NCBI GenBank assembly: GCA_963669155.1
Contig: OZ022597.1
Location: 9,003,250 to 9,067,249, forward strand
Length of the DNA stretch: 64,000 nucleotides
From: Arbacia lixula
Taxonomy: Eukaryota; Echinodermata; Echinoidea; Arbacioida; Arbaciidae
Direction of reading: 5' to 3'
Part shown: positions 1 to 64,000 of the stretch, piece by piece
Position numbering within the stretch: position 1 is the stretch's first letter
Layout of the letters: every line of letters begins with the position of its first letter
Program-made: the position numbers and the translations under genes
Notes under the pieces: generated by a model
Database searches by the model: none
What the model was told of the DNA's origin: nothing
The model's input: only the letters and a program-made list of their open reading frames with translations

Positions 1-2929
1 CACGAATGCTTGGCTGGGACGTACAACCACTACCACTGCTGATTTGGCGGTCACCATATGCAGCTTTATAATAATAGAGATACATTGTTGCACCGTCAAC
101 AGGAGGCCAAGTTGCGAGAAGGGAATAACACGATCCTTCATTTTCCACCGTAATATTAGCTGTAAGAAAACAATATAAAGCCATATGATGCAAGTTAACA
201 GATCTTAAAGTATCATACGATTCCCATTTTCTCATTTCATTGGGACCAAAGTGAACAAGGACGGAAAGTATCACAATTGTATTCAATTAGTAAATTGACA
301 CCTACATGTAGTTGACATACATCTACAGCATTTGCAAGCTACGGGACCATTACGATTTCTAACTATCCGTCACTATTAACATGGTTGCATGGTTTGAGGC
401 ATGAAGGATGAGATCAATATGGATATTGTGAATGATACAGACGAGTAGGGGAGGAGGGGGGGGGGGGGCACACGATTGAGTAAAAAAACACAAATCCACA
501 ACGCAACGCGGGCATACCTCCGTTGAACGCATGCAATATGGTTTAGAAGACAGCGTACAGCGGTCTCGAGTCTTGAGGCTATAGGTTTTTGACGACCAGC
601 CCCAAACCTCCTTGATATCTAGCGATTGCCATAATTTCGCTTAAAATCATTTTTTTAGTTTTATTATTGCAAGAAAATGTACGACTCCTTAAATACCTTA
701 GTGTTTTTGTGTATCATTTATGGTCTTTTCCAAAACCGGATTTGTGTTCGATTTTTGGTGACTTACGTTTGACGTTGACTCTAATAGCATAATCATATTT
801 TCTTTGAGGGTACCCTAAAATTTTAATGGAACTAGGTCCGAAAAAAGGGTCTGCCATGAACTTCAAGAATAAAAATGGCTGCATTTTAATCGTATTTTCG
901 CGCAGCGCACAGGATTGAGTGACAAAGGCATGCACACCGCCAACTTACACCTTCAGTCAGCGGTAAACACAGTCACCAAGCGGGCGTCAGCAAGGATTTA
1001 GGAAAAGACGGACTTTTTAGTAAAAATACAAATTCGAAATTCATTGACAATGCGCTTTCTTGTAGCTTCAAATTTTAAAAGACGATAATTAGATAAAGCT
1101 TGCGTTCGCTTGACAAAAAATGTTGTGCCGTCGGGGATTATGTAGCCCGTGCACGCGTGCATGCGCTTTAATACCATTTCGTTCAAGTACGCATTTTTTC
1201 TAAAGCACGGAGTATGAGAAGACCGCGGTGAGAATGTTACACTAACCATACACAGTGTCATTCATGTAACTCATTTTCTTGTAAGAAACGTGTTGGAGAT
1301 ACGCTTAAGTTTTTAATCAGGGAGAATATAAGTTGGAGAATACGGGCATAAAAAGTAGTCTCCCTCTTACCCATTTACGGCATGTCTTTTCTCACAAGAT
1401 ACCGAATAAAAATATGCCATAGGCAAATATAAGCCAAAATGGCTTGATGTTTTCCCCTCTTTCTTTTTTCTGTGTTGGTGGTTGACTAAATAACACGGTC
1501 CTCGGTGCAAGCATCGGTATCCCCCACTGCATTTTTTAACTTTTTTAAACTGGTCCGGGTAGGAAGGTAACTTTCATCTTCCAAATAAATAAAAGTGTCA
1601 TAATCGCATTATATCCAGTTAAATATTTTTTGTCATTTACGGCGATTATTTTCATTTTCTTAATTCCTCTATAAGTATAAGAACAAACTGACGTGTGTTG
1701 CTCAAATACTGCCTCTCCTTCCGTTTCCCAAGAAACCTTGATGTAAAGTGTCATATACAAAAGATGGAATTACTATTATTACTAGTTGAAACTAATTCTA
1801 ATTTTTAAACGAAGTCGAAGCAGTAAGCCAACGAACCACAGACATAGACAGCCGCTCAATGACATACATTTGTGCACATGTCACAAAACATGCAAAGCAC
1901 TAAAATACATGCACAAATATATCAATATAGACGCAAGCACCAATATTCAACAGACGAAAGGTAATCACCAAATGGACTTTGTCATTCAAGATACAGCTCA
2001 CTGATCGCATGCAGTTGTGCAGTGAAAATTTGACCTAACCTTTCTTCCATTCGTCATGGCAAGTATACACCTAATAATTCTGGGTAAGTATCTATATTCG
2101 AAAAGTATGGTCAACCTTTACAAAATTGCCTACAAGTACCTCTTTTTCTTTTTTCTTTTTTAAGAAATCTGTGAAGCTTCTTTTTGATGAAGAGGAACTA
2201 ATACTTGGTGTTTCAATTGCATATAATGTGCATTGAGGAAGAAATAAAATGAACACATTCTGCCCATGTAAGCTAGTACAAAGAAAATGGTGAATAATGT
2301 ATACCTTTTTTAGTGATATTGTCAGTATTTGGAAGATTCAATTCCATCGATTACGACGAGAAATACAACAAATTAAATAAGGCAAATATATTTACCTGGT
2401 GCTTCTAGCTCAGCTGTTGACAAAGGTAGTAGCGCAGGCTGCAATTATACAAAAGTAGATAAATTCACTTTTATTACAATTCTTATTTCTACAGAAAACA
2501 CATACTTGAAAGACAATTAAAAGTCATGTCAAACTCTCATCGGGATATTTGGTTAGTTTTATTTATGCTCACTTTGAATTTTAGCATAATTGAAATTTGG
2601 CATCTTAGAGGTCACAATATAAATAGAAAACAGTAATTATTGGAATTGGGCAGAATTTTACAAAATGTCCCCAAAACAGATATGTAGAACTATATTCTGA
2701 AAAAGCGCTTTCCGCCCAAGATTCAGTCATACAGGGAATTCCTGGTATGCTTATGATGTATGTAAATTGTCTTATAGGTATTGACAAAGGTTGTATTTGC
2801 CATGTGCCTGTATGCAATGATGAACCCATGTAGAGAAATAAATTGGGGAAACCCGTATACACAATGATCCTCATATAATTGTTAAATACAATTTATGAAT
2901 GTTTAATACAAATAAAATGTTTCATTTCC
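1..2929. other. Intergenic, no gene recognised
   Basis: Only short, stop-bounded frames without recognisable domains or splice context. A G-run lies at about 451-468. I see no conserved coding or repeat structure beyond this. Confidence 0.5.
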
Positions 2930-4255
2930 AGGACCTCGATTTTGGGGTCCGCCAGACATGGGCAGTTGTGAAAGGTTGTTGGTTATTAATGTGTTTGGAG
3001 GACACGTCTGCACATTTTATATATGGACTAGCTTTGCAATACACTGCTAGAAAAGAATGTCGGCCATTTTCTCGAAAGTGGTATTGAAATATTTATAAAT
3101 AATTCTTTACGGAATAATTTCTTACATTAGATGAGTTATACTTGATATTACAAGAACTATTTTGCTAATTAACCACAGCACTTCCGGAAACTTTTCAAGC
3201 ATATTTTTGTACAAATAAGCATTATGATCTTGATACGTAGGCCTACTAGTAGCTATGGTTCTCCAAAATTCATAAATTGATATCAGCGAAAGCAGAATTG
3301 AATATAATCTGTCCCACAATTGTTACGAAAAACTACCCACAAAGCCCATCTAATGTCATTTTGCAGGAAATGTTAGCCATTTAAATATCATTCCTCATTT
3401 GGTGTGGACATTAGTTCATATTTGAAGAAGGTGTCCAAAAATAGGGAAACACTCGTTATTCAGAAGGTTCGTTCGAACGGTACGTCACAAATACTCGGAT
3501 TAAAGAACCCTTTTTCGTTTTCGGACTAACAAGCATCGAGGTATAGGCAATTTACGTGTTTCGGAATTACGAACCTTCGGAACAACGAACCTCCGGAATA
3601 GCGAAACTTCGGAATATCGAACTGTAACCCCAAAATATGATTAAAAGATGTGCTCAAATCAAGAACAGTACTTATCTTGAAACATGGCTATGGCTCTCTT
3701 AAGTCCAAAACACTGATTCAAATTACTTGTACTACAAGCTGGAAAAGATAATGCCAGCTGTTGGCATCAAGGTCAGCTGTTGTGGAAAATATCAACTTAT
3801 CTAATTTCCATTGATCACCACAAAAAATTCTTTGGATTGCTGAATCCTTATAATTGGGTTGAATGCACATACATTCTAGATATTTGTACAATATTTGCCG
3901 AGTTATCGTCAAAGTGCTTGTCACTGTGCAACATATTCCATAGTATCATTTGAGAGTGATGTAGCGCACCCTATTACTTAATGACAAAAAAGCCTAATTC
4001 ACAGGCATGAACACATACATTACAAATACAACTTTTATCTGATTCGTCACTTCGATTTTTTTAACTGTGTCAGGCTTGTGTACACTATGGGATCTTTAGG
4101 ACGACCCAACTCTTTACCAAACATTAAAGTGATGATGAAGACAAATTACAAATTGCGATATGTGAGATAATGCACACAATAAGGGCCACAATGAACACGC
4201 AAACCTGACAATGAACACGCAAACCTGACGTACGGGTTTGCGTTTTAAACATATC
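2930..4255. repeat. Old dispersed repeat, copy 1
   Basis: Scattered similarity to 60865-61345: for example CATGGGCAGTTGTGAAAGGT against CATGGGCTGTTGTAAAAGGT, then GCACATTTTATATATGGACT against GCACATTTTCTATTTGGACT, then CAGTACTTATCTTGAAACAT against CAGTGCTTATCTTAATATGA. Copy 1 is interrupted by the 3440-3628 repeat. A short tandem duplication of ACAATGAACACGCAAACCTG lies at 4189-4228. Confidence 0.5.
3440..3628 (+). repeat. TTCGGAATAACGAAC-rich repeat, copy 1
   Basis: Dispersed repeat ending in four short imperfect units of the type TTCGGAATAACGAACC, with the shared core TCGAGGTATAGGCAATTTAC. An inverted copy is at 18479-18645. It appears to interrupt a longer, older repeat. Confidence 0.8.
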
Positions 4256-6400
4256 AGAACTGGACAGATACAAAGTTGGCTTTGTAGTAGCATAACATTA
4301 TATTAAGTAAGCTGCAGTTCCTGATTTGTTGTCTTACAAAAAGATGCTTAAAAATTATCAGTTAATAGGTGAAACTATTTTTCAACTATGGCAAATTTAT
4401 GATATCATAATTGTTGAATCTTTGAGAAAAATTGAAAAAATTACGTTCCTTACCTTACATTTTCCACCCATTCTCTCGAATAGATTTTGACCTAGCATCA
4501 CCATATATGTTACGTCCAAACAAATGAGGGAATCAATAACCAAAACCATGCTTTATGGGTGTTGAATTTGAGAACAAATAAGTACTTGTCTGAGGAAAAT
4601 ATAACGACAATGAAGTGTTATAATCTACCTTAACAAAGATCGATTGAAATCACACGATCACTCAATGTAAAACGTCAAAATCCAAGAACTAATTTTCCAA
4701 GATGTAATAACTAGAACCCAAATGCAATACACATTCAACTTACCACGAGGATTAATGCTGTGAACATCAACATGTTGAGTTGGTCATTGCTTTATCTTCT
4801 CCAGGCATTAAGCTTATTGTCGACTTGAAATCAACATATGCAAAACTATGAAGCACGTTTAAACTCTAGACATCTCACACTGTATTGATGAATACTGCAT
4901 CTGCAAGAAGAAATAGTATTGATATGGCCAACAAAGTTAGTCAATTAATCATTAATCAAAATAAAGTCAAGCATATTGTGACAGCCAACCAACTTAGATC
5001 GAGAGCCAGTTCAATAACCACAGGATTATTGATTCCAGTGAATGTGACTCGTATTAGATACGGCGTCGTGTTGATAAGCGTTATCATGACCTTTGAATTA
5101 CTGGTGAGAGATAAATAATGATATTATAATGAACAGGAAATAATGTCATAGGTCATCTGTTCACGTGAAAGCACCTGTTCCCTAGCTGCACTGTTCAACA
5201 AGCACGGCACAAAACAATACACGTGAAACCATTTTAGGTGTGATATAATATATATATGCACACGATATGATAATGTAGATTTGCGGACGACAAATGATGA
5301 AAAAGGAATCATTCTCTGCAGAATACTGACTTATCAATTATATCATTAACTCAACGTGGCTATAGTAAGCTAAGGAATAGTAATATTGCATTCTGAGATA
5401 ATTTCAATTTGCAAGTAAATTTCAGACATAGGTCTACCCATAGTAATGTCTTTCAAACGTACTTATTTTCATTTGTTTATCTTCTTTTTAAATGTATTCA
5501 TTCTTTCTTGTTAATTACTATAATTATATTATTCCTATTTGCATTTTCATTTTTATTACTATGAAATCAATGAATGAATTAATTCATTAATTAATTAATT
5601 ATTATTACTATCATTATCTATTTTGTTTCATTTACTCTCTGTTATCTTGTATTAGTAATTTTTTTTTACAAATAAAACAAATTTTACATTTAAAAAAAAT
5701 GGGGGGGGGGGGGGGGTCTCATATCCTGCTCTTGTTTGTTACCATGCTCACAGGAGAACGTACTGATTATGACCCCCCAAAAGATGCATATATTAATCAA
5801 AGGCGATTGTATACATTTTGTAAGCATAATGTATGAGGTTTGTCATGTTCTCCTATATATAAAACGAAATATCATTCCAAGAGGTGAAAACAATTTAGTA
5901 AACGTGACTGTCAATACGAACTTTGAATTTCAGCTTATTTTGGTTGTCAGGTAGTGTCTAAATAGTATGTAATACCGACATACATTCGCACTTACAATAT
6001 ATGTGTTAAGAGCATAATCTACTCTAAGAGAGTTACGCTTATAACAAATTCTCGTCACCATAAAGATGCAATCTGATTATGTAGATTAATGGTAAGTGAT
6101 ATTGTTAAGTGCAATGCAGTTGTTTTTGTGCAAAAAAACACTTTATATTCATGCCTCTTTCGTATTATTGGTCACTTCATTTCAGGCTTTCATACGTAGT
6201 ACAATGAAGGTAAAGGGTTTGAATACGGGCTGTATGACAATACATGAATACTGGCTCACGAAACTCTAGCAATTGTTAACGTCGTTATAATGCTGACACA
6301 ACAGCAATGTTTTTTGTTTTTTTTTTTCATTTAGCGTTGCGTCATCTGTGTAAGCGTTTTTTAATGATGGTGCTCCTTTCTGCATTTTTCTCCCTTTGAT
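4256..6400. other. Intergenic AT-rich stretch
   Basis: AT-rich DNA with an ATTAATTA-type simple stretch around 5570-5610 and a G-run at 5701-5716. No gene seen. Confidence 0.5.
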
Positions 6401-7892
6401 GTGATGCGTCGATATGTTTTCCTTAAAGGCATAGTGATGACTGCAGATATTTTAAAGTTGGGGGGAGAGGACACCATATCAATCCTAACAAAACTGTTCA
6501 ACAAGATCATGCAAATGGAACAAGTACCTACCCAGTGGAACGAATCAAAAGTTATCATACTGTTCAAGAAAGGGGACATGAAGGACATCAAAATTTACAG
6601 GCCCATTAGTCTGTTGCCTCATATATACAAAATCTTCACACGAATTCTTCTTGCTAGAGTAGAGAAACAGCTTGATGAAAATCAACCACAGGAACAAGCT
6701 GGATTTCGTGCAGGATATAGAACATCAGACCATCTCCACACCTTAAGCCAGATAATCGAGAAGGCAAAAGAATACCGTTTCGACATCTGCCTTGGCTTCG
6801 CTGATTACGAGAAGGCATTTGACAGCCTAGACCATCAGTCATTATTCAATGCCTTCGGAAAGCAGGTCACAGACGGAAAGTACATTCGCCTAATTAAGAA
6901 CATCTATAAGGACTCTAGTGCCCGTGTACATCTGGAAAGCACTACAACAAATGCCTTTAAAATCCTGAAAGGGGTAAGACAAGGTGACCCCATCTCACCA
7001 AAGCTCTTTACTGCAGCTATGGAGGATGTCTTCAGAAACCTTGATTGGTTATCATTGGGAATAGTCGTGGATGGCGAACACCTGACACATCTCAGATTCG
7101 CAGATGACATTTTACTTCTTAGCCATACACCTCAGGAACTGGAAAAAATGGTCCGAGAACTAAGTGAAAAAAGTAGAAAAGCTGGACTGAAAATGAATAT
7201 CACAAAGACAAAGGTAATGATGAGCAGTAGATTCAAAGAACACAAAATCACAGTTGGGGGGGGGGGGGGGGACCGTAGAAAAGGTAGACAACTACATATA
7301 CTTGGGCAAAAAGATCTCGATAGAAAACGAAACAGCAGGGGAAGTGAATAGAAGGATCCAGTTGGCTTGGGCAAAATTTGGCAAGCTCAACTTTATCTTT
7401 CGTGATGAGAAGCTCCCTCTTTCTCTCAAGAAACAGATTTTCAACCAATGTATCATACCTGTGCTCTCTTATGGAGCAGAAACATGGACCACAACTAAGA
7501 GACTGGAGAGAAAACTTAGAGTAACCGAAAGGGCTATGGAAAGAATAATGATTGGTGTTACAAAGAGGGACAAAGTTAGAAACCAGGATTTGAGAAAGAA
7601 AACTAAAGTACGGGACATAGTACAGGAAATTAAATCAAAGAAATGGAGGTGGGCTGGTCATCTGGCCAGGAGGAAAGATGACAGATGGACATATAAATTA
7701 ACCATCTGGACTCCCAGAGCTAACACCAGAAGAAGAGGCAGACAAAGTAGGAGGTGGATTGACGATATTAGAGAATATGGTAGTGTGACATGGAAACGAA
7801 CGTCACAAGATAGATCAAGATGGAAAAATGATGAGGAGGCCTTCCTTCAGCAGTGGAGAGAAATAGGCTAAATAGAAATAGAAATAGAATAG
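6401..7892 (+). pseudogene. RTE-like non-LTR retrotransposon, 5-prime truncated and frameshifted
   Basis: Remains of a LINE reverse transcriptase. The first frame (to about 7255) contains [84 protein letters not shown] and the catalytic LRFADDILLL. A run of 16 G at 7256-7271 shifts the frame. The second frame (to 7871) has VDNYIYLGKKISI, PVLSYGAETWTTTK, KKWRWAGHLARRKDDRW and RRGRQSRRWIDDIRE, typical of RTE-type C-termini. The apurinic endonuclease half is missing. A short AAATAG repeat tail (7870-7892) marks the 3-prime end, as in RTE elements. Confidence 0.85.
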
Positions 7893-8861
7893 ATGTTGCA
7901 TGGATCAAGAAGACGGTATAAATCTGAGCCTCCTTCTAGTTAGATCTAAATTTCCGTGAAGGTAGCAACATGCAGGTAAATATAACATTTTTTTCTTAGT
8001 ATTTGACACTGTTTGGATCAATTTTATTTTCTGATTGGCATTGTGTAAACATCGTCTATACATCAAGCTGTGTATCATCATTAACTTTGCCTTTGCTGCT
8101 CCACCTAAGTAGAACATTTCTCATTAGCAATGGATACGAAAACGTCTTACATTAATCATTTAAAGCCTCATGCATATATATACAGAGCGTATAAAAAAGG
8201 GTAATCGAAGTTGAGATGCTAATAACTTAAAAAGTATGAATTTTAAGACTTATTGCTAGGATTAGATATAATCCAAGACAGCTTTCATTTGGCACCTTTT
8301 TCAAATCAGCAATGTCAATTATCACTGAGTTCTTTGTCTTTGAAGATGACAGGTGCAAAACCCACTTTTTGTAACTTTGGGCTGACTGAATCCCACACAT
8401 ACATACACACAGCTATTCAAAAATGTGTTCTTATTCAGCTGAGGCTAGAAGGATAAATTCCTGATATCACAAATGAATGAATACATTGTTTACAACGGAT
8501 TGACTACATGAACTTTCGGGGAAAGGGTACTTTTGCTCAATCCCGAAGTGAAATGGCCCCCTAGGTCTCTTGACTTGACACCCAGTGATTAAAAGTACAA
8601 CGTCTTCAAAATCGATATGCTCACCTAATTCTGAATGCGGATTTTCTTACACCTCACTTGTTAATGTTGAAACGGCTAATTTGGCAATTTGTTTTAGAAA
8701 GAGTTAATTATCAATTTTATTTGTATATGTTTAAAGTTATAAATAGTCATAAACAGATTTTCACCGCAATATTTGAAAGGTATGGTAATTTTTAGAACTC
8801 CGCATGTGTTTACAAGATTCACCATCAATAATCTGTTTTATGTAATTAAGACAAAGACTAT

Positions 8862-9257
8862 ATGAAAAGATCTTTTCAATATATTGGCTTGAAAATCTGG
8901 AACAATCTCTCACTTTGCACTAGAAATACAACATCAATTAACTCTATAAAAAATAATGTAAATTATTACCACTTATTGATCGCATCTGAGTTTCCATTCA
9001 GAGTAAAGTTTTTTGTTTTGTTTTGTTTTTTCTTCATAAAAATAGTTGTGAGATATCTCTAATATTGATTTATGAACTAGCTCATGTATTAATTTCTTGT
9101 CGTCTGTTTTATTTTATTGTGTTGTTTTGTTAAAAATTTTCATTATATTGTTTTTTTATTGTATGCAAGGCCCCTTCGTAGATGAGTTGTTTAACTGAAA
9201 GGGTTACCCTGTTGAAATAAAACGTTGATAAATAAATAGATAAATAAATAAATAAAT
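8862..9257 (+). mobile_element. 3-prime fragment of an L2/CR1-like LINE
   Basis: A short frame with FQYIGLKIWNNLSLCTRNT then SINSIKNNVNYY matches the last conserved block of L2/CR1-type reverse transcriptases (G-x-K-x-W-N-x-L-P, then S-x-x-x-F-K). It is followed by a 3-prime UTR and an AAATA-type repeat tail at 9222-9257. The rest of the element is absent. Confidence 0.6.
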
Positions 9258-9849
9258 ATCGACATTCATTCGATTGATCATTACATACAGGAAAACGTGA
9301 TAGAGACTGTGTGTACATGATTGCGATCTGAAGGATTTAACTCAAATCACAGTATTTTTTATATAAAGTGAAAATAGCATTATAGATCACTGCCACTCAA
9401 ATGAACTCATATTATAAATCAATTAAGCATCATTGCCATTAACTATTATTACCATTACCACACTTCGGAATGGTAAGCCACGTAAACAAGTTTTGCAGTT
9501 TTGAGGGGTACTACATTTAACATTTACTCTTGATTGTACGCGAGTGTTGTTTTATTACACAGGGGGATTCCCCTTTACCCGTTATTTTGCCATTTGCCAT
9601 GATTATGCAATCATGGCATGTGCAGTACTCCTGAATATAGGGTAAAGAAATAAGTGAAATGTAGCAAAATGCATTGTTTTCAACACTAAAGGCTCGATTT
9701 CTTTGGCAGATGCAATGCGTTTTTAAAAGCGCCGGGAGAAAGTGAATGTCTTGTATGATTGTTAATGATGTAATATTCATTTCACCATGGTAGCGATGAT
9801 CGGTGGAATGTGTTTGAAGCAGATATTGCTTGTTGAAACCCATGTTTAA

Positions 9850-10214
9850 AGGGCATATACTGTACTGGGAAGGCAAAAAAGCCTTCAAAATGTAATTGTT
9901 AGCAATCTTCCTGCCAATGGTCTTCAATTCATGTATTGTCTATTTTAGAAGCTTGCTGAAAGTTATTTGCTCTCAAATGATCCACATATGGAGTAATTAA
10001 TGATTAATGATTAAATCCTCAAAATGTTTGGGCCGAACATTTTGATGATTTAATCATTAATCATTAATTACTCCATATGTGGATCATTTGAGAGCAATTG
10101 ACTTTCAGCAAGCTTCTAAAATAGACAATAAATGAATTTAAGACCATTAGCAAGAAGATTGCTAACAATTACATTTTGAAGGCTTTTTTGCCTTCCCAGT
10201 ACAGTATATGCCCT
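9850..10214. mobile_element. 365-bp palindromic MITE, copy 1
   Basis: Nearly perfect inverted repeat with arms of about 180 bp and a tiny central spacer around GGGCCG (about 10030). The ends read AGGGCATATACTGTACTGGG and its complement. It is flanked by TTAA on the left and TTAG on the right, suggesting a TTAA target duplication with one mutation. No coding capacity. Related copies: about 35325-35610, 49086-49450 and 55775-56138. Confidence 0.85.
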
Positions 10215-10218
10215 TTAG

Positions 10219-12060
10219 ATTTTGAAATCGTGTAAAGCACTTTATCCCTTATGAGTGATTTATGATTAATACTGCGACTTAAACAATCATACTATATATT
10301 AGCGAGCGAGAACAAAAAGAGAGACCACGATTTATCCCTGATGAACCCTACGTAGCCCAGAACATGCCATTTCACTGAGCGTCTTGTGTTGTTTGATTAT
10401 ACATTAGAAACTTACTAAATAGGTTAATTGACCTAAAATGGTTACATCTGCGATGCAAAAATATCTCTATGATGAAGGGTGCTATTGCAAGTTTTCATTT
10501 TAACTGAACATTTTTTCTGGTATACCATATATAACACATGTATAATGCAATAATAATACTAATGTATAATTGAATTAAATATCTATTGTACGGTAAAATA
10601 TTGATAAGGTCAATTTAAAATTGTGAAATGCATTGATATACTATTCGGAATATTCCAGGTGAACTCGACATAACATGAAGTATTATTATTATAACACCAC
10701 GAACTGAATACATGAAACGAATACTTTTATATCGCTCTCGTTTTAGCTTGTTCACTAACATACTGTAATAAGCGTAGGCAAAATATATGCAAAAAAAACC
10801 ATTACTCAAAAATAAACAAAAAGAAGATTTTAATCAATGCATTTATAATTTTATGAAACAAATACAGTTTTCTTAAGCTCAGCATGCACACTCTTTACTC
10901 TTATATAATTTGACTTGAGACCGAGCCCTCAGAATGAAATAGCCCAGAGAGAAATAAACTCTGTGTGTATAGAGAAAAGGTTGTTCCCCCCTCCCATGCA
11001 AAAAAATCACAAGGTGTTAACAAGTATAAATAATCACCTCCAAATATGCAGGGACAAAGAAATGAAGGAAAAATCAATAGACAGAAAAGTATTATGATAA
11101 TTTGGAAGACTGATAGGATAGAAGTATTCTCTATGGTACAGAGACAGAAGTAATGGAATGAAGAGATGGGTTATTGACTTAGTAGAAGTGTAAAAATAAT
11201 TCCAGCATAAAGCATCTTCCTAGATATGTAATTCAACCTCATCAACCCTTATGCTAACGCATCACTAAATCAGGCTCTTGCTCATTCATGGTAACAGGTA
11301 CTAAAAAGGAACTTCCAAGTTTCAATGCATCTCTTGGCTCTGTTGACGTTACATCTCTTTTTTGACCCATTATTGACTGTTTTCATTATGATTATGAACA
11401 GCTGTTTAATCATCGTAAGCAATAAAATGTAGCTATATTATATTTTTTTATGTATTTTTAGTAATACATCCATAGTGTTTATGTTAGATTGTAAGCGTTA
11501 TGATGTAATTTTTCTGCAAACGCGATCTCGAAATGCTGACAATTATTGATAATATTATAAGTAGTAATGGTCAAAGTGCAATGTTTGATAACGATCCGAT
11601 CAAATTGTACAGCCGTAACGCACATACTGCGCACAGCATTAACCGACTCCATTCAACAATTAAGGTACGTACCACTGAACGGTGTCAATTTTATATTTTC
11701 TTCGTTTAAGATTTCTGAGTCGATTTTAATGCTTACGAACATTTTCATATTGATTTCGCGCATATGATAATATCCATAAATTCTAGATAAGAAAAAGTGT
11801 TGTATGAACTCTATAGTGTATATAAAGGCAGCCCGGTAACAGTAAAGACGTTTTGGCTTCATACCGTATTAAATGGTGCTTTAGGCCATTCCAATGTCTA
11901 ATGTACTGTTTCCACAACATAAGTAGCTGCATTGGCCCTGCATTTATTTGTAAATATGGTTCACGAAGTACGTTCCAAGAAATTGTTTGGCACCTAATAC
12001 GATGTTCAAATAATCGTTCGGGTGTCGTACGATGTCCATGACGGGGAGAATGGGGGAGAG

Positions 12061-12097
<37 letters not shown>

Positions 12098-12330
12098 GGG
12101 GGGGGGGGTAGGGGGAAGGTGGGTATGGGGGATCGGGGGTAGATTGGGGTGGGTAGGGGAAATCAGTATATAAGCAAATAGCTGACAACTTATGAATAAG
12201 AACTACAGACAAACATATACACAAACCTTTTTTTTATTTCGGTGTAATATTTTTCATGTCATTGTTTGAAGAAAAAAAATTACATGTGACATATTATATA
12301 AATAAGGCACTGTTGTGAGTGCGTTCGGGC
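10219..12330. other. Intergenic, no gene recognised
   Basis: AT-rich. The frames up to 70 codons in both strands are without domain signatures. No repeats with partners elsewhere in the window were noticed. Confidence 0.45.
12059..12140 (+). repeat. GTT/GGT microsatellite and G-rich tract
   Basis: GTT repeats grade into GGT repeats, then a G-run of about 17 and further GGGG blocks. Proline-rich frames on the opposite strand are a by-product of this composition. Confidence 0.88.
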
Positions 12331-12331
12331 C

Positions 12332-12427
12332 GTGCAGCGCATAGTATGAAGGTGTTTAGTGCGAAACGCACAAGGCGCTTGCGCCGCATGCGTTTTGCAC
12401 TAAATACCCTCAAACTGTGCGTTGCAC
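12332..12427. repeat. GC-rich hairpin with 47-bp arms
   Basis: The left arm GTGCAGCGCATAGTATGAAG with GTGTTTAGTGCGAAACGCA pairs with the right arm TGCGTTTTGCACTAAAT, then ACCCTCAAACTGTGCGTTGC, with almost no loop. It is strikingly GC-rich for this window. It could be a small MITE or a transcribed hairpin. Confidence 0.75.
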
Positions 12428-12708
12428 CGCCTCAACGTCACGAGCGTTAAAACTGTGCATTAGTTGTTTTATAAGACATGTCTGAACATACAGGTTATAA
12501 CACCAAGGTCTACCGGTACCTTGAAGATTTTGGTGCATCTCCTATATTGCAAGAGTTTACACTACGAAGAAATCAATTGGCTGTCTCCAAGGACGTTTAA
12601 AAACCAACATTAACAGAAGAACACTAAAAAAAAAATTATGATGCGACATTCCAACATGAACGATGGAAATCTTAGAAGACCTGAAATATGATGTGAACAC
12701 ATTTACAT

Positions 12709-12891
12709 TTATGTAGACTCGACATTGTCATCATAGCTTTTTGAAGTCTTTCCACTGATTAATTCCTCAATATCTTGGTCCGAGGGAAGCTGGAATTGCG
12801 GATCGTCCATGGAGGCAGCCATCTTTCTTTTCCCCAGGTCTCGTGTAAACATGATCAAGCGCACACGCGCATACACCGCGCGCCAGATCAA
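12709..12891 (-). CDS. Short ORF, possible first exon or transposon-derived fragment
   Basis: About 60 codons; the most likely start is the internal AAGATGGCTGCC (about 12820), which resembles a strong animal initiation context and a YY1-like motif. The product from there begins MAASMDDPQFQLPSDQDIEE and continues LISGKTSKSYDDNVEST to a stop. The acidic D-x-D-I-E-x-L-I-x-x-K-x-S-K pattern resembles the N-terminus of KIAA1958/ZMYM-like proteins related to Crypton tyrosine-recombinase transposons, but I recognise only the pattern. No donor site extends it, so it may be a truncated fragment. The surrounding DNA is GC- and CpG-rich compared with the window. Confidence 0.35.
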   Translation of the reverse strand: MIWRAVYARVRLIMFTRDLGKRKMAASMDDPQFQLPSDQDIEELISGKTSKSYDDNVEST

Positions 12892-12898
12892 TCGGACC

Positions 12899-13060
12899 TG
12901 GGCTCCGTAACATAAAGGTTTACGATTAATTGCAAATTTGAAAGACGAATTCTGATTGGTTACTGGTCAGTCTTTTGAACAAATAGCGCATGCAACAATG
13001 ATGTTACTTGGCCATTGCCATTTTGCGATTGATCGCAAACCTTTATGTTACGGGGCCCAG
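12899..13060. mobile_element. GTAACATAAAGG palindromic MITE, copy 1
   Basis: About 160 bp with terminal inverted repeats: GGCTCCGTAACATAAAGG on the left and the complementary CCTTTATGTTACGGGGCC on the right. Inside is the shared segment TTCTGATTGGTTACTGGTCA. A second copy lies at 63226-63381. It lies directly upstream of the short ORF at 12709-12891. Confidence 0.8.
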
Positions 13061-14850
13061 AGCAACCTAGCTCGCTCGATGGCGTTGCTATGCGAAACGT
13101 TTTTTCACAAGCGGTTACGGGTTGTGCGTTGATCGTCTGCCTTACTGTTGACATGACTGCGTGCATGACACATCGCCTCGCCACTTTGCGCCGCGATCTT
13201 TGCAGCGGTATTTTTTTCTTTTTTTACCTGGCCCCTTTCACTACAATATTACCCAAAAGAATACAAGCAATGAATAACCAATGTTTTTCATTTAAACTCC
13301 GGTATCGTTTTTAAAATGCTAGAATTGATATAATATCTAACTAGAATGAAGAGTGTGCAAGAAGATAGCTCAAATGTGGATTAATTCGTGTCGGCTCGAT
13401 GAATATCACGTGGAATAAACATTTGATGAGTTGTATGAAAAGTATTAGGCCTGCTGGCTGCAATTTTTCTTTCTTTCCCCTTTTTCATTTGCTGTATCCT
13501 TAGATAACATACCTTCGGGGTTATTGTAACAGATCACCTTGCGAAATGGGCGAACCAACATTCACACAGGTAGTGTACCAATATTTAAAGTAGCACATTA
13601 TTTTGTTGAATGAACCATGAAATACGAAAGTCAGATAATGGACAAACCTGTACACATAAACCTTGTCGGTGACTTGTGAATAAAATGTAAGTCAATGTAT
13701 GTTTCTAAATGTCAAGTACCATTGAAGTAAGCATAACAAGTATGTTTTATATCCATCCACAACTAGATATTACAATGATAATTTCCTGTGTGTAGGAAAT
13801 AAACCTGGGTCTCTCCGATTTTCCTCCTCTGTTGTTAAGTTGACATTCGCTCCATGCGCGGAAATCTCAGGGGGGGGGGGGGGGTATTCCCCCCCCCCCC
13901 CCGCCAATGTCCCCCCACTCTTTTCGGTCCTATCATATCAAATATTACCTTCATTAATTTGATTTGACAGAAAGTGGGTTGTTCACTCGCGCATTTTTCA
14001 ATGTGTCATACTTAGACGCAGTAGCCTATAGCTAGATGTGAGTCACTGCTAATTTTGCTTTTAAAGCCAAATAATTATGTTGTACAAGGAAAAAAAATGG
14101 AAATCTCCTAATCCGGCTCTTGTCAAATTATCTTTTTTGTTGAAAAAAAAATAGGTAGACGCCGAGTGCATAACTTTGCCAAATGATGGCCTATTTCTGT
14201 TGCATTGCACTTCTATACGTTAAATGCAGCTAGATGACTAGACAAACTTGCTCATTTCGTTTAGCCCTCAAATAATTTGTTTCAAGGGAGTCATTTATGC
14301 AATATTCAGAGAAATGAGGGATTAATAAAAAATAACGTTCACCTAAAAGGATCACAAAATGTTGGAGACGCATAAGCAGTGTAAACAGGTACCTCAACGA
14401 TAGACTTGTTGATATACTACACAGGCGGCCAAAATACGCAATTATTGTATCTTGCCGCCTGAGACTGTGATTTAGTCACACCTGCCTATCTCAGCCCTTA
14501 TTTCTTTTTTCTTTCTTTTTTTATAAAGCTGAAGCTGGTAGATAAAAGCTTGTTCTGTTGTTCCTATATTGAGATCAAGATGTGATATCTTAACCATTGT
14601 ATACATGAATATTCAAAGATAAGCACGATTTCATTTGTGTCAGTATATCACAATTTACAATAAGAAGAAGCGTTAACATTTATAGCATCGCTTCATATGG
14701 ACACCTTATTCAGACATAGTACTTTTTCTCAAGAAGTCATGTTTGAACACCTGTCCTATTTGTTATTTTTATCATTATATAGTGAAATATATTTGTTTAA
14801 GGCTATAATTGTCAACTGTAAACGGATTTTCTTTCATTGGAATGTGTTAG
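13061..14850. other. Region upstream of the Death-domain exon
   Basis: Begins GC-rich (13061-13210), then AT-rich with the G/C homopolymer pair at 13869-13902. Missing 5-prime exons of the Death-domain gene would be expected here or further left, but none could be recognised. Confidence 0.45.
13869..13902 (+). repeat. Adjacent G-run and C-run hairpin
   Basis: About 14 G, then TATT, then about 17 C: a homopolymer inverted repeat that could fold into a G:C stem. Confidence 0.85.
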
Positions 14851-15138
14851 GCCTGCAAAGTGGAAACACCAACTTTGACCGATCACAAATTGACAGCGAT
14901 AGCCGAAGCCATCGGCAATGACACCAACCTGATGACGTTAGGGGTCAACCTCGGTTTTCGACAAACAAGAGTGAAGCAGTATGTTGATATGAACACGATG
15001 CACGGGAACTGGTCCGGTACAACTAACATGTTGTTTGACTGGAAGAGGAAAACGTCGATTAAGCAACAAATTTCAGACCTGAAAAGAGCTCTCCGAGAGG
15101 CACAGCTAGACGAATATATCGATGAATTTGATTTGTAA
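14851..15138 (+). CDS. Death-domain exon, 3-prime end of an unidentified gene
   Basis: Open from a splice acceptor (GTGTTAG before 14851) to a TAA stop, 95 codons. It reads as a Death domain, the six-helix adaptor fold used in apoptosis and innate immune signalling: LTAIAEAIGNDTNLMTLGVN, then LGFRQTRVKQY, then MLFDWKRKTSIKQQISDLKR and ALREAQLDEYIDEF. The Trp in helix 5 and the A-L-R-x-x-x-L-D ending are typical. It ends a few residues after the domain, so the domain is C-terminal. I could not find an upstream exon on this strand. Invertebrate deuterostomes have many Death-domain genes, so it may be the last exon of such a gene or a stranded fragment. AATAAA lies at about 15182. Confidence 0.62.
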   Translation, partial: ACKVETPTLTDHKLTAIAEAIGNDTNLMTLGVNLGFRQTRVKQYVDMNTMHGNWSGTTNMLFDWKRKTSIKQQISDLKRALREAQLDEYIDEFDL

Positions 15139-15353
15139 CCACGCAGATTACCTCAGTGCACGTAATAGAATCATGAAATACAAATAAATTGTGCTTATTG
15201 CACGGTATGTAGTATGTCAGTATATATCAGATCAATTAACAATGGGGTGTATAGACATCTTTAAAATGTAATTTCTCATTATTTATTTCACGTTTGCATT
15301 GCAAGTACACCATGGACGTATCTAGAATATTGACAATATTTTTATTGTTAATT

Positions 15354-15479
15354 CTACTTCACATCAGCCGAAAGTGTAATTGCCGACAATTTGACATCAC
15401 TGCTCTCATAAGCAGCATTGAATCCTTCCTCAATATTCAGCAGTTCCATAACGCACTCGTGCAGGAAGATGTATTGTTT
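15354..15479 (-). CDS. Duplicate terminal RPTP exon (possible alternative last exon)
   Basis: Almost identical to the exon at 19070-19201, with the same TTCCACAG acceptor, [20 protein letters not shown], and the ending SADVK followed by TAG (two residues shorter). Changes cluster in the tail (AAYESSDV against VVHEGSDI), while the PTP helix is unchanged. The duplication includes flanking intron and 3-prime sequence. An AATAAA signal lies only about 8 nt behind the stop (TTTATT at 15341-15346 on the plus strand). No other PTP exon was seen between 15.5 and 19 kb, so this is an extra last exon rather than a second gene. It could be a mutually exclusive alternative exon or an unused duplicate. 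Confidence 0.7.
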   Translation of the reverse strand, partial: KQYIFLHECVMELLNIEEGFNAAYESSDVKLSAITLSADVK

Positions 15480-15539
15480 CTGTGGAAAAATAGTATCAAT
15501 GAGAAAGATATATTTGCAGCAAAATCTTTCTGATCCAAC

Positions 15540-18470
15540 TCTTTAGAACTGTTGTGTTAAATTTAGCGTTAGGGGATTTCCAATGAATTGCTCAATTGTA
15601 TTGTTTTTTTTTAAATGCTTACTTGCCTGATGATCGCAACTCAGGTTGCGTGAAACTCCGAGTTGCACAATAAACATGACAAATCCACAGTAATCAGTAT
15701 AACTTGTGTATTATTATTTAAAAGCTCTTACTGAGAAGGACTGCGAGCACTCTACAAATACAAGGATAGCATTCTTCAAGTATCTTATGCGTTATATTGT
15801 TGCAGAAGAAACAAACTGTATTGTAACAATTAAATGCTAATACCGGCAAAATACAACTTTTATTTTTATATCTCCATTAATTACACAGTTCCACTTGCAT
15901 AAAGATATCTGCTCCTACCCAGCAGTATGTTCATGCATAAAATCCGTAAACTGAAGTAGCTCAGAAAACCTGTAAGGCACACTGGCGCAGGTGTCAGGAC
16001 ATTTTCCTCATTGAAGTTTGACCACAAAGAAACCGCCCAACAAGAAACATGGCATAGGTATTTTTTTGTATACATGCTCATAAACAATTTTCACTGCCGT
16101 TTATCATATTTTGAGAACAAAGGGATAGAATCAATTAGCTACCCCGCGTACGTTTCATGTGACTTCTTCATTGCTGAAGCAAGTCAGTTACTTTTCTATG
16201 TATGTTGTGTAACTATACATAATCATTTTCTTGAGAAGCTATACGCATGTTAAGTACAAGCTTACTTTGTAGCCTATCTGTACTTTGCATTTTACAAGTG
16301 TTATGTTTGATCAAAACATATTTTTTTCTTTATAACATTTTACAATTGATAAGTTTATTCATAACGATCTTAATCATTTGGTGCATAATTTCTCGGAAAA
16401 TGTCGGAGTAAAATAGTGAAGATTTAATCAATACTAGTTTAGTTTTCGTACAATAGTAAATCAACGTTAATAAGCACATGAATATTACGAATACACATTC
16501 ATACTCGAGCTCTTCGTTTTTCTCCTGCAGCATACAAAACGCACTTACATTAACCATACACGCAATCACACACCATACACGCATGTTGTTACCCACGGGA
16601 ATATTTCAATGCTTCAAAGCATAACGTCTACTACACAAAACCTGTTTGGCCCCTCGACTGCAAATTTTTAATTTGTGATAATGGGCAATATTATCTGGCT
16701 ACATTAGATAAAACATGTAGACTTTATCCGCAATAATATTTAATTTCATTTTAGGGTGATAAAGCACAATGCTAAGATAGAGTGACGACACTACATAAAC
16801 ACGTTAATGGCTTGATTAATTGTCAATCGTCAGTGATAAAGTAGATAAGGTCAACTAACCACAAATCCATCAAAATTACCTTTTTTTTCCATGCACTGCT
16901 GCATAATTGTGATAGATAAATGTGCATTAGGAAACAAAGTAAGTGTATTGTTTAGGAAAGTTATAAACCTAGTGGTGCATTTATATTTTGTACTCACGAA
17001 ACAGAAGTCAGTTTTATCAACAAATATCGGAATCTGACATCACATTTTCTTTCTCTCTTCTTTCTTCATGACGAAAAATATCTTTAAAATGTCAACGCAA
17101 AGTGTGAAATATTACTACATTTCAAGTCTGTTTATAGATGTTAAATCAAATATTTATTTTCCGATACAAGAAAACAAACAAACCTGGCAATTCAGACAGC
17201 AAGAAGTATATTTAGTGATATTTAGTAAGTTGACCTGAATATAAAGTATAAATATCCCAGTAGGGGGAAACTACATAATCATGATAACGTAATATGCTCA
17301 TTATTGCATGTCAAAAAGGCCCGACAGATTCACAACAAAATGAATAACTTTCAAAGAGACATCCAAATTTCAAGAAAATCACGGGCAATTTGTGTTATCT
17401 AATTTGTTACGTCTCCACCACAATGTGATTCACCACGTTGCGATATACTGTTTGTTTTTCACATTTGAATTCTTCTACTGCTGAAAGAAACGGTCAATAA
17501 ACTTTTCTCAAAATAGCAGACATTTGTAAATTAACATTTTTATTTTCGTGATGAATAAAAGTTATATTAACCAAATGCTCAAAATTACACAAAATTATAC
17601 AAAGGAGTTTCATCAAAATACACTAGTGCTATTTAAGGTTCAATTCCTCGAAGTTCAAAGGTCAATAGACCTAGATAACTACTCAACATGTCGTAAATCA
17701 TTTAACTTCTGCACTATATCATGTTCATTAATATGATCCGTATTAAAAACTTAACGAACTTGAAAGCAAGACATTAGAGGGTGTTTCTTAACATACTCGG
17801 GGGAATTACTATAATTAGTATAGTATGGGGAAACATACCATTTAGATTAAACTTGCAGGCAGCCCCAGTCGTTGAAATATAAAAACATAGTTTACACCAT
17901 GATACCATCATGGTCTGATTATATGAACATGTGAACAAGAACAACACAGTTATGGAACGTGATTAAGCAAAGTAGGCCTATTAAAATATTTACATTTTTT
18001 TTACAATATATCAGAAAACATGATTGCGACACATTTTCTGATTTGATAAGATGCTTAATATATCTTTGATTTTTTTTATAACAACACACTATGCCATGCA
18101 TTGACAATCTCATATCATTCACGATATTCATAAGATTTTTTTATTTTATAAATACATGTGCCATGAATGTTTGCAGATCTGTTCGCATCCCTCGACTATG
18201 CCGTTAGAACTCATACAACATTTTCCTGCCACAATCGTTGACAAAATGATAGGTAGGAGCCTACGTGTTGATAAACTATACAAAGATGTGCAAAACTAAA
18301 CTCAATCACATCAAAGTATTCTAAAGAAAATGTCGGGTGCTTTTGAATGAGTTTCATACGCTTCTTTCAGACGCTTTATAGCAACGAGGCATTCTTTTCT
18401 ACAAAGATCAGATTTCAACCAAAGCTAATGGAATCAAAGTCATTGAGAAGCTGATTTGGCACCCAAGAAC
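15540..18470. other. Stretch between the two RPTP terminal exons
   Basis: No exon, RNA gene or clear repeat recognised. If the distal terminal exon is used, this is part of a long last intron. Confidence 0.45.
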
Positions 18471-18478
18471 AGGTGGTT

Positions 18479-18645
18479 ACAGTTCGATATTCCGAAGGTT
18501 CGTTATTCCGAGGGTTCGTAATTCCGAAACACGTAAATTGCCTATACCTCGATGCTCGTTAGTCCGAAAACGAAAAACGGGTTCGTTAATCCTAGCATTT
18601 GTCGCGTAACGTCCGGAATAACGAGTGCTTTCCGAACAGGTTACC
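18479..18645 (-). repeat. TTCGGAATAACGAAC-rich repeat, copy 2 (inverted)
   Basis: Reverse-complement relative of 3440-3628, sharing the TTCGGAAT units and the TCGAGGTATAGGCAATTTAC core. It lies between the two RPTP terminal exons. Confidence 0.8.
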
Positions 18646-19069
18646 ATCCGTGCGTTAAGTCGTGCGTAACTGACGCACATCTTGGTAAAAACACCACTTA
18701 GGATGATATATCTCTCGTACGTACCCTTATAAACCGGCAGTAAACAAAAATGTGAATCTAGGTTGAACAGCCACACTTGTTCGCCACATCAGTCTCCCTC
18801 CCCCTCCCCAATGCTCCCGATATTTATTAAATGACTACTGCTCCGCTTGTACACAAAATAACAGGTCATAGTTCATACCTTAACAAGGCAGAGCAATAAG
18901 TTCAGCAAATGTGTTCAATAGCGTTTAATCTGTTTCTAATGTGAAAGTGTGTACATAAGCTTAATACACGTGTAAGGGAAGCCGTTTGTCAGCTTTTGCC
19001 ACATTTGCATTGCAAGTAGACCATGGACGGACCCAGAATATTGACAATTATATATTTATATTTTAATTG

Positions 19070-19201
19070 TTAATATTGCTTCACATCAGCCGAAAGTGTA
19101 ATTGCCGACAATTTGATATCACTGCCTTCATGAACAACATTAAATCCTTCCTCAACATTCAGCAGTTCCATGACGCACTCGTGCAGGAAGATGTATTGTT
19201 T
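19070..19201 (-). CDS. RPTP terminal exon, proximal copy
   Basis: A TTCCACAG acceptor is followed by [15 protein letters not shown], the last helix of the PTP domain, then a short tail ending SADVKQY and a TAA stop. No AATAAA is seen close behind the stop; the nearest on this strand is about 240 nt further on, at about 18823-18828. A near-identical exon lies at 15354-15479. Confidence 0.88.
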   Translation of the reverse strand, partial: KQYIFLHECVMELLNVEEGFNVVHEGSDIKLSAITLSADVKQY

Positions 19202-22200
19202 CTGTGGAAAAATAGTATCAATGAGAAAGATATATTGCAGCAAAATCTTCATAGATCCTTTTATTCATTCTGATCCAACTCTTTAGAACTGTTCTGTTCA
19301 ATCTATGTATAAACCATCTCATTGAATGTAGAAAGGCATGGCATAGCTGCATTACTTATTATCAGTTTTGTACACGAATGCCGATGTAAAATGACTGAGT
19401 ATGAATTAGGATGGAAATACTTTGTCATATATTTGAAGCGCTTTCTCCCAAAAGGGTATTAAATCCATTTTATATGGAATTTGATTTGTGATGCATAAAT
19501 GTATTGGCAGCGTCATAGCTTCATATTATATAGCTAAACATGAAACTTGATTTTTCCAAAGAGACAGATTGGTTTTATTTCAAAATATGAAAAACCCACG
19601 TTTGTTTAACAAGCTGTTTGTCATCAATGACCAAGATGGAACATGCTACCATTCATATTGGGTGTGATCATTTTTTCGAATGAAAATTAACACAGGAAGC
19701 CACTTCATCAAAACAAAGTCACCTCTGAATTATTTCTTTAATGTAACTCATTGTTGAGAGGGACAATGCCCGTGTCTTTTGAAAGGAGAAGGGGAAGGAA
19801 AAGTGGCATCAAATCTAAAAAACAAAAGTACCTCTGTCTGAACCATGTAGCTTCTCTGCATTCTCATCTCACACACCACTGCAAAGATATCGATGAAGTC
19901 ATTGTCCTTGATGTGCTGAATTAATCTATCCAATGCTATAAAGACACCTGTTCTCCCGACACCAGCACTGCAAGAGAAGATGATTATTTTATCTCAAAGC
20001 GGGCTCATCTCTCGGCTACCAGAATTATTTTTACTGCAGTTTATTCACGTTATAACAAGTATTCTAACCACAACTTGTTTTTTGACTTATGTTATAATCA
20101 TTACTACCATTAAATTGCTGTGATAAATAGTGAGCTAGTGACATGGTCGTGTCAGAAAATTATGTCTATTTATAACATATAACAAACATCAATATGCTCA
20201 ACCAGCAACAGATCAAGGTTATCTGACATGTTGGTAGCAGCTCATCTGACAAGACGTTATCTCATATAATCAATATTGATGCATGCACTTTGAGTTCTGG
20301 CATATTAGTTAATTAATTATGTCACAATATATTCCAATAGGATCTTCATCAAGTGGAAGTCTATGGGAAATGGAGTGGCAAAGAATGACGCCATGATTAA
20401 CCTGCAATGGACAATCACGGGGCGCCCCAGTGATTCGATCTGGATGTGTCGCCTCACGAACTTGACAAAGTCGATGAATGGCCAGCAGGAGTCGGGTACG
20501 CCGTGGTCGGGCCAGGCCTTGAATTGGAACTGAGTCACCTTTCGTGTAATGTCATCCTGTACAAAGCAGAGAAAAAAATATGGCATTTTATGAAAAACAA
20601 TTGGAATGACACTAAAAGCGAATTGAAGAGGGTACGAATGTTTGAAAACGTCAGTGGAGTTTTTAATCTGATGTATGAAGATTAATATAACGAAATAGCG
20701 AGATTGAACTTGCTATGTTTCTCGTTCTCTATTATACTAGAGATCAACTTCGAAATGTTTAGCTTCTATTCTGTTTCAGTGTACATTGGTATAACTCAAA
20801 CGAAGTCACTATATAGTTAAGGACGAAGCCTCCATTAAGGGATTTTTTTTTGCAAAAGTAATACACATCCACCCCTTAAAGCAGGAATTGATTTCACGAG
20901 ATACTGAGCAAAGGTGTTATACCACACATCTACATGTACATGTAATAAATACCAAGGTTATATCATATGGCGTGGCACGCTGGAAATGAGTCACAAACGT
21001 TATTTTCATGTTGTTCAATCGCGAATGCTATTATATATTTGCTTTTTAAATTTGTAGCTTTGTGAATAAAAAATAGCATACTTCAATGGAAGGAACTTTA
21101 TCAAGGCTCATTTTGCAAAGAGTTTGTCCATGGCAAGGCCGTGGGTTCGAGTCCCCCACAAGTCCTTACAAAGGAAACAACAATTTGTGTTTTCACGCCC
21201 CCCCCCTTTTTTTTGTTGAAAAACACTCTGTCCCTTGAACAGTTGAAGAACACGTTACACGGCGGACCCTTGTATATAATAGACACACTTTATGCACGTA
21301 AAAAGTCCCCACTTCACTTCTCAAGTAAAATAAGGTATTAAATCGGTAGAGAGGACAGAAAGCCAATACTAGAAAATGGGGTAAAGAGAAAGCAAGCCAT
21401 CGTGCCATCGTGATTCCCCGCAGAAGGCTCATTAGAGTACAACGGTGTCAAACATGCATTAAGAATGCCATACAGTAACGATGATAATCACAAAGATCAA
21501 GTTTTGGCTGATGTATCAAAAGGGTTTGAAACCTTCGATATATGAAATTCTCTGATGACCGAAACTCTGTTATGATCGCTGTAGTGCTCGGAATGGAGAT
21601 AAACCGAGATCGTGCCAATTTTTGCTGAAGAACCCGGTGTTGCTGGCCAGTAGTGATGGCATTTTTCCTGCAATGTGTGTGGCACATAAAGTACAAAATA
21701 GTATGAATCATAGCAAATAAGCACTTCAGACGATACCATCGTCATTGAAAAAATTGAAAAATGGCATGCATCACTTTAAAAAAAAATCGATATCGTTGGA
21801 ACGCTGATTTAAACAAGTTACATTTATTCTCAAAGAAGGAAACAATTTGTTGTCAATCTCGTGACTTTAGACGACTTGGGCCAATCATGTTTGTGATTGC
21901 CGGTATTCCCTATAGGGACACATCTAGGTGCCTATTTTTTTTTCTCTAATTTCGTTTTTTTAACAGGGAAATGGAACTAAATGGTACGTGCTGCAAATAG
22001 TGTTCCGGTTGCCCTCTCCCCCCCCCCCCCCCACCACCACCACCCCCCCCCCCTCCTAAAAAAGAAGAAAAAACGAGAAAAAAAAGAAATACAAAATGAT
22101 TGCAAGTCTACATTAAAGGTAAATGAGTTTAAATAAATAGTTACTTTTTCAAAATTACTTGAACGCGCTCATAGCATGTTTGATGTTATAATGAATACAA

Positions 22201-25200
22201 CACTGTCCAAGGTCCGGCTAAATTGTACCCAAGGAGTACAGAAGGTTATATATAATAGAACGTGTGCAAAACAGTTTGCAAAGCAGTTGAAATATCGAGT
22301 AGAATATTTGGCGTGTTTAATATTTTGTGTTTTTCATCTGCATTTGTATCGCTATTGCATCCTTGTCAATTCTGATGATATAAATAATATATATAACTAC
22401 GGTATATTTTCAAACATCAGTATTCGTGACTGATAATAATGATTAAACAGAAGCTGATACTGAGAATTACGTACCTTTCCGGCCTCGATGATTTGAGTCA
22501 CCATGACAATGGTGGTTGACTTTATCTCCCACACCATTCTCCACATATCCTCAGTTGTGTTTGCGAGGGGTGCCTGACATGAAATAAACTCCCTCGGGGA
22601 GGTGTAGCCCGAAATGAAACTTGCGTTGATGTAACCCGTTTCTGGTTCATCGTTGACAGCGTCTAAAATCACTCTCGAGTGATCGACTGTATGCAGCGAG
22701 GGATACACGAAGAAGAGATCCGACATAAGTAAGACGAACAAAGAGCACAACCGGTATTGGAAATAAACAGCCTTATGCTAGGGGAGGGGAGTTCTGTTTT
22801 TTTTTTTTTTTTTTGGGGGGGGGGGGGGGGAAGCACATTTTTCACTGGGTTAAATGATCGTCATGAGTCATTTACGTGAATCTCTGGATTATAAACTGGA
22901 CAAGAAGATGTAAACATGAGGACTTATCGGATTAAACATATCTTAAAAAGTACTTTGCTGTAGAATTGCCTAGTTGACTTACATGGCAGAATGTTGGTAA
23001 ATCTATTCTTGTGTTTGTTGCCATCCAGCAAAGCAGATATCATAGGCTGATCCCGACCCACATGCTGTAATTCCTACATGTGGTAACAAATATCATAGCG
23101 AATATTTGATAGAGGAAGTTATGATACATTACATTTAATGCAATCATTACATCCAGTGTCATACATATTTTATTACTTTACTCCAGCAAACACTTATTTA
23201 AACAGTTATTTACGTGATCCTAGAATTGCACTGCATTTAATCATACCCTAAATAATTACCTCGTATTCTTCTGAGAACTTATATCCCGAGTCAGCGCATA
23301 GTTGTGCGTTGTGATCCTTGAATTCCCTGAAAAGGATAGGCCTGGAAAAAATCATGACAGCAACATTTTAGCAATACAAATTTACAACATTTTTTTAAAA
23401 AAAATACAAGCATTTCATTTGCACGATTTGGATGAATCGTACCACAATTTGCTTTAATATTCCTGGGACAGTCATCTGTTTGAAAAAGGTCTTCAAGCAA
23501 CAACATGTTCTGAAATGTAATACGTTTTGAGATAATACCAGGATCGTTTAGATCTCTGCCATATTTTATACGGTTTTATCATGAGAAAAGTGCATAACGT
23601 TAAGCCTTGTTAAAGTAAAAAAAAAATTCTACTTACTTCGAAAAGTATTTCTTGCGCATGATACTATTCGGGGCACGGCTGATTCTTTTTTGCAATTCAA
23701 TAGAAACTTCAGGTTCATCTGCTCGTATAAAGCTGCAAAACCGAAAAAAGAGAGATGAAGATATAAGATTTTTTCAAACAAGTTCTGTGACACGTTTCAA
23801 ATAAATTATTTCTGTTAATTGCAGTGCCTTAATCAAATACATCCATCTATTCAAAGCAGAATCTGAAAAGTTAATTGGCCTTGTATCAATGTAAAAAAAC
23901 AATAAGTCGTAGCCTTTGTTCCAGGCTACAGACTGCTGCCTATTAAAAATAATGAAGGCAAGTTTGCAGGTAAAAAATTAGTTTATCTTGCAGCACACCG
24001 TAGCGACTAGCCTTTTGACAAGGCCTCGTGACTGAGGCTTATGTCCGACGGGCTGAAATGAGACTAATTTCGGAAAATCTTGATTCTTTTTCGATATTGA
24101 TTTCTTATTAGTTTATTGTTTTCGTGCAAATTCTCTCGCAAAAGTCAATCAGCAGTCGAATCCTTCCTATGACGTCAGCCTGCATTAGGGATGCAAATTT
24201 AAACCCAAATGAGTCAACATGGTGTCTTGTCCGAGTGCTGTCACCGACGATTTTACGGAAGATATTTTTCTAGATAGCACCGTTTTTGCAGGTCAGAAGC
24301 TGAAAATCACAGAATTCAAGGACTTGCAAGGACCGTGTAAGCAAATGTTCATATAAACTTGACTCAGATTTTAAGAATATACAGATGTTTGTATTATATA
24401 ATTCCTCTTCTATGATAGTAGCACCTGAGAAGGAACAAGACTGTGATGACATTGCTTATCACTAAGGGTGTCTGTAATGACATGCATCTGGATATCATAA
24501 TTTCATAACATACTTACCCATACATTTTCCGGTTTCTTCGCACCAATATAATTGCCAAAAGGATGATGACCAGAATGAGAAAAATAATCAGACTCGACAC
24601 ACCAATAATGACACCTCGAGCACCATACTCTATGAAATAAATGAAACGAGTGACAAAGTTAACTAGACGCAAATATCTAGCTTCCCTTTATACACCGAGA
24701 TATGTACTCCGGCGTGTCCGTTAAATCCCATTCAAATTGATTGCTTTATTTACTCACTTTTGTCAGTACTTATTTCTGGAATATTTGATTTGACTATTTA
24801 TCGGTTTATCTATTACATCTATTGCACATTTGGTCTCATAAACACAATCGACATGCGACTACATGAATAAATCGTAGGGTATTGAAAGCACATTTAATTA
24901 CGTAGATAATTTGATAAGGCAACAATAAGTTTTAAACATATTCCTGTTTTGTTTAATTTACACAAAAATGCCTCCTTGTTAATGCTATATCATGTCGAGC
25001 GGACGAAGGGAGGGCATTGTTTCCCATGATGTCTGTACGAGCACTAACTTTTGTTTTATATTGAATGAAGGGGGAGCCTTCGTCCATTTTACATGTTTGT
25101 TTGTCAATTTAAATGCTAACGTGTTTTTTTAATGTATCATTACGGTCCGTACATCACACATCGTTTCTTGCCCCTGTGTATATGGTTATATTTACAGTAT

Positions 25201-28200
25201 ATTGTATGTCTATATGCATCGAGACAAGGATGATATAATTGACACTTCTAGATATTTCATGATGATCGATCTGGTTTTTTTTAGTATTGTAAAAGCATAT
25301 TTGTTCAGCAATGCTTTTAAAGAAATCATGTAGTTAAGTTACCTCCCTCGGGCGTTGATAGTTCGGGTTCAACTGTTGTAGCTGTCAAATGAACAGACGA
25401 ATATTTTGTTACATGATCCTTTAGAGGCTTATGTCATATAATCAGAGCAGAAATGCACCCAGCAAGAAATCATTAAATGAGAAAATAAGGGAACTACAGC
25501 TTTAAGCTATTCATATTCATATTCATCATTCATTCATAGTATACATTTTTTTTTTAATAATTTGAAATGTAAGATTAAAGCAACATCTTTATATCGTTCC
25601 GGAAAGGGGAGAAAAAAAATATGGAAACATATCCCAAACAGAAGCTTAGTCAACTAATCTGAAACAAAATACATTGCCTTACTATATGACAACGGAAATG
25701 CCCCTGTTCTTAAAATGCCATTGTAACGTGACAGCACACTGTATCATGTAGTTTCAAATTAAACAACCATTAGACATAAATAATAATATTCAATTCTTAG
25801 AGACGCATTCAAATAGTCTCTATGCGTGTGAAAGTAAAAATTTATTATGTTAGAATTTAAAAATAACTAATGATTATCAACCAGATGCGTCTTTAGTGCT
25901 GATTTGAAATGATTGAAGTCTGTCAATGATCTAATGACTTGGGATAGGTTATTCCATAATTTGGGTGCCGACTTTGCAAAACTTCTATCCCCGAATGTCT
26001 TAGAATTTACACGAAATTTAGAGAGAAGATTTTTTTTATTGAGAAATAAGATTAACACTAGGCTGGTATCGTTTGATCAGTTCGGTAAGATAGACAGGAG
26101 CATTACCACCTAGGCATTTGAATACAAGAGTGAGGATTTTAAACTGAACACGAGCCCTTATCGGAAGCCAATGGAGACTACATAAGATCGGAGTTATGCT
26201 TTTAAATTTCACTTTTCGCGTCACAAGCCTTGCCGCTGAATTCTGTACACGTTGGAATTTACTTAGTTGAATCTTGGAGATTCCCAGAGACAGACCATTA
26301 TTGAAATCTATGTAACTAAACATAAATGCGTGAACGAGCCTCTCTGTGGTCGCTTTACCAAAAAAAAAGCCTTTCCTTCCCAATCCTATGTAGTCCAAAG
26401 GCAGCCGATTTACAAATATTATCAATGTGAGTGTTCATACTTAGATCATCTTGAACAATAACTCCAAGGTGCTTTTGAAACCGACAAAACGGAAATATCA
26501 GAGACCGTTATTGACAGCGATGGTTGTAATTTTACATGCACAACTTAAGTTTTTCCTAGATTTAACTTATGGCTGTTATTCAGTGACTACTCCTGTATGT
26601 CACACAAACAAGATTCAATTTGAGTTATTACTGTGGCACGACTAGTACATTTTGGTATAGAGACATGAATTTGGGTATCATCAGCATATATCATTTCACC
26701 GATGCTGCACTTCTCTATTACATTTTACAATGGAGCCGTGTACATCGAGAAACATAATGGCCTTATAACTAAACCACGAGGAACCCCCTCACTTAAAATA
26801 CATGGAGCAGATGCAGTGCCCTTGATTGACACACTTTGAGTGCAGTTGCTGAAATTTATATGAATAAAACCAGTTCAATGCAGTACTTGTAATCCCGCAT
26901 CTTAACGAAAATCGATTAAGCATGGTGTCATGGTCAATTTATTTTATTTTTTTATTTATTTTATTTCACGTTTTATTTAGACAGGGTAGTCCTTTCAGTC
27001 TCGAGGACTGCTTTCCAAAGGAGCCCTGTGATACAAATCACGTAAACATAACAAAATATGTAACATTCAAATACAATTAATACAAAGATCAAAGATAACA
27101 ATAACAAAGACTAACACAAAAACACATTTGAAGAAGGAAAAGAAAAAAAAAAGTCACACAAATGTGTAAGTGAGTGAGTGACCCCCCCCCCCCCCCCGGC
27201 ATAACGCAGTGCCCAGGTGTAGCTTATACGACGCACATCTGATTTAAATTTTGTGAGAGTATTACAACAGTGAACAGTGATTGGGAGGCTGTTAAAGAGT
27301 TTACTACCACAATAGCAGATTGATCTTTTCATGTATTCAGTTCTAGGTGTGGGAACAAATAACGGGCTGCGGGTTGCGTAACGGGTTGTATAGTTAACAT
27401 CTCTGCGTTGTATTAAGGTATTTAAGTAAGGGGGAGCTTGCCCATGGAGAATTTTGAATACAAGTACCGTTTGTTGATACCGGATTCTTTGCTTAACTGA
27501 CTGCCAATTTAAAGTGCTTAATAGAAAACTTGCCGAAGTGAATAAATCCATGCCAAGAACCATTCGAGCGTATTTGTTTTGCAATCGTTGGATACGTGAA
27601 ATATTTGTTTGGGCACAGCTTCCCCATACTGTACAAGAAAAATCAATGTGTGGTAGAACAAGAGAATAAAACAGATCTATCATTATTTCTTTTGTAAGGT
27701 AACACTTTACTCTACGTATGCAGCCAATTGCTTGTGATATCTTTTTTACAACATGATCAACATGACTAGTCCAATTAAGACTCCCGTCCAACACAACACC
27801 AAGATATTTAAATTCTTTGACATGTTCAAGGATATCATTTTTGTACATTATTGCCAATTTTTTACCTGTTAATTTACGGTTTGAACAAAACAGCATAGTT
27901 TTCGTCTTTTCCGAGTTTAAAAATAGGTCATTACATTGAAGCCATTTAGTGATGGTACCAAATTGTGACTGGAGTTTCAGTTGTACATCATTAATATTCT
28001 TATCTGTACAAAATATAGCTGTGTCATCTGCGTATAAAGATAATTTACATGATTCATCTAATATTAAATTAGATATGTCATTAATAAATATACTGAACAT
28101 GAGGGGTCCTAGAGTCGAACCTTGGGGAACACCAGATTTTACCTTTAAGTACTTGCTTAATGTTCCTTCTATTGAAACACAATGCAATCGATCAGTAATA

Positions 28201-31200
28201 TACGATTTAAACCATTCTAATTCAAAATTACGTATTCCATACATCGATAGTTTTTTTAAAAGACGAGTATGAGAAATTACATCGAATGCTTTTCGCAAGT
28301 CAAGAAAAATTGCACCTGTGATATTACCAGAATTCATATTACGCAGAATATATTCTGAAATATCAGTAACACATGTTTGAGTTGAATGCATCGGTCTAAA
28401 GCCTGATTGTATAGAAGATAACAAAGAATTTTCATCAAAGTATTTATAAAGTTGTGCATGAACAGCCCTTTCCAATATTTTTGCAGGTATGGGCAGTAAA
28501 GAGATTGGACGATAGTTGTTAATATCTAATTTATTTCCACCTTTGTAAAGTGGTATTATTTTTGCAATTTTAAAGTCAGTTGGGATCTCCGCAGTACGTA
28601 ATGATACATTATAAAGAAAACTTAATGGCCTTGCAATGTAATCAGCAGCAAGTTTCAATAGTTTTGGGTGTAATTTATCAATTCCAACAGCTTTATTACA
28701 GTTAATTGACTTCAGTTCTTTAAGTACAAATTCTATTGTTATATCATCAAAGGAGAAACTTTCAGTGTTTTCAACTATCGTTGAACAAATATCAGTGCAT
28801 GTATGATCGAGGTTTTTCATTGTATCTAAAATATTATTAAAATTCTTATTAAATGCATTAGCGACCTCTTGTCTGTCTGATACTAGATCATCATGAAATT
28901 TAAGTTGATATTGAGTTGAAGTTCTTTTCTTACTTGGGAGTAACGTGTTCATTACTTTCCACTTGTTTTTTATATCACGACCAGCCTCTGACAACTTATT
29001 ACGATAATATCTTTTCTGTAATACTTTATTGAAATTATTAACTTTATTTCGTCAGTTTTGGTATTGTTTCCAATCTTCAGGATCTTTTCTATCATCATAT
29101 CTCTTTTTCAAATAATCACGCTCTCTAGCAAGTTCCAAATATTCGTCAGTGATCCAGGGCACCTGTTTCATCTTTTTTCTAACTGTACAATATGGTGCAT
29201 GTTTATTACAAATAACCTCAAATGCCTGTTTAAATTCAGTCCAAATTTCGTTCACATTTGTCTTTTCATATACACTACTCCAATCATAATTTTTAAGATC
29301 ATGACAAAACTTTTCTACATCAAAATTACGAAACGATCTGAACTTGGATACTTTGGGATAACCTTTAGGCAAAGTTTCTTTCAATACAACATAAGTTAAC
29401 AGATGGTCACTAATAGACGCAGATTGTATACCTGACGTTAATGAACCAAATGAATTAGACACCAAAATCAGGTCAATAAGAGTTTGGCTATGTGGAGTAA
29501 CACGAGTAGGTTTCTTTATAATTTGAGATAGAGCAAACTCATTACATAAGCAACGAATCTTTTTGGAAAAATTACTCTCTTTTAACATATTAACATTAAA
29601 ATCACCCATAATAATAACACGGTCAGAATTAAGACATATTTTATCAAGTTGATCATTAAGACATTGAAAAAAGGACAAACCTACGTCTGGTTTCTTATAC
29701 AGGATACCTATAAAAATTGGTGTTCTGTTCTTTAATCGAACCTCTATCCACATAACTTCAAGAGAGTCAGACTCAAGATCTTTTCTTCTTATATATGCAA
29801 TACTTTCTTTAATATAACAACCGACTCCTCCCCTTTTCGAACTGTCATCTGATATTCGGTCTTTTCTTTCAAAATTATATCCATCAATATGAAAGGCATT
29901 GTCAGGACAATCTTTGTTCAGCCATGTTTCTGAAACAGAAAAAATATCATATGAGCTATTTTGCAAAAATAATTCTACTTCGTCTTTTTTATTGCGTAAA
30001 CTGCACACATTTAAATGAGATATTTTAAGACCACGTTCTTTCGGGAAAGAGTTGTTAACATGTATTTCATTAATATTATTTACAGGTGGGTTACGATCAT
30101 CTATAAGAGTCGCTATGTTTTCAATTGTACAACTATCACCGTCATGAAAAGGCATTTGTCGAAAAACACATAAAGCACAAATCCAATCACTGTCTGAATG
30201 AAATATCTCGGGAGAAATGTCGCCACAATTCGTGTGGGACCAAGTTTGACAAATAATGCAAAGCACTGCGTTTTGATTACATTTAACATATTCTTTACAA
30301 AATATACACGGAAATTTCAAAGACATAACCAGAATAAAACATTATTGTTCGCACCTTACTATTCTGATGACGGTTCTTAAAGTGTCAATAGTGTCAAATG
30401 CGGAGGAGTACGTAATCCAGCATAACCAGCACCGTCTCTTCCCCCCCCCCCCCCCCCCATTCTGCTGCCAGGAGTAAGTCATTATAAAAGCGGAACATAG
30501 CTGTCTCAACACTGGTTTTTCCTATAAGCTGATTGTGTTCTACCATATAAACCGTTCACCGTGCCATTACAAGCATTCGGTGGTAACTCATATTCCTTAT
30601 TTCCGAAATTAGATTTTATCCAAAACAATTTTTGGAAAAATATTTACCTCGCTTGCTAGTCCACTGGCCTTCAGTAGAAGTAGGTTGACTTGTGCCTAAG
30701 AAGGTAAACATTTCGCATTACTAATTTATCATTTTGGAGTAAACGGTAAAAGTCGATGAAGCCGTTTTTGTCTACGTAGAAGAATCACATTGCATTATAT
30801 CATATTAAGCTCACACAGTTATATATATATTTTAAATCGATTCAGCAAGGTCACATTTCAAATATTTTTAATGCGGTTTGAGTTTGAAAACGCGTCACAT
30901 CTAACGATCTAATGCATAGGTGAAAATACAATATATCTTTAAGAGAAAAAAAAGAGATTGCACACAGAATGTGTAAAAGCACTTTGCAAGTGCCATCACG
31001 AAATCAAAACTTTAAAATATCATACCCTTTTTCTCCTTTTAAGAATTCCCACAAGAACGTTCACTAATTTGTTTAGCTCGTGTTTCTGGTTTCAACTAAT
31101 GTATGTAACTTTTGGGTAAACCATTTTTTTATATTCGGACTGTCGGATATCACGCAAGCATTTCATCATTACAAGGTCACATGCAACAATTTTACTAATA

Positions 31201-34200
31201 GTAACACATGAAAATAATATGTGACTCTATTTATTTTGTTTCAATTATGTAATTATATTTGTAAAAAAAAATACATTATTACCGTAATCAGCAGTAGTCT
31301 CAATAGCTGTTGGAGCGAGGTCGGTGGTGTACGAATCAGTAGTTCCAGCGAGACGAGTTCTCAGGGTGGTTGTTTCTTTTTTGAAAGAAAGATATGCAAA
31401 TTGCTTAAAAGAATGAAGTGCATTATATGGACGGAGAAGGCCCAACACGTTTAAACACTGTATTACCAATCACGAATGTTGTGTTGTATTCAAGATACTT
31501 ATTTAAATGAAACATATCTCCATATGCTCACCATTTATTGGCAACATATTCGGTAAATGAAGGGAAGTTTTTTTTTTTTTTACAGAATTCCAATAGCAGT
31601 TAAGATTCAGGAAATTGAATACCGCTTTGACAATTAACAAAACAAGAGAATGATTCGTTCATGATTGATCATGATCACTTCCAAACTATGATAAAATAAA
31701 AAAAAAAAAAACATTTAAGATATGATTTTTACCTTGCTTGCTTGTCGATTGGCCTAAAATAGAAGTAGGTCGGGTTGTACCTAGCAAAAGTATATTTGTA
31801 AGAATGTATTTTCATATTTACGCATTGGAAAATCATGATTTTGCGGTAAACGGTGAAGAGTACGTCTTTTCCTGCCTTTATTTATTTGACAATCAATTTA
31901 TGAAGCAATGTTTGTTAAAAATTGATTCACAACGTAAATTAATCACATGAAGGACTGGGATAAGAGTCATTCAGTTGAAACCATCAAAGCAAAGCACATA
32001 AAACACACCAGAAAGTGTGAAACCATTCATTCATAGTATAGATTTTTTTGGATAATCTAAAATGTAAGTTTAAAGCCACATATTTACATCGTTCCGCTAA
32101 GGGGAGAAGAGAAGGATGGAAAAAATATCCCCAAAAGAAGCTGAACCAACTCGTCTGAAAGAAAGGACAAGGTCTTATTATTTGACAACGGAAATACCCC
32201 TATTCTTAAAACGCCAGTGGAAGATGACAACGCACACTGGTATCATGTGGTTTCAAATTAAACAACGATTAGACATTAAGCGTACCATTACAAGCATTCG
32301 GTGATAGCTGATATTTCTTATTTCTGAAATAAGAAGTTATTCAAAACAAGTTCTGACCGATATTCACCTTGCTTGTTAGTCGACTGGCCAACAGTAGAAG
32401 TAGTTTGAGTTGTGCCTAAGAAAGTAAAAAAAAATGAATCTATCTTCAAACACGCATTACCAATTCATCATTTTGGAGTAAACGGTAAAAGTCGATGAAG
32501 CCGTTTTTGTCTATGTAGAAGAATCTTATTGCATGAAATCATATTAAGCTAACACAGATATATATATTTGATAATCAATTCAACAAGGCGCTATTTGAAA
32601 TATTGTCACTGACGCGTGGGTTTGAAAACGCGTGTCTAATGATATATTTAATGCACAGGTGAAAATACTATATATCTTTTGAGAAAAACAAAACAAAACA
32701 AAAGATTGCGCACAGCACGTGTAAAAGTACTTTGCAAGTTTCATCACGCAATGCAAACTCTAAAATATCATACCTTTTTTCTACTTTGTTAAATTTCCAC
32801 AAGAACGTTCACTAGTTTGTTTAGCTCGTGCTTCTGGTTTCACCTGATGCATGAAACTTTCGGGTAAACCTTTTCTTTTTCTTTTTCGGATATCAGGCGA
32901 GCATTTGGTCATATACAATGGTTCTACCAATAGTACACATGAAAATAATATGTGACTGTTGTTATTATGTCTAAATCTAAGTTCCATTCATTAGATTTGT
33001 AAAGACAACATTACATTGATACCATAATCAGCAGTAGTCGTAGTAGCTGTTGGAGCGAGGTCGGTGATGTATGAATCAGTGGTTCTAGTGGGAAGAGTTC
33101 TCAGGGTGGTTGTTCCTTTTTTGAAAGAAAGATATGCAAATTGCTTAAAAGAATGAAATGCATTATATGGATGGAGAAGGCCCAACACGTTTGAACACTA
33201 TATTACCAATTACGAATGTTGTTTTGTATTCAAGATACGTATGTAAATGAAACATATGTTTCTATGCTAACCATTTATTGGCAACCAATTGTTATTCGGT
33301 AGAGGAAGTTTCTCTTACAGAATTCCAATAGCAGTTAAGATTCAACAGATTGGATAGCGCTTTGACAATTAACAAATTAAGAAAACGATTCGTTCATGAA
33401 TGATCCAAATTACTTCCAAACTATATCAAATCCCTTCCCCCCCCCCCCCCACAACAAAACACATTTAAGTTATGATATTTACCTTGCTTGCTTGTCGATT
33501 GGCCTAAAGTAGAAGTAGGTTGGGTTGTACCTAGTAAAAGTATATTTGTTAGAATGTATCTTCATATTTACGCATTGGCAAATCATGATTTCCGGGTAAG
33601 TCTTTTTGTGCCTTTATTTATTTGACAATCAATTCGTGACTAAATACTTGTTTAAATTCATTCACAGCGTAAATTATCACATGAAGGGCTTACATAACAG
33701 TCAATCTGTTAAAACCATCAAAGTTAAACACATAATACCACACCGGAAAGTGTAAAACCGTTCATTCAAAATATAGTTTTTTTGGATAATCTAAAATGTA
33801 ACTTTGAAGCAACATATTTATATCGCTCCGCTAAGAGGAGAAAAGAAGTAGGGAAGAATATCCCAAACAAAAGCTAAGACAACTCGTCTGAAACAAAGGA
33901 CATTGTCTCACTATTTGACAACGGAAATGCCCCTGTTCTTAAAACGTCATTGTAAGATGACAACACACACTGGTAGCATGTGGTTTCAAATCATTAAGCG
34001 TACCATTACAAGCATTTGGTAATAGCTGATATCCCTTTTTTTCCGAAATTAGATTTTTATTAAAACAATTTTTAGAGCATTATTTACCTTTATTGCTAGT
34101 CGACTGGCCAACAGAAGAAGTAGGTTGAGTTGTGCCTAAGAAAGTAAAAAAGATATCGCAATGTATCTTCGAACGCGCAATACCAATTCATCATTTTGGG

Positions 34201-37200
34201 GTAAACGGTAAAAGTCGATTAAGCCGTTTTTGTCTACGTGAGAGAATCACATTGCATGAAATCATATTAAGCTCACACAGCTATATATTTGATATCAATT
34301 CAACAAGGCACTTTTTCAAATATTTTCATTGAGGTGTGGGTTTGAAAACGTGTGTCTAATGATATATTTAATGTACAGGTAACAATAATAATCCTTACGA
34401 GAAAAAAACAAAACAAAAGTTTGCATCCAGTATGTGTAAGAAAAATTTCCAGGTACCATCACGAAATCAAAACTCTAAAATATCATACCCTTTTTCTAGT
34501 TTGGTGAATTTCGACAAGAATGTTCACTAATTTCTTTAGCTCGTGTTTCTGATCTCACCTAATGAATGTAACTTTCGGTTTAACCTTCTCTTTTATTCGG
34601 ATATCAGGCAAGCATTTGGTTATTACAAGGTCACATTCAACAATTTTACCAATAGTAACACATGACAAAATATGTGACCCTACTTATTATGTTTAAATCA
34701 TTGTGCCATTCGTTATATTTGTAAAGACAAAATTACATTCTTACCGTCATCAGCAGTAGTCTCAATAGCTGTTGAAGCGAGATCAGTGATGTACGAATCA
34801 GTGGTTGTAGTGAGAACAGTTCTCAGGGTGGGTATTCCTTTCCAAAAAAAAAGAAAAGAAAAAAAGAAATGCAAATTGCTTAAAAGAATGAAATGCTTCA
34901 TATACACTAAGAAGGACCAACCAGTTTGCACTCTGTATTACCAATCACGAATGCTGTTTTGTATTCACGATACGTATTCAAATCAAACATATCTTTATAT
35001 GATAACCATTTTTTGGCAACCATTTGTTATTCGGTAAATAAAAGGTTTTTTCTTACAGAAAAAAGTTTTTCTTACAGAATTTACAATAGCAGTTACGATT
35101 CAGCAAATTGGATAGCGATTTGATAATTAAAAAAAAAGGAAATTCATTCGTTCATGAATGATCATAATCACTTTCAAACTATACTAAGTAAGAAAAAAAA
35201 CACATTTAACTTTTTATGATCTTTACCTTGCTTGCTTGTCGATTGGCCTAAAGTAGAGGTAGGTCGGGTTGTACCTAGCAAAAGTATATTTGTTAGAATG
35301 TATTTTGTAATGATGTTGTAATGATCATGTATTGTCTATTTTAGAAGCCTGCTGAAAGTTACTTGCCCTCAAATGATCTACATTTGGAGTAATGAGTGAT
35401 TAAATCACAAATCCTGAAAATGTTCGGGCCGAACATTTTGAGGATTTAATCATTAATCATTAATTACTCCATATGTGGATCATTTGAGGGCAAATGACAT
35501 TCAGCAAGCTTCTAAAATAGACAATACATGAATTTAAGATCATTGGCGAGAAGATTGCTAACAATTACACTTTTAAGGCTTTTTTGCCTTCCCAGTACAG
35601 TATACGCCCTTTAAACGGTGAATGTGGATTTCAGCACTAGAGGTTAGAAAAGTGTTACAGAGGTTTGATTGATAATAGGAAAGTTCAAGAGAGAAGTGTA
35701 CTACTGTAAGCATGTCATTCTGATAACTCGGCACATTGATTGATGTACGTGTAATAAGCCAGATGATTTTTTTTTATCTAGATGTATCAGAAAAGGTATG
35801 GGAAAATGACATGTTGATGTCAAAATAACCATGTACGAGTGGTCCTTTTTGTGAGACAGTTGTATCTGCACGTCATAGGTTTTAAGGTATTCACTGGAAT
35901 ACTCTTACGAGTATTTGGTGTTGTTGTTTATATCTTGTTATGCAGATCGAACGACTCTGACTTCGACTATCACTTCTTGGCAGTCTTGAGACTACTTGAG
36001 ACTTTTGGGGACTACTTGCAGCCGTGACAGCTGTCATTCAATAAAGTCAGTCAGTCTGGTAACCGTGACCCCAAATTGTGTCATTTTTTGGTTGGTGAAG
36101 AAAGCTGTTGCTGGATATCTCAAAGGTGTCATGTGGTTTCAAATTAAACAACTATAGGACGTCAAGCATCCTGTCACAAGCATTTAGTCATAACTGATAT
36201 GTTTTTGTTCCCGAAATTACATTTTATCCAAAACAATTTTGGAGCAATATTTACCTTGCTTGCTGGTCAACTGACCAACAGTAGAAGTAGGCTGAGTTGT
36301 GCCTAAGAAAGTAAAAAAAAATGGAATGTATCTTCGAACACGCATCACCAATTCATCATTCTGGAGTAAACGAAGCCGTTAACGAAGCCGTTTTTGTCTA
36401 TGTAGAAGAATCACATTGCATGAAATCATATTAAGCACACACAGCTATATATTTAATAATCGATTCAGCAAAGGTGCTATTTCTAATACTTTCATTAAGG
36501 TGTGGGTTTGAAAACGTGTGCCTAATGGTGTATTTAATGCACAGGTGAAAAAAATATATATTGTAACGGTATTCCACTCCAGCCACCATGTGTACGGCAA
36601 TTCCACTTTCTGACACCATGTGTAACTGGAATTTCTCTTCCTTTTTGCTGACGGTGGGTGTTAATAAATGTTAGATGTGGGGGAAATTATCCCAATGGGG
36701 CGTGATGTGTGTGGAATATCTTTATCAGAATAGGCCGAGTGTAATCGTGGTTCGTTTGGTTGAAATATACAACCTGGTATAACACAATCATTCATTCATT
36801 TTCAGTTTCCATCCTCACGCAACTTACCAAATGAATAACAAGGTGCTGAACAATCGTTAAAAATTGTTAATTCTTTGTCTTCCTTCAATGTCCAGACGCT
36901 TCAACCAATCCGAACGTCCATCTCCATCACTGGTTATTACTACAACGTAATTTACACTCACCAAGCTGAACCTTCCGACGACACCTAGCTACGTACACGT
37001 TCTGTTGTAACATGAACTACACTAAGCTGCCCGAGCCAAACACACAGAGCTCTACACGTATATGTAGCTTTTTGATTTACCACACACACACACTGATTCA
37101 TTGATTCCTGCCCGTGTCATCGCTCAGAATTACACAAAGACAAAAGTTACTAATTAATCAAAAACATTACGTTTTCGTCTATAACTCACGTATTTCTCCA

Positions 37201-40200
37201 CGGATTGCCCTAAAATTTTGCTATGCGTTAATTGGAACAGAAAAAAATAATAAAAAAATTACTAGAGTGGCACTATCTTGCTTCAACAAAATTCTAACGC
37301 CACCTAAAACCCTCGCGACCTATTTTTACTTCATACATACATCGATCATACAAAAATGGGATCGATCGATCAATAGATCGATCACACAACAAAATCCAAT
37401 TTTGTTACAAAATCTTTAAGCCAAAAAAAAAAGATTGCACAGAGCGTGTGTAAAAGCATCACGAAATCCAAACTCTAAAATATCATACCTTTTTTCTACT
37501 TTGATGAATCCACTGGGGGGAAGTTGAATTACGCATGAATTGCGAATAAAAAAATCGGTCATTCGTTGTCATCCGCATTAAATTTGGCAAAAAAAATAAA
37601 AATCCGCTTTAAAATTGCGGATACATAAAAGATGTACAGCGAACAAATTACGATTAAAAGCGGAAATATCACGAATAAAAACGAATTACCTTGCGAATGC
37701 TATTTTACGAGGGATATTGCTTGTAAAATTGTGGAATGTATTGCAGACATTGCGAAAATGTAACGAAAGTAATGCGGAAGTATAACACATGTATTGCGGA
37801 CAAAAATAGGATGCTAAACGATTATTGCAGAAGTATTACGTATGCATAGAGAATGCAATGCGCACGTGGTGCGGAAACAACGGTCGCATTGCGAATGTGA
37901 TACATTTGAATCGAGACCATATAAAAGAAGAGCACTCCACTCTTCAGCGAAGATGAACAGAAAAGAATATTTTTTTCAAACTTTTTTTTTTCATTCCATG
38001 GAAAGTTGATGAATGTTTTTTTAAGACCACATGAATGAATGGGCTAGTTCAGAAATAGAACCATTTTACCTTATCTTTTATTGAGTATCAATGAAAAAAA
38101 AAGACAATGAATGTTTGTTTATATGTTTTATGTCTTATTTATCTGCCTTACTTAAAATACACTTGTTCATTTGATGTTTTACATACAATATTACACTTTT
38201 ATATATGTTTATGCTTTTTCAAAATGTTGATCTTGAACAAAATAAAAAAAGGTATTGAGATTTAATACTTATTTTTGTTTTATCAGTTTATGTGTTTTCC
38301 GATCATGAAAATTTATTTTTCACTTTTAATTACTTGTTAATATATAAAACGATATAAAATACTATACTACAAAAATTTTTTTTTATTAAATTATATTCAA
38401 AATGTAGCTTCAAATCGAATAGCAATTCTCAAAAGAATATGAGGATATTGATGAGGTTTAAGAGGGGATACAAACATAAATCGAGCCTTTGGCTCAATTT
38501 ACCTCTTCCACATGAAACAATCATGTATGGTTAACATGAAAGGAGTATGCATGTGTATTGAAGTGTATGGGCATATTCCATAAGTGTCCGTGTGTGCATG
38601 TTTGTATGTGTGTGTGCGTGTGTGTGTGTGTGTGTGTCCGTCTGTCAACAAATACCTGAAAATAATTCCAACCTCTTGTAAAATCTTGTTGAGGTGATAA
38701 GCTATGATTATCATAGCTCTGCACTATCTGGAATTAGGTACGTCCATGGTATAAGTGTCATATTCTATCTGGCGACACACACGGGGGGGGGGGGGGATGT
38801 TGGGTTATACTTTTATTAACAAAAATACAATTAAAGTGGCAGGGGCAATATGGCAATGACATCCGGCATTTTTATGTTGTTGGATGGCTACAACTATCAA
38901 ATGTCCGTGATGATCCATGGCAACATCCTATATTGTACACAACTGCTCTTAAAATGACGGTCAAATTTCATTTTCTGTTACATTTATATAGTAATCTGGG
39001 TTTACGACGAATGTTTGCTGTGTACTCGCAAATTGTTCGCGAAACAGTCGTCATACAAACGCTCTATTCGTAACCAGTCTGTAAGCATTCTTTATAAATT
39101 ATTATACCTTGGTATAAAGTCGTATTAGGCACGCTATGCATTCGTTTCGCATTCTATCCCAGTCCGCTACTTATCCGTAATCCCATGTCCGTTGCGGATA
39201 TCACAGGATAACTGCGAAAATTCAGCGCATACATTGAGTATGCATTGCGTATGCATTGCGCATATAAACCGGATGATTTCCGCTCCCAGGAGTTTTGGGC
39301 AGCCCAAAACTCCTGGGAACGGAAAAATGTGCCGTTGCGGATGATTACGAACATGTGCGGAAAATAACCGTCTTAAAACAGCATACTTTACGAATATTGC
39401 GGATGTTTAGCGTCTGTAATCAAATTTTATCCGCAATTTATGCGCAATCCATCCTAAATGTCACTGGGACCGGGCCTTTAGCTCGTGTTTCTGGTTTCAC
39501 CTAATGCATATAACTTTTGGGTAAACCTTTTCTTTTATTCGGATATCAGGCACGCATTTGGTTATTACAAGGTCACATACAACAATTTTACCAATAGTAA
39601 CTCATGACAAAAATATGTGACTCTACTTATTATGTTTAAATAATTGTTCTATTCGTTATATTTGTAAAGACAAAATGACCTTCTTACCGTAATCAACAGT
39701 AGTCTCAATAGCTGTTGGAGCGAGGTCAGTAATGTACGAATCAGTGGTTCTAATGAGAAGAGTTGTCAGGGTGGGTATTCCTTTTTTTTAAAAGTAGAAT
39801 AAAAATGCAAATTGCTTAAAAGAATGAAATGCATTATATGGATGGAGAAGGCCCAACAGGCTTGAACACTCTATTACCAGTTACGATTTTTTTGTATACA
39901 AGATACGTATTTAAATGAAACATATGTTTATAAGCTAACCATTTATCATGTTTATTGGCAACCATTTGTTAATCGGAAAATAAAGAAAGTCTCTCTTACA
40001 GAATTCCAATAGCAGTTAGGATTCAGCAAATTGGATAGCGCTTTGACAATTAACAAAACATGAAAATGATTCGTTCATGAATGATCCAAATTACATCCAA
40101 ACTATATCAAATCCCCCCCCCCCCACAAAAAAAACACATTTAAGATATGATCTTTACCTTGCTTGCTTGTCGATTGGCCTAAAGTAGAAGTAGGTTGGGT

Positions 40201-43200
40201 TGTACCTAGCAAAAGTATATTTGTTAGAATGTATCTTCATATTTACGCATTGGCAAATCATGATTTCCGGGCAAGTCTTTTTGTGCCTTTATTTATTTGA
40301 CAATCAATTCGTGACGAAATACTTGTTTAAATTCATTCACAACGTAAATTAATCACATGAAGGGCTTACATAATAGTCAATCAGTTGAAACCATCAAAGT
40401 TAAACACATAAAACCACACAGGAAAGTGTAAAACCGTTCATTCAAAGTATAGCTTTTTTTGGATAAATTAAGATGTAAGTTTGAAGCAACATATTTACAT
40501 CGCTCCGCTAAGAGGAGAAAAGAAGTAGGGAAGAATATCCCAAACAGAAGCTAAGACAACTCGTCTGAAACAAAGGACATTGTCTTACTATTTGACAACG
40601 GAAATGCCCCTGTTCTTAAAACGTAAAGATGACAACACACACTGGTAGCATGTGGTTTCAAATCAGTAAGCGTACCATTACAAGCATTCGGTGATAGCTG
40701 ATATCCCTTTTTTCCGAAATTAGATTTTCATTCAAAACACTTTTTAGAGCATTATTTACCTTTATTGCTAGTCGACTGGCCAACAGTAGAAGTAGGTTGA
40801 GTTGTGCCTAAGAAAGTAAAAAAGATATCGCGATGTATCTTCGAACGCGCATTACCAATTCATCATTTTGGGGTAAACGGTAAAAGTCGATTAAGCCGTT
40901 TTTGTCTACGTGAAAGAATCACATTGCATGAAATCATATTAAGCTCACACAGCTATATATTTGATATCAATTCAACAAGGCGCTTTTTCAAATATTTTCA
41001 TTGAGTTGTGGGTTTGAAAACGTGTGTCTAATTATATATTTTATGTACAGGTACCAATACCAATCTTTACGAAAAAAAAAACCCCAAAAGATTGCCTTCA
41101 GTATGTGTAAGAACAATTTTCAGGTACTATCACCAAATCAAAACTCTTAAATATCATACCCTTTTTCTACTTCGGTCAATTTCGGCAATAATGTTCACTA
41201 ATTTCTTTAGCTCGTGTTTCTGATCTCACCTAATGAATGTAACTTTCGGGTAACCCTTTTGTTTTATTCGAATATCAGGCAAGCGTTTGGTCATGGCAAG
41301 GTCACCTACAACAATTTTACCAATAGTAACACATGACAAAAACGTGTGACTCTACTTATTATGTTTAAATCATTGTTCCATTCGTTATATTTGAAAAGAC
41401 AAAATTACATTCTTACCGTAATCAGCAGTAGTCTCAATAGCTGTTGAAGCGAGATCAGTGATGTACGAATCAGTGGTTGAAGTGAGAAGAGTTCTCATTG
41501 TGGGTATTCCTTTAAAAAAGAAAAAAGAAAAGAAAAAAGAAATGCAAATTGCTTAAAAGAATGAAATGCTTTAAATAGACAAAGAAGGCCCAACCAGTTT
41601 GAACACTGTATTACCAATCATGAATGCTGTTTTGTATTCACGATACGTATTCAAATCAAACATATATTTAAATGATAACCATTTACTGGCAACCATTTAT
41701 TGGCAACCATTTGTTATTCGGTAAATAAAAGGAAATTTCTCTCACAGAATTTCCAATAGCAGTTACGATTCAACAAATTGGAAAGCACCTTGATAATTAA
41801 GAAAACAAGAAATTCATTCGTTTATGATTGTTCATGATCACTTCCAAACCATAATAAAAGAAGAAGACATTTAAGAAATGATATTTACCTTGCTTGCTTG
41901 TCGATTGGCCTAAAGTAGCAGTAGGTCGGGTTGTACCTAGCAAAAGTATATTTGTTAGAATGTATTTTCCTACTTACGCCTTGGAAAATCATGATTTTCA
42001 GGTAAACGGTGAAGAGTAAGTCTTTTCCTGCCTTTATTTATTTGACAATCAATTTATAAAGTAATGTTTGCTAAAAATTGATTCACAACGTAAATCAATC
42101 ACATGGAGGGCTGAGATAACAATCACTCAGTTGAAACCATCAAAGCAAAACACATAAAACCACACGAGAATGTGTGAAACCATTCTTTCATAGTATAGAT
42201 TTTCTTGGGATAATCTGAAATGTAAATTTGAAGCAAAATATTTACATCGTTCCGCTAAGAGGAGAAAAGAAGTATGGAAAAATATCCTAAACAGAAGCTC
42301 AACCAACTCGTTTGGAACAAAGGACATTGTCCTACTATTTGCCACTTAAAAAGCCCCTGTTCTTGAAACGCCATTGTAAGATGTCAACAAACACTGGTGT
42401 TGTTAGAAATAGGTTGTTTGAGCCTTTGACGTAATTTACGTCATATTCGAGGGCTAGGGACAGGTTTGGGTTACATCTATAGAGAGGGCAGTCTAATTCA
42501 TGTGCCATGATTCATCGTCGTCAATTTGTTTTCCAGCCAAATCAAGAAAATTCTGAATGAGCCCTAAGTTGTACACATTTTTGCAGCTCAAATTGAACAT
42601 ATACCATGTCATCTACACTTACATGAGGAAAAAAAATATTTGTTGTCTGCTTTGGAGGAAATATTAAGCATTTATTACGTGATGGTGTGAGCAAACAATT
42701 ATGTACGCCGTACATATACGATACGTGCATGGTAGTGTATTAGTGAATGTGAAAATGATGAACGCTGTAGATAAGTACAGTGACCTACGGATTTAATGAA
42801 CACAAATGAATCTGGTAGAGAAGATAGAGACATTAAGTGGAATATATGACTCAGAATATAATCATTCTGAGGAATTACAAAAGTTGTAATGATCCAGGCA
42901 GGTGGGATTTTCTGGATATTTCGTTTTCTGGGTCATGTTAAACGGTGAATGTGGGTTTCAGCACTAGAAGTTAGAAAAGTGTTACAGAGGTTTGATTGCT
43001 AATAGGAAAGTTCAAAAGAGAAATGTACTACTGTAAGCATGTCCTTCTGATAACTCGGCACATTGATTGATGTCCGTGTAATAAGCCAGATGATTTTTTT
43101 ATCTAGATGTATCAGAAAAGATATGGGAAAATGACATGTTGATGTCAAAATAACCATGTACGAGTGATCCTTTTTGTTAGACAGTTTAATCTGCACGTCA

Positions 43201-46200
43201 TAGGTTTTAAGGTATTTACTGGAATACTCTTACGAGTATTTGGTGTTGTTCTTTATATCTTGTTATGCAGATCGAACGACTCTGACTTCGACTTCGACTA
43301 TTACTTCTTGGCAGTCTTGAGACTACTTGAGACTTTTGGGGACTACTTGCAGCCGTTGTACCTAGCAAAAGTATATTTGTTAGAATGTATTTTCCTACTA
43401 TACGCCTTGGAAAATCATGATTTTCAGGTAAACGGTGAAGAGTAAGTCTTTTCCTGCCTTTATTTATTTGACAATCAATTTATAAAGTAATGTTTGCTAA
43501 AAATTGATTCACAACGTAAATCAATCACATGGAGGGCTGAGATAACAATCACTCAGTTGAAACCATCAAAGCAAAACACATAAAACCACACGAGAATGTG
43601 TGAAACCATTCTTTCATAGTATAGATTTTCTTGGGATAATCTGAAATGTAAATTTGAAGCAAAATATTTACATCGTTCCGCTAAGAGGAGAAAAGAAGTA
43701 TGGAAAAATATCCTAAACAGAAGCTCAACCAACTCGTTTGGAACAAAGGACATTGTCCTACTATTTGCCACTTAAAAAGCCCCTGTTCTTGAAACGCCAT
43801 TGTAAGATGTCAACAAACACTGGTGTTGTTAGAAATAGGTTGTTTGAGCCTTTGACGTAATTTACGTCATATTCGAGGGCTAGGGACAGGTTTGGGTTAC
43901 ATCTATAGAGAGGGCAGTCTAATTCATGTGCCATGATTCATCGTCGTCAATTTGTTTTCCAGCCAAATCAAGAAAATTCTGAATGAGCCCTAAGTTGTAC
44001 ACATTTTTGCAGCTCAAATTGAACATATACCATGTCATCTACACTTACATGAGGAAAAAAAATATTTGTTGTCTGCTTTGGAGGAAATATTAAGCATTTA
44101 TTACGTGATGGTGTGAGCAAACAATTATGTACGCCGTACATATACGATACGTGCATGGTAGTGTATTAGTGAATGTGAAAATGATGAACGCTGTAGATAA
44201 GTACAGTGACCTACGGATTTAATGAACACAAATGAATCTGGTAGAGTAGATAGGGACATTAAGTGGAATATATGACTCAGAATATAATCATTCTGAGGAA
44301 TTACAAAAGTTGTAATGATCCAGGCAGGTGGGATTTTCTGGATATTTCGTTTTCTGGGTCATGTTAAACGGTGAATGTGGGTTTCAGCACTAGAAGTTAG
44401 AAAAGTGTTACAGAGGTTTGATTGCTAATAGGAAAGTTCAAAAGAGAAGTGTACTACTGTAAGCATGTCCTTCTGATAACTCGGCACATTGATTGATGTC
44501 CGTGTAATAAGCCAGATGATTTTTTTATCTAGATGTATCAGAAAAGATATGGGAAAATGACATGTTGATGTCAAAATAACCATGTACGAGTGGTCCTTTT
44601 TGTTAGACAGTTTAATCTGCACGTCATAGGTTTTCAGGTATTTACTGGAATACTCTTACGAGTATTTGGTGTTGTTGTTTATATCTTGTTATGCAGATCG
44701 AACGACTCTGACTTCGACTTCGACTATTACTTCTTGGCAGTCTTGAGACTACTTGAGACTTTTGGGGACTACTTGCAGCCGTGACAGCTGTCATTCAATA
44801 AAGTCAGTCAGTCTGGTAACCGTGACCCCAACTGGTGTCATTTTGTGGTTGGTGAAGCATCCTGTAACAAGCATTTAGTCATAACTAATATTTTTTTTAT
44901 TCCCGAAATTAGATTTTATCCAAAACAATTTTGGAGCAATATTTACCTTGCTTGCTAGTCAACTGACCAACAGTAGAAGTAGGCTGAGTTGTGCCTAAGA
45001 AAGTAAAAAAATGGAATGTATCTTCGAACACGCATCATCAATTCATCATTCTGGAGTAAACGAAGCCGTTAATGAAGCCGTTTTTGTCTACGTAGAAGAA
45101 TCACATTGCATGAAATCATATAAAGCTAGCACAGCTATATATTTCATAATCGATTCAGCAAGGTGCTATTTCAAATATATTCATTGAGGTGTGGGTTTGA
45201 AAAGGTGTGTCTAACGATATATTTAATGCACAGGTGAGGAACTATTTATCTTTAAGAGAAAATAAACCAAAAAAATAAATTGCACAGAGCATGTGTAAAA
45301 GCACTTTGCAAGTGCCATCACGAAACCCAAACTCTAAAATATCATAACTCTTTTGTACTTTGATGAATTTCCTCAAGAACATTCACTAATCTGTTTACCT
45401 CGTGTTTCTGGTTTCACGTAATGTATGTAACTTTCGGGTAAACCTTTTCCTTCATTCGGATATCAGGCAATCATTTGGTCATTACAAGGTAACATACAAC
45501 AATTTTACCAATAGTAACACATGAAAATAATATGTGACTCTATTATGTTTGAATCATTGTTCAATTCATTGTATTTATAAAGACAAAATTACATTCTTAC
45601 CGTAATCAGCAGAAGTCTCAATAGCTGTTGGAGCAAGGTCGGTGATGTACGAATCAGTGGTTCCAGCGAGACGAGTTCTCAGGGTGGTTGTTCCTTTTTT
45701 GAAAAAAAGAAATGCAAATTGCTTAAAAGAATGAAGTGCATTACATGGACGGAGAAGGCCCAACCAGGTTGAATACTGTATTACCACTTTCGAATACTGT
45801 GTTGTATTCAAAATACATATTTTATTTCAAACATATCTTCATATGCCAACGATTTATTGGCAACCATTTTTATTCGGTAAGTAACACGAAGTTTTTCTCA
45901 TAGAATTTCATAGCAGTTAAGATTCAACAAATTGGTTGCGCTTTAACAATTAACCAAACAAAAAATCATGCGTTCATGAACCGTCTTAATCACTTCCAAA
46001 CTATACTAAATCCAAACACATTTAAGATATGATCTTTACCTTGCTTGCTTGTTGATTGGGTTACAGTAGAAGTAGGTTGGGTTGTACCTAACAAAAGTAT
46101 ATTTGTTAGAATGCATCTTTATGATTACGCATTAGATAATCATGATCTGCGGTTGAACGGTGGTGAATAATTCTGTTCCTGTTTTTGCTTATTTGCGATC

Positions 46201-49200
46201 CATGAAGTGATAGTTGTTTAAATTGATTCACAACGTAAATTAATCACATGATTGGCTTACATAAACAGTAGAAACACACAAAACCACAAGAAAGGAAAAT
46301 GTGATTCCAATCATTCATAGTATAGGTTTTTGGATAATCTGAAATGTAAGAACAAACCAATATCTTTACAACGTTCCGCAAAGGGGAGAAAAGAAAAATG
46401 GAAATATATCCCATACAGAATCTACATGTAAATAAACTGAAACAAAGGACATTGCCTTGCTATTTGACAACGGACATGCTCCTGTTCGTAAAATGAAAAT
46501 GTAACGTGACAAACACAGGTATCATCTACTTCCAAAGTAAAGAGCTATTTGACATTATGCTTATAATTACAAGCATTTAGTAATAACTAATGTTTATTTT
46601 TTCCGAAATTACATTTAATGCACCAAAAAAAAAAAAAATTTTAGAGCTATATTTACCTTGCTTGATAGTCGACTGGCCAACAGTAGAAGTAGGTTGAGTT
46701 GTGCCTAAGAAAGTGGTCATTTTGGAATGTATCTTCAAACACACGACAAATATTCCTCATTTTAGAGTAAGTGCTAGTTTGATGAAGCTGTTTTTTGTCT
46801 ACCTAAAAGAATCACAATGCATGAGACCAGATTAAGCTCACACAGCTGTAAATTTGATAATCGATTAAGCGAGGCGCTATTTCAAATATTTTCATGGCGG
46901 TGTTGGTGTGAAAGAATTGTGTCTAATGATATCGTTAATGCACTGGTGAATATCCTTTAAAAATAATAACTTAAAAAAGTGTACACAGCATATTGGAAAG
47001 GACCTCGCAATTAACATCGTGAAATCAAAACTTTAATTAAATCATGTCTTTTTTTTCTACTTTGATGAATTTTCTCAAGAGCATTCACTAATTTGTTTCA
47101 ATTGTGTTCTTGGTTTCATCTAAAGTAATATACCTTTTGGGTGAACCTTTTCCTTTATCCGAATATTAGGCAAGCATTTGATCACTGCAGAGTCACATGC
47201 AATAGTTTTACCAATACGAACAATTGAGAAAAAATTGTGACCCTACATATTATGTTTACATCATTGTTCCATTCATTAAATTGGTAAAGATATAATTACA
47301 TTCATACCGTAATCAGGAGTCATTTTATGAACTGTTGTAGCGAGGTCGGTGATGTAATAATCAGTGGTTCCAGTTAGAAGAGTTCTCGGGCTGCGTGTTC
47401 CTTTTTTGAAAGAAAGAGGTGCGAAATTGCTTTAAAAAATAAAGTGCATTTCATGGAGTAACAATGCCGAACAAGTTTAAGCATTGTGTTACGAATGACA
47501 AATTTGAGATTTAACATACTACAAAAATCATTATTTCATGAATGATCTTAATCACTTCCAAACTATGCTTAATCCAAAGAACATTTCAGATATGATCATT
47601 ACCTTGCTTGCTTGTCGATTTGCCTACAGTAGAAACAGGTCGGGATGTACCTAACAAAAGTAAATTTGTTAGAATGAATATTCCTAATTGCGCACTGGAT
47701 ACTCAAGATTTGCGCGTAATCGGTGTTGAACAAGCCTTTTCTTGCCTTTATCTTTTTGACAATCAATTCATGTAGCGATAGTTGTTTAAAATGATTAACA
47801 ACGAATATAAATCACGTGTAGTGCTTAGAAAACAGTGACTCAGTTGAAACCCTCAAAGCAAAACATACAAAACCACAGCAAAAATGTGAATCAATTCATT
47901 CATAGTATATATATATTTTTTTTATAATCTACAAATGTAAGATTAAAAAGATATCTTTACAACGTTCCGCAAAAGGGAAAAAGGAAAGGTGGAAAGATAT
48001 CCCATACAGAATCTAAATCAACTAAATCTGACACAAAGGACATTGCCTTTACTGTATTTGACAACGGACATGCTCCTGTTTGTAAAATGCCATTGTAACA
48101 TGACAACACACTGGTATCATCTGGTTCCAAAGTAAAGAGCTATTTGACATTATGCTTATAATGACAAGCCTTTGGTAGTAACTAATGTTCATTATTTCCG
48201 AAATTACATTTTATAAAAAAAAAACACACATTTTTGAGCTATATTTACCTTGCTTGCTAGTCGACTGCCTAATAGTAATAGTAGGTTGAGTTGTGTCTAA
48301 GAAGGCAAACATTTTGGAATGTATCTTCAAGCACACATCAACCATTCATCATTTTCGAGTAAAATGTTTTTGATATAGCCGTGTTTGTCTTCGATTAAAG
48401 AACAAGAAATCAGATTAAGCTTGCACAAATATTATATTTTGACAATCAAGTCAGCAAGGTGCCTTTTGATAAATTTTTACTAAGGTGTGCATATGGAAAC
48501 ATGTGTGTAATGATTTATTGAATGCACAAGTAATGATGATATATATCACTTTGAGAAAATGAAATACGCAGCACATCCGAAAGAAGTTCGCAAGTGACAT
48601 AACAAAATCTTACTTTAAAACTCATATTTTTTTTCTATTTTGATGAATTCTTGCAAAAACATTTGATGATTTTGATTCTCTCGTTTTTCTGGTTTTATTA
48701 TAAGCAATGGAACTTTCGGATGAACTTTTCCTTTTATCCGGATATCATGCAAGCAAATGCTCGTGAGTAACATACAATATTTTTACCAATAGGAACAAAT
48801 AAACATAACATGCCACATTAATTATGTGTAAAGTTATAACCCATTCATTATATTCGTAAAAACAAAATTACATTCTTACCATAATCAGCAGTAATCTCAA
48901 TAATTGTTGCAGCGAGGTCGGTGGTGTAAGAATCAGTTGTTCCAGTAAGAAAAGTTCTCAAGTTGGGTGTCCCATCTTTCAAAGAAATATAAACTGCTTA
49001 CAGCCGAACAAGTATAAGCATTGTATTGCCAATTTCGAATACTCTTTTGTATTCAAGATACGTATTTGAATCACACATATCTTAAAGGGCATATACTGTA
49101 CTGGGAAGGCAAAAAAGCCTTCAAAATGTAATTGTTAGCAATCTTCTTGCCAATGGTCTTAAATTCACGTATTGTCCATTTTAGAAGCTTGCTGAAAGTT

Positions 49201-52200
49201 ATTTGCCCTCAAATGATCCACATACGGAGTAATTAATGATTAATGATTAAATCCTCAAAATGTTCGAGCCCAACATTTTGAGGATTTGTGATTTAATCAC
49301 TCATTACTCCAAGTGTAGATCATTTGAGGGCAAATAACTTTCACCAGGCTTTTAAAATAGACAATATATGAATTTAAGACCATTGGCAAGAAGATTGCTA
49401 ACGATTACATTTTGAAGGCTTTTCTGCCTTCCCAGTACAGTATATGCCCTTTAATGTGCCTATCATTTATTGTCAACATTTTCTTTATTCTTACAGAATT
49501 CATTAGCAGTTATGATTTAGCAAAATGGATAGCGCTTTGACATTTAACCTATCACAAAAATCATTCGTTTGTGAGTAATATTCATGACTTCCAAACTATA
49601 CTTAGTTAAAACAAAACATATGATCTTTACCTCGCTTGCCTGTCGATTGGCCTACAGTAGAAGTAGGTCGGGTTGTACCTAACAAAAGTACATTTGTTAG
49701 AATGTATCTTCATAATGACGGATTGAATACCAGGTATTCATGATTTGCTAGTAAACGGTGTCGAACAATCTATTCCTGTGTTAGATTTAACCAACATCTT
49801 TACAACGTTCCGCAAAGGCGGGGATAAAAATGAAAATATATCCCATACAGAAGCTAAATCAAGGAAATCTGAAACAAACAACATTGCCTTAATATTTGAC
49901 CACGGAAATGCCCCTGCTTTTAATAGGCAATTGTAACGTGACAACACTCTGGTATCATGTGGTTTCAAAGTAAACAGCTATTTGACATTAGGCGTACCAT
50001 TACAAGCATTCGATGATAACTGATATTCTGTATTTCCGGTATAACATTTCATAAATAAAAACATTTAAGAGATATTTACCATGCTTGATTGTCGACTGGC
50101 CAACAAAAGTAGGTTGAGTTGTGCCTAAAAAAATAGACCTTAACATCTTAGAATATTCAAACACACATGAACTATTTATAATTTTCAAGTAAATGGTGAA
50201 ATCTGATGAAGCCGTTTTTGTCTTGAGAGAAGAATCACATTGCATGAAATCACATTAAGCTCTCTCAGCTATAAAGTTGATCATTGTTTCAGCAAGGCGC
50301 TATTTGAAATATTTTCATTGAGTTGTGTGTGTGGGAGTGTGTGTGAAAACATGTGTCTAATGATATGCATGCACAGGTGAGAATAATATATATCCTTTTG
50401 GGAAAATGAATTAAAGACAACACTGCACACAGCATTTCTGAAAGTACCTCACAAGTGAAATAATGAAATCAAGACTTAAAAAATATCATACCATTTTTCT
50501 ACTTTGATGAATTTTCGCAAGAACAATCAATAATTTGTTTCTTTGGTGTTTCTAGTTTAATGATAAGCAATGTAAACATTGCAATGACTACCTCCACCTA
50601 CCTACAAGAGCATCACATATGTTCATACAATGCCATCTAACAACCTTTCATGTGGGAATAATCGATTCTTATGTCAGAAATGTGCTAGCTATGCCAAGGG
50701 GAAAAAAATGCATTGAATAAACACGTGCTGGTATCATAAGCACTTACAGGTAGTCATTGCAATGTTTAGTAGTTTGTGCATGAATTCTGTATATTATCTT
50801 GCTAATTTCTACCTTTGATGATGGCACAAGGGGAATAATGAGTTGGAGGATATTCTAGAGGCGGGGCACCATCCAAAAAGAGTGATGAGGCCCTAGATTG
50901 GTTCACTTGACTTTATGTATTACTATGTTACTGTCATTCTTAATCGGCTCTAAATTACTAAAACATGAAAATAAAATGACGCGAAGGCTTCATGTTTAGG
51001 AGAAGACTTCCCTCCCCCCCCCCCCCCTCCTTCCCCTCCCTTCCGCATATCACCCCTAGAGCGGTTAATTGGGACCCTTCACAATCCGGTACAGATTGGC
51101 GCAATATACCCAGTCCAATGTTGCATGGCCACGGGACACGAAATGGAGATTTAAGGTATTTGGCATTGATAATAATGGAACATACTTTTGACACTTTTGA
51201 CTCGGTTCCATACTCGGGTCTTGTTCATGATTTTTCAAATGATTACAAATGTGTTTTTAACAGAGCAATATCAAGAATAACATTATAATAACAAGAGAGA
51301 TGTACCGTTCAAACTTAAGCGGCAGAACATTTTGTTAATAGTTTACATGTGCTAATTTTAATGTGACACACACATTGAATAGGCATGCAATTATCTTGAT
51401 CAACTCATTTTAAGTTCTTTCCTGTTTCGTTTCTTAGGACTGATTAACTTAAACAGTAATTTTCCATTCACTATGTTATCTACACAGCTCTATTTTATTA
51501 CCTTTTAAACGGACGCACCACCTGTACACAAACAGCGGACCCGTTTATCCACCAATCAAGTTTACTTCATGCTTTACTTTGCATTTAAGGGTTTCTTAGT
51601 GGGGTTTCAAAGCCTTAATGGCATTCACTGAAAAATATGTATGCCATATTTCCTTTGTCATCTTCTCACTGTGTAAAAACTTTACACAAATGTGTTCTTC
51701 TGTATACTACTAACCTGTTACTTGTAATTCCGACGAACTAAGCCGAGCGGAGAATATCTGAAATATTCAAGAAGTTGTTACTTCTCATTTAAAAGCAATA
51801 TATTAAAGATACATCTGACTGCAAGTGTTATTTTGTCACATATTTTGTTATCTTTTCTTCTCGTCTGTTGATTATTACTGACAAATAATGAATTTGGAGA
51901 ATATGTTGTTTCCAAATGTCCAGCTTAGATGTAGTAAAATGATCAGTGTGACGATATATTAGTCAACCATATTTTGCATTGACCATATCTAAATGAACTT
52001 TAATTTGCCATTCCTGCGCCGAAAAACTTTTAGATTACTCCACCCCCCCCCCTCCCCCCAATATCACCTTCTGTTTAACCCTTATAGCCTTTACAAAAGA
52101 ACAATTGTATTCACAGGATCGACATAACTAGAGTACCCTTAGTATATCGTGCAACAAAAACACCTTAAAAAACTCATAACAAGAAATACAGAAAGATCAT

Positions 52201-52688
52201 CTTGTTGAATTCACACACTCTATCAGTCATTTCAACTATACATCATCCATCTACTAAAAACATTTGATAACAAGATTATGAAGTCAAATTCGTATTACAT
52301 ACCAATGCTCGCAGTCCCCTCAAGAATAATGATACAATTTTTTTCACCATGACACTGAAATCTTCTTATTTTGTTCTCTTTTTTGTCATTTCGCTATGCT
52401 CTCCATGTGCTTTTTCGTTTTATCATGCTATTTGTTCTGTATCAACCAGCGCACATGTGGTTTCAAAATACCTAGTGAATATATGGTCTTATATTCATTC
52501 CGAAGAAAAAGGCTAATAAAACACATTTCGCGATTTATGCAATAACATTTCGATAGTGCGTAATCTTCAATTCATCGTGGTTCATCAATGAAATACACTT
52601 TAAGAGCAATCATCATAAAACACAGCCAAAGCGAATGAAAATAGGCACTTACCAGCAATGAAATCATAATGATTAGTGTTGGATACAT
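19070..52688 (-). CDS. Receptor-type protein tyrosine phosphatase with Thr-rich repeat stalk (37 coding exons)
   Basis: Predicted type I membrane enzyme that removes phosphate from phosphotyrosine at the cytoplasmic face. Exons in transcript order: 52653-52688, 51715-51757, 25 stalk exons between 50124 and 30648, then 25343-25381, 24518-24629, 23637-23732, 23260-23341, 22983-23064, 22475-22686, 21533-21667, 20402-20556, 19832-19967 and 19070-19201. All junctions are GT/AG, all phases agree, and the sum is 2820 nt (939 codons plus stop). Domains by residue: signal peptide about 1-16, Thr/Ser-rich stalk about 27-546, transmembrane helix about 566-589, one PTP domain about 620-925. The WPD loop Asp (816) and catalytic Cys (850) are 34 residues apart, the same spacing as Asp181 and Cys215 of PTP1B. 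There is no second PTP domain and no FN3, Ig or carbonic-anhydrase domain, so the ectodomain matches no vertebrate subfamily. The single catalytic domain resembles R3-type RPTPs, but I cannot assign a subfamily. The exon chain was built by eye from splice motifs and homology. Confidence 0.88.
19832..19967 (-). CDS. RPTP exon: P-loop and Q-loop
   Basis: A 136-nt exon completing the signature [10 protein letters not shown], followed by [29 protein letters not shown]. The P-loop Arg and the Q-loop Gln (MVQTE) are both present, so the enzyme is predicted to be catalytically competent. Confidence 0.93.
20402..20556 (-). CDS. RPTP exon: WPD loop and start of active site
   Basis: A 155-nt exon encoding the mobile acid loop [12 protein letters not shown] and ending with PVIVHC plus two bases of the next Ser codon. 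Asp of WPD is the general acid and Cys of VHC the nucleophile in this family. The intron splits the Ser codon directly after the catalytic Cys. Confidence 0.93.
21135..21165 (+). other. tRNA-like B box, possible SINE remnant
   Basis: GGCCGTGGGTTCGAGTCCCC fits the RNA polymerase III B-box consensus GGTTCGANTCC inside a short GTGGG/CCCAC stem. No clear A box or cloverleaf was found upstream, so this is not a tRNA gene; a decayed tRNA-derived SINE is the best guess. Confidence 0.3.
21533..21667 (-). CDS. RPTP exon: K-C-x-x-Y-W-P motif
   Basis: A 135-nt phase 0-0 exon encoding [14 protein letters not shown], then the strand [20 protein letters not shown] and VIREFHISK. The order K-C-x-x-Y-W-P followed by I-R-E-F is diagnostic of PTP domains. 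The donor GTTTCA is weaker than the other donors in the gene. Confidence 0.85.
22475..22686 (-). CDS. RPTP exon: DHSRV, GYINAS, QAPL and MVWE motifs
   Basis: The largest PTP exon (212 nt). Motifs in order: [38 protein letters not shown] and [14 protein letters not shown]. These form the conserved core beta-sheet and substrate-recognition loop. The usual N-D-Y-I-N-A-S appears as T-G-Y-I-N-A-S, so the loop Tyr is retained while the preceding Asn-Asp is replaced. Confidence 0.92.
22792..22830 (+). repeat. Poly-T then poly-G tract
   Basis: About 18 T followed by about 16 G in an RPTP intron. No coding function. Confidence 0.88.
22983..23064 (-). CDS. RPTP exon: KNRF-NILP motif
   Basis: An 82-nt exon encoding [12 protein letters not shown], the substrate-loop entry motif conserved in classical PTPs (K-N-R-Y/F-x-N-I-L-P). 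It begins [15 protein letters not shown]. The phase 1 end continues into FDHSRV in the next exon. Confidence 0.88.
23260..23341 (-). CDS. RPTP exon: N-terminal PTP region
   Basis: An 82-nt exon encoding [20 protein letters not shown] then KFSEEYE. It matches the conserved start of RPTP catalytic domains (P-I-x-x-x-x-F, then F-S-E-E-Y-E). Borders are TTCCAG and GTAATT. Confidence 0.88.
23637..23732 (-). CDS. RPTP juxtamembrane exon
   Basis: A 96-nt exon with TTTTGCAG acceptor and GTAAGT donor. It encodes a charged segment including [16 protein letters not shown] and SIMRKKYFS, linking the membrane helix to the phosphatase domain. Phases agree on both sides. Confidence 0.78.
24518..24629 (-). 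CDS. RPTP transmembrane exon
   Basis: A 112-nt exon (acceptor TTTCATAG, donor GTAAGT) encodes about 24 consecutive apolar residues ([18 protein letters not shown] and onward) followed by the stop-transfer cluster RRNRK. This fixes the type I topology: stalk outside, phosphatase inside. Confidence 0.88.
25343..25381 (-). CDS. RPTP membrane-proximal linker exon
   Basis: A 39-nt phase 1-1 exon between TTGACAG and GTAACT encodes [12 protein letters not shown]. It begins like a stalk repeat (Thr-Thr) but is acidic and Pro-rich, joining the stalk to the transmembrane exon. Confidence 0.72.
25866..26932 (-). pseudogene. Older decayed L2/CR1-like LINE fragment, 3-prime part
   Basis: Degenerate reverse-transcriptase C-terminal half in broken frames: a [16 protein letters not shown]-like catalytic box (about 26670), then [40 protein letters not shown] and [20 protein letters not shown]. 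After a frameshift near 26040 comes [20 protein letters not shown]. Its 5-prime continuation lies on the far side of the 3.4-kb insertion (30390-30437). Confidence 0.8.
27111..29051 (-). pseudogene. Retrotransposon ORF, 3-prime part: reverse transcriptase
   Basis: In the same frame as the upstream half, open for over 600 codons. RT blocks in order: [100 protein letters not shown] and [15 protein letters not shown], then the conserved C-terminal [10 protein letters not shown]. The distal end reads through the poly-C run and is probably not the true terminus. Confidence 0.88.
29052..30326 (-). pseudogene. Retrotransposon ORF, 5-prime part: PHD finger and endonuclease
   Basis: 424 codons from ATG to the premature TGA. 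It begins with a zinc-binding module ([20 protein letters not shown], then [14 protein letters not shown] and DWICALC) and continues into an exonuclease-endonuclease-phosphatase fold with N-V-C-S-L-R, S-E-T-W-L, M-G-D-F-N and S-D-H-L. The stop lies where Gln-Tyr-Gln-Asn should be followed by Arg, so it fits a CGA to TGA change, the usual CpG decay. Confidence 0.85.
30390..30437 (-). pseudogene. Displaced upstream piece of the older LINE
   Basis: About 48 bp reads as VLVMLDY (one frame) and SSAFDTID (adjacent frame). This is the RT segment that directly precedes HDTMLNRF at the other side of the insertion (about 26930). It therefore belongs to the element at 25866-26932, split by the younger retrotransposon. 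It ends at a C-run (30438-30458). Confidence 0.7.
30648..30695 (-). CDS. RPTP stalk extra 16-residue exon
   Basis: A ninth copy of the first exon type, without the other two cassette members. It encodes [15 protein letters not shown] plus split Gly codons, 48 nt, phase 1-1. Its Glu and Trp are unlike the other copies. It is followed by a large intron containing the nested retrotransposons and then the membrane-proximal exon at 25343. Confidence 0.78.
31283..32415 (-). CDS. RPTP stalk cassette 8 (exons 32368-32415, 31733-31780, 31283-31375)
   Basis: Most membrane-proximal full cassette: [30 protein letters not shown] and a 31-residue exon containing [18 protein letters not shown]. All exons are phase 1-1 with intact GT/AG borders. 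The cassette spans about 1.1 kb, in introns with the same sequence framework as the other units. Confidence 0.82.
33023..34135 (-). CDS. RPTP stalk cassette 7 (exons 34088-34135, 33483-33530, 33023-33115)
   Basis: Three phase 1-1 exons of 48, 48 and 93 nt. The first ends STSNK where the others have STSKQ, a change shared with cassette 5, which supports block duplication. The third carries [19 protein letters not shown], unusually rich in Thr. Splice sites are intact. Confidence 0.82.
34745..36302 (-). CDS. RPTP stalk cassette 6 (exons 36255-36302, 35227-35274, 34745-34837)
   Basis: Three phase 1-1 exons of 48, 48 and 93 nt encoding [30 protein letters not shown], and a 31-residue segment with [18 protein letters not shown]. 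The intron between the first two exons holds a truncated TTAA-flanked palindrome (about 35325-35610) joined to an LTR-like remnant (35615-36110) also found in cassette 4. Confidence 0.82.
35325..35610. mobile_element. Palindromic MITE, copy 2 (left arm truncated)
   Basis: Same family as 9850-10214. It lacks about the outer 80-110 bp of the left arm; the right end is intact (GCCCT followed by TTAA at 35611). It abuts an LTR-like remnant and lies in an RPTP intron. Confidence 0.78.
35615..36110 (+). mobile_element. LTR-like remnant with primer-binding-site-like sequence, copy 1
   Basis: Shares most of its length with 42938-43353 and 44364-44870. It contains AATAAAGTCAGTCAGTC followed by TGGTAACCGTGACCCC, resembling a polyadenylation site and LTR end followed by a tRNA primer-binding site. 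It sits in the intron of RPTP cassette 6. Confidence 0.4.
36562..37409. mobile_element. Solo-LTR-like insertion
   Basis: 848-bp block absent from the equivalent intron positions of other RPTP cassettes. It begins TGTAAC and ends GTTACA (TG...CA with 6-bp inverted ends). It interrupts the host string ATATATCTTTAAG and carries no open reading frame. A target duplication is not clear. Confidence 0.45.
38605..38638 (+). repeat. GT microsatellite
   Basis: About 17 TG dinucleotides with one interruption, inside the 2-kb TIR element. Confidence 0.9.
39285..39318. repeat. Perfect 16-bp hairpin in the TIR element
   Basis: CCCAGGAGTTTTGGGC is followed by its perfect complement GCCCAAAACTCCTGGG with a one-base loop. 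Located near the right end of the 37.5-39.5 kb element. Confidence 0.8.
39688..40807 (-). CDS. RPTP stalk cassette 5 (exons 40760-40807, 40158-40205, 39688-39780)
   Basis: Three phase 1-1 exons of 48, 48 and 93 nt. Exons and introns are very close to cassette 7 at a constant offset of about 6.67 kb, so cassettes 4-5 and 6-7 form a higher-order block duplication. A 2-kb terminal-inverted-repeat element lies just downstream (37.5-39.5 kb) in the intron toward cassette 6. Confidence 0.82.
41417..44994 (-). CDS. RPTP stalk cassette 4 (exons 44947-44994, 41889-41936, 41417-41509)
   Basis: Three phase 1-1 exons of 48, 48 and 93 nt. The first encodes [15 protein letters not shown] and the second [15 protein letters not shown]. 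The intron between them is stretched to about 3 kb by an LTR-like insertion and by a near-identical 1.43-kb direct duplication (41.93-44.78 kb). That duplication copied only the last few bases of the second exon, at about 43354-43359, and this fragment lacks a donor and so cannot act as an exon. Confidence 0.8.
41932..44781. repeat. 1.43-kb direct tandem duplication
   Basis: Two nearly identical units, about 41932-43355 and 43358-44781, offset by 1426 bp. Identical small reading frames recur at this offset (42127 and 43553, 42542 and 43968, 42999 and 44425). The junction at about 43354 joins the end of the LTR-like remnant to the last bases of an RPTP stalk exon. Confidence 0.9.
42400..43355 (+). 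mobile_element. LTR-like remnant, copy 2 (in duplicated unit 1)
   Basis: Begins TGTTAGAAATAGG directly after host sequence ACTGGTGT and runs to the duplication junction at about 43355. No protein-coding frame. It belongs to the first half of the 1.43-kb tandem duplication. Confidence 0.4.
43826..44870 (+). mobile_element. LTR-like remnant, copy 3 (in duplicated unit 2)
   Basis: Nearly identical to copy 2 but extends further, through TGGTAACCGTGACCCC to about 44855, before host intron sequence resumes (CATCCTGTAACAAGC). Confidence 0.4.
45601..46704 (-). CDS. RPTP stalk cassette 3 (exons 46657-46704, 46040-46087, 45601-45693)
   Basis: Three phase 1-1 exons of 48, 48 and 93 nt encoding [30 protein letters not shown], and a 31-residue segment containing [20 protein letters not shown]. 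Introns resemble those of the neighbouring cassettes and carry no large insertion. Thr and Ser are very frequent, consistent with an O-glycosylated mucin-like rod. Confidence 0.82.
47308..48296 (-). CDS. RPTP stalk cassette 2 (exons 48249-48296, 47603-47650, 47308-47400)
   Basis: Three phase 1-1 exons of 48, 48 and 93 nt. The first has ITIRQS in place of STVGQS, and the last has an unusual VHKMTPDY ending instead of IETTADY. It is therefore a diverged but fully open cassette with intact GT/AG borders. The genomic unit is about 1.0 kb between its outer exons. Confidence 0.78.
48880..50124 (-). CDS. RPTP stalk cassette 1 (exons 50080-50124, 49631-49678, 48880-48975)
   Basis: Most membrane-distal cassette. 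The first exon is 45 nt, one codon shorter than its 48-nt relatives, and encodes [14 protein letters not shown]. The second encodes [15 protein letters not shown]. The third is 96 nt, one codon longer than the usual 93, because the usual acceptor AG is lost and the next upstream AG (just before 48975) is used; the frame is preserved. All three are phase 1-1. A 365-bp palindromic element sits in the intron at 49086-49450. This is the most diverged cassette, together with cassette 2. Confidence 0.78.
49086..49450. mobile_element. 365-bp palindromic MITE, copy 3
   Basis: Full length, with perfect TTAA on both sides (49082-49085 and 49451-49454). It is located in the intron between stalk exons of RPTP cassette 1. 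The internal arms differ slightly, with an extra GTGATT block near the centre on one side. Confidence 0.87.
50575..50770. mobile_element. MITE-like segment with ACATTGCAATGACTACCT inverted ends
   Basis: About 195 bp bounded by ACATTGCAATGACTACCT on the left and AGGTAGTCATTGCAATGT on the right. Its interior appears in reverse orientation at 58110-58236, while the flank to the right (50771-50870) matches 58237-58335 in the same orientation. Confidence 0.65.
51715..51757 (-). CDS. RPTP coding exon 2: end of signal peptide and start of mature protein
   Basis: A 43-nt exon between a TTTCAG acceptor and a GTTAGT donor encodes [14 protein letters not shown] plus one base. Joined to exon 1 it completes a classic signal peptide (hydrophobic core ending in IFSA, likely cleavage after Ala). 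It converts phase 0 to phase 1, exactly the phase needed by all stalk exons. The phase fit and signal-peptide logic support it; transcript evidence would be needed to prove it. Confidence 0.68.
52653..52688 (-). CDS. RPTP coding exon 1: start codon and first half of signal peptide
   Basis: The ATG at 52688-52686 opens the peptide [12 protein letters not shown], followed by a GTAAGT donor at 52652. This is a hydrophobic signal-peptide core that continues into exon 2. A CTACAG acceptor precedes 52750, so the exon may carry about 60 nt of 5-prime UTR and an untranslated first exon may lie further upstream. The frame stays open above this ATG, but those residues are charged and unlike a signal peptide, so the internal ATG was chosen. 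Confidence 0.7.
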
Positions 52689-52759
52689 GATGTAGGTTCT
52701 CAGGATTGCTTTATGTCTTTCGTCTTTACACTCTTTTATAAAACGTGTGGCTGTAGTGA

Positions 52760-55715
52760 GGTCGAAACAATAAAGGCGATTATTAAACAAAGGCTTCTAC
52801 GGGAATCTGGTGTTGGAGTTGCTTGTTTTGAATTCCGTGTAATTCGTTGTGATTCCATGAAAACTGTGGAATAATTACAAAGAGTATAAAGAATCATAAG
52901 TACAGGCACATCAAAGCAATTTTCATAATCAGAGCAAAGCATGTCAAGAACTTCTTGTGAGCTAGATAAACTGCTGCTAGATTTCTGTGTATTACTTTTT
53001 TAAATATGCACCAATGGCAAATAAGCACAGTTTATCAGAAAAAAAATCTGGATGTACTTTATAATCTTGATCTCAACTTGAAATAACAATAGATTCCATT
53101 GTATTGTATAAGATCATTCCGACTGCATTATGAATTAACAATAAAGTTAGATGTTGAGAGAAGAACAAAAAAGAAGATAACGTAATTTCTATGGATTTCA
53201 ACACTATCATCTCATTTGATGAAAACATGCAAAAAAAAAAAAAAACTTGCTCAAATTTTAAATTCATTATTAAAGATGAACTTCCGCTTCAACTCCCCAA
53301 AACCTTCCAATGTCTTCATAGCATGCAATGACTTTGACATGTCATTGACAATGTACATTACTCAATCACACCATCTGAGTTTGAATGCTCAAACTGAACA
53401 ACAAATTTCTACTTGATGCTTTAACAATTCATGGCTTTCATAAAACAAAATAACAGACTAGCCTGTTTGCCTGCTTTTTACATACCATTCAGGATCCACA
53501 TTGACAGCATTCTGATCCTCATTACAACCCAAATCCAATCATGTTGGTTGCTACTTCTGTGTGTGTGTGTGTGTCTGTGTGTGTGCACACATGTAGCCAC
53601 TTACCTAGGAAGAACTAAATTGCACAACCTTTGAAGGTGTGTCATCCTGTACAATGGAACCAAATGACTTGAGCGCAAACAATTTCAGGTGTACTTTCAC
53701 ATTATAACGTTTTCCCTTCGATCGAGTGCAGGTTATAAGGGAGGGAAAGGCTGTCCATTATCCCAGTTCACGTCAGCCAGCCTGCCATTGGACAAATACT
53801 GAGCTATCTTGCTCAACAATCATCTAATACACAAGGTATTTTGTTTGAATAATGTTTCCTATAATTGTTTTCTTGTTTAACTGATAATAGTACTCTTGAC
53901 ACAATATTTCTTCGGCGCCTTTATTCAAGGAACACATAAATCGATGATAATGGGGCTATCAATATATCAATAATACGAACCTGCCACTTGAGCAAAGTTC
54001 ATGAGCGAGATACACAGGTCGCTATTGTTTGTATGGTTTATTTTCAACATATGTACACGCTCACTTACACAAACGAACCAATGTCTAATACATATCGAGG
54101 TGTGGGGCCAATCACGTGGATTATACATTTAAACGAAAATATCTGTAATTCTGCTATGACAGTGTATTGATTCGAATTCCATTTAGTCATGTCTTTGACC
54201 CAAGTAAATACAAATTTAATTTTGATATGCTTTGCTTAATGTGCTCTGGACTAAAAATCATTCTTGCAATCGCCTCTCCTGAAGTCTCACAGCTTCGTAT
54301 GTTTAAAGACATATTACACTACTGTAATAGCAACGAAACACACACTTCCACCTACATACACACAAACGTACAGACGCACTTGATCATACATTTCCAGCTA
54401 TTACTAAGTTCGTAGTGAGATTTACAAAATGCATTTGTGGCAAAGTGGTATTCAAGAACTGCAAGATAACGAATATTGGTTGAATGACCCAAAATACTTC
54501 GTTTGCATAATGTTGATTTATCCTTACATTGATAAGACACACTTGTTCTGTATTTTTTTTGTTAATCAAAAACACATGTATAGCTTTATTACCTTAGCTT
54601 AATATATCAAAGACTAAGCCGATAATTTCAGGAAAGATATTCAGTAAAGTATTCGTGAAATACATTTGCATTCATATTAAAGTAGAGTCATTTTTGTGGT
54701 CCGTGTTCTTTTTTCTGTGTGGTGCTATCTATCCATGTGCTAGGATGTGATTGGTGTGTTCGGCAATGTATGACTAGTCGTGTCTACGTGCTGGGCTAAG
54801 CGTGTTTGTAGGCCTACTAAGTGTTGACAAACCTTTGACACTTTTAATGAACAATTCTTTAGATGTCCCAAGGTGAAAATGTCACCAATTTTTAGAGGAA
54901 GAATACTTTACAAAATGTCTTGAAACTTTTAAACAAAATGACATCTTTTGTGTAAATTACATTTTAGATTTCAGCTGTACATTAATATATTGTCAAAAGT
55001 TGCAAAGTGTTGCGTTTTAGGATGTGTAAGCCTTGGCAGATAACGCTGGCGCATTGGTCTGATAGTCAGTGTTTTAAACAGTGAATGCCTAAATGAACAC
55101 GAATAGACCAATTTTTATATATTTTTGTGAAAAAGAATATCCGTTATCTCTAAAAGAGATGTCGATATGGCATCATTCAAAGAAATTTGAGAGCCCTCAT
55201 TGTGAGATTAAAGGTCAATAAGGGTCGCTTCATTAAAAATATAGACAAGGTTGTTTGCAAACCTAATTTCGCAATCAATAAGAGGTGCTGAGCTTTTCAA
55301 ATTTTCAAAATGATTCCTAGATGACCTTTGAGCTCATCAACATCCAAGTCTCATTTGTACAAAGTATGAACACAATTGGTGCAGAAAAAAAGAAATGAGA
55401 GCAAGTTAAACGAGAACATTAACATTTGCATTTGTAACAGACTAATAGACTAACAAACAGACCAACAAACTAACAGGAAAAGTAATTATTAAGTCTCATC
55501 CGAACTTTAATTCAATTGAGTTCAATTCTTTATTCGTTTAACAAACAAAAATAAACAACTTTCATAAACAATGAATATAAGGCATCACCAGAGAGCCAAT
55601 GGCTTTTGAGGTATGATAACCTTTAGAATGTGGTTCAAAACACATAAGTGTAAAAGTCCATTATTTAAATGACATACAGTTAGATGAAGCAAAGGACACA
55701 AATTACTTTAAAAGA
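52760..55715. other. Region upstream of the RPTP coding start
   Basis: Expected to contain the RPTP promoter and untranslated first exon, but no TATA box, CpG island or convincing donor/acceptor pair could be identified. An ORF at 52736-52942 (minus) has no supporting features. Confidence 0.4.
53557..53586 (+). repeat. GT microsatellite
   Basis: TG repeats with one C interruption, upstream of the RPTP start codon. Confidence 0.9.
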
Positions 55716-55774
55716 ATACAATTACAAATTACGTACTTTAAAATGCATCAAATCTTTATTTGATGTATTTTTAA

Positions 55775-56138
55775 AGGGCATATAGTGTACTGGGAAGACA
55801 AAAAACTTCAAAAGGGTGATCATGAGTAATCTTCTTACCAATGGTCTTAAATTCATGTAATGTCCATTTTAGAAACTTGCTGAAAGTTATTTGCCCTCAA
55901 ATGATCCACATTTTGAGAAATGAGTGATTAGATTACAAATCATTAAGTGTTCGGGCCGAACATTTGGAGGATTTGTGATTTAATCACTAATTGTGGAAAA
56001 TGTGGATCGATTGAGGGCAAATAAATTTCAGCAAGTTTCTAAAATGGACATTACATGAATTTAAGACCATTCCTAAGAAGATTACTCATGATCACCCTTT
56101 TGAAGTTTTTTTTGTCTTCCCAGTACAGTGTATGCCCT
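55775..56138. mobile_element. Palindromic MITE, copy 4, inserted in another hairpin
   Basis: A 364-bp palindrome with TTAA on both sides (55771-55774 and 56139-56142), more diverged from the other copies (ATAGTGTACTGGGAAGAC at its end). It interrupts an older hairpin whose arms flank it at 55718-55770 and 56139-56162. Confidence 0.83.
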
Positions 56139-57035
56139 TTAAAGTACGTAATTTGTAATTGTAATTAATACAAACACACACAAAACAAAACAAATAAAAA
56201 CAAAAACAAACGAATAAATAACAGCTGAGACAATAATCATCAGAGTAAACAGTATGTGATATCAAAATGTCAAAATACCTCCGTATATGTATACCCCTCC
56301 CCACGCCCCGAGGGTAACTCGAATTACAACAAAATTTGTGACTACGCACCACCAAGCAAGGTCGAAAAACCTCCGCGTGCTCAATCATGCCATTCATATG
56401 AGTGAGTTAATAACTTGGTTGTGGAGGAACATTACCTTGTGACCTGCCAAAGTTATATGCACGATCAAGCTACTTGCTCTTGGGTGCGTCGCAGTATCAC
56501 AGCTTTCCACATTCTTGACTTTTCACCATAACGAGCGCGAGGCTCTAAAAATAATTACCATTAACTATGTGTGTTAAGAACAAAACCAAGAAACTCGCTC
56601 TTCATAATGAAACACAAAATGTGGCATAGAGCACGAAACGCAGGAGAGAAAATAAAGCACCGAAGTGGTGTCGCCACATGAGCATGCTGTTAAGACAATC
56701 GGCTCAATCTCACACTAGTGAGAGGTCTAGCGGTGCGATATTGTCTATCGGGCTAGTGTCGGGCAATCCCTATGACAGTCCCCGCTGTGATAATCGTATA
56801 GTTTAGAACCAGTTGTCCCGACAACTATGCTCAAACGACGTCACACCTCAGACTTATTTCTCTCTATTAACCTCATGAAATATTTTTGTTTTGAAGAGCG
56901 AATAATGTCATTTAATTTGTTTCTATAAAATTTGCATACTCAATTTCTTGACGGATCATGGGTATGTATCCCATATATTTGTTTTTTGTAGATGGATTTC
57001 AAAATAACTCCAGTAATCCAAGGTTTCCTAATTAT

Positions 57036-57263
57036 TTATTTTTTTCGTGTTGTCTTCCCGTCTTTATATTCACAATCATCATGAAGTTTTTTGAGCCTGC
57101 TCATTAAAAAGGCATGTGATTTGGATACATCATCAGAATTTGTAACGCTTGACCAGTTCACACAACATAGTTTACAATTCCATTCCCTGTGGTCCACGTT
57201 ACAACGGAACAATTCGTTGTCATTTTGCACTTGAACATTATGTAATTTTGCAGAATTTATCAT
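57036..57263 (-). pseudogene. Decayed LINE fragment, endonuclease-RT linker
   Basis: The open stretch has DVSKSHAFLMSRLKKLHDDC. Just downstream, in a shifted frame (to about 56940), PWITGVILKSIYKKQ matches the linker of Jockey/L2-type elements (P-W-I-T, then K-x-L-Y). Frames are broken and no full domain remains. Confidence 0.5.
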
Positions 57264-57849
57264 TAAACATTTGATAATTTACAATATAAATTTGTGAATA
57301 TTTCAGATTGCTATTTGCAGGTGTGAGAGTCCTTTGATATTTGTTAAACACTTAATTTAATCCATTAAAAAAATACTATAACCTTTAATACCTTCATGAA
57401 TTTCTCATTGCTTTCGCGTTGCATAAGACGCGCAAAACGAAAAGTATTGTGACGTCATGTTGGACAGCTTGCCGGTCGCTGCTATTTACAAACAAAAATC
57501 AATTCGATTATATTCAAATTGAAAAAAAGTTATGTTCATATGAGATTTTGGAGCTCTGGCTGAATAACAGTCATTTTCTTAGTGTACAGTTCAAACACAT
57601 GAGTGGTACAAATTATGCAAATTACGTATTAAACATGCAATAACAGTTTAATTTCAGTATATAAGTAATAAATAGATGAAATAAAAAAAATAAATAAAGA
57701 ATTCCATATTGCACTAAAGTGTGTGGGTTTTTTTTTACAGTAGGTCGCACGTATGACTTAACAGGCAACATCCCATAGAGTTAAATAATAAAAAATAACT
57801 GGTCTAATCGACCGATGGTATGCCCTATATAATGAATGTCTCTAAGGTT

Positions 57850-58110
57850 AGAAATAAAACAATACAAACACGTTCCTATTTGGCAAGTAGTAAAATAACG
57901 AAAGAACCATATGGGTCTAGTGATTGATTATATCAAGTTTTTACACACCACTGAGGCATTTTTACACCTGTTATTACACGCCCATCCTATAGAATAATAG
58001 TTTGTCTATCAGAGAAGAAGTTAACTAGGTGAAAAGAATGCTACGGTCAACCGAGTCGAACATATTTTTCATATCAATCAAAACAGTTCCGGTGTATACA
58101 AGTGCTTATC
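57850..58110 (-). pseudogene. Decayed reverse-transcriptase fragment
   Basis: One frame gives VLIDMKNMFDSVDRSIL, matching the RT block F-x-D-x-x-K-A-F-D-x-V-D-H-x-x-L. It is followed by a degraded S-D-R-Q segment. Orientation is minus, but it lies 5-prime of the linker fragment at 57036-57263, so these are two different insertions. Confidence 0.45.
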
Positions 58111-58335
58111 ACAGCATCACGTGTTTATACAATGCAAATTATTTTTTCCTTGGCATAGCTAGCACATTTCTGACATAAGGAAACGATTATTCCCACATGA
58201 CAGGTTGTTAGCAGGTGGAGGTAGTCATTGCAATGTTTAGTTTGTGCATAAATTTGTCTATTATCCTGCTAATTTCTACCATTGATGATGCCACAAGGGG
58301 AATCCTGAGTTGGAGGATATTCTGGAGGCGGGGCT
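58110..58335. repeat. Second copy of the 50.6-kb repeat, inverted interior
   Basis: Contains CTTGGCATAGCTAGCACATT and GGAGGTAGTCATTGCAATGT, then GAGTTGGAGGATATTCTGGA. Only one of the two inverted ends is present. It lies just upstream on the plus strand of nothing recognisable. Confidence 0.6.
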
Positions 58336-59315
58336 TATCAGTGCTGAGAAAGAAATAGGCCTAAAGAAAAATTATTTTAAGATGTAGGACACAGAATTTC
58401 ATTGAACAGTTAGTGATTTTGTTATATACATATCATTTTAGTTGCATCAAATTAAGCCAACATATATTTTGATGTCAGGGGACCTTTAAAGGTGATATTC
58501 ATAAATCAAAAGGAAATAAAATCAAATAAATATAGTTTATTTTATAATTCAATGAGTTATTAAAGCAATTTATGCAGGTAACATGCTATGAAAGTGTTCA
58601 GTTTTGTGTTTAATGAAAGTCAAATTTTACTAAATTGACTCTTTTCCTGACCTACGAAATCGCCTCAGGGAAAGTGGCGTTGTGTGTACGTCGCAGCCTG
58701 GATACGCTTCACAATGACCATTGTGTATCACACCTGTTAATCCACTGGCAACTGCCATCACAGTTTCATTAACAATTCATGATGCTTCTGGCGGAAAAGA
58801 AGCTGCAGATTGGCATGTTTGATGAACAATAACGCCTCCTTTTTCTTACGTCAGACCGAAAGGCCGTTTCGGATAACAGTAGGGCAAATTTGTCCCCGAG
58901 AATACGGTGATTGTTTTCACTCTCATTTCGCTTTTTGGAAAGTGATATATTGTTTGAATGTCATCCGAGCTTATTGTATGGCTTATAAGCTTTCTGTAGA
59001 TGAATATCTTCATATTTTGGATTTTCTATGAATATCACCTTTAAGGAAATGGGCAATGGTTGAGTGATTTGTTCTTATTCAAATCGTGATTTTACGCAAA
59101 AGCACTTGCAAAATATGGTAAAACGTAGAATGAAACACATTAATGTAAGCTAGTGTATATTTGCATATAGTCAGGGTAGCTTTTAATGTGGCCTATGGTT
59201 TGACCGAGTTTAGCAATGTTTGCAAAGGAACATAATCACATTTAGGAGCGATGGCTCCCTCCCTTAATAAAGAGTTAGAAATGATACCAGCTGATAACGA
59301 ACATAAACCCGCTAA
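58336..59315. other. Intergenic stretch downstream of the FUT8-like gene
   Basis: AT-rich; no gene or repeat recognised. The 3-prime UTR of the FUT8-like gene would extend leftward from 59730 toward this area. Confidence 0.45.
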
Positions 59316-59361
59316 CCCCCCCCCCCCCCCCACAGACACACACACACACACACACACACAC
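59316..59361 (+). repeat. Poly-C followed by CA microsatellite
   Basis: A run of about 16 C followed by about 13 CA units, 370 bp downstream of the FUT8-like stop codon. Confidence 0.9.
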
Positions 59362-59730
59362 TCAGCACCATCTTCACCTCACCACTGTTCTAGCTGTTTA
59401 CGGACCTAAAATAGTAATGCTCTATCAACGTCAACGCATGCGGAGAATCTGCGGTGCGTGCGCAGAAATTGTAATAGCGACCCCACCGCTGTTGCGTTCA
59501 AATCTAGGACAGGCCTTGTCTAGATCTGCGGCAATCATAGACATGATAATGTGGATCCATGGCAGAAAGAGGTTATCAGTTCGCTTGCAATTATTAAGTA
59601 TATATGTCCGCGATCACCGAAAAAGCAAAACCGTTTGTAAACGAGAGTGGTATCGCGGACGAAGGTCCCCATCACTCCCGCGTTGTTGAAAGCTCCGTCT
59701 GCTGCTGACCGAAAACAGATTCTTGTCATC

Positions 59731-60039
59731 TTACGTAACGACATCAACCGGTACGTAAACAGTGTCCGTTTTGTGGGCGGGGTAAACTCCTAGCACCTCA
59801 TCGGACTGGTTCAAGTTAACACCTGCAGAGTACCCCTCCCCAAGGATGCCGTAGGAGTAGATCAGGTCCCCCTTTCTGAAGGCGATCTCGTGGGAAGCCG
59901 AGGAGGGTTCATGGTCGCTGTTGGCTACCATTGGCAGCTGAAGCCGCTTGTAGAAGTAGTAGTTACAGTCTAGAGACCGTACCTGTCCGCATCTCTCGGG
60001 GTGCAGTGAGATCATTAGCTCGTAAGCTGATCGACAAAC
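59731..60039 (-). CDS. FUT8: FUT8-like terminal exon: VCR motif and SH3-like domain
   Basis: A 309-nt exon (acceptor ATGCAG) encoding VCRSAYELMISLHPERCGQV, a basic linker, then an SH3-like module: AFRKGDLIYSYGILGEGYSA, GVNLNQSDEVLGVYPAHKTD and a short tail before the stop. The pattern R-K-G-D-x-I, then G-Y-S-x-G-V-N, then G-x-Y-P matches the C-terminal SH3 domain of FUT8, which is unusual among glycosyltransferases and strengthens the family call. Confidence 0.9.
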   Translation of the reverse strand, partial: VCRSAYELMISLHPERCGQVRSLDCNYYFYKRLQLPMVANSDHEPSSASHEIAFRKGDLIYSYGILGEGYSAGVNLNQSDEVLGVYPAHKTDTVYVPVDVVT

Positions 60040-63000
60040 CTGCATAAAAAAATCAAAAGGGAAAAGGGTGAAAGAAGTGGCGGCTTTTATGGCTAATTGG
60101 CCTTTCTCATTGGAGGTGACGTCTCCGAAATTAGCCTAGTTACTAGGCTGAGGTATGCATGGTCACACTCGAGTCTAGCTTCAGGGTGAACTTTTCCTTA
60201 GTAATAACATGGTGCCAAAGGGAAAGACAGAGGAACGGAAAAGTACTATGGGGATGATGAGATTCAAACTGAGGCGTTAAAGTAATTTGCAGACATGGAT
60301 AAAGAGAGAGAGAGAGAAGGACGAAACAAGATAATAAAGCGTGTTTTCCTACCCCTGACGAGAACGTGCAGACGAGAAAGCTACTTTGGGTAAGAAGGTA
60401 CAAGTCGACGATGATGTCCGCCAACGATGTCACTGACCTCGGGTTCCCTCCCGTCATAGCGTTGTCCCGATCGCTAAGGAAAGTATAGTTTGGATACCTG
60501 CCTCAAGGTAAAGGATACAGTATATCGGTATGTCATTACAATATCAGCGAATGATTTGTGAAGATAAATACTAATTATTTCAAAGCATAGTATAGTTTGG
60601 ATACCTGCTTCAATTTGAACATCATGGAATGTATTGTGAAGATAAATCATCTTCCTTTCAAAGAATAGTATGGTTCGGAAACTGCTTCAAGGAAAAGGGA
60701 TATGTCGGTGTGTTATTTCAATATCAGGGAATGAATTGTGCAGATGAATTCTATTCCTTTTAAAGCATAGTGTAGTTCGGATACCTGCCTCAAGGAAAAT
60801 GATATGTCGGTATGTTATTTGAATATCGGGACTGAATTGTACCCAGAGAGCAAGAGAGGTTTACATGTCATGGGCTGTTGTAAAAGGTTGTTTGGTATCA
60901 ATGTGTTCGGAAGACCAGTCCGCACATTTTCTATTTGGACTATCTTTGCGATATGCTGCTGGAAAGAAATGGCATCCATTTTTCAAAATGGCCACCGTGG
61001 AAATGCAGTATTGACCACTATTTAATATAACATTTGTGTGGAACATTTGCCCACACCATATGAGGTATCATATTAAAGTAGATAAAATTTCCTACAAGGT
61101 GGTACAACATTTGTTAGATTTTGTGGAGATTTTCTTAACAATTCGGGGCAAAGAATATGAATTTTTACTACATTTTCCAAATTTTTAATTTCAGGGTAAT
61201 ACACATTCCTTCATATTTCCAACAATTTATTCATTAACTAAATGAAACTTTTCAGAAAACTGTCCAAGCATATGTCGTATACGATGTGCAAAATCAATTA
61301 CAGTGCTTATCTTAATATGAAGTTGTAGTAATCCAAAGTCCATACCTTGATGTTAGCCAAGGCCGATTTTTGTATATTTCTGTTCCTCTGCCCTATGTTT
61401 AACACGCAAAACCGTATATTGCGTCTGTATGTTCCTTGTGTTCATTATGAGCCTCTTGTGTCCACATATTCTCCCATATTACAATTTGTTTCTTGTCTTC
61501 ATCATCATGATAATGTTTGGTAAAGTGATGAGTGTTCCTAATATAGGTTTATGAGTACGCAAGCCTGACGCAGGTGAAAACGTCCAAGTGAGGAACCCGC
61601 CTTAATAGGTTGTATTTTTAATGTATGTTTTAATGGCTACGAATCATTTTATCACTGAGACCTGATATACGGTTCTCCCCTTAAAATAATAGCAGAAAAA
61701 CATGTTGCACTGGTCTTGACATCCACTATGACCTACCAAATAACCGCCATTTTCCAAAATGGCCGCCACGTGTGACTATTTGTGACCATATCACGGCTAA
61801 TACAGTATAAAGATTTGTAATTTATGTGGCGTTAAACCGATTACAGGGATTAAATAATCCATGAAGTTATTCAAAGTGATCCATGAAATAACTTGACATT
61901 CTTAACAAGAGCTGACATTGATAACGACGGCTGGTTTTGTCTTCATCAACTTACATTGCTATATTAATCTGGTTCAGTGTTTTGGACTTTGGAAAACCAT
62001 AACTACTATGTATCATATGTATCATATGGGTTGAACGTGGTACATATGAGCCTCAGTAGGCCCACATGATTCCCATATGGGCCTCAGATACTTTGCTATC
62101 TGGGTAATAAAATGTCACAAAACAAAAACCTAGAAAATCTGACATATCTTGACTTTATGATTTTGTAAATTTAGCTTGATGTGAGTTGAAACTGATTTTT
62201 TAAATTATTTATCAAAAGTGTCAACAGTTTTATAAAACACCTAGTACAAGCATAGATTACTATAACTTTCCATCTAAGAGAAGATTAGATTCTTCTACAC
62301 TCAAATTTTATTTAATATGGTCACCACATCATGTAGTTCCATAATCTACCAATCTTAACTCATTCGGGGAGAAGACCTTTCTAGGGCAAAGATAATTTTT
62401 AGTTTCCAAATTGGTAACACTATCTTTTTAAACAAAACGTCAAAAACAACCAATTAGAGCAATGATTATTCCAATTTGAAAAGCAAAAATATAATTTCAG
62501 CGCCACTTTGAAGATGTATTGATTATTTGACCTAAACATGACCGCTTTGCCTAAATACTTTTAAATCTTCAATTTACATATATTTTTTAATGATTAGGAC
62601 ATAAGCCGTAAATGCTACCATTTTCTGTATTTTAACTATTGTATAATATTGAGTCTATCATATTTTTCGTTGTGACCGTGTCTATCTCGCCCGACATCTA
62701 GCAGTAATCAAATTATGAGCTACGCTTTGTAAGTTTATAGTCCTTCATTGTTTCTGAATGACTAAAAAAGTGAAATCCCAAACTTACTTGTTCATTATCT
62801 CGTCGATCACACCTACATCGTCCGTTGCCAAGTAAACCCTTTTTGTGGATGATTGCTCTTTCACGTCTCGTCTTTGGAAATATTTTTCGACCTCCCCCAT
62901 GTATTCTTCTACTTCGTGTTTCCCGCTGTCGACTTTGAGTTTATCTCCCCGCCGAATGTGCAATCTAATTTATAATACACAAAAATGTAACACCAAAAAC

Positions 63001-63863
63001 ATGTAAGATTCGATTTGATGGCAAACCTTTGGCCGCTTTTGACTCCAAATGTAATTATTCGATTTTCATGATCTGATGATGATGATATTGCCAGAATATA
63101 AGTACCAAATTGAGAATTAATGACATACCGACACCGGTTTACGTCAGGTAAATGCTAGCTGATTTGAATCATTTATCGGGTCATGCGGATTAGTACCCTT
63201 GTGTCTGTATCGGTTTTGAAAATCAGGGCCCCGTAACATAAAGGTTTGTGAACAATTGCAAAAGTGAAAGTCAAATTCTGATTGGTTACCGGTCAGTCAT
63301 TTGAACAAAAAGCGCATGTAGCATTGGTGTTGATTGGCCACTGCCATTTTGCGATTGATTGAGTACTTTTATGTTACGGCACACTGGTCTGTCCTCATGG
63401 TGATATCACCGCCTGGCAAGCATTTAATGTACGGTTAATTCCTCTGCCTGGAATTATTAATCCTTCACTTGCCGGATATAATGCTGCTCTATATGATGTG
63501 TGTGCACTAGTGCAGGAAAATGCGCATATAGAACGAAAGGGCTTAACCAATCATGGGAAACAGATTCATCAATAAGATGTATTTCATGGAGAGCGCCTCC
63601 TACAGCGCGTACACACCCGACGACTGGACCTCCAAGACTAAACATTTCTTTCCTCCGATGAATCTCCTCACTGACATTTTTGTTAGGTTTAAAGATGTAT
63701 CGCATGAATTGCCCCGTCCACCAAGCAGCTGGGTCGCAGGCCACCCCACGGAGCTCTGCTAGAATATGACGGGGAATCAGCGGCGGAGAGAAAGCAGGGA
63801 GCTGTTTGAGCCGCGGGATGAGAATCTCCACGATTGGCGCCCTCTTGAGTTTATCCAAGTCTT
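59731..63863 (-). CDS. FUT8: FUT8-like alpha-1,6-fucosyltransferase, C-terminal five exons (partial)
   Basis: FUT8 enzymes act in the Golgi lumen, moving fucose from GDP-fucose to the innermost GlcNAc of N-glycans. Exons in transcript order: 63617-63863, 62788-62964, 60353-60497, 60039 down to the stop at 59731, all with GT/AG borders and matching phases; the 5-prime part (membrane anchor, stem, start of catalytic domain) lies beyond 64000 or in exons I could not identify. Recognisable FUT8 landmarks in order: DPAAWWTGQFMRYIFKPN, the GDP-fucose-binding G-L-H-I-R-R-G-D-K (FUT8 has H-V-R-R-T-D-K), VYLATDD, YPNYTFLSD, FLVCTFSS, VCRSAYELM and a C-terminal SH3-like domain. The gene symbol denotes family resemblance only; orthology was not tested. 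Confidence 0.85.
60353..60497 (-). CDS. FUT8: FUT8-like exon: YPNY-F-SD to CTFSS
   Basis: A 145-nt exon starting with the G that completes Lys, then YPNYTFLSDRDNAMTGGNPR, DIIVDLYLLTQSSFLVCTFS and SG. FUT8 has Y-P-N-Y-E-F-I-S-D and F-L-V-C-T-F-S-S-Q here; this copy has Gly where Gln is usual. Degenerate tandem copies of its acceptor region lie in the intron just upstream. Confidence 0.87.
60474..60850 (-). repeat. Degenerate tandem repeat spanning a FUT8-like splice acceptor
   Basis: About four copies of an 80-110 bp unit, recognised by TAGTTTGGATACCTGC at about 60485, 60592, 60670 (diverged) and 60772. The first copy contains the real acceptor and first codons (Tyr-Pro-Asn-Tyr) of exon 60353-60497; the others are intronic, and at least the second carries an AG acceptor followed by the same Tyr-Pro-Asn-Tyr codons and then a stop. 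Confidence 0.72.
60865..61580. repeat. Old dispersed repeat, copy 2
   Basis: Counterpart of 2930-4255 in the large intron of the FUT8-like gene. Its 61440-61540 part resembles the reverse complement of 4090-4200 (TTGTGTTCATTATG and ACAATTTGTTTCTTGTCTTC), suggesting a long degenerate palindrome. Confidence 0.45.
62788..62964 (-). CDS. FUT8: FUT8-like exon: HIRRGDK and LATDD motifs
   Basis: A 177-nt exon encoding LHIRRGDKLKVDSGKHEVEE then YMGEVEKYFQRRDVK and RVYLATDDVGVIDEIMN. The adjacent Arg pair is essential for fucosyl transfer in FUT8 homologues. The GTAAGT donor leaves two bases of a Lys codon that is completed by the first base of the next exon. Confidence 0.88.
63226..63381. mobile_element. 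GTAACATAAAGG palindromic MITE, copy 2
   Basis: Same family and orientation as 12899-13060: it begins GGGCCCCGTAACATAAAGG, contains TTCTGATTGGTTACCGGTCA and ends TTTTATGTTACGGCAC. It lies in an intron of the FUT8-like gene, between exons 63617-63863 and 62788-62964. Confidence 0.8.
63617..63863 (-). CDS. FUT8: FUT8-like exon: substrate-lobe region
   Basis: A 247-nt exon with acceptor TTTATAG and donor GTGTGT. It starts with a charged DLDKLKRAPIVEILIPRLKQ and contains DPAAWWTGQFMRYIFKPN, which aligns with the D-P-A-x-W-W-x-x-Q-F segment of FUT8. It ends at G-P-V-V-G with a split Gly codon. The open frame continues past the donor only because the intron lacks an early stop; reading it on would lose the essential R-R-x-D-K motif, which lies in the next exon. 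Confidence 0.85.
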
Positions 63864-64000
63864 CTATAAATAAAGGACAAAAAAGAAACAACAAAAAATA
63901 TAGTTTCCCTTGTTTAATGTTAGCGCTTCTGCAGATGTGACGATCCAATCCAATCCGCCCTGGATATTGGATTCGTGTAAAAAGATGACATCACATTTTT

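Follow-up and report, generated by a model that had tools for sequence, protein, structure and literature searches.

A candidate R3-like receptor tyrosine phosphatase gene of Arbacia lixula with a 25-exon array encoding a mucin-like stalk

Gene model and exon array

The minus strand of the window (the whole 64,000-nt stretch of Arbacia lixula DNA analysed here) carries a receptor-type protein tyrosine phosphatase (RPTP) gene whose 37 coding exons give 942 residues in a single frame from start to stop, in the order signal peptide, 25 array exons, exon X, transmembrane exon and one PTP domain (Table 1). The locus is probably one intact RPTP gene, in which an R3-like receptor would have had its FN3 ectodomain swapped for a mucin-like spacer stalk encoded by 25 exons, the degree of confidence applying to this explanation as a whole.

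With a single exon of each type (A, B and C) as query, nhmmer found 17 copies of the 48-nt type (nine A and eight B, the A and B queries retrieving each other) and eight copies of the 93-nt type; all lie within 30.6-50.1 kb on the minus strand, and the weakest match has E = 3.3e-6. The initial annotation had described a 25-exon array of eight A-B-C cassettes plus an extra 48-nt exon, and both its borders (exactly 30648 and 50124) and its order (ABC eight times, then a final A) were recovered. All 25 exons are open, phase 1-1 and divisible by three in length, with AG/GT borders in 25 of 25, in line with the usable acceptors and donors first described. The lengths first given, 48, 48 and 93 nt, hold for 23 of the 25 exons, but the 5′-most A has 45 nt and the 5′-most C has 96 nt. 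The possibility that C1 is a broken exon was rejected, for it arises from a fixed 93-nt reading that lacks an in-phase acceptor, whereas a 96-nt exon with the acceptor AAAG fits. Exon X is likewise phase 1-1 with a length that is a multiple of three. The array introns span 202-3385 nt and contain repeat insertions, and at 25527-25780, near exon X, there is a fragment that resembles the A-B intron of the array. At the other end of the gene, the last-exon region is duplicated (15289-15528 vs. 19000-19249, 88.8%), making the second copy, P6b, a possible alternative C-terminus.

Table 1. Coding exons of the RPTP gene model and the duplicated last exon, in positions of the window
Feature	Position	Strand	Support or remark
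Coding exon 1, bearing the start codon and signal peptide	52653..52688	-	gtaagt donor; frame shared with all following exons
Coding exon 2: signal peptide end and mature N-terminus, ends phase 1	51715..51757	-	cag/gt borders
Array exon A1, 45 nt, phase 1-1	50080..50124	-	spliced model
Array exon B1, 48 nt, phase 1-1	49631..49678	-	spliced model
Array exon C1, 96 nt, phase 1-1	48880..48975	-	spliced model
Array exon A2, 48 nt	48249..48296	-	spliced model
Array exon B2, 48 nt	47603..47650	-	spliced model
Array exon C2, 93 nt	47308..47400	-	spliced model
Array exon A3, 48 nt	46657..46704	-	spliced model
Array exon B3, 48 nt	46040..46087	-	spliced model
Array exon C3, 93 nt	45601..45693	-	spliced model
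Array exon A4, 48 nt	44947..44994	-	spliced model
Array exon B4, 48 nt	41889..41936	-	spliced model
Array exon C4, 93 nt	41417..41509	-	spliced model
Array exon A5, 48 nt	40760..40807	-	spliced model
Array exon B5, 48 nt, same sequence as B7	40158..40205	-	spliced model
Array exon C5, 93 nt	39688..39780	-	spliced model
Array exon A6, 48 nt	36255..36302	-	spliced model
Array exon B6, 48 nt	35227..35274	-	spliced model
Array exon C6, 93 nt	34745..34837	-	spliced model
Array exon A7, 48 nt	34088..34135	-	spliced model
Array exon B7, 48 nt	33483..33530	-	spliced model
Array exon C7, 93 nt	33023..33115	-	spliced model
Array exon A8, 48 nt	32368..32415	-	spliced model
Array exon B8, 48 nt	31733..31780	-	spliced model
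Array exon C8, 93 nt	31283..31375	-	spliced model
Array exon A9, 48 nt, extra exon at array 3′ end	30648..30695	-	spliced model
Exon X, last stalk exon, 39 nt, phase 1-1	25343..25381	-	spliced model
Transmembrane exon	24518..24629	-	20-residue hydropathy peak 3.5; in frame
Juxtamembrane exon J1	23637..23732	-	spliced model
Juxtamembrane exon J2	23260..23341	-	spliced model
PTP domain exon P1 (KNRFTNILP)	22983..23073	-	Pfam, phmmer and spliced model
PTP domain exon P2	22475..22686	-	Pfam, phmmer and spliced model
PTP domain exon P3, weak donor (5/9 consensus bases)	21533..21667	-	Pfam, phmmer and spliced model
PTP domain exon P4 (WPDHGVPD)	20402..20556	-	Pfam, phmmer and spliced model
PTP domain exon P5	19832..19967	-	Pfam, phmmer and spliced model
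Final coding exon P6, containing the stop codon	19070..19201	-	spliced model
P6b, second, duplicated last exon with its own stop codon	15354..15479	-	duplication of P6 region

Catalytic domain and paralogs

A Pfam search of the 942-aa model gave one Y_phosphatase match (E = 1.6e-79) and no fn3 match. PTP motifs, QTE among them, occur in the translation. The best single-domain PDB chains in phmmer were PTP10D (291.8 bits), CRYP-2 (273) and PTPRB (272.5), all R3, compared with 229 bits for the first domain of LAR; the domain thus scores best against R3 receptors rather than CD45, a placement based on single-domain scores and not on a tree. A genome search with this domain (117 of 248 candidates scored) listed no PTP exons in the window apart from the duplicated last exon and the exons of the model.

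The nearest paralog found lies on the same chromosome, is 67-74% identical in three PTP exons, and has seven FN3-like pieces where the array gene has its stalk. The pieces were chosen by eye in a paralog known as unspliced exons; fn3 was the best Pfam family in all seven, above the cut-off in three. Their presence suggests that the ectodomain was exchanged, in which case a folded FN3 ectodomain would have been replaced by a disordered, threonine-rich, mucin-like stalk while the catalytic part stayed R3-like. Searched against the window, the FN3 pieces gave one match (E = 0.26), on the opposite strand and at a LINE. A further paralog is located at C22:8796-8802k, where the sequence above the transmembrane segment reads N, and a further gene at C22:8771-8775k is a paralog candidate.

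The searches revealed no second array: each of the 20 protein matches falls in the array gene, as does each of the 12 DNA matches scoring more than 100 bits (40 candidates scored out of 443), although the protein search recovers 20 of the 25 known array exons, so that lone diverged 48-nt exons elsewhere could escape it. Sea urchin phosphatases have been surveyed. The literature search, with most subscription journals outside it, returned no paper describing this gene or any invertebrate RPTP with tandemly arrayed stalk exons; among its surface candidates, a starfish coelomocyte proteome includes an F-like RPTP, which is not of the stalk-array type.

Stalk composition and growth of the array

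The array encodes 520 residues, of which 216 are Ser or Thr (160 Thr and 56 Ser) and 27 are Pro, in frame with the transmembrane exon and the PTP domain, in agreement with its first description as a Ser/Thr-rich RPTP stalk. The ectodomain before the transmembrane exon measures 559 aa, with Ser or Thr at 220 of the 532 residues past the first 27 (41%), and contains no Cys and no N-glycosylation sequon. The stalk sequence is therefore mucin-like in composition, i.e., Ser/Thr/Pro-rich, repeated and free of Cys, and we infer that it is translated and O-glycosylated.

Blocks within the array align at 72.8-99.5% (45 longest pairs shown), including a 1.43-kb tandem duplication at 99.5% that contains no whole exon, and a 2.5-kb block duplication at 89.3% between units 4-5 and units 6-7. 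The trees pair A4-A6, A5-A7, B5-B7 and C4-C6, whereas C5 with C7 and B4 with B6 do not pair, contrary to the block-duplication prediction. The array would have grown by unequal exchange, which multiplied A-B-C cassettes and a two-cassette block. Because the cassettes are copies, their common phase is inherited rather than the outcome of 25 independent events. As initially claimed, any subset of the array exons preserves the frame, and because each of them is phase 1-1 with a length divisible by three, a change in copy number or exon skipping would alter stalk length only.

The block alignments and the mosaic pairing of exons in the trees are consistent with a constitutive long stalk, in which every exon is always included and unequal exchange alone changes the length between alleles or species, in the manner of mucin repeats; we give this account close to an even chance. 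A plausible account, to which we give a chance somewhat below even, is that cells such as coelomocytes include different exon subsets and thereby make receptors of many lengths, as with CD45 and its smaller number of exons. Skipping of array exons is possible on sequence grounds, since exon X and every array exon are symmetric, the exons of types A and B are short, and none of the 17 A/B donors has G at position +5, a base present there in 6 of 8 C donors and in 6 of the 11 remaining donors of the gene. Catfish CD45, for which thirteen alternatively spliced exons have been reported, is a precedent; it also qualifies the initial remark that no RPTP with so many stalk exons was known. However, copying one symmetric cassette already gives phase symmetry and a common donor with no splicing function needed, and overall matches to the U1 consensus overlap, ranging over 5-8 of 9 both within the array and outside it.

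Integrity and selection

The intact copies, rather than the common phase, are the evidence beyond chance. The 192 exon columns contain no frame-breaking indel, whereas 44 occur in the 900 columns of the flanks (P = 0.0003), and 0 of 25 exons contain a stop, compared with 4.0 expected at an equal number of neutral changes (P = 0.0095); both simulations treat the copies as independent, which array copies are not, and the significance is therefore overstated. Two stops obtained by counting single-base changes one by one disappear when whole codons are read.

The comparison of dN/dS between exon copies with the divergence of their flanks, proposed in the initial annotation, gave a pooled value near 1 (1.13, 95% 0.65-2.15), and hence no purifying selection on the stalk amino-acid sequence was seen among the copies. 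At synonymous sites the exon copies differ by 0.127, less than the flanks do (0.19-0.28), perhaps through conversion or a constraint from splicing, and the mean exon divergence in the three classes (0.129, 0.085 and 0.164) is also below the flank range. Ser plus Thr, 216 observed, exceeds the 204.9 expected in simulation (sd 5.0, P = 0.0145, assuming independence of copies). By counts of distinct changes, Ser/Thr gain is above expectation (10 vs. 4.8, P = 0.014), Ser/Thr loss is not below it (17 vs. 20.2, P = 0.23), and the synonymous share shows no departure from it (P = 0.46). What is kept is thus the frame and, more weakly, the Ser/Thr content, rather than the amino-acid sequence. A dN/dS near 1 would also suit a decaying by-product, i.e., little-used duplicated exons that are skipped or tolerated, but the open frames, the intact splice borders throughout and the lower exon than flank divergence in every class make this improbable.

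A partial contribution of assembly error to the copy number is slightly less probable still: the Arbacia lixula genome paper describes an unphased assembly, and the 1.43-kb duplication is closer than the allelic heterozygosity reported there (3.47 and 4.40% by two methods), but the assembly is HiFi-based, most cassettes exceed the allelic distance over exon plus 150-nt flanks (one pair, A5-A7, stands at 0.029), and the doubtful copy includes no complete exon.

Comparison with known systems

CD44 variable exons and titin PEVK are tandem-exon repeat genes grown by unequal exchange, and the array shares with them repeated short phase-symmetric exons that encode disordered or length-setting protein; here, however, the repeat exons are attached to a tyrosine phosphatase. 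CD45 (PTPRC) has two tandem PTP domains, whereas the array gene has one; with R3 scoring best and no FN3 found, the initial comparison with CD45 holds for a possible mode of working but not for kinship. According to reviews, CD45 is an RPTP whose mucin-like segment can be removed by splicing in some isoforms, and the array gene resembles it in having a mucin-like N-terminal segment of in-frame Ser/Thr-rich exons, 25 in number and phase 1-1. In CD45 the mucin-like part is followed by a cysteine-rich domain and three FN3 domains, whereas the ectodomain of the array gene has neither Cys nor FN3. With the R3 receptors (PTPRB, PTPRJ, PTPRO, PTPRQ and Drosophila PTP10D), the array gene shares a single catalytic domain, the best single-domain scores and, in its nearest paralog, FN3-like pieces. 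However, human R3 members have 9 to 17 FN3 domains, and none was detected in the ectodomain of the array gene.

Biological significance

Size-based phosphatase exclusion is a main model of immune contact signalling. The stalk would most likely work as a spacer, a heavily O-glycosylated rod within an ectodomain of up to 559 residues, which would set the distance of the phosphatase from close cell contacts, as is thought for the CD45 ectodomain. We consider it unlikely, though worth stating, that the gene encodes a length-programmable R3 receptor, in which cell-specific exon numbers together with population differences in copy number set the height and the contact exclusion cell by cell; if true, a CD45-like device would have evolved independently in an invertebrate. 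The 25 interchangeable stalk exons and the FN3-like paralog on the same chromosome would offer a natural setting in which to test stalk length as a selected trait. If the reading of an R3-like receptor with a mucin-like spacer stalk holds, the CD45-like form would have arisen more than once, on another phosphatase.

Gene model and phosphatase class

On the 5′ side of the stalk array, a signal-peptide exon is followed by a second exon ending in phase 1; on the 3′ side lie the 39-nt last stalk exon (exon X), the transmembrane exon, two exons for the juxtamembrane region and six for the single catalytic (PTP) domain, the last of which contains the stop. Spliced together, the 37 coding exons give a single frame of 942 residues, in which Pfam places Y_phosphatase at residues 675–911 (E = 1.6e-79), with two further matches that are weak and under their cut-offs. 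The translated model contains [18 protein letters not shown] and QTE, which we take to be the catalytic motifs of PTP. The ectodomain ahead of the transmembrane exon comprises 559 residues without Cys or N-glycosylation sequons, and Ser or Thr accounts for 220 of the 532 residues past the first 27. The last coding exon is duplicated (copies 88.8% alike, an acceptor and a stop codon being present in both), making two alternative C-termini possible.

The top single-domain PDB chains matched by the PTP domain are PTP10D (291.8 bits), CRYP-2 (273), PTPRB (272.5) and PTPRO (268.4), followed by PTPRQ, PTPRJ and PTPRH; LAR reaches 229.0 bits with its first domain. Two-domain receptors total higher since they match twice, the 307.9 bits of CD45 being a sum over two domains. 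Judged by score, this supports a probable place for the domain among the R3 receptors.

Features of the window (nt; array copies are named A, B and C, numbered from the 5′ edge)
Feature	Position	Strand	Observation
Second retroelement	6401–7871	+	reverse transcriptase ORF (RVT_1, Pfam), then an overlapping ORF in another frame
Last coding exon, two copies	15289–15528; 19000–19249	−	
Exon X	25343–25381	−	
Intron-like fragment	25527–25780	−	82% like the array A–B intron, 146 nt above exon X
LINE-like element	27111–30326	−	in the intron 3′ of the array; two open reading frames, for an endonuclease (424 aa) and a reverse transcriptase (627 aa)
Stalk array	30648–50124	−	
Tandem duplication (1.43 kb)	41930–43356 / 43355–44782		in the A4–B4 intron
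ORF	59731–60045		by eye like the C-terminal part of FUT8; no Pfam family matched
FUT8 (alpha-1,6-fucosyltransferase)	63457–63948	−	upstream, same strand as the phosphatase; Pfam FUT8_N_cat

Structure of the stalk array

Searching the window by nhmmer with single-exon queries recovered 17 copies of a 48-nt type and eight of a 93-nt type, all on the minus strand within 30.6–50.1 kb. Reading of the exon borders gave the order A-B-C eight times and then a final A, i.e., 25 exons, 1560 nt and 520 codons, which bears out the eight three-exon cassettes and one extra 48-nt exon of the initial annotation; its lengths of 48, 48 and 93 nt hold for 23 of the 25 exons and fail for A1 (45 nt) and C1 (96 nt). 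The A and B exons match each other in the nhmmer search, showing that the cassette itself contains an older exon duplication.

Every donor in the model is GT, and donors match the consensus at 5 to 8 of 9 positions in array and other exons alike. Position +5 is G in none of the 17 A/B donors, in 6 of 8 C donors and in 6 of the 11 other donors of the gene; as A and B are copies, the A/B pattern is at most weak evidence for exon skipping.

Divergence and selection among the exon copies

Mean pairwise differences between exon copies are 0.129 (A), 0.085 (B) and 0.164 (C), vs. 0.205/0.257, 0.281/0.240 and 0.230/0.190, respectively, in the 150 nt upstream/downstream. The pooled copies give pS 0.127, pN 0.143 and dN/dS 1.13 (bootstrap 0.65–2.15); in the B exons alone, which have few changes, pN (0.109) exceeds pS (0.041). 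Because synonymous difference in the exons is also lower than that in the flanks, amino-acid constraint is not the sole cause of the lower exon divergence. In the comparison proposed earlier, the exons are less diverged than their flanks, and the dN/dS of 1.13 gives no sign of purifying selection on amino acids.

The P values for indels, stops and Ser/Thr are too small because the copies share ancestry: exons carry 2 distinct indels in 192 columns, neither frame-breaking, vs. 61 in 900 columns of the flanks, 44 of them frame-breaking (Fisher P = 0.00034, counting the C1 insertion even where the alignment sets it at the edge); no exon has a stop, with 4.03 expected when the observed changes per exon are drawn from the flank spectrum (P = 0.0095); Ser and Thr number 216, vs. 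204.9 expected in the same simulation (s.d. 5.0, P = 0.0145, extra C1 codon excluded); and, counted as distinct changes, Ser/Thr gains exceed expectation (10 vs. 4.8, P = 0.014), while losses are not below it (17 vs. 20.2, P = 0.23). Overall, the data portray a stalk in which reading frame and composition count for more than the sequence itself.

Growth of the array

The 45 longest self-matches listed for the array align at 72.8–99.5%, and units 4–5 match units 6–7 (units being successive cassettes) over 2.5 kb at 89.3%. In the trees, A4–A6, A5–A7, B5–B7 and C4–C6 pair with support of at least 0.985; C5 and C7 are not paired, and B4 groups with B8 rather than B6, which carries a foreign upstream flank. 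Under unequal exchange, edge copies are expected to be the most diverged; high divergence is indeed seen at the 5′ edge, where C1, C2, B1 and B2 rank among the most diverged copies, and A9, at the 3′ edge, has diverged too. The closest self-match listed, the 1.43-kb tandem duplication (99.5%), is either a very recent event or an assembly duplicate; it ends inside B4, of which it holds only 7 nt, and hence adds no exon.

Relatives in the genome and a proposed exchange of the ectodomain

The genome searched comprises 606,990,701 bases in 590 contigs, with the window on contig C22. A 2.27-kb array unit gave at least 48 matches (best 40 of 443 candidates scored). Among the matches listed, 12 exceed 100 bits, all inside the phosphatase gene and one of them the fragment adjoining exon X (exon X itself may be a remnant of a ninth B exon); other contigs give at most 90.6 bits, at query positions 682–938 only, a stretch of intron that looks like a dispersed repeat. 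With a 63-aa consensus of the stalk as query, all 20 matches at E ≤ 10 fell within the array, covering the 8 C exons and 12 further exons; this search missed 5 of the 25 known exons and would overlook a diverged 48-nt exon standing alone.

The PTP domain gave at least 104 matches (117 of 248 candidates scored), among which the nearest listed gene outside is a paralog at C22:8973–8975k, less than 50 kb away and with identities of 67, 68 and 74% across three exons, followed by C22:8796–8802k and then C22:8771–8775k. Several related phosphatase genes lie on one chromosome within C22:8771–9026k. In the 20 kb above the PTP exons of the nearest paralog, seven FN3-like open pieces were chosen by eye; fn3 is the top Pfam family for all seven and passes the cut-off in three. 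Five have a pyrimidine-rich phase-1 acceptor where the FN3-like stretch begins (AGs in other phases are also listed within the pieces), and the transmembrane exon of this paralog has a phase-1 acceptor as well. Neither Pfam on the model nor a search with the paralog pieces revealed FN3 in the window. This fits a swap in which FN3 exons would have been replaced by stalk exons at a common phase-1 boundary, a direction that we infer.

For the locus as a whole, an intact R3-like receptor-type phosphatase (RPTP) gene with its FN3 ectodomain apparently exchanged for a mucin-like spacer stalk is the best explanation and a fairly probable one, somewhat weakened by the coverage of the searches and by the two pairs that depart from expectation in the trees.

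A proposed spacer role for the stalk

The initial annotation knew of no RPTP with so many stalk exons; many in-frame RPTP stalk exons have precedent, and it is the number that, in the literature searched, appears new, as do the R3-like chassis without FN3 and the invertebrate host. Phosphatase activity, O-glycosylation and localisation of the product are predicted. By analogy with known RPTP ectodomains, the stalk would act as a spacer. Mucin-like chains extend ~0.2 nm per residue, which would give a length of about 100 nm for the 520 residues and of about 13 nm for a 63-residue cassette.
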